Below are positions 1-21,331 of a DNA stretch of 21,331 nt, in pieces. The translations under genes were made by a program, and so were the position numbers. The DNA comes from a virus. Where the stretch lies: the IMG/VR virus record IMGVR_UViG_3300042731_006498, positions 1-21,331 of that record; one strand, given 5' to 3'. The stretch's first letter is position 1; each line of letters begins with the position of its first letter. A model generated the notes under the pieces. That model saw only the letters and a list, made by a program, of their open reading frames with translations. It was not told the origin of the DNA and ran no database searches.

Positions 1-206
1 AATACATAGGACTTAATTTTATGAGTGTAAACGAAAAACTTGTTATTTGTGACGAGAATCAACACGAACTACGTAAAGTACTTGATCAACATGGTATCGA
101 ATCAATAGGCTTACCTATGCGTCAAGCACGTACACTTAGCGGTGGCTTCCATTGTGTTACTCTTGATACAAAACGCAAAGGTACTAGGGAAGACTATTTT
201 GCGTGA
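1..206 (+). CDS. Glycine amidinotransferase (AGAT)-family protein, C-terminal fragment, 5' end outside window
   Basis: The reading frame is open from the left edge of the window to a TGA at 204-206, so this is the tail of a longer gene; the ATG at 21 is internal. The C-terminal segment carries R-x-L-S-GGFHCVTLD followed by K-R-K-G-T and a terminal D-Y-F. This matches the end of glycine/inosamine-phosphate amidinotransferases, where GGGFHC holds the catalytic cysteine and RRRGT lies just before the C-terminus. Family members transfer an amidino group from arginine to an amine acceptor such as glycine or an aminocyclitol. The catalytic Asp and His would lie in the missing part. The next gene starts inside the last codons of this one, so the two are probably co-translated. 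The acceptor substrate cannot be deduced from this fragment. Family assignment is good; activity is unproven. Confidence 0.8.
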   Translation, partial: YIGLNFMSVNEKLVICDENQHELRKVLDQHGIESIGLPMRQARTLSGGFHCVTLDTKRKGTREDYFA

Positions 207-1071
207 TGGTAACAGAGGACATTGGCTACCATTTTTAGAATGGATGGTTACAACCAGTTGCGACTTAGCTTGCCCTGGTTGTGACCGCTTTATTGATTAT
301 AGTCATAACTGGACAGAAAGTTATGAAGATATTGATAAAAATATGTCCTTTTGGTCTAAGCATTTAGATCCTGATAACTTTACGCTAATAGGCGGTGAAC
401 CTTTATTACACCCTTACATATATGATATTATTCGTAGCACACGCAAACACTTTGATCATGCAACTATAGAAATTTATACAAACGGACTGCTATTTCCTAA
501 ACGTCCTAAATTAATTGAACTACTGTTAGAATTAGGAAATGCAAAAGTAAGTTTAACTTATCATAATGAAGAACCAGAAATACGTTCTAAAATTGATAGA
601 AATATAAAGAAATATATTTTTAAACACTATGGATTTTATCAAGTAGCTAAAAATAAATGGCAATACAAGGATGTTGTATTTGAAACAACTGATCCTACAC
701 AAGGCGGTTGGTATGATTATAGACAAAATATAAATGGTATATTAAAGCCGTGGAAAGATAATGATCCTGCACAAAGTTATAGCAAATGTATGGCAAATGT
801 TTATCCTATAATATATAAAAATCGTTTATATAAATGTCCCCCAATTAGCATGGTAGAAACTCATTTAACAAAAAGTTTTCAACTAGGTGACGAAGATTGG
901 GCTCCTTATCTTGCTTACAAAGGCTTAGGAATAGATTTTACTGAAAGCGAACTAGAAGAATTTATAGATAATATACAAAAACCACACGCAATTTGCGGAA
1001 TGTGTCCAGCTAATCCTGTTTTAAAGAAACAGCCAAATGCAATAGTAAAACATAGGTTAGAAAAAATATGA
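199..1071 (+). CDS. Radical SAM protein with C-terminal cysteine-rich region
   Basis: This 290-aa protein has a radical SAM core: CxxxCxxC at residues 21-28 (CDLACPGC) to bind the [4Fe-4S] cluster and SAM, followed by GGEP at about 65-68. Four further cysteines near the C-terminus (about 197, 213, 266, 269) resemble a SPASM/twitch-type auxiliary-cluster region. The start is uncertain. I chose TTG at 199 because AGGGA at 186-190 sits 8 nt upstream and the gene then overlaps the amidinotransferase stop by 8 nt. A GTG at 142 would give 309 aa with a longer overlap, and the ATG at 244 would remove residues just before the cluster motif. The stop overlaps the next gene's start as ATGA. The substrate is unknown; SPASM-type members often modify peptides or sugars. 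An adjacent glycosyltransferase and a second radical SAM gene hint at glycan or small-molecule tailoring. Confidence 0.8.
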   Translation: MRDGNRGHWLPFLEWMVTTSCDLACPGCDRFIDYSHNWTESYEDIDKNMSFWSKHLDPDNFTLIGGEPLLHPYIYDIIRSTRKHFDHATIEIYTNGLLFPKRPKLIELLLELGNAKVSLTYHNEEPEIRSKIDRNIKKYIFKHYGFYQVAKNKWQYKDVVFETTDPTQGGWYDYRQNINGILKPWKDNDPAQSYSKCMANVYPIIYKNRLYKCPPISMVETHLTKSFQLGDEDWAPYLAYKGLGIDFTESELEEFIDNIQKPHAICGMCPANPVLKKQPNAIVKHRLEKI

Positions 1072-2255
1072 AAATACCATCAGCATTTTTACAAGGCGGA
1101 GCTCGTACATACGAAACACTAGTAAACAAGTATGAAGGTATACTTGGTTTTGATATTGATCAAGATAACTTTACAGTACATCCTAAAATGATTTTGTTTT
1201 TTGAGTTTGTAGGAAATAATTCTTATATGCTACAACAAATGCCTTTGATGACGGAAAGATTTAAGAATAGCGAATTGTTTCTTATACTAGATGATAGTTA
1301 CGAAGGACTTGCGAACAAAGAATTTATGGTTATGTTCAAAGATGCTTTAAAAAATACTCCGTGTGTAAAACACTGGCGTATACTTTCTAGCAATGCAAAA
1401 ATGAAAAGTATATGTGAAGAAGTATTTGGCAACAGTGAAAACTACGAATACTTTAACATACATATGCATCTTGCCCATTATGATAATATACATGTTCAAG
1501 AACAAGAATGGCAAATAAATGAACAACTACGCAATAAAAAGTTTTTTTGCGTGAACAGACAAGAACGTTTGCATAGACTATTAACTGTAGACTATCTTCT
1601 ACAAAACGATATTGCAAAACATACCTATCTAAGTTGTATGTTAGGCGAATACGCTAATCTTATAAGTGATAATAATAAAGTTTGGTCAACAGAAGACAAA
1701 AGTTTGCGTAAATTTTTAGATCCTGATTTAGATAATTTAGAATTATCTCAAGAACAGCGTAATAGATTAAGTGTACTTCCAATAGAATTAGATGTAGTTG
1801 AAAGTCAGCACCATCATATAAAAGTGAACATGCCAAATTTAGAAAACTATTTTCAGCAAAGTTACTTTAGTATTATAACAGAAGGAGATTTTGCTAGAGG
1901 AAATGAAAGGCAAATGTTTACAGAAAAAGTTTTGAAATGTTTTTTGTATGGACATCCGTTTATTGTTATTGGTTTGCCAGGCACTTTACAGTTATTACAT
2001 GAACAAGGTTTTATTACTTTTGGTGGAGTAGTTGATGAAAGTTATGACAAAGAAGCTGACGACCAAAAAAGACTTAAAATGTGTCTAGAACAAATATCTA
2101 AATTAAACAAATTAAATATGAATGAGTTTAAGAATATGTATAATGATCTAAAACCTATTTTACAACACAATTTTCAAACATATAAAGTACTAAACAGTAT
2201 GCCTGCACCTAATAGGTTAGCAAACGACTTAATTAGTTGGTATTCAGATGATTAA
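1068..2255 (+). CDS. Glycosyltransferase-like protein (GT-B / exostosin- or fucosyltransferase-like C-terminus)
   Basis: This 395-aa protein begins with the ATG of an ATGA overlap with the radical SAM gene. Residues about 160-170 contain a basic NRQERLHR stretch. Residues about 266-328 contain Y-F-S-I-I-T-E-G-D, then F-T-E-K-V-L-K-C-F-L-Y-G-H-P-F-I-V-I-G and D-E-S-Y-D. This pattern (E near the start, TEK followed by a hydrophobic strand ending in G) is that of the nucleotide-sugar-binding half of exostosin- and fucosyltransferase-like GT-B enzymes, and uncharacterised marine-phage proteins commonly carry it. No signal peptide or membrane segment is visible, so a cytoplasmic enzyme is likely. 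Donor and acceptor cannot be read from the sequence. Its 3' end overlaps the convergent gene at 2233-3174 by 23 bp. Assignment as a glycosyltransferase is moderate. Confidence 0.6.
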   Translation: MKIPSAFLQGGARTYETLVNKYEGILGFDIDQDNFTVHPKMILFFEFVGNNSYMLQQMPLMTERFKNSELFLILDDSYEGLANKEFMVMFKDALKNTPCVKHWRILSSNAKMKSICEEVFGNSENYEYFNIHMHLAHYDNIHVQEQEWQINEQLRNKKFFCVNRQERLHRLLTVDYLLQNDIAKHTYLSCMLGEYANLISDNNKVWSTEDKSLRKFLDPDLDNLELSQEQRNRLSVLPIELDVVESQHHHIKVNMPNLENYFQQSYFSIITEGDFARGNERQMFTEKVLKCFLYGHPFIVIGLPGTLQLLHEQGFITFGGVVDESYDKEADDQKRLKMCLEQISKLNKLNMNEFKNMYNDLKPILQHNFQTYKVLNSMPAPNRLANDLISWYSDD

Positions 2256-3174
2256 TTATAAAATCTTTTGTGGGTAAATCTAGTTTTGCACTAATATTTT
2301 TTATATATTCTTTTTCTTGATCTGGTAAGTGTTTTATATCCAACAACAAAGGATATGTAAGCACGTTGATATACCAATCTGCATTGAAACTACGCACATA
2401 ATTTGTAATATTTTCAATATCTTTGTAATTGTTTATATGTATAACAGTATTAAACTCTAATTTATATTTTTTTGTAGTAATATATTCAATAAAACGTTGA
2501 ACATGCATCCATTTAGTTCCGCTTCTTACTGATTCAGCAACTTTTCCTACTCCATCAATACTTACTATGAACATTACACTCTTAAACTTTGCCCATATTG
2601 CTTCATTTTCTTTATCCGGCATGTACATTGCGTTTGTATTGTACACAACATCTACTTTTGTAGGATCTTTAATTAATTTTAAAAGTTCTAAATGTCTTTT
2701 TGTACTTAAAGGCTCGCCACCTAGAAATAAAACCTTTGTAACAGTATCAGGAACACTTTTGATTGTGTCGATAGTCATGTAATCATAGTTTGCTTTACCT
2801 GTTTCTCTTATTTCTTTAGCTCGCCAGCTAGTGCTAAACTCAGAATTACAACCATCACAGGTTAAATTGCACAAATTGTCTATACCTATTTCTAAATATT
2901 CTAATCCTATGTTATCTGCTTTATACTTTTCGTTAAACTCTTGACGTAAACTTTTATGCTGTATACTTTCTTCGTAGTAGCACTTCTCACAGCCAGATAT
3001 ATGCTCTCCTGCACTGCTTAATTTTCGTAATTCTTCATATGCTTCACTATGCAGTACATTTTCTAAATCACCGTCTGTAGTCCCAATAGAATGTTTGAAT
3101 CGACAGCATGGAAAAATTCTTCCACCAGGGCGTATATTTGTATGTTTCCAAAATGCACTACAAAAAGTTGACAT
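2233..3174 (-). CDS. Radical SAM protein with N-terminal twitch-like auxiliary cluster motif
   Basis: This 313-aa protein has the canonical CxxxCxxC at residues 102-109 (CNLTCDGC) and GGEP at 152-155, typical of the radical SAM core. Upstream of the core lies a second cysteine set: C5, C23-C24 in a G-R-I-F-P-C-C-R context, and C62-x2-C65. These resemble the 'pw..l.i...G.v.pCc ... C..C...E' layout of a twitch/SPASM auxiliary cluster, here placed N-terminal rather than C-terminal. Such proteins recur in marine T4-like phages without known substrates. Its start overlaps the end of the upstream minus-strand gene by 17 nt, so it is the last gene of a three-gene cassette. Its own 3' end converges on and overlaps the glycosyltransferase gene. 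Fold assignment is strong; the reaction is unknown. Confidence 0.85.
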   Translation of the reverse strand: MSTFCSAFWKHTNIRPGGRIFPCCRFKHSIGTTDGDLENVLHSEAYEELRKLSSAGEHISGCEKCYYEESIQHKSLRQEFNEKYKADNIGLEYLEIGIDNLCNLTCDGCNSEFSTSWRAKEIRETGKANYDYMTIDTIKSVPDTVTKVLFLGGEPLSTKRHLELLKLIKDPTKVDVVYNTNAMYMPDKENEAIWAKFKSVMFIVSIDGVGKVAESVRSGTKWMHVQRFIEYITTKKYKLEFNTVIHINNYKDIENITNYVRSFNADWYINVLTYPLLLDIKHLPDQEKEYIKNISAKLDLPTKDFIINHLNTN

Positions 3175-3592
3175 AGTCTATTTCATACCTATCTAATTGT
3201 TTTAATGTTTCTTCTACCAATAGATTCAATTCTTTATCAGTGTAATATGGTTTTGAATCTTCATTTCTATAAGGATCAAAAAAATCAATTGTTTTAGCAT
3301 AGCTTTTTTCAATACGATTAGAATTAACATCTACTAATGTAGGAGTTTTTGCTTTTTCTGCTATATCTAATGTCTTTCCTACACCGGTAATTACAAAATG
3401 ACTCTTTCTGATAGCATATTGTAATTCTTTATCTTCATATTTACTAGATTTAATACTTACAATGTTGATTTTGTCTTTTAATTTATCGTTAAGATACAAA
3501 ACAGTGTTATGGTCAACATTGTCTTTAGCAATTAACAAAAAACTAAATTTATTTTTGTTATTTTCTTCAAATAATTCATTTATGTGCTTCAT
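3158..3592 (-). CDS. Hypothetical protein, 144 aa, middle gene of minus-strand cassette
   Basis: I do not recognise this protein family. It is 144 aa, lysine-rich and probably soluble, with no signal peptide, membrane segment or cysteine motif. A hydrophobic strand (about residues 16-22), a second (about 43-47) and an S-H-F-V-I-T-G-V-G-K-T-L-D-I-A segment (about 64-78), followed by the strand T-P-T-L-V-D-V, suggest a small alpha/beta fold. The I-T-G-V-G-K stretch recalls, only loosely, nucleotide-sugar-binding ends of GT-B or epimerase proteins. It starts with an ATG inside an ATGA overlap with the upstream 2OG-like gene and overlaps the downstream radical SAM gene by 17 nt. All three are therefore very likely co-translated. 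A role as partner or substrate-binding factor for the radical SAM enzyme is speculative. Confidence 0.6.
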   Translation of the reverse strand: MKHINELFEENNKNKFSFLLIAKDNVDHNTVLYLNDKLKDKINIVSIKSSKYEDKELQYAIRKSHFVITGVGKTLDIAEKAKTPTLVDVNSNRIEKSYAKTIDFFDPYRNEDSKPYYTDKELNLLVEETLKQLDRYEIDYVNFL

Positions 3593-4203
3593 TTATCAAC
3601 TGAATCCAGTATAAATTCTATGCTTACACGCTCATGTTCGCTAACATTTGTTGTTGTATAAGATTCAATGTAACTAGGAAAGAAATACATGTATCCTTCT
3701 TGCATTTGTAACAATTCTTCTGGAGCATTATAATGAGATCGATTAAAAGGATCATAAACTTTGTCATACCAGTGGGAATCTATTGGTTTTCTAAAATTAA
3801 TACTTGCATTTTCAGCAGGTGCATTAAGAAAATAGATACCTGTCGCTAAACTTTTGATTCTATTTTTTGGAATTGTCATTCCGCCAGGTGGTATTATAGT
3901 TACCCACATGTCAGTTATAGCAATTTGCTTGTTACTTTTAATTCTATATCTATTCATCATCAAATTCGCATAGGTTTGTACCTCAGGACCGCCTGCTATC
4001 CTTGCAAAACTATGAATACTTTGTAATCCGTTAGGACTTGTCCATACAGAACTATGATTTGAAGAGTTGTAATTCACATTACTCTTATACAAATCATGTA
4101 TAACGTGCATAAGTTGATTTTTTACGTCATTATGATCTTGAACCTGGATCTTATCTACGTTACATTCAATTATTGTTGTGCTATCTACGGGTAAACTTTG
4201 CAT
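3589..4203 (-). CDS. 2OG-Fe(II) oxygenase-fold protein lacking canonical iron ligands
   Basis: This 204-aa protein (from the ATG at 4203) shows the layout of a family of putative 2OG-Fe(II) oxygenases common in marine phages. It has W-V-T-I-I-P-P-G-G at about 101-108, a G-I-Y-F-L strand at about 122-126, FFPSYIESYT at about 174-183 and E-R-V-S-I-E-F near the end. In active relatives the PGG segment is followed by an H-x-H-type motif and the FPSW segment by L-x-H. Here those places read M-T-I-P-K-N and Y-I-E-S, so the usual metal-binding histidines are missing although the late arginine remains. It may be a non-catalytic scaffold or use another site. A TTG at 4251 would add 16 residues but overlaps the candidate promoter of the divergent halogenase gene and has no clear ribosome-binding site. 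Neither start has a convincing Shine-Dalgarno sequence. Confidence 0.65.
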   Translation of the reverse strand: MQSLPVDSTTIIECNVDKIQVQDHNDVKNQLMHVIHDLYKSNVNYNSSNHSSVWTSPNGLQSIHSFARIAGGPEVQTYANLMMNRYRIKSNKQIAITDMWVTIIPPGGMTIPKNRIKSLATGIYFLNAPAENASINFRKPIDSHWYDKVYDPFNRSHYNAPEELLQMQEGYMYFFPSYIESYTTTNVSEHERVSIEFILDSVDK

Positions 4204-4249
4204 AATGTATTTACGAAATTCACTATCAACAAATATTAGGTCTGAGACC

Positions 4250-4257
4250 AATAAATA
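4250..4257 (+). promoter_or_regulatory. Candidate T4-like late promoter for the halogenase operon
   Basis: AATAAATA at 4250-4257 differs from the T4 late octamer TATAAATA only at the first base. Transcription would begin about 6 bases downstream (near 4263). That leaves GGAG at 4267-4270 and the GTG start at 4277 on the message but excludes all upstream candidate starts. The motif is short and AT-rich, so chance occurrence is possible; the good placement is the main support. Confidence 0.4.
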
Positions 4258-4276
4258 TTATTCAACGGAGAATATT

Positions 4277-5746
4277 GTGAACTTACCAAAAGAAATTTGT
4301 GTAGTAGGCGGCGGAACAGCTGGTTTTGTAGCGGCTTTGATTATGAAAAAGTCGTTTCCTATTGTTAAGATTACCATTATAGAAAGTAGTAAGATAGGAA
4401 CTATTGGTGTCGGGGAAGGATCTACAGAACATTGGAAAGAGTTTATTGAATTTATGAATTTCAATAAGGCAGAAATGCTTACAAAGAGTGATGCAACATT
4501 CAAAGCAGGTATTATGTTTAGAGATTGGAGTAAGAATCATTACTTACAAACGGTAGAAGGTGCGTATAATATATTAGCAAGCGACTATCCGGTAATTTAT
4601 GGTAAACTTATAAGCGAAGGCAAACTACCAAAGGATTTAGTTGAAGATGAAAGCTGGACTGGCGATATTTATTGGACAAATGAAACTGAAGAAATACTTT
4701 CAGAGTTTCCTGTAGCACAATATCATTTTAACACTGTCAAATTAAACGAATTTTTACACGAAAAGGCAGAAGCATTGGGTATAAAAATTATAGATGATAT
4801 AATTGTAGATGTTGAAACTGACGAAACCGGGATAAAATCTATTGCAAGCGAAAGCACAACATATACTGCTGACTTTTTCATTGACTGTACTGGTTTTAAA
4901 CGTCTGTTGTTAAACAAGCTGGGAGCAGAATGGAGTAGTTATAGTGAATATTTGAGAATGAAACGTGCTATTGTATTTCAAACTCCTGACGAAGACAAAT
5001 ATCCTATGTGGACACTTGCTCAGGCTATGAAATATGGATGGATGTTTAGAATACCAGTGTGGGGAAGAAAAGGTAATGGTTATATCTTTGATAGTGATTA
5101 CATAAATGCTGAGCAAGCAAAAGCAGAAGTAGAAGAATTTTTAGGACATGAAATAGAAGTAAGGAAAGAAATAGGATTCGATCCAGGAGCAGTGAAAAAT
5201 CCATGGATTAAAAATTGTGTAGCTATAGGATTGAGTGCAAGTTTTGTAGAACCACTTGAAGCAACTAGTATTGGCACTAGTATCCAACAAAGTTTTTTAC
5301 TTTCAGACAGAATTTTAAACTACAACAATGTAACAATTGAGAAGTATAACAAAGAAATAGGTGTTGTCCTTGATGATATTAGAGATTTTATAAGTTTACA
5401 TTACATAAGTGATAGAGACGACAGCGAGTTTTGGAGAGATCAAAAAAATATTCCGTTACCTAAAGAGTTAGAAGAAAATTTATCTCAATGGAAACACAGA
5501 TTACCCGTGAGTGGTGATTTTAGACAAAGTAATTACAAATTGTTTGATAAAATGCATTACATCTTAGTGATGCACGGTCTTGGATTGTTTAATAAAGATA
5601 GTATACAACAACAATATAGTATGATACCACAAAATCAAAAAGAATATGCTGATCGGGTATTAAACGATCTCCACTTTAGTCGAGAAAATTATAGGACCAT
5701 ACCTCATAAAGATATTATTAGACTAGTTAGAACATTGAATGCGTAG
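4277..5746 (+). CDS. prnA: Flavin-dependent tryptophan-halogenase-like protein
   Basis: This 489-aa protein starts at GTG 4277, with GGAG 6 nt upstream, just before the FAD-binding strand. GGGTAG at 11-16 is the dinucleotide-binding loop. G-V-G-E-G-S-T is at 44-50. The D-A-T-F-K-A-G-I segment at 72-79 places Lys76 where flavin-dependent halogenases keep the catalytic lysine that guides hypohalous acid. The A-S-F-V-E-P-L-E-A-T-S-I segment is also characteristic. The halogenase signature WxWxIP appears as W-M-F-R-I-P at about 255-260, with Phe in place of the second Trp. Family members halogenate indoles or other aromatics using FADH2, oxygen and halide. Related genes occur in marine cyanophages, and one viral member is reported to iodinate diverse substrates. 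No flavin reductase is visible here, so FADH2 would come from the host. An in-frame ATG at 4178 would overlap the divergent gene and is unlikely. The next gene overlaps by 8 nt. Confidence 0.88.
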   Translation: MNLPKEICVVGGGTAGFVAALIMKKSFPIVKITIIESSKIGTIGVGEGSTEHWKEFIEFMNFNKAEMLTKSDATFKAGIMFRDWSKNHYLQTVEGAYNILASDYPVIYGKLISEGKLPKDLVEDESWTGDIYWTNETEEILSEFPVAQYHFNTVKLNEFLHEKAEALGIKIIDDIIVDVETDETGIKSIASESTTYTADFFIDCTGFKRLLLNKLGAEWSSYSEYLRMKRAIVFQTPDEDKYPMWTLAQAMKYGWMFRIPVWGRKGNGYIFDSDYINAEQAKAEVEEFLGHEIEVRKEIGFDPGAVKNPWIKNCVAIGLSASFVEPLEATSIGTSIQQSFLLSDRILNYNNVTIEKYNKEIGVVLDDIRDFISLHYISDRDDSEFWRDQKNIPLPKELEENLSQWKHRLPVSGDFRQSNYKLFDKMHYILVMHGLGLFNKDSIQQQYSMIPQNQKEYADRVLNDLHFSRENYRTIPHKDIIRLVRTLNA

Positions 5747-6614
5747 ACTTTTTACATTTGGTTGTAGTTTGACTCAATTCTTTTATCCTACCTGGGCAGA
5801 TTTATTAATTTGGCACTTAGGAGAAAAGGTTGATATATCAGAAAACTGGGGTAAGTCGGGTGCAGGAAATCAGTTTATCTTTACTAGGTTAATGGAAGCT
5901 GACAGTATCTATAATTTTACAAAAGATGACTTAATAGTTATTCAGTGGACAAGTATGTACCGTGATGACAGATGGATAGAGGGTACAGGTTGGCACAATG
6001 CGGGTAACCTTTATCACGGACAGTTGAAACATGAACCTATGTCATTAAATAATTTTGACTATACAGATCAATATCAATGGGCTGACCAAGTACATTGTGT
6101 TATGCGAGACTGTGCTATAATAAAAGCAACTGAAACTTTTTTACAAAATAAAAACTGTACCTATATTAAATTTCAGTTTTCGGACTACTACAATGATCTG
6201 TCGGAGAAAGATAGTAAATTAGATTATAGCCAAGCACTTACTCCTAATTGTATAAACGGAATTCTGAATGAATATAAAGAATATTTACAGACAGATATGC
6301 CAGCAATAATGGATTGGAATGGGTATGATCCAAAAAATCCAAAAAAATATGTTGACGGAAGACCAATGTGTTTGGCAAACATGGGTGATAGGTTAGATGA
6401 AGCAAGAGCAGAAATGCATCCGTTACCATTTGAATACGCAGACTATGTAGAAAAATTTATTTTACCAAAAATAGGCATGGACAAATTAAATCCTAAGGCA
6501 ATTGAACTAGCAGAGCACTACCAAACAAAATTAACAGAACAAAATTTACCAGTTTTAAGTAAATTAGGCTGGATAGAATTAAATGCAGACAAGATAGGAT
6601 GGTCAGATGACTAA
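5739..6614 (+). CDS. SGNH/GDSL-hydrolase-like protein
   Basis: This 291-aa protein opens with R-L-F-T-F-G-C-S-L-T, which resembles the block I nucleophile motif of SGNH hydrolases (Ser10). N-W-G-K-S-G-A-G-N at about 37-45 fits the block II glycine region. I-V-I-Q-W-T-S at about 67-73 sits where block III is expected, although the usual Asn of G-x-N is not clear. Near the C-terminus E-M-H-P-L-P resembles the catalytic His-Pro of block V, but the Asp usually three residues before the His is not evident. Family members are esterases or deacylases, often acting on carbohydrate acyl groups. Here it could add or remove acyl groups on the glycan implied by neighbouring genes. No signal peptide is present. 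It overlaps the halogenase stop and the next start by 8 nt each. Family is moderately supported; activity uncertain. Confidence 0.6.
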   Translation: MRRLFTFGCSLTQFFYPTWADLLIWHLGEKVDISENWGKSGAGNQFIFTRLMEADSIYNFTKDDLIVIQWTSMYRDDRWIEGTGWHNAGNLYHGQLKHEPMSLNNFDYTDQYQWADQVHCVMRDCAIIKATETFLQNKNCTYIKFQFSDYYNDLSEKDSKLDYSQALTPNCINGILNEYKEYLQTDMPAIMDWNGYDPKNPKKYVDGRPMCLANMGDRLDEARAEMHPLPFEYADYVEKFILPKIGMDKLNPKAIELAEHYQTKLTEQNLPVLSKLGWIELNADKIGWSDD

Positions 6615-7179
6615 CAACCCACCAGTAATAGGATTAGATAGAGACGGAACAATAAACAAAGACATAGGTACATACGTCAAGAAGCCAGAAGAGTTTGAAC
6701 CTTTGCCAGGAAGTTTAGAAGCAATCAAAATAATACGTGACAAAGGTTATGATGTAGTAATTTTAACAAATCAAGCAGGAATAATGAAGAAAGAAATGCT
6801 TCCTGAGGATGTAGATATTGTACATGGATACATGCTTAATCTTTTAGGACAAGTTGGTTGCAAAAGTATCAACGGATTGTACTATAGCACCACAAATCTT
6901 AAGGAAGATATCTACGCAAAACCAAATATTGGTATGTTTAGAAGAGCTGAAAAAGAAATTGGTGTAGATTGGAAGAACGGCTTGTATGTTGGAGACAAAA
7001 TTTCAGACCTTAAAGCCGCTGTAAAGGCGAAAGCAAAGCCGGTATTAGTAAAAACAGGCTACGGTGCCGAAACTTTAGAGAAACTTAACAGTTTTGCTAA
7101 CAAAGATTTGAAAAAGCAGACCGAAGTGTACGAAAACCTATTAGAATTTGCGGAGAGCTTAACGACCCTTACTGGATAA
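6607..7179 (+). CDS. gmhB: GmhB-like HAD phosphatase (heptose bisphosphate phosphatase-like)
   Basis: This 190-aa protein is a HAD-superfamily IIIA phosphatase. LDRDGTIN (Asp11 nucleophile, Asp13) is motif I, V-I-L-T-N-Q-A-G motif II, Lys105 in A-K-P-N-I-G-M motif III, and V-G-D-K-I-S-D-L with Asp130 and Asp134 motif IV. The order and wording track GmhB, which removes the C7 phosphate of D-glycero-D-manno-heptose 1,7-bisphosphate. The family's zinc loop (YYCPHHP...CxCRKP in E. coli) reads YYSTTN...IYAKP here, so all four zinc ligands are absent. Histidinol-phosphate phosphatase (HisB N-terminus) belongs to the same group, but hldE- and hldD-like genes in this window favour the heptose role. 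It starts in an 8-nt overlap with the SGNH gene. Its TAA stop (7177-7179) lies inside the late-promoter octamer that drives the tail genes. Confidence 0.8.
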   Translation: MTNNPPVIGLDRDGTINKDIGTYVKKPEEFEPLPGSLEAIKIIRDKGYDVVILTNQAGIMKKEMLPEDVDIVHGYMLNLLGQVGCKSINGLYYSTTNLKEDIYAKPNIGMFRRAEKEIGVDWKNGLYVGDKISDLKAAVKAKAKPVLVKTGYGAETLEKLNSFANKDLKKQTEVYENLLEFAESLTTLTG

Positions 7180-7190
7180 ATACAGTAAGG
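7167..7190 (+). promoter_or_regulatory. Perfect 8-bp inverted repeat enclosing the late promoter and part of the RBS
   Basis: The arms CCTTACTG (7167-7174) and CAGTAAGG (7183-7190) are perfectly complementary. They flank exactly the eight bases GATAAATA. The right arm supplies most of the AAGGAG ribosome-binding site (7187-7192) of the tail gene at 7199. RNA read through from gmhB could fold and hide this site; RNA started at the internal late promoter (near 7188) would lack the left arm. The palindrome GGAGCTCC (7189-7196) follows immediately. No U-run follows, so it does not look like an intrinsic terminator. Confidence 0.65.
7175..7182 (+). promoter_or_regulatory. Candidate T4-like late promoter for the tail gene module
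   Basis: GATAAATA differs from the T4 late consensus TATAAATA at one base. It lies 16 bases before the ATG of the first tail gene, and transcription would start around 7188. Virion genes of T4-like phages are classically driven by such octamers through the sliding clamp and a gp55-type sigma factor. The promoter overlaps the gmhB stop codon. Confidence 0.6.
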
Positions 7191-7198
7191 AGCTCCAT

Positions 7199-7708
7199 AT
7201 GAACAAAACTATACAAAATTTATTCAAAAAGGGTACAAACGATTCAATTAGCCTAGCTGATAGAAGTAACTTTTCTTACAGAGGTAACTGGATTGGTGTA
7301 CACAGTAATACTGTAATGGATTCTTTCCATGTTGGACAAATAAGCAGTGCAATATATCAGATTACTGTAGAGTTTGATAGCAATAATAAAGAAATTTTAC
7401 AATTATCTGTTGTTGCTAGACCAGACAGAGCTAGTTTTAATGTTTATGGACGCTCGTCGCTCAGTAACGATTTAATTAACATCAGTGTAACAGTGGACCA
7501 TACTATATGCAAAGTGATTGTCAATCCAGCAGACACCATTTATGCAGGAGCGAAGTTGATCTTCCACGCTACCTATGCTGAAACTATTCATCAGCTTGTT
7601 GCACCGTCAGCAGTTGCAGATGTGAGTACAGATACAGGAAGCATAAATACATTTGATGAGACTGGTGGTACATTTGATAATACAGCAGTAACATTTGATA
7701 GGACATAA
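7199..7708 (+). CDS. Putative virion structural protein, 169 aa
   Basis: This 169-aa protein is the first gene of the plus-strand virion module and has a strong AAGGAG ribosome-binding site 6 nt before its ATG. I recognise no named domain. It is beta-strand-rich in composition (alternating hydrophobic stretches such as I-Y-Q-I-T-V-E-F and I-N-I-S-V-T-V), has one cysteine, and has no signal peptide or membrane segment. The C-terminus ends in three spaced copies of a T-F-D-x-T unit (TFDET, TFDNT, TFDRT) at roughly 150-168, a short repeat that may form a fibrous or oligomerising tip. Position directly upstream of tail proteins and the late promoter support a structural role in the tail or baseplate. 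Its stop is 3 nt before the next ATG. Confidence 0.65.
   Translation: MNKTIQNLFKKGTNDSISLADRSNFSYRGNWIGVHSNTVMDSFHVGQISSAIYQITVEFDSNNKEILQLSVVARPDRASFNVYGRSSLSNDLINISVTVDHTICKVIVNPADTIYAGAKLIFHATYAETIHQLVAPSAVADVSTDTGSINTFDETGGTFDNTAVTFDRT
7642..7649 (+). promoter_or_regulatory. Possible internal late-promoter octamer before the cupredoxin tail gene
   Basis: CATAAATA inside the end of the 169-aa gene matches the T4 late octamer at seven of eight bases and lies 62 bases before the ATG at 7712. It is coding sequence in an AT-rich genome, so a chance match is quite possible. Confidence 0.2.
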
Positions 7709-7711
7709 GAA

Positions 7712-9211
7712 ATGGCAAAAAGCATAATCAATATAGGTACAGCCGCTAACGATGGAACTGGTGACAACATCAGAGCAGGCGCTACCAAAATTAACGCAAA
7801 CACAAACGAAATTTATAGTGCATTAGGTGACGGAACAAACATCAAAGATGTTGTTAATTCCCAATTAGAATTAGACGTTCCACCTTTATCAGGCAAAGTA
7901 AACAAAATAAGTTTACTATGTGAATCAACAGCTGAACTAAACAACATTAGTCCTGCTGATTATCACGGCACAATTTTACATGTTCACCAAACAGGCAAAG
8001 TTGTTGTTGCTCATAGCAATGCATGGCACAGCATGTTACTTGATACAAGCGGTGGCGCAATTCCTAACTACACAGATCCACTAAGTGCAGTAGCATATGG
8101 TGGTGGCATAAATGATCTTACCGACGTAGACACAACTTCAGTAACGCCATTCACTGGAGCAGTTCTAAAATGGGACGGTACTAAATGGTCACCAGGGACA
8201 GATGTTACTACAGGTGGCGGCGGCACAGACGCTGACACACTAGATGGACAAGATGGTTCTTATTACCTAAACTGGAATAACTTTTCAAACAAACCAACTA
8301 TTCCAACAGTGTTGACTGATCTTTCTATTGTTGATGGTACAGCTGGACAAGTACTTACAACAGATGGTAACGGTTCCTTTACGTTCCAAGCGGCAAGTGG
8401 TGGTGGAGCAACACAAAATTTATTTGAAACTGTTGACGGTGATAACGGAACTACAACAGCAAACAGCGCAACTGACACATTAACTATTGCAGGCGGTACA
8501 AATATTAGCACAACTGTTGTAGGAGATACACTAACAATTAACTATGTTGGTGATGCACTGTCAGGTGAAGCTAACCAAAATGCATTTAGTTTTGTTCAAG
8601 GTGATAGTGGAATAGCAGAAGCAGATAGTGCAACTGATACTTTAACTATCGAAGGTGGTACAAATATTACAACAGCAGTATCAGGCGATACAATAACTAT
8701 TAATTACTCAGGAGCGGCGGCAACGTTTGCTACATTAACTGATACAACTATTACTAATGCAGGCGCTGGTAGTATGCTACACTACAGCAGTGGTAATCAA
8801 TGGGTAAATGCAAACGATGTTACTATTGATAGAGTTGCATTTCCTGCAATTACACAACTAGTGGTAACAGCGGCAGGTAGCTCAGGTTACTTATTTGATC
8901 AATACGGAACTTCACAAGATCCAACAATTTATGCGATAAGTGGTACAACAATATCTTTTGATTTGAATGACAGTACAATGGGCAATCATCCTTTCCAAAT
9001 TGAAACAAGTGGTGGACTAGCATACAATGAAGGTTTAGTTCATGTTGATCCAGATGGAACAAAATCAACAGGGTCAAATGCAAACGCACAGTCAAATGGA
9101 ACATTGTATTGGAAGATTCCAGCAGGTGTTTCGGGAACATACGCTTATCAATGTACTGCTCATAGTGCAATGAGAGGTAATATTGTAATCAAAGACATAA
9201 GTGCATTATAA
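7712..9211 (+). CDS. Tail fibre/baseplate-type structural protein with C-terminal cupredoxin domain
   Basis: This 499-aa protein begins with S-I-I-N-I-G-T-A-A-N-D-G-T-G-D followed by K-I-N-A-N-T-N-E-I-Y, a signature of phage tail-fibre N-termini. Residues 174-226 carry tail-fibre-type motifs (DADTLDGQDGSYY, NFSNKPTIP, GTAGQVLTTDGNG). Two approximately 45-residue repeats follow (236-334). Residues about 380-499 form a cupredoxin-like domain: N-H-P-F gives His426, and Y-Q-C-T-A-H-S-A-M-R-G gives Cys481, His484 and Met487. The CxxHxxM spacing is that of amicyanin-type blue copper proteins, so a type-1 copper site could be complete. Electron transfer is unlikely to be needed in a virion; copper might stabilise the tip or take part in binding, which is inference. 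AGGA at 7700-7703 precedes the ATG. Virion role is well supported by composition and context. Confidence 0.8.
   Translation: MAKSIINIGTAANDGTGDNIRAGATKINANTNEIYSALGDGTNIKDVVNSQLELDVPPLSGKVNKISLLCESTAELNNISPADYHGTILHVHQTGKVVVAHSNAWHSMLLDTSGGAIPNYTDPLSAVAYGGGINDLTDVDTTSVTPFTGAVLKWDGTKWSPGTDVTTGGGGTDADTLDGQDGSYYLNWNNFSNKPTIPTVLTDLSIVDGTAGQVLTTDGNGSFTFQAASGGGATQNLFETVDGDNGTTTANSATDTLTIAGGTNISTTVVGDTLTINYVGDALSGEANQNAFSFVQGDSGIAEADSATDTLTIEGGTNITTAVSGDTITINYSGAAATFATLTDTTITNAGAGSMLHYSSGNQWVNANDVTIDRVAFPAITQLVVTAAGSSGYLFDQYGTSQDPTIYAISGTTISFDLNDSTMGNHPFQIETSGGLAYNEGLVHVDPDGTKSTGSNANAQSNGTLYWKIPAGVSGTYAYQCTAHSAMRGNIVIKDISAL
8417..8713 (+). repeat. Two tandem protein repeats of about 45 residues in the tail protein
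   Basis: Residues 236-281 and 290-334 share the pattern D-(N/S)-G, then (A/D)-S-A-T-D-T-L-T-I-x-G-G-T-N-I, then V-x-G-D-T-(L/I)-T-I-N-Y. The copies are similar but not identical in DNA, so this is an old duplication. Such beta-repeat modules usually form a fibrous shaft. Confidence 0.75.
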
Positions 9212-9220
9212 GGATAGACA

Positions 9221-9775
9221 ATGGTAGCAGTAGTAAATTCAAAAGCGTTTAAATCGGAACAAGGATTTGAAAGTCCTAAGTTTACTGTTGATGTAAACGG
9301 CAGACTTACAAGTGAAATTTTAGACGTCAAACAGATACTACTTAACGGTGTTCCTTTTGTTGGTGAAACACCAGATGACGATGATGGCGGTGGAGATACA
9401 CCTACAACTAATCCTTTCGAAAACATTACTGATCTTTCAGTTAATAATACATTTACAGTTAGACAAAACGATGTTAACAATGTTAGTGTTGCAAACGGAA
9501 TAGTAACTATTTCTAGCACAAATGTTGGAACAATGGATAATGTTGATATAGGACAATCAACACCAGGTCAGGCTAAATTTTATGAATTAGATTTAGTATC
9601 AGCACCAGATAGCACAGCAAGTGTAATTAATGCAAATAATACAACTGTAAACGGCACACTTACTTTCAGTGATGGTCTTGCAGTCAGCACAGCACCAGTA
9701 AATAACAATGACGTAACTAATAAAGGTTATGTAGACAGTCAGGCTATAGCTTTATCAATAGCACTTGGAGTATAG
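9221..9775 (+). CDS. Putative virion structural protein, 184 aa
   Basis: This 184-aa protein has an AAGGA ribosome-binding site at 9210-9214, 6 nt before the ATG, overlapping the stop of the preceding tail gene. The first 55 residues include F-T-V-D-V-N-G-R-L-T-S, then an acidic-glycine linker D-D-D-D-G-G-G-D at about 53-60. The rest is Asn/Thr/Val-rich with beta-strand character and contains G-T-M-D-N-V-D-I-G, a phrase I associate with marine T4-like structural proteins. N-N-D-V-T-N-K-G-Y-V-D at about 161-171 is a common phage tail-fibre phrase. No enzymatic motif, signal peptide or membrane segment is visible. It probably belongs to the same tail or baseplate structure as its neighbours. 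Exact position in the virion is unknown. Confidence 0.7.
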   Translation: MVAVVNSKAFKSEQGFESPKFTVDVNGRLTSEILDVKQILLNGVPFVGETPDDDDGGGDTPTTNPFENITDLSVNNTFTVRQNDVNNVSVANGIVTISSTNVGTMDNVDIGQSTPGQAKFYELDLVSAPDSTASVINANNTTVNGTLTFSDGLAVSTAPVNNNDVTNKGYVDSQAIALSIALGV

Positions 9776-9781
9776 AAACAA

Positions 9782-12700
9782 ATGGCAAAGAAAAAAATAG
9801 AAAATTATGTGTTTAGACCAGGATTAGGTATAGATGATAACGCTTATCCAAATGCTTGGAGTTTAATAAATCAAAACTACAACTTTATTAAAAAAGAAGT
9901 TGCGGCATGGATACAAACACAAATTGACAATAACAATCCTGACTTTCTATTCAACAGAGCAAAGTGTATTCGTGATTTAGGTTATATTACAGATGCTGTT
10001 CAATATGATATGATCTTTGGCACAAACTATAATGCTGTCTTCCAAGGAACAATGGAACAATACAGTATTGATATTAGCAATACCGTTGTTAATACTCTTG
10101 TAAACGCAAAAGCAAGATTTGCTGACCTAAGTGGTGTAAAAGCAAGTGCCACAGCAGTAGCAAGACACAATGCAGGCTGGGATGAAGTAATTGATGTAGC
10201 ACAAAACGGTTACTTATCTGCAGATACAGTAACATGGTCTAACCCAACAAATGCCAACACAGATAATATTAATGCTAAAGACCAATTAGATGGTAACTTA
10301 AACTTTATCGTAAACGATGCAAGTGCATATGTAAACATTAACTATCCAACACTAGGTTACAATCAAGACTTATTTGAAAACGATATTAAAATAATTGTAA
10401 TGGCCGCAACCTACGATATACTATACGGCGGAAACACTGCAAGTTGGGATGCCGCTAAAGGTATGGTAACATACAGTGAAGTTGGTAAGGAAGAATACCA
10501 AACAGCAATGCTGGCCGCTATGGGTCATGTTAAAACAATAGGTTTAGAAATTATTCAAGGTAATGCTGTTACACCTTTAACAGGAAATACAGAAACTCAC
10601 AATGCCTCTGCAGGTGGAGCAATAGGTGATATTAATAATATCAACTGGAACGCTTTGATAGACTATACTATAAATGAAATTACAACTGCTGAATCAATAG
10701 ATTTAGTTACAAAAACAGCACCAAATATCGGATGGCCAGCGGCGGATTTAATCACAGCCTATAACGCTATAGACACAAACCAAACAACAATTATTAGTGA
10801 AGTTACTCCAGATGCTGAGTATACTTACAATCAAGAAAAGTGTGAAAGAGATACAGGATTTAACTTAACTGCTTGGTTACATGACTTACGCTATAACGGT
10901 AATGAAGAAACTAGCAGAATAGCAAGCACATATTGGGAAGGCACAGTAGCACAAGTTGACGGTGATAGACTTCCTGAAATACGTGCAAAAGAATTTACAA
11001 GAGATTTAATCAACAATAATATTTTACTAAACACAGCACAGTCTACACCTTATCAAACAGAAGTTGCACAAGTTATTGACACTAGTAAAACTGCTGAAGG
11101 ACAAGGTGCAACTCGTATAAGTGAGCTAAGTGGAATTGTAATTAGCGTAATTACAACAGGCACAAGTGCTTTACCTACATTAGTTAGAAAAGGTTTAGGA
11201 CATATTAAATTTATTGGTAACTACGATCTAAGCGACATTCTTTTAATAACAAACAGCACACGCAACGAAATTATATATAATTTTAGTGATCCTACACGCG
11301 GGGGAACACTAAGTCTACAAACAGACGACACACCAAGAGATTCAAGCGGTTATTTACTTAAATATGATTTCACAGATGCAAACAGAGATGCTGACGACGA
11401 TTTTAAAAAGTTTTTACAAACCACAGACGGTGTTGTCACACTAAACTTTAAGTACAATACTGACTCACATGAAATTACAGATGATGTACAAGTTTACATA
11501 GAAACGCCAGAAGTAAGAACTAGACCATATGATTTTGGTACAGACGCTATTGAACGTATGCGTATTGCTCCTCCACTATCTATGCTTGATGCTGACTTTG
11601 AGTACGGCTTACAGCCTACAAAGTGGAGTGCGATTGGAACACAAAGAGGATATCCAAGTATATATGAAGTTCCTGGTACTGATACTGAAGTATCAAGTGT
11701 TGTTACAGATGGTTCAGTAGGAACTGACGGCGTTGGTGCTAGTAAGATTACAGTAACGACACAAGGTTCACATGGATTTACACCAGGTACACCGATTACA
11801 ATTAAAGCACTAGAAGACAGTGTTGTTGGCGCAAGTAGAGCTGAAGGTAGTTTTGTTATTACAACAGTTCCAACTAACAATACTTTTACATACTTTGCAA
11901 AAGCAAAAGTTGGTGCAGAAAACGATGTGTTAAGCACAACTTACACACAATTAAGAAAAGGTGATTTCTATACAGGTGCGGCAATTGGTAAACCTAGTTT
12001 TGCTGTTGTAAGTAATGGTACAGCAGGACAAATGACTCTAACACTTGCGGCGCAGACAGGTGAAAATAGATTAGCATTTACAGGTAATGTACCTGAAATT
12101 GGTGCTCCGATTGTTTACACAGATATTCCAGAAGGCGCACAGGTTACTGCTATATCAAGCACACCAACAGGTAATGCACTAGTGCCAGTAACAACTGCAC
12201 CTATTAATATAGGTGACACTAGTTTTGATGTTGCAAGTACAACAGGAATTGTACAAGGACTTGCCGCAGATAACGGAAGTGGTGATGCTATTTTCGTAAC
12301 AAATATTGCGGGTAACACTGTTACAATGAGTGGTGAATTTACAACAGCGATAACACAGAGTGAACAAGTTTACACAGCGGTAAGCGGTACTACAACAGCG
12401 GCCGCTGGTATCAACGCACAATTTACAGTGAGCAAAGCAGGAACTGTATACAGTGTTGATAGTATTGATCAAGCAGGTAGTGGTTATGTAGAAGGTGACC
12501 AAATTTTAATTACTGGTGATAACATTGGTGGTAATACTCCTGCAAACGATGCAACAATAACAGTTTCAACAGTTGACGGAACTGGCGGTATAACAGCAGT
12601 TGCTATTTCAGGTAGTGCATTAGATGGCGCAATTACATATACAAATCCTACTACAACTTATCAAACAGACGGTGGTAGTACATTACCACAAATAGATATT

Positions 12701-15700
12701 TCATATGCAGACGGTGCATACACAACAGCAGTATTTAACTCACCAAATAACTCAACAGGATATGCTGTAAATGATAGAATACGTGTACTAGGTACAGTTA
12801 TTGATCCTTCAAGTGGACAAGACGGTAATCAAAGTGCAGGCGGTAATGACTGTATTATAAAAGTTACTAGTGTTGACGGTAGTGGAAATATCACAGGCGT
12901 AACAATTGATACTAACGATTGGAGTATTGGTGTTCCACCTGCTCAAGATAGAAACTATTCTTTTGGTGGATCAAATCTTTCATTCACTGGTGGAAGTGGT
13001 ACTGGATTTGAATTTAATGTTACTGCATCAGGCGGTAGCTATACAGTGCAAATATCACAACCAGGAACAGGTTATACAACAGCAGATACAATCACTTGTA
13101 ATGGTACAGACTTAGGTGGTATATCACCTACCAACAACTTAGTATTAAGAATTAACGAAGTTGGTGCAAGTGGTGAAATAATAGGATTTAGAATTGAAGG
13201 TCCTGATGTTTCTTCAGAAGCAGTAGCGGCTGATAGTGGAACATTTATATCAAAATCAGGCAGTGATTTGGTAGGTGCTAGTGCAACATTTAACATCGAA
13301 AATGATGGTTCAGCATACAGTGTAGCGGCTATATCTAATGCTGGTACAGACTACCATATCGGTCAAACTTTCTTAATTGAAGGTAGTGCTTTAGGTGGTT
13401 CTACTCCTGCTAATGACCTTACACTGACTGTAGCAACAGTTGGTAACTTAGGTGAAATACTTACACTATCATTAAGCGGTACACCAAGCACACTATCAAG
13501 TGTATTCTCAAATCAAAGCGGGTCAAACGTTGCAAACAACGGTGCTGGCGCATCACTAGATGTAACAAGATCAGCAGGTTCTTACACAGTAGTAAGCGTA
13601 AATGCAACAGGCGGTACAAACTATAGAACTGGTAATACAATTACTATTTTAGGTACTGACTTAGGTGGAGCATCACCTGCTAACGATGCAACTGTTACTG
13701 TTACAGGTGTAAATGCCGGAGCAATAACTACAGCAACAGTAACTGGTACAGCTATAGGCGGCGGCACACTAAGTTTAGTAAACGCAGTTACTATGAGTGA
13801 ATTTACAACAGCACCTATTACAGTTGGTGAAGTAATCGATTTTGAAGCATTGGCAACATTAGAAATTACTTTTGAAAACGCACATGGTATAGTGCCAGGT
13901 GCTACATTTATTGTTAATGTAAGTTCAGATGATGCAGGTGCTGGAGGAACAAATAACCACGCATTAGCAAGCGGAGCATTTATTGCTACTGCAATTCCAG
14001 CAGTAAATAAATTGCGCTATGCGGCAAGAGCTCCAGGTTCAATTACAACAACAGCAAACGACGATATACTTGCAGATGTGTATCTACGTCCAGACTCGTT
14101 CTTTATACACAGACCATATGACGGTGGTGTTCAACTAGGAACAGGCGGACCTCAACACAGTGCTCAAGCAATACGTCAAAGTAAAAAATATATTAGATAT
14201 CAGTCAGGTAAAGGCATTATGTACACCACTGGTGCATTGTTTGCTCCAAGTTATGATATTGCAAGTGTTACATCAAATGGTACTGAAGTTGGGTCAACAA
14301 TCACAGTAACAATGGATGACAATGATCACGGTATGCAGGTTGGTGGTAAAGTTAGACTAATTGGTGTTGATACACCTGGTTATAACGGCAATTACACTGT
14401 TACACAAATTATTAATGAAAGAACATTTCAAACTATTAGTACTAGACGTTTAGGTAGTATTAATGCTACACTAGGTTTTGCGGCACAAGTTTCTGTAACT
14501 GGTTGGCATGGTGCAACTGTTCGTTCAGGTATTTTTGATGATCAGAATGGTATCTATTGGGAATACGATGGATCAAATATTACAGTAGCACAACGTACAA
14601 GTACAAAACAGATTGCAGGCACTATTGCAGTAAGCCCAGACAGTAATTTGATAACTGGTGCTGGTACTAAATTTAGAGATCAATTAAAAGCAGGTGATAG
14701 AATTGTCCTAAGAGGAATGACACATGTTGTATCTCATGTAGACAGTCAAACTAGCATGACAGTTACTCCGGACTATAGAGGTGTAAATGAAGTGCTTGCG
14801 GCAAAGGTTTGTTTGGTAACTGATAAAAAAGTAAAACAAGATGAATTTAACCTTGATAGATTAGACGGCACAGGGCCAAGTGGATACAATATTGATATTG
14901 CATACATGCAGATGATTGGTATTCAATACAGCTGGTATGGTGCTGGTTTTATTGATTGGATGCTACGTGGTAGTGATGGTAACTTTGTGTTTGCCCACAG
15001 AATGCGTAACTCAAACGTAAACACAGAGGCGTTTATGAGATCAGGTAACTTGCCTGTTCGTTACGAAGTTACTAACGAAGGACCAGGTGCTAAATTAAGT
15101 GAAGCAATGTCAGATAATACTGCATATGTTCCACTTGATGATTCACGTTTCTTCCCAGACAGTGGTACAATTTATATTGACAACGAATTAATTGCATTTA
15201 GTAGCGTTGATCATTCACAAAATAGATTAACAGGCTTAACAAGAGGAACAAGTTTGTTCAACTTCCAAGCTGGTGCTCTTAGACAGTATACAGCAGGTAA
15301 TGCGGCCGCACATGATGCTAAAACAGGTGTTGTGCTTGTAAGTAATACAATTACGCCGCTTATTAGCCACTGGGGTTCTGCGTTTGTAACAGATGGTAAT
15401 TTTGATGAAGATAGAGGTTACATTTTCTCTTACACAGAAACAGGTTTAAGTGTTAGTACAACAAGACAAACAGCATTCTTGCTACGTCTAGCGCCTAGTG
15501 TTTCTAACGCTATTGTTGGTGACTTAGGAGATAGAGAACTACTAAACAGAGCGCAGTTGTTGATGCAAGAAATGGAAATTACGTCAGACGGCGAAGATGA
15601 TTTAGGTAATTCAATACAAGGCGGTATCGTTATTGAAGGTATCCTTAATCCACAGAACTATCCTTTAAATCCAGCAGACGTTGGTTGGCAAGGATTGTCA

Positions 15701-16549
15701 GGACTAGCACAAGGTGGACAGCCGAGCTTTGCTCAAGTTGCATCAGGTGGTTCTGTTGTTTGGAGTACAGGAGATACATCAACTACAGCAAACGCAACTA
15801 TTATTCCTAGAACGCAAGTTAATGCTCAGATGAATACTTTCCAGGCAAATAGACGTAGAAACTATGCATACTTTTATCCATCATTTTTAGATAAAAATTT
15901 AGAAGTTGGTGACGAAGTTGATGATGCAAAATTTCCTGCGGGAACTACAATTACTCAGATTACAAACCAAGGCACATATGTATTTGTTAGATTTAGTCAA
16001 ACTTCAACAAGTAATCTAGTTGATAACGCTAACGTAACATTTGCTTTTGGTGGAGATCAAGAAAACAGAAACTTTGCATACTTTTCACAGACAACATGGG
16101 AAGCGGCAGGCGCTAAAGCTGGTACAGAGTTGAATGATCCTCCAACAGACCAAAGTGATATTAGTTTCCCAGCTGGTACATATGTATCAGGTGTACAAGG
16201 TCCATTACTGTTTGGTGATCCAGATGTACCAGGCGAATTTGTATACTATTACAGAGTTTCATTTAACAATGCGGCAACAGGTACAGTAAGTCCAGGAGAT
16301 CAATTTACGTTCTTATTCCAACAACCACCGTATGCACAGCCAGGTGAAACAGTCTTTTCATTTATTGCTACACCGGGCGAACGTTCAGTGCTTAACTTGG
16401 ATACATTGAAAGAGTTAACTAATACTACACTAGGTGGTAGAGGTACATTCCCGAATGGTCCTGACGTTCTAGCAATTAACGTGTATAAAGTGTCAGGCGC
16501 GGCAGTAAACGCTAATATTATTATTAAATGGGGTGAAGCACAGGCATAA
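9782..16549 (+). CDS. Giant virion structural (tail/baseplate) protein, 2255 aa
   Basis: This 2255-aa protein is the largest in the window. The N-terminal part contains a duplicated K-C-x-R-D-x-G motif, at residues 61-67 (KCIRDLGYITDA) and about 352-358 (KCERDTGFN), each followed by a D-x-x-x-(F/Y)-x-(G/N)-N type segment. Five approximately 75-95-residue beta modules follow (about 870-1330). Next comes F-F-I-H-R-P-Y-D-G-G-V-Q-L-G-T-G-G-P with R-Q-S-K-K-Y-I-R-Y-Q-S-G-K-G, a phrase recurrent in marine T4-like structural proteins. Then I-Y-I-D-N-E-L-I-A-F and L-T-G-L-T-R-G appear. The C-terminus has G-E-T-V-F-S-F-I-A-T-P-G-E and ends N-G-P-D-V-L-A-I-N-V...I-I-I-K-W-G-E-A-Q-A, also a conserved ending. 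No catalytic motif is evident. Location at the baseplate or as a long fibre is inferred. Several long minus-strand ORFs over it are shadows of its repetitive coding. Confidence 0.85.
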   Translation: MAKKKIENYVFRPGLGIDDNAYPNAWSLINQNYNFIKKEVAAWIQTQIDNNNPDFLFNRAKCIRDLGYITDAVQYDMIFGTNYNAVFQGTMEQYSIDISNTVVNTLVNAKARFADLSGVKASATAVARHNAGWDEVIDVAQNGYLSADTVTWSNPTNANTDNINAKDQLDGNLNFIVNDASAYVNINYPTLGYNQDLFENDIKIIVMAATYDILYGGNTASWDAAKGMVTYSEVGKEEYQTAMLAAMGHVKTIGLEIIQGNAVTPLTGNTETHNASAGGAIGDINNINWNALIDYTINEITTAESIDLVTKTAPNIGWPAADLITAYNAIDTNQTTIISEVTPDAEYTYNQEKCERDTGFNLTAWLHDLRYNGNEETSRIASTYWEGTVAQVDGDRLPEIRAKEFTRDLINNNILLNTAQSTPYQTEVAQVIDTSKTAEGQGATRISELSGIVISVITTGTSALPTLVRKGLGHIKFIGNYDLSDILLITNSTRNEIIYNFSDPTRGGTLSLQTDDTPRDSSGYLLKYDFTDANRDADDDFKKFLQTTDGVVTLNFKYNTDSHEITDDVQVYIETPEVRTRPYDFGTDAIERMRIAPPLSMLDADFEYGLQPTKWSAIGTQRGYPSIYEVPGTDTEVSSVVTDGSVGTDGVGASKITVTTQGSHGFTPGTPITIKALEDSVVGASRAEGSFVITTVPTNNTFTYFAKAKVGAENDVLSTTYTQLRKGDFYTGAAIGKPSFAVVSNGTAGQMTLTLAAQTGENRLAFTGNVPEIGAPIVYTDIPEGAQVTAISSTPTGNALVPVTTAPINIGDTSFDVASTTGIVQGLAADNGSGDAIFVTNIAGNTVTMSGEFTTAITQSEQVYTAVSGTTTAAAGINAQFTVSKAGTVYSVDSIDQAGSGYVEGDQILITGDNIGGNTPANDATITVSTVDGTGGITAVAISGSALDGAITYTNPTTTYQTDGGSTLPQIDISYADGAYTTAVFNSPNNSTGYAVNDRIRVLGTVIDPSSGQDGNQSAGGNDCIIKVTSVDGSGNITGVTIDTNDWSIGVPPAQDRNYSFGGSNLSFTGGSGTGFEFNVTASGGSYTVQISQPGTGYTTADTITCNGTDLGGISPTNNLVLRINEVGASGEIIGFRIEGPDVSSEAVAADSGTFISKSGSDLVGASATFNIENDGSAYSVAAISNAGTDYHIGQTFLIEGSALGGSTPANDLTLTVATVGNLGEILTLSLSGTPSTLSSVFSNQSGSNVANNGAGASLDVTRSAGSYTVVSVNATGGTNYRTGNTITILGTDLGGASPANDATVTVTGVNAGAITTATVTGTAIGGGTLSLVNAVTMSEFTTAPITVGEVIDFEALATLEITFENAHGIVPGATFIVNVSSDDAGAGGTNNHALASGAFIATAIPAVNKLRYAARAPGSITTTANDDILADVYLRPDSFFIHRPYDGGVQLGTGGPQHSAQAIRQSKKYIRYQSGKGIMYTTGALFAPSYDIASVTSNGTEVGSTITVTMDDNDHGMQVGGKVRLIGVDTPGYNGNYTVTQIINERTFQTISTRRLGSINATLGFAAQVSVTGWHGATVRSGIFDDQNGIYWEYDGSNITVAQRTSTKQIAGTIAVSPDSNLITGAGTKFRDQLKAGDRIVLRGMTHVVSHVDSQTSMTVTPDYRGVNEVLAAKVCLVTDKKVKQDEFNLDRLDGTGPSGYNIDIAYMQMIGIQYSWYGAGFIDWMLRGSDGNFVFAHRMRNSNVNTEAFMRSGNLPVRYEVTNEGPGAKLSEAMSDNTAYVPLDDSRFFPDSGTIYIDNELIAFSSVDHSQNRLTGLTRGTSLFNFQAGALRQYTAGNAAAHDAKTGVVLVSNTITPLISHWGSAFVTDGNFDEDRGYIFSYTETGLSVSTTRQTAFLLRLAPSVSNAIVGDLGDRELLNRAQLLMQEMEITSDGEDDLGNSIQGGIVIEGILNPQNYPLNPADVGWQGLSGLAQGGQPSFAQVASGGSVVWSTGDTSTTANATIIPRTQVNAQMNTFQANRRRNYAYFYPSFLDKNLEVGDEVDDAKFPAGTTITQITNQGTYVFVRFSQTSTSNLVDNANVTFAFGGDQENRNFAYFSQTTWEAAGAKAGTELNDPPTDQSDISFPAGTYVSGVQGPLLFGDPDVPGEFVYYYRVSFNNAATGTVSPGDQFTFLFQQPPYAQPGETVFSFIATPGERSVLNLDTLKELTNTTLGGRGTFPNGPDVLAINVYKVSGAAVNANIIIKWGEAQA
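12388..13770 (+). repeat. Five tandem beta modules within the giant tail protein
   Basis: Five diverged copies span roughly 12388-12640, 12660-12930, 12985-13210, 13265-13490 and 13537-13770. Each runs G-(A/T)-x-F/L...Y-(S/T)-V...G-x-x-Y...I-x-G-x-x-(L/I)-G-G-x-(S/T)-P-(A/T)-N-(D/N)...T-V-x-x-V...G-x-I. Copy 2 is the most diverged: its G-G-x-P-A-N-D loop is replaced by D-P-S-S-G-Q-D-G-N-Q. The loop and the last strand are the best-conserved parts. Boundaries are approximate. Confidence 0.75.
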
Positions 16550-16863
16550 TGTCTGAGCTTCGCAACACTATTTTAGAATTAAGAAAACGTTGGTACGATA
16601 TTCCAGAATACAAGAAAACTTTCGAAAAGCATGGACATGGACCAGGCAAGTACAGTAATTTTTATCTTAATAAATCTACGTTTGAATACATAAAGTTTAA
16701 AATTAAGAAAGTAAATTTACTAGAAAAAGCTCAATTAGAAAAACAAGATAGATTAATAAAAGAAATTAATCTGATGTTTGATTCTCGTCATGATCAGTAT
16801 TATTTTGGAGAGTTTGTGTGGGCGTGTCTTGATTATCTCCAAGAGATTGACTGTCACCTCTAA
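16549..16863 (+). CDS. Hypothetical protein, 104 aa, at the end of the tail module
   Basis: This 104-aa protein starts with the ATG of a TAATG overlap with the giant tail gene, so it is almost certainly translated with it. I do not recognise a family. The N-terminal part has R-K-R-W-Y-D-I-P-E-Y and G-H-G-P-G-K-Y-S-N-F-Y. The middle is lysine-rich and probably helical (K-F-K-I-K-K-V-N-L-L-E-K-A-Q-L-E-K-Q), and the C-terminus is aromatic and acidic (D-Q-Y-Y-F-G-E-F-V-W-A-C-L-D-Y-L). No signal peptide is seen. It might be a small tail chaperone or assembly factor, as is common next to giant fibre genes, but this is speculation. Its last 98 bp overlap the convergent cupin gene. Confidence 0.7.
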   Translation: MSELRNTILELRKRWYDIPEYKKTFEKHGHGPGKYSNFYLNKSTFEYIKFKIKKVNLLEKAQLEKQDRLIKEINLMFDSRHDQYYFGEFVWACLDYLQEIDCHL

Positions 16864-17206
16864 CTATTCTGTAATTGTCTTCAACACTGTCAGCAGTGCT
16901 TACTTCTGTAATACTACTACCAGGTTCCATACAAATAAGTTGATGCGGTTGCAAAGGAGGATTATGCCAAGTGTCTCCTTCTTTTAATTCGTGTTCGTGT
17001 AGAGTAGCATCTTTAGTATCAATCCATCTTAGTAAAAATCTACCATTATTTACAAACCAAGTTTCGTCTTTTTCTTTGTGAAAATGCATACTGAATTTGG
17101 CACCAACTTTTTCAAATACCATAATTTTACCACAGTACTTGTCATTGGTTGCCCATATTAATTCAAAGCCCCAACCTTTGTCTACTTTTCCTTTTAACTG
17201 TGTCAT
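16766..17206 (-). CDS. Cupin-domain protein (mannose-6-phosphate-isomerase-like)
   Basis: This 146-aa protein is a single-domain cupin. Motif 1 is complete, with His41, His43 and Glu48 in M-H-F-H-K-E-K-D-E-T-W and Gly55 in N-N-G. Motif 2 is G-D-T-W-H-N-P-P-L-Q-P-H with His88. The sequence resembles the type II phosphomannose isomerase / sugar-phosphate cupin group, and the opening K-V-D-K-G-W-G-F-E-L-I-W is typical of that group. It could isomerise or epimerise a sugar phosphate, or bind a sugar nucleotide. The recognisable domain ends near N-Y-R-I (residue 114). Residues 115-146 are a polar Asp/Gln/Thr/Asn-rich tail encoded antisense to the end of the 104-aa gene, which suggests overprinting after loss of an earlier stop. 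It is last in the minus-strand operon and joined to the 2OG gene by an ATGA overlap. Confidence 0.8.
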   Translation of the reverse strand: MTQLKGKVDKGWGFELIWATNDKYCGKIMVFEKVGAKFSMHFHKEKDETWFVNNGRFLLRWIDTKDATLHEHELKEGDTWHNPPLQPHQLICMEPGSSITEVSTADSVEDNYRIVRGDSQSLGDNQDTPTQTLQNNTDHDENQTSD

Positions 17207-17709
17207 TGTTCTTTCCTAAAAAATAATGAGATACTAAATCTCCATTTGTTTACTACTGGTGCTCTAATGCTGTGAGGTATTTCACCGTCAAACCATATTG
17301 CTCTGTTTGGTTTTGGTGTACAAGCAAATTCTATTTCTTTGCCTGTTTTTTCATCAAAGAATAATGTTTCGCCGCCGTACTCTTGTGGCCACACGTCATT
17401 GAGATATAATAAAAATACATTAGTATCCTTATGTGTATGACTATAGTGTACACTACCTATATTATCACAATTTACTATTGCAAAGTCAAATAGAGTTGGT
17501 TTTATAAAATTTTTATATCTATCAGTAGTAAGTGCCTGTAAAATTTGTAAGTCATTCACTGCTTCTAAATCTAATCTACTATGCAAGTATACTTCGTCAG
17601 TAGTACGTCTATCACGCCAACCAAACTTAAATGGTGTTTGCTCCATTACTGCTATTTGTGCATGTTCAAATGATTTGTAATCAAGCACTTCGTCGAATAT
17701 TTGTATCAT
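17203..17709 (-). CDS. 2OG-Fe(II) oxygenase (prolyl-4-hydroxylase-like)
   Basis: This 168-aa protein has the double-stranded beta-helix signature of 2-oxoglutarate/Fe(II) dioxygenases. His93 and Asp95 form the HxD motif in Y-S-H-T-H-K-D, His146 in I-P-H-S-I is the distal ligand, and Arg157 in K-W-R-F-S-I is placed to bind 2-oxoglutarate. F-L-L-Y-L-N-D-V-W-P-Q-E-Y-G-G-E-T-L-F-F at about 99-118 is the typical core of the prolyl-4-hydroxylase-like family. All required residues are present, so activity is plausible. The substrate is unknown; phage members are frequent in marine T4-like genomes, and a sugar, peptide or nucleotide target is possible. It overlaps the upstream epimerase by 29 nt and the downstream cupin by 4 nt, so it belongs to the heptose-linked operon. 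Confidence 0.85.
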   Translation of the reverse strand: MIQIFDEVLDYKSFEHAQIAVMEQTPFKFGWRDRRTTDEVYLHSRLDLEAVNDLQILQALTTDRYKNFIKPTLFDFAIVNCDNIGSVHYSHTHKDTNVFLLYLNDVWPQEYGGETLFFDEKTGKEIEFACTPKPNRAIWFDGEIPHSIRAPVVNKWRFSISLFFRKEQ

Positions 17710-18526
17710 TTAAGTATTCCTCCACTGACCAAAACTTAGGCAGTTCAATATGTTCTTGTATTTTAGTCATATCAGCTTCTGTATACACTTGATATTGACC
17801 TTGTAAATGTGCAGGCATTGGAATATATTTTATTTTTGCATCTAATTTATCAGCTATTGTTTTAGCAATGCTATCTAAATTACTTGCTTTGCCAGTACCA
17901 CAATTAAATATGCCGCTAACATCTTTTTCTATCATTTTTTCGTGTATTTTACATATGTCATACACACAAATTAAATCTCTGTGAAATGTATCACTGTTTT
18001 CAAATACAGTAATCTCTTTTTTAGTAGATGCTTGATTTTGCCATTTGCTAACCATACTCATTTGATCGCCTTTGTGTCCTTCTCCTGGACCAAACACATT
18101 ATAGTATCTAAAGCCTTGTATAGTGCATTGAAAATTATCAACACCAACATCTCTTATACTTTTATCAATTAGATACTTACTCCAAGCATAAGGTGTTTGT
18201 GGCAAGCATTTACTATCTTCTCTAAATCCATCATATCCTGGACCATACACTGCACTTGTACTTGCATATTGTAAATTTACACCATACTGATCGCATACTT
18301 GTATTAGCCTACTAGTAAATTCAAAGTTTTGTGCCCAAACTTTATCAACATCTTTTTCAGTAGTATCAGAAATTGCTCCTAGATGAATTATCCAATCATA
18401 TCTTGTTACGTCTGGTATTATGTTTGGTACCCAATCAAATCCATCAACTTTATGTCCTTTGCCCAAAAAATAGTATACTAAATTTTGTCCGATAAATCCT
18501 CTATGTCCTGTAACTAATATTTTCAT
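17681..18526 (-). CDS. hldD: ADP-L-glycero-D-manno-heptose 6-epimerase-like protein
   Basis: This 281-aa protein is an extended short-chain dehydrogenase. T-G-H-R-G-F-I-G at 6-13 is the NAD(P)-binding loop. S-T-S-A-V-Y-G lies at about 89-95, and Tyr113 and Lys117 (YAWSK) form the catalytic pair. G-F-R-Y-Y-N-V-F-G-P-G-E-G-H-K-G at about 138-153, S-G-I-F-N-C-G-T-G-K-A and I-P-M-P-A-H-L-Q-G-Q-Y-Q match the E. coli HldD (RfaD) pattern closely, especially EGHKG and the P-x-x-L-x-G-x-Y-Q segment. HldD inverts C6 of ADP-D-glycero-D-manno-heptose to the L-glycero form, the last step before LPS inner-core transfer. It is slightly shorter than the approximately 310-aa E. coli enzyme. The ATG overlaps the stop of the hldE-like gene (TAATG), and its end overlaps the 2OG gene by 29 nt. 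Confidence 0.88.
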   Translation of the reverse strand: MKILVTGHRGFIGQNLVYYFLGKGHKVDGFDWVPNIIPDVTRYDWIIHLGAISDTTEKDVDKVWAQNFEFTSRLIQVCDQYGVNLQYASTSAVYGPGYDGFREDSKCLPQTPYAWSKYLIDKSIRDVGVDNFQCTIQGFRYYNVFGPGEGHKGDQMSMVSKWQNQASTKKEITVFENSDTFHRDLICVYDICKIHEKMIEKDVSGIFNCGTGKASNLDSIAKTIADKLDAKIKYIPMPAHLQGQYQVYTEADMTKIQEHIELPKFWSVEEYLNDTNIRRSA

Positions 18527-19659
18527 TAATTTGCCTCTAGTATTTTAGAAGTACTATATCCTTCAACTGTAGGTACAATGTGTACTGGTGCTAGATCATG
18601 TCCTACTATTTCTTCCACTGTATAGTCTCCGCCTTTTACTATTAGATCCGGTGATAATTTTTTTATCAAATTATACGGTGTATCTTCATCAAATATTATA
18701 ACATCATCTACATAAGGAATCAAGAGTAATTGTTCTTTTCTTGTGTCTAAATTATTAAATGGTCTGTCTTGTCCTTTGATACGTTTTACACTTTCATCGC
18801 TGTTTAAACCAACAATAAGTTTGTCTCCTAAACTGCGAGCTTCTTTTAATAGTATGAGATGACCTTTGTGTAAAACGTCAAAACAACCATTAGTGAATAC
18901 AATTTTTTCTTGTAGATCTTTTTCTTGCAACTTGTAAGTACCTACATGCTTAACACTTTCAGTACTACCTTTTACTGCAATTTCAATACATTTTTTATAA
19001 GAATAATTTTTTGTAAGTCCGTAAACAAAACCTGCAATAAAGCAATCACCTGCTCCAGTTACATCACTTACCTCAACTTTTTCTACAGGTACGGCATATT
19101 CTACACCATCAATTTTTGCCACAACTTCTTTATCTGCGTTAGTAGTAATAATATTGCTATCCCAAGAATTAAATCCTAGATCATTGTACTCTTTTCCGTT
19201 AGGTTTTACTAGCCATGCACCTCTATAATTGTAAGCATGTCTTTTAGGATCAACTATAACTTTGCAACCAAAAGAATTTAAATGTTCTATAATTTTTTCT
19301 GCTTCGTCCAATACACCCTTATTATAGTCACTTAGTATAACATAATCAAAATCTTTGAAACTTTTATTTCGTATGTTTTCCCAAGCATCTTCAGTATGAA
19401 AATCTTCATCAATACGTGTAATGTAATGTCCGTCACACATTACTCTTGTTTTGACACTTCTAGGGTTTGACAAATCCATTAGTTCTACATCAACGCCTAA
19501 TGATGCCAAATTTTCTTTTACAAGACCTGCACCGCCTAATGATGTTTTCATTTCTTGCAAATTCACAACTGGTACAGGCGCTTCGGGACTTAATCTAGTA
19601 GAAGTGCCAAAAACATATTTGTCTAATATTGTGTCTCCAAGGACTAATACTTTTGCCAT
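18526..19659 (-). CDS. hldE: Bifunctional HldE-like heptose-7-phosphate kinase / heptose-1-phosphate adenylyltransferase
   Basis: This 377-aa protein has two domains. Residues about 1-242 are a PfkB/ribokinase-type kinase with G-D-T-I-L-D at 8-13, a L-G-G-A-G motif near 41-45, V-D-P-K-R at 136-140 and D-V-T-G-A-G-D-C at 199-206, where Asp205 is the catalytic base. Residues about 252-377 are a cytidylyltransferase-like domain with T-N-G-C-F-D-V-L-H-K-G-H at 256-267 (HxGH), V-K-G-G-D-Y at 341-346 and E-G-Y-S-T-S-K at 366-372. In E. coli HldE these phosphorylate D-glycero-D-manno-heptose 7-phosphate and then attach AMP to the 1-phosphate. E. coli HldE is about 475 aa, so this form is compact, mainly through a shorter kinase domain. 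It sits between Nudix and hldD genes with TAATG junctions on both sides. The pathway fit is strong; the nucleotide (ADP or another NDP) cannot be proven from sequence. Confidence 0.88.
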   Translation of the reverse strand: MAKVLVLGDTILDKYVFGTSTRLSPEAPVPVVNLQEMKTSLGGAGLVKENLASLGVDVELMDLSNPRSVKTRVMCDGHYITRIDEDFHTEDAWENIRNKSFKDFDYVILSDYNKGVLDEAEKIIEHLNSFGCKVIVDPKRHAYNYRGAWLVKPNGKEYNDLGFNSWDSNIITTNADKEVVAKIDGVEYAVPVEKVEVSDVTGAGDCFIAGFVYGLTKNYSYKKCIEIAVKGSTESVKHVGTYKLQEKDLQEKIVFTNGCFDVLHKGHLILLKEARSLGDKLIVGLNSDESVKRIKGQDRPFNNLDTRKEQLLLIPYVDDVIIFDEDTPYNLIKKLSPDLIVKGGDYTVEEIVGHDLAPVHIVPTVEGYSTSKILEAN

Positions 19660-20096
19660 TATTTCTCTAGTAAATTTATTAATTCAAAAACTGTTTGTAA
19701 CTTAGTTTGATTAGTTTTGCTTTGTAAGGTATTTCTTAAACCCATGTGTAAAGGTTTAGGCCATTTACCAAAGCTAACCCATGCATATCCGTCATGTTCG
19801 TCATTGAGCTTTGGAATAAATTCTTGTTTTATTACACATAGATATGTGTGGAAATTAAATTTTTCATCATTAGACACAAATGTTTCTAAAGGAATAGATT
19901 TTATTATGTCAGGATTGAATCCAAGTTCTTCGTTTACTTCACGCTGAAGTGTTTTCCATGGAGTTTCTGCAACTTGGCCTTTGCCGCCAACCAGACCCCA
20001 TACATTGTTGTGTTTTGATTTTGTTCTATGGAGCATTAAGAATCGCTTAGTATCTAAAGCATAAAACAGAGCTCCGCTACATGATATATCCGGCAT
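19659..20096 (-). CDS. Nudix hydrolase
   Basis: This 145-aa protein has a perfect Nudix box GX5EX7REUXEEXGU at residues 38-60: Gly38, Glu44, Arg52-Glu53, Glu56-Glu57 and Gly59-Phe60. These coordinate Mg2+ and activate water to cleave a nucleoside diphosphate linked to another moiety. The N-terminus (S-C-S-G-A-L-F-Y-A) and the length fit the MutT-like and GDP-mannose hydrolase-like groups. Position directly upstream of hldE makes an NDP-sugar or ADP-heptose-related substrate attractive, but other Nudix targets (8-oxo-dGTP, ADP-ribose, NADH) remain possible. It follows gp15 with a 13-nt gap, has no clear Shine-Dalgarno sequence, and joins hldE through a TAATG overlap. Confidence 0.9.
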   Translation of the reverse strand: MPDISCSGALFYALDTKRFLMLHRTKSKHNNVWGLVGGKGQVAETPWKTLQREVNEELGFNPDIIKSIPLETFVSNDEKFNFHTYLCVIKQEFIPKLNDEHDGYAWVSFGKWPKPLHMGLRNTLQSKTNQTKLQTVFELINLLEK

Positions 20097-20109
20097 GTAA
20101 CTACTTATT

Positions 20110-21331
20110 TTATGTTACTATGCGCCAGCTTCCGTTGTGGTATTCACCTTCAAAACTTAGGATCCATTCATCGTCAACATATTTGTATTGAACCCCTGTA
20201 TTCAGGTTTGTTGTGTATACAATGTTATTTTCAGCATTAGCACTAGCATCAAATACTATTTCCCATGCTGATCCATTCCATTCTATAATATCATTTGCTC
20301 CTGCACTAAAATCACTGTTATCATCATTTTTCCATGCATCTGGACCATCTGTATTTTCGCTACTTCCTATAGCATTTAATACAAGTAAACGTATTCCAGT
20401 TTGTTTTGATTGTGTAGGATTAAATTTCATAGGGTCTATAATATAATCAATAGTTCCACTAGTTTTAGTAGGTCCTTCAAAAACAGTGTTAGAAGGAATA
20501 GTATCTGTGTCCCAATTTACAATTAATTGTGTAGGATCTAATTCATTTATTGCTACTGTTCCATTTACACTACTAGCCAAATCTGTTCTTTTTAACTGTA
20601 GTTGTGTAACACCAGCAGTATATTTTCCAGGTATTGCTTTAAAGTATTCAGCCCACTCTTCTACACCAGTTTGTCCATTTTCACCTAGCGTTGCTGTATT
20701 ACCTAAAACAATTAAATCATAATTTTTGTATGTGGTGCTTATTGTAGTGTCATTTTGATTTTTACTTAATTTTGTACTTGATTTTGTTCCGTCAGCACTT
20801 TCATTTATTGTACTTTCTGCTTCTAAGTCTTGACTATCGTCATACGCTCCAAGTGTAGCTTTGTCATTACCTAATTTAATTGTTCCGTTACTTTCGTCGA
20901 ATATACTCATTATTACATTTGTAATTACACCCATCTTTTTAACTTTTACAGGTGGAGAAATGTATATAGGTGTTGTAAATGTAAGCGAACCTACATCTAT
21001 TTCACTTTCTGTTCCTACTGGTATACTTCTGCTACTAAAAGTTACACTGTCTAAATTTACTACTGTTAAACTTGTCCAGTCAATGTAGTTGTCTGTAGTT
21101 TGTATTTCTAAACTAGGATTAAACAACATTAATATTTGTTCCATTATTTGTAACTTTTGATCTGTATTAGTTGACCATATATCTGCTTTGATTGATAAAT
21201 TATATGGTGTAGGCATAAGTCTTTCAATTGTATAATTTTTACCTTGCGTATTCAAATATTGGTTGTTTGTTGTATCAAATTCTCTTTCTCTAATATGTAC
21301 TTTACTTGTATATGATGGATCAGCAGTTCTA
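20110..21331 (-). CDS. T4 gp15-like tail sheath stabiliser/completion protein, 5' end outside window
   Basis: The frame is open to the right edge. The TTG at 21255 is an internal Leu codon, and upstream codons read R-T-A-D-P-S-Y...E-R-E-F-D. About 407 residues are visible. The segment M-P-T-P-Y-N-L-S-I-K-A-D-I-W-S followed by Q-K-L-Q-I-M-E-Q-I-L-M-L-F-N-P matches T4 gp15 (Y-E-L-S-I-F-T-R-Y...F-Q-I-V-E-Q-I-L-P-Y-F-Q-P). S-L-T-F-T-T-P-I-Y-I-S-P-P corresponds to the gp15 S-L-T-F-E-V-N-G-W-M-Y-P-P end. T4 gp15 forms a hexameric ring on top of the tail and receives the neck. T4 gp15 (272 aa) stops about there, but this protein continues for about 270 residues, including a terminal region rich in Tyr and Trp. 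It is first in the visible minus-strand operon; the Nudix gene follows 13 nt downstream. Confidence 0.75.
   Translation of the reverse strand, partial: RTADPSYTSKVHIREREFDTTNNQYLNTQGKNYTIERLMPTPYNLSIKADIWSTNTDQKLQIMEQILMLFNPSLEIQTTDNYIDWTSLTVVNLDSVTFSSRSIPVGTESEIDVGSLTFTTPIYISPPVKVKKMGVITNVIMSIFDESNGTIKLGNDKATLGAYDDSQDLEAESTINESADGTKSSTKLSKNQNDTTISTTYKNYDLIVLGNTATLGENGQTGVEEWAEYFKAIPGKYTAGVTQLQLKRTDLASSVNGTVAINELDPTQLIVNWDTDTIPSNTVFEGPTKTSGTIDYIIDPMKFNPTQSKQTGIRLLVLNAIGSSENTDGPDAWKNDDNSDFSAGANDIIEWNGSAWEIVFDASANAENNIVYTTNLNTGVQYKYVDDEWILSFEGEYHNGSWRIVT

Follow-up and report, generated by a model that had tools for sequence, protein, structure and literature searches.

Gene P0001 of a marine phage, carried on the 21,331-nt stretch of viral DNA analysed here (hereafter the window), encodes a protein that is predicted to keep the double-stranded beta-helix fold of the 2OG-Fe(II) oxygenases but has other residues at all three positions where the family carries its iron ligands. 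In the most likely reading, to which a probability of about 0.6 is given, P0001 is a pseudo-oxygenase that binds no iron and carries out no oxygenation, and that has been kept as a binding subunit complexed with P0002, the product of the next gene, serving the neighbouring enzymes. Because the fold is kept, the ligands are lost clade-wide, and the rest of the protein is conserved, P0001 is most likely a binding partner rather than an enzyme; the lack of catalysis, the physical P0001–P0002 complex, and the help to neighbouring enzymes are what we infer. The features expected of an oxygenase pseudoenzyme of the RESC14/TlxI type—a conserved fold, lost catalytic residues, and purifying selection—are all found here.

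The P0001 ORF is genuine, with an ATG start at position 4203 and a stop at 3589 (Table 1). Its product scores 39.6 bits against Pfam PF13759 (2OG-FeII_Oxy_5), above the gathering threshold of 27, and matches phrog_81 (2OG-Fe(II) oxygenase) in PHROGs with an E value of 2e-14; against TIGR02466 it reaches 52.3 bits, under the curated cut-off of 62.5, and it is therefore not filed under that family. An initial sequence-only reading had described the family framework as kept, and P0001 does retain PPGG and TGIYFL as well as Arg192, at the position of the Arg that usually binds the 2OG C5 carboxylate in this fold. The same reading had pointed to missing iron-ligand histidines at both expected sites. 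Alignment with eight isolate-phage homologues, which runs without gaps across the PPGG...TG block, bears this out and places the HxH...H ligands of the family at K113, R115, and S181. The facial triad of a functional Fe(II)/2OG oxygenase (HxH...H) is absent from P0001, which reads K113-N-R115...S181, and is intact in all eight of these homologues. Two solved homologues were also aligned: 3bvc has HIH and a distal His at the P0001 ligand positions, and solved members, 2rg4 included, keep HxH...H there. Eighteen isolated-phage records matched P0001, none over 80% of the query, and genome-contig scans (queries A2 and A7), which are pattern-based and reach only fairly close relatives, returned no cellular homologues.

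Table 1. Positions of the genes and codons discussed, in window coordinates.
Feature	Position	Strand	Basis or remark
P0001, pseudo-2OG-oxygenase, predicted PF13759 fold without metal ligands	3589-4203	-	204 aa; family match and model
Lys113 codon, replaces first ligand His of HxH	3865-3867	-	Sequence and alignment
Arg115 codon, replaces second ligand of HxH	3859-3861	-	Sequence and alignment
Ser181 codon, replaces distal ligand His	3661-3663	-	Sequence and alignment
Arg192 codon, 2OG-binding Arg position, retained in P0001	3628-3630	-	Alignment
P0002, 144-aa partner, alpha/beta model	3158-3592	-	4-base overlap with P0001 gene
P0003, radical SAM with N-terminal twitch domain	2233-3174	-	NF033640; 17-base overlap with 144-aa gene
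395-aa protein of no assigned family, conserved neighbour	1068-2255	+	Convergent with radical SAM gene
Second radical SAM protein (CDLACPGC), conserved neighbour	142-1071	+	Family match
Amidinotransferase C-terminal end, truncated by window edge	3-206	+	Full-length relative in L002
Flavin-dependent tryptophan halogenase homologue, divergent, start uncertain	4205-5746	+	WxFxIP signature variant

The AlphaFold2 model of P0001, built from 38 sequences of the window and scan loci with phage-record proteins left out of the structure alignment, has a mean pLDDT of 87.9 and a pTM of 0.85, and the K113/R115 loop lies within a block of mean pLDDT 87. A Foldseek search with this model returned 562 PDB chains at E <= 0.001, in which family structures lead (3bvc first, E 2.2e-10, then 2rg4, E 1.7e-9) and known oxygenases come next; 8fnc, whose chain 14 we take from its name to be RESC14, is also among the matches. 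VIA gives Z 19.2 for 2rg4 (rmsd 4.0, 183 aligned) and Z 19.1 for 3bvc (rmsd 4.5, 187 aligned), with the following row, a prolyl hydroxylase, well below at Z 15.6. According to the model, therefore, the double-stranded beta-helix oxygenase fold is preserved, as had been supposed from the letters. A salt bridge replacing the metal was also considered, E180 being invariant in the P0001 group, and was dropped because adjacent strand residues should face opposite ways.

Orthologues of P0001 in IMG/VR are 85% (L001/L002), 86% (L003/L004), and 61% (L018, L024) identical to it, and the same K/R/S stands at the ligand positions in all three distinct orthologues, which the window apart come from six IMG/VR contigs. 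A search for homologues sharing the loss, proposed in the initial reading, found it clade-wide. In a maximum-likelihood tree of 46 proteins, from which the ligand columns and the Arg192 column had been removed beforehand and two incomplete sequences (one each of L076 and L036) excluded, the 19 distinct proteins of the clade group together with support of 100/99. At least one ligand is missing from 18 of the 19, L072 alone having all three; all 27 tree proteins outside the clade, which were collected because they resemble the clade or came up in a phage search, and so do not sample the family at random, have the complete set.

The losses differ in detail among lineages. The four rows of the P0001 group read K/R/S, whilst L079 reads H/Q/V, L068 H/V/N, and L078 Y/G/N; nine other clade members have T, K, S, or R at the first position, K or N at the second, and L, V, I, or T at the third. 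L073 (K/N/H) and L077 (H/H/F) are sisters with support of 100/99, and their losses are complementary. If ligands were never regained, loss occurred at least about five times, separately in L079, the P0001 group, L073, L077, and the nine-member group, with the losses of L068 and L078—whose places in the tree are unresolved—coming on top. Two changes suffice under parsimony with free ligand regain; the account without regain is preferred because up to three specific His would otherwise have to come back, and a single loss followed by regain is disfavoured on that ground. L079 has, in addition, a second oxygenase-like gene (5379–5996) with a full HxH...H triad, which overlaps the start of its radical SAM gene, the pseudo-oxygenase lying elsewhere on the contig.

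Strong purifying selection acts on the clade: the protein is kept and the metal site is not. NG86 dN/dS is 0.035 for the window versus L002 and 0.048 versus L004, with high dS (1.9–2.5), and is not computable versus L018; values run from 0.035 to 0.057 among the window, L002, and L004, with 0.142 for L004 versus L018. In the second subclade close members mostly give 0.04–0.1, with values as high as 0.26 where the sequences compared are distant. For close relatives whose ratio can be computed, about 0.03–0.1 is the usual result; many pairs have a large dS or none that can be calculated, which makes these ratios rough, yet they are far below 1, and the P0001 gene is therefore not decaying. In a conservation ranking based on 13 representatives of the 19 clade rows, the ligand columns, invariant outside the clade, rank 124, 178, and 196 of 197. 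The clade conserves H24, K28, D37, M167, E169, and K204 instead.

Genetic coupling to P0002 was surveyed in 41 loci, namely the window and 40 others. The next gene starts directly at the oxygenase-like stop in 40 of the 40 loci whose contig continues, L076 ending within the gene; the overlap is of four bases in 39 of the 41 (38 ATGA, with GTGA in L066) and of one base in L079. In separate scans, 28 of 28 loci found with the oxygenase-like alignment of the second subclade lay on radical SAM cassette contigs, as did 32 of the 33 found with the 144-aa protein alignment, the last being cut at a contig end. The gene overlap speaks for co-translation of P0001 with P0002 and not, in itself, for a complex. 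Such co-translation had been suggested for the window and turns out to be a constant feature of the clade, and the pairing suggests an obligate P0001–P0002 complex.

The predicted structure of P0002 is an alpha/beta domain (pLDDT 89.5). Sequence searches of Pfam, PHROGs, NCBIfam, and the PDB brought up nothing meaningful, isolated phages gave no match at all, and Foldseek against the PDB returned nothing at E <= 0.001. VIA aligns the model with the C-terminal half of WaaC (Z 10.7, rmsd 3.5, 124 aligned) and that of GtfD (Z 10.1, rmsd 3.0, 120 aligned), with receiver domains also at Z 9–10. This weak likeness to the C-terminal half of a GT-B glycosyltransferase is only a lead, because GT-B C-terminal halves share the top VIA rows with NDH subunits, receiver domains, and nucleoside hydrolases.

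Both neighbours singled out beforehand, the 144-aa gene and a radical SAM gene, are present, with overlaps at both junctions. P0003 scores 220.4 bits against NF033640 (cut-off 170) and retains CxxxCxxC as CNLTCDGC. When the best 80 of 113 P0003 relatives were used as loci, 40 contained a clade oxygenase-like gene; the other 40 have no clade member in the stored flank, some of these flanks being contig ends. That the radical SAM gene turns up in the absence of the pair as well counts against the subunit reading of P0001. The order pseudo-oxygenase, ~140-aa gene, radical SAM gene, all overlapping, is found in 33 of the 40 clade loci, and L078 has the same order with a middle gene of 301 aa; the window and 34 of the 40 other loci have the radical SAM gene behind the pair. 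Elsewhere, the oxygenase-like gene comes with a gene of 115 aa on the opposite strand (L068, L070, L071) or with a 277- or 281-aa gene (L072, L079), and the L076 locus is truncated where its contig stops.

Beyond the radical SAM gene, the 395-aa gene, the second radical SAM gene, and the amidinotransferase gene follow in that order in 31 of the 31 contigs listed (of 33 three-gene contigs) and in L078. The full-length amidinotransferase of L002 matches the inosamine-phosphate amidinotransferase 1bwd (E 3e-90), and the 395-aa protein has no meaningful match in Pfam, PHROGs, NCBIfam, or a further search. This locus of amidinotransferase, two radical SAM enzymes, and 395-aa protein looks like an unexplored phage biosynthetic pathway, and it recurs in many phage contigs. 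The block of StrB1-like amidinotransferase, second radical SAM, and 395-aa genes (window 3–2255) recurs also without the pseudo-oxygenase. The pairing across phages, the repeated losses, and the amidinotransferase/second radical SAM locus all go beyond the initial reading.

The halogenase homologue is found upstream, in divergent orientation, in the window, the listed P0001-group contigs, and L079. Its signature is GWMFRIP (WxFxIP) in the window, L002, L004, L018, and L079, and WxWxIP in S-H38, S-SCSM2R, and L006; in all five of the former, Phe stands in for the second Trp of the halogenase signature. The window also encodes a HAD phosphatase (6607–7176), an NAD-dependent epimerase (17684–18526), and a fusion of PfkB kinase and a cytidylyltransferase-like domain (18529–19659), genes that resemble those of the ADP-heptose pathway (GmhB, HldD, HldE). 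Tail proteins like T4 gp9/10 (7712–9208) and T4 gp15 (20113–21255) indicate a T4-like phage as the source of the window and put the locus next to tail genes; a 2255-aa ORF at 9782–16549, with no Pfam match at E <= 0.01, probably encodes an exceptionally long protein of the tail or its fibres.

In the preferred reading of P0001 as a binding subunit, the oxygenase fold would have stopped binding iron and catalysing, and the protein would form a complex with P0002 from the overlapping next gene, in which the conserved residues of the N-terminal helix and the C-terminus might make the contacts. Together the two probably assist the twitch radical SAM enzyme, the second radical SAM enzyme, the amidinotransferase, and the 395-aa protein, and might present or hold a substrate for them; with R192 and PPGG/TGIYFL kept, P0001 may have remained able to bind 2OG or some other small acid. 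The binding or scaffold role put forward in the sequence-only reading is the best reading available, while the interaction itself is something we infer. A more specific version can be offered tentatively: the pseudo-oxygenase and a half-sized glycosyltransferase-like protein may form a two-protein carrier that holds a substrate (a nucleotide-linked sugar or aminocyclitol, say) for the amidinotransferase and the two radical SAM enzymes of an undescribed phage pathway, with a binding role that preceded ligand loss and hence allowed catalysis to be lost repeatedly.

Four other explanations were weighed. The foremost, although unlikely, is that P0001 is a ligand-binding sensor, in which 2OG (via Arg192) or a related acid or phosphate would sit in the old pocket, Lys113 and Arg115 would replace the charge of the metal, and a signal would pass to the partners. 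R192 is retained in all four P0001-group rows, K113, R115, and K117 are invariant within that group, and the other large subclade likewise has a basic loop at the ligand site. However, 13 of the 19 distinct clade members carry another residue in place of R192, and within the clade the ligand columns belong with the more variable ones; pocket binding is therefore not a clade-wide function.

Ranked below the sensor, and rather improbable, is a TlxI–TlxJ-style heterodimer, with P0001 as the auxiliary half and an intact 2OG oxygenase of the locus as the catalytic one. The inactive TlxI partners TlxJ in this way (PMC12141560); in L002, L072, and L078 the amidinotransferase has HxD...H-like ORFs (motifs read by eye) next to it, and the window holds a 2OG-FeII_Oxy_3 protein at 17203–17709. 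These ORFs are, however, not adjacent to P0001 and may be of another subfamily, and the partner to which P0001 is constantly coupled is P0002, no oxygenase.

That P0001 is still an enzyme, with metal ligands supplied by another His/Asp/Glu set or by a partner protein, appears very doubtful. Single-ligand enzymes can be active: AspH variants with a single protein ligand reportedly remain so (PMC10947486), and L073, L077, L079, and L068, which keep one or two His, may accordingly be active still; P0001, unlike those variants, keeps none of the three. H24 and H50 are both conserved in the clade but occur also in L072 beside a full triad, and as far as the alignment goes are thus poor candidates for replacement ligands, which bears on the rebuilt facial triad that the sequence-only reading had named as the outcome to tell against it. 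In the AlphaFold2 model, moreover, H24 is placed at the N-terminal helix, and the stretch around H50 has low confidence; D98 is shared by several intact relatives, and across the aligned clade no conserved His/Asp/Glu triad was seen within the barrel strands. Least credible of all is a decaying gene, sequencing error, or alignment artefact, which would suit losses that differ among lineages but has against it the recurrence of K/R/S in three distinct proteins on six further contigs, the gap-free alignment, the low dN/dS, and the intact reading frames and gene overlaps.

Phage 2OG oxygenases receive their annotation from the fold and are taken to be active, and the clade suggests that this label can mislead for a whole viral subfamily; the repeated losses, together with intact and partial relatives, form a natural series for the transition from enzyme to binding protein. 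Metal-free or inactive versions of the fold with binding roles are already known, so that what is new is the phage setting and the history of repeated loss; a literature search, with limited coverage of subscription journals and preprints, found no phage pseudo-oxygenase clade described. Among PF13759/TIGR02466 proteins, 3bvc and 2rg4 resemble P0001 in fold (VIA Z 19), in a PPGG-like block, an SG/TG-Y block, and a C-terminal R-x-S-x-x-F, and differ in having HxH...H where P0001 has K-x-R...S. The cyanophage 2OG-Fe(II) oxygenases (phrog_81; T4-GC 101) represent the family of P0001 in marine T4-like phages and have been proposed to act on the cellular or host 2OG pool (PMC3037559); unlike in P0001, the triad is complete in the eight analysed here. 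Marine T4-like genomes can carry many radical SAM genes (PMC5332604).

Closer to the proposed role is RESC14, a phytanoyl-CoA dioxygenase pseudoenzyme and RESC organiser in trypanosome RNA editing, which organises a complex through a 2OG-oxygenase fold without catalysis (PMC12936278); it differs from P0001 in belonging to eukaryotic mitochondrial RNA editing and to another subfamily, with no phage biosynthetic locus. The C-terminal domain of OGFOD1/Tpa1 is a second beta-helix domain without a metal site and with a proposed role in partner binding (PMC4396695); unlike P0001, it is eukaryotic and covalently fused to an active domain. TlxI (of TlxIJ) and TlxC (of TlxAC) are non-catalytic oxygenase homologues that act as auxiliary subunits, much as is proposed for P0001, and TlxJ alone works, apparently at lower efficiency, without its inactive partner TlxI (PMC12141560). 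TlxI was noted for missing the 2OG-binding Arg, whereas P0001 retains this Arg and lacks the metal ligands; and the partner of TlxI is an active oxygenase of the same kind as itself, whereas P0001 pairs, genetically, with an alpha/beta protein.
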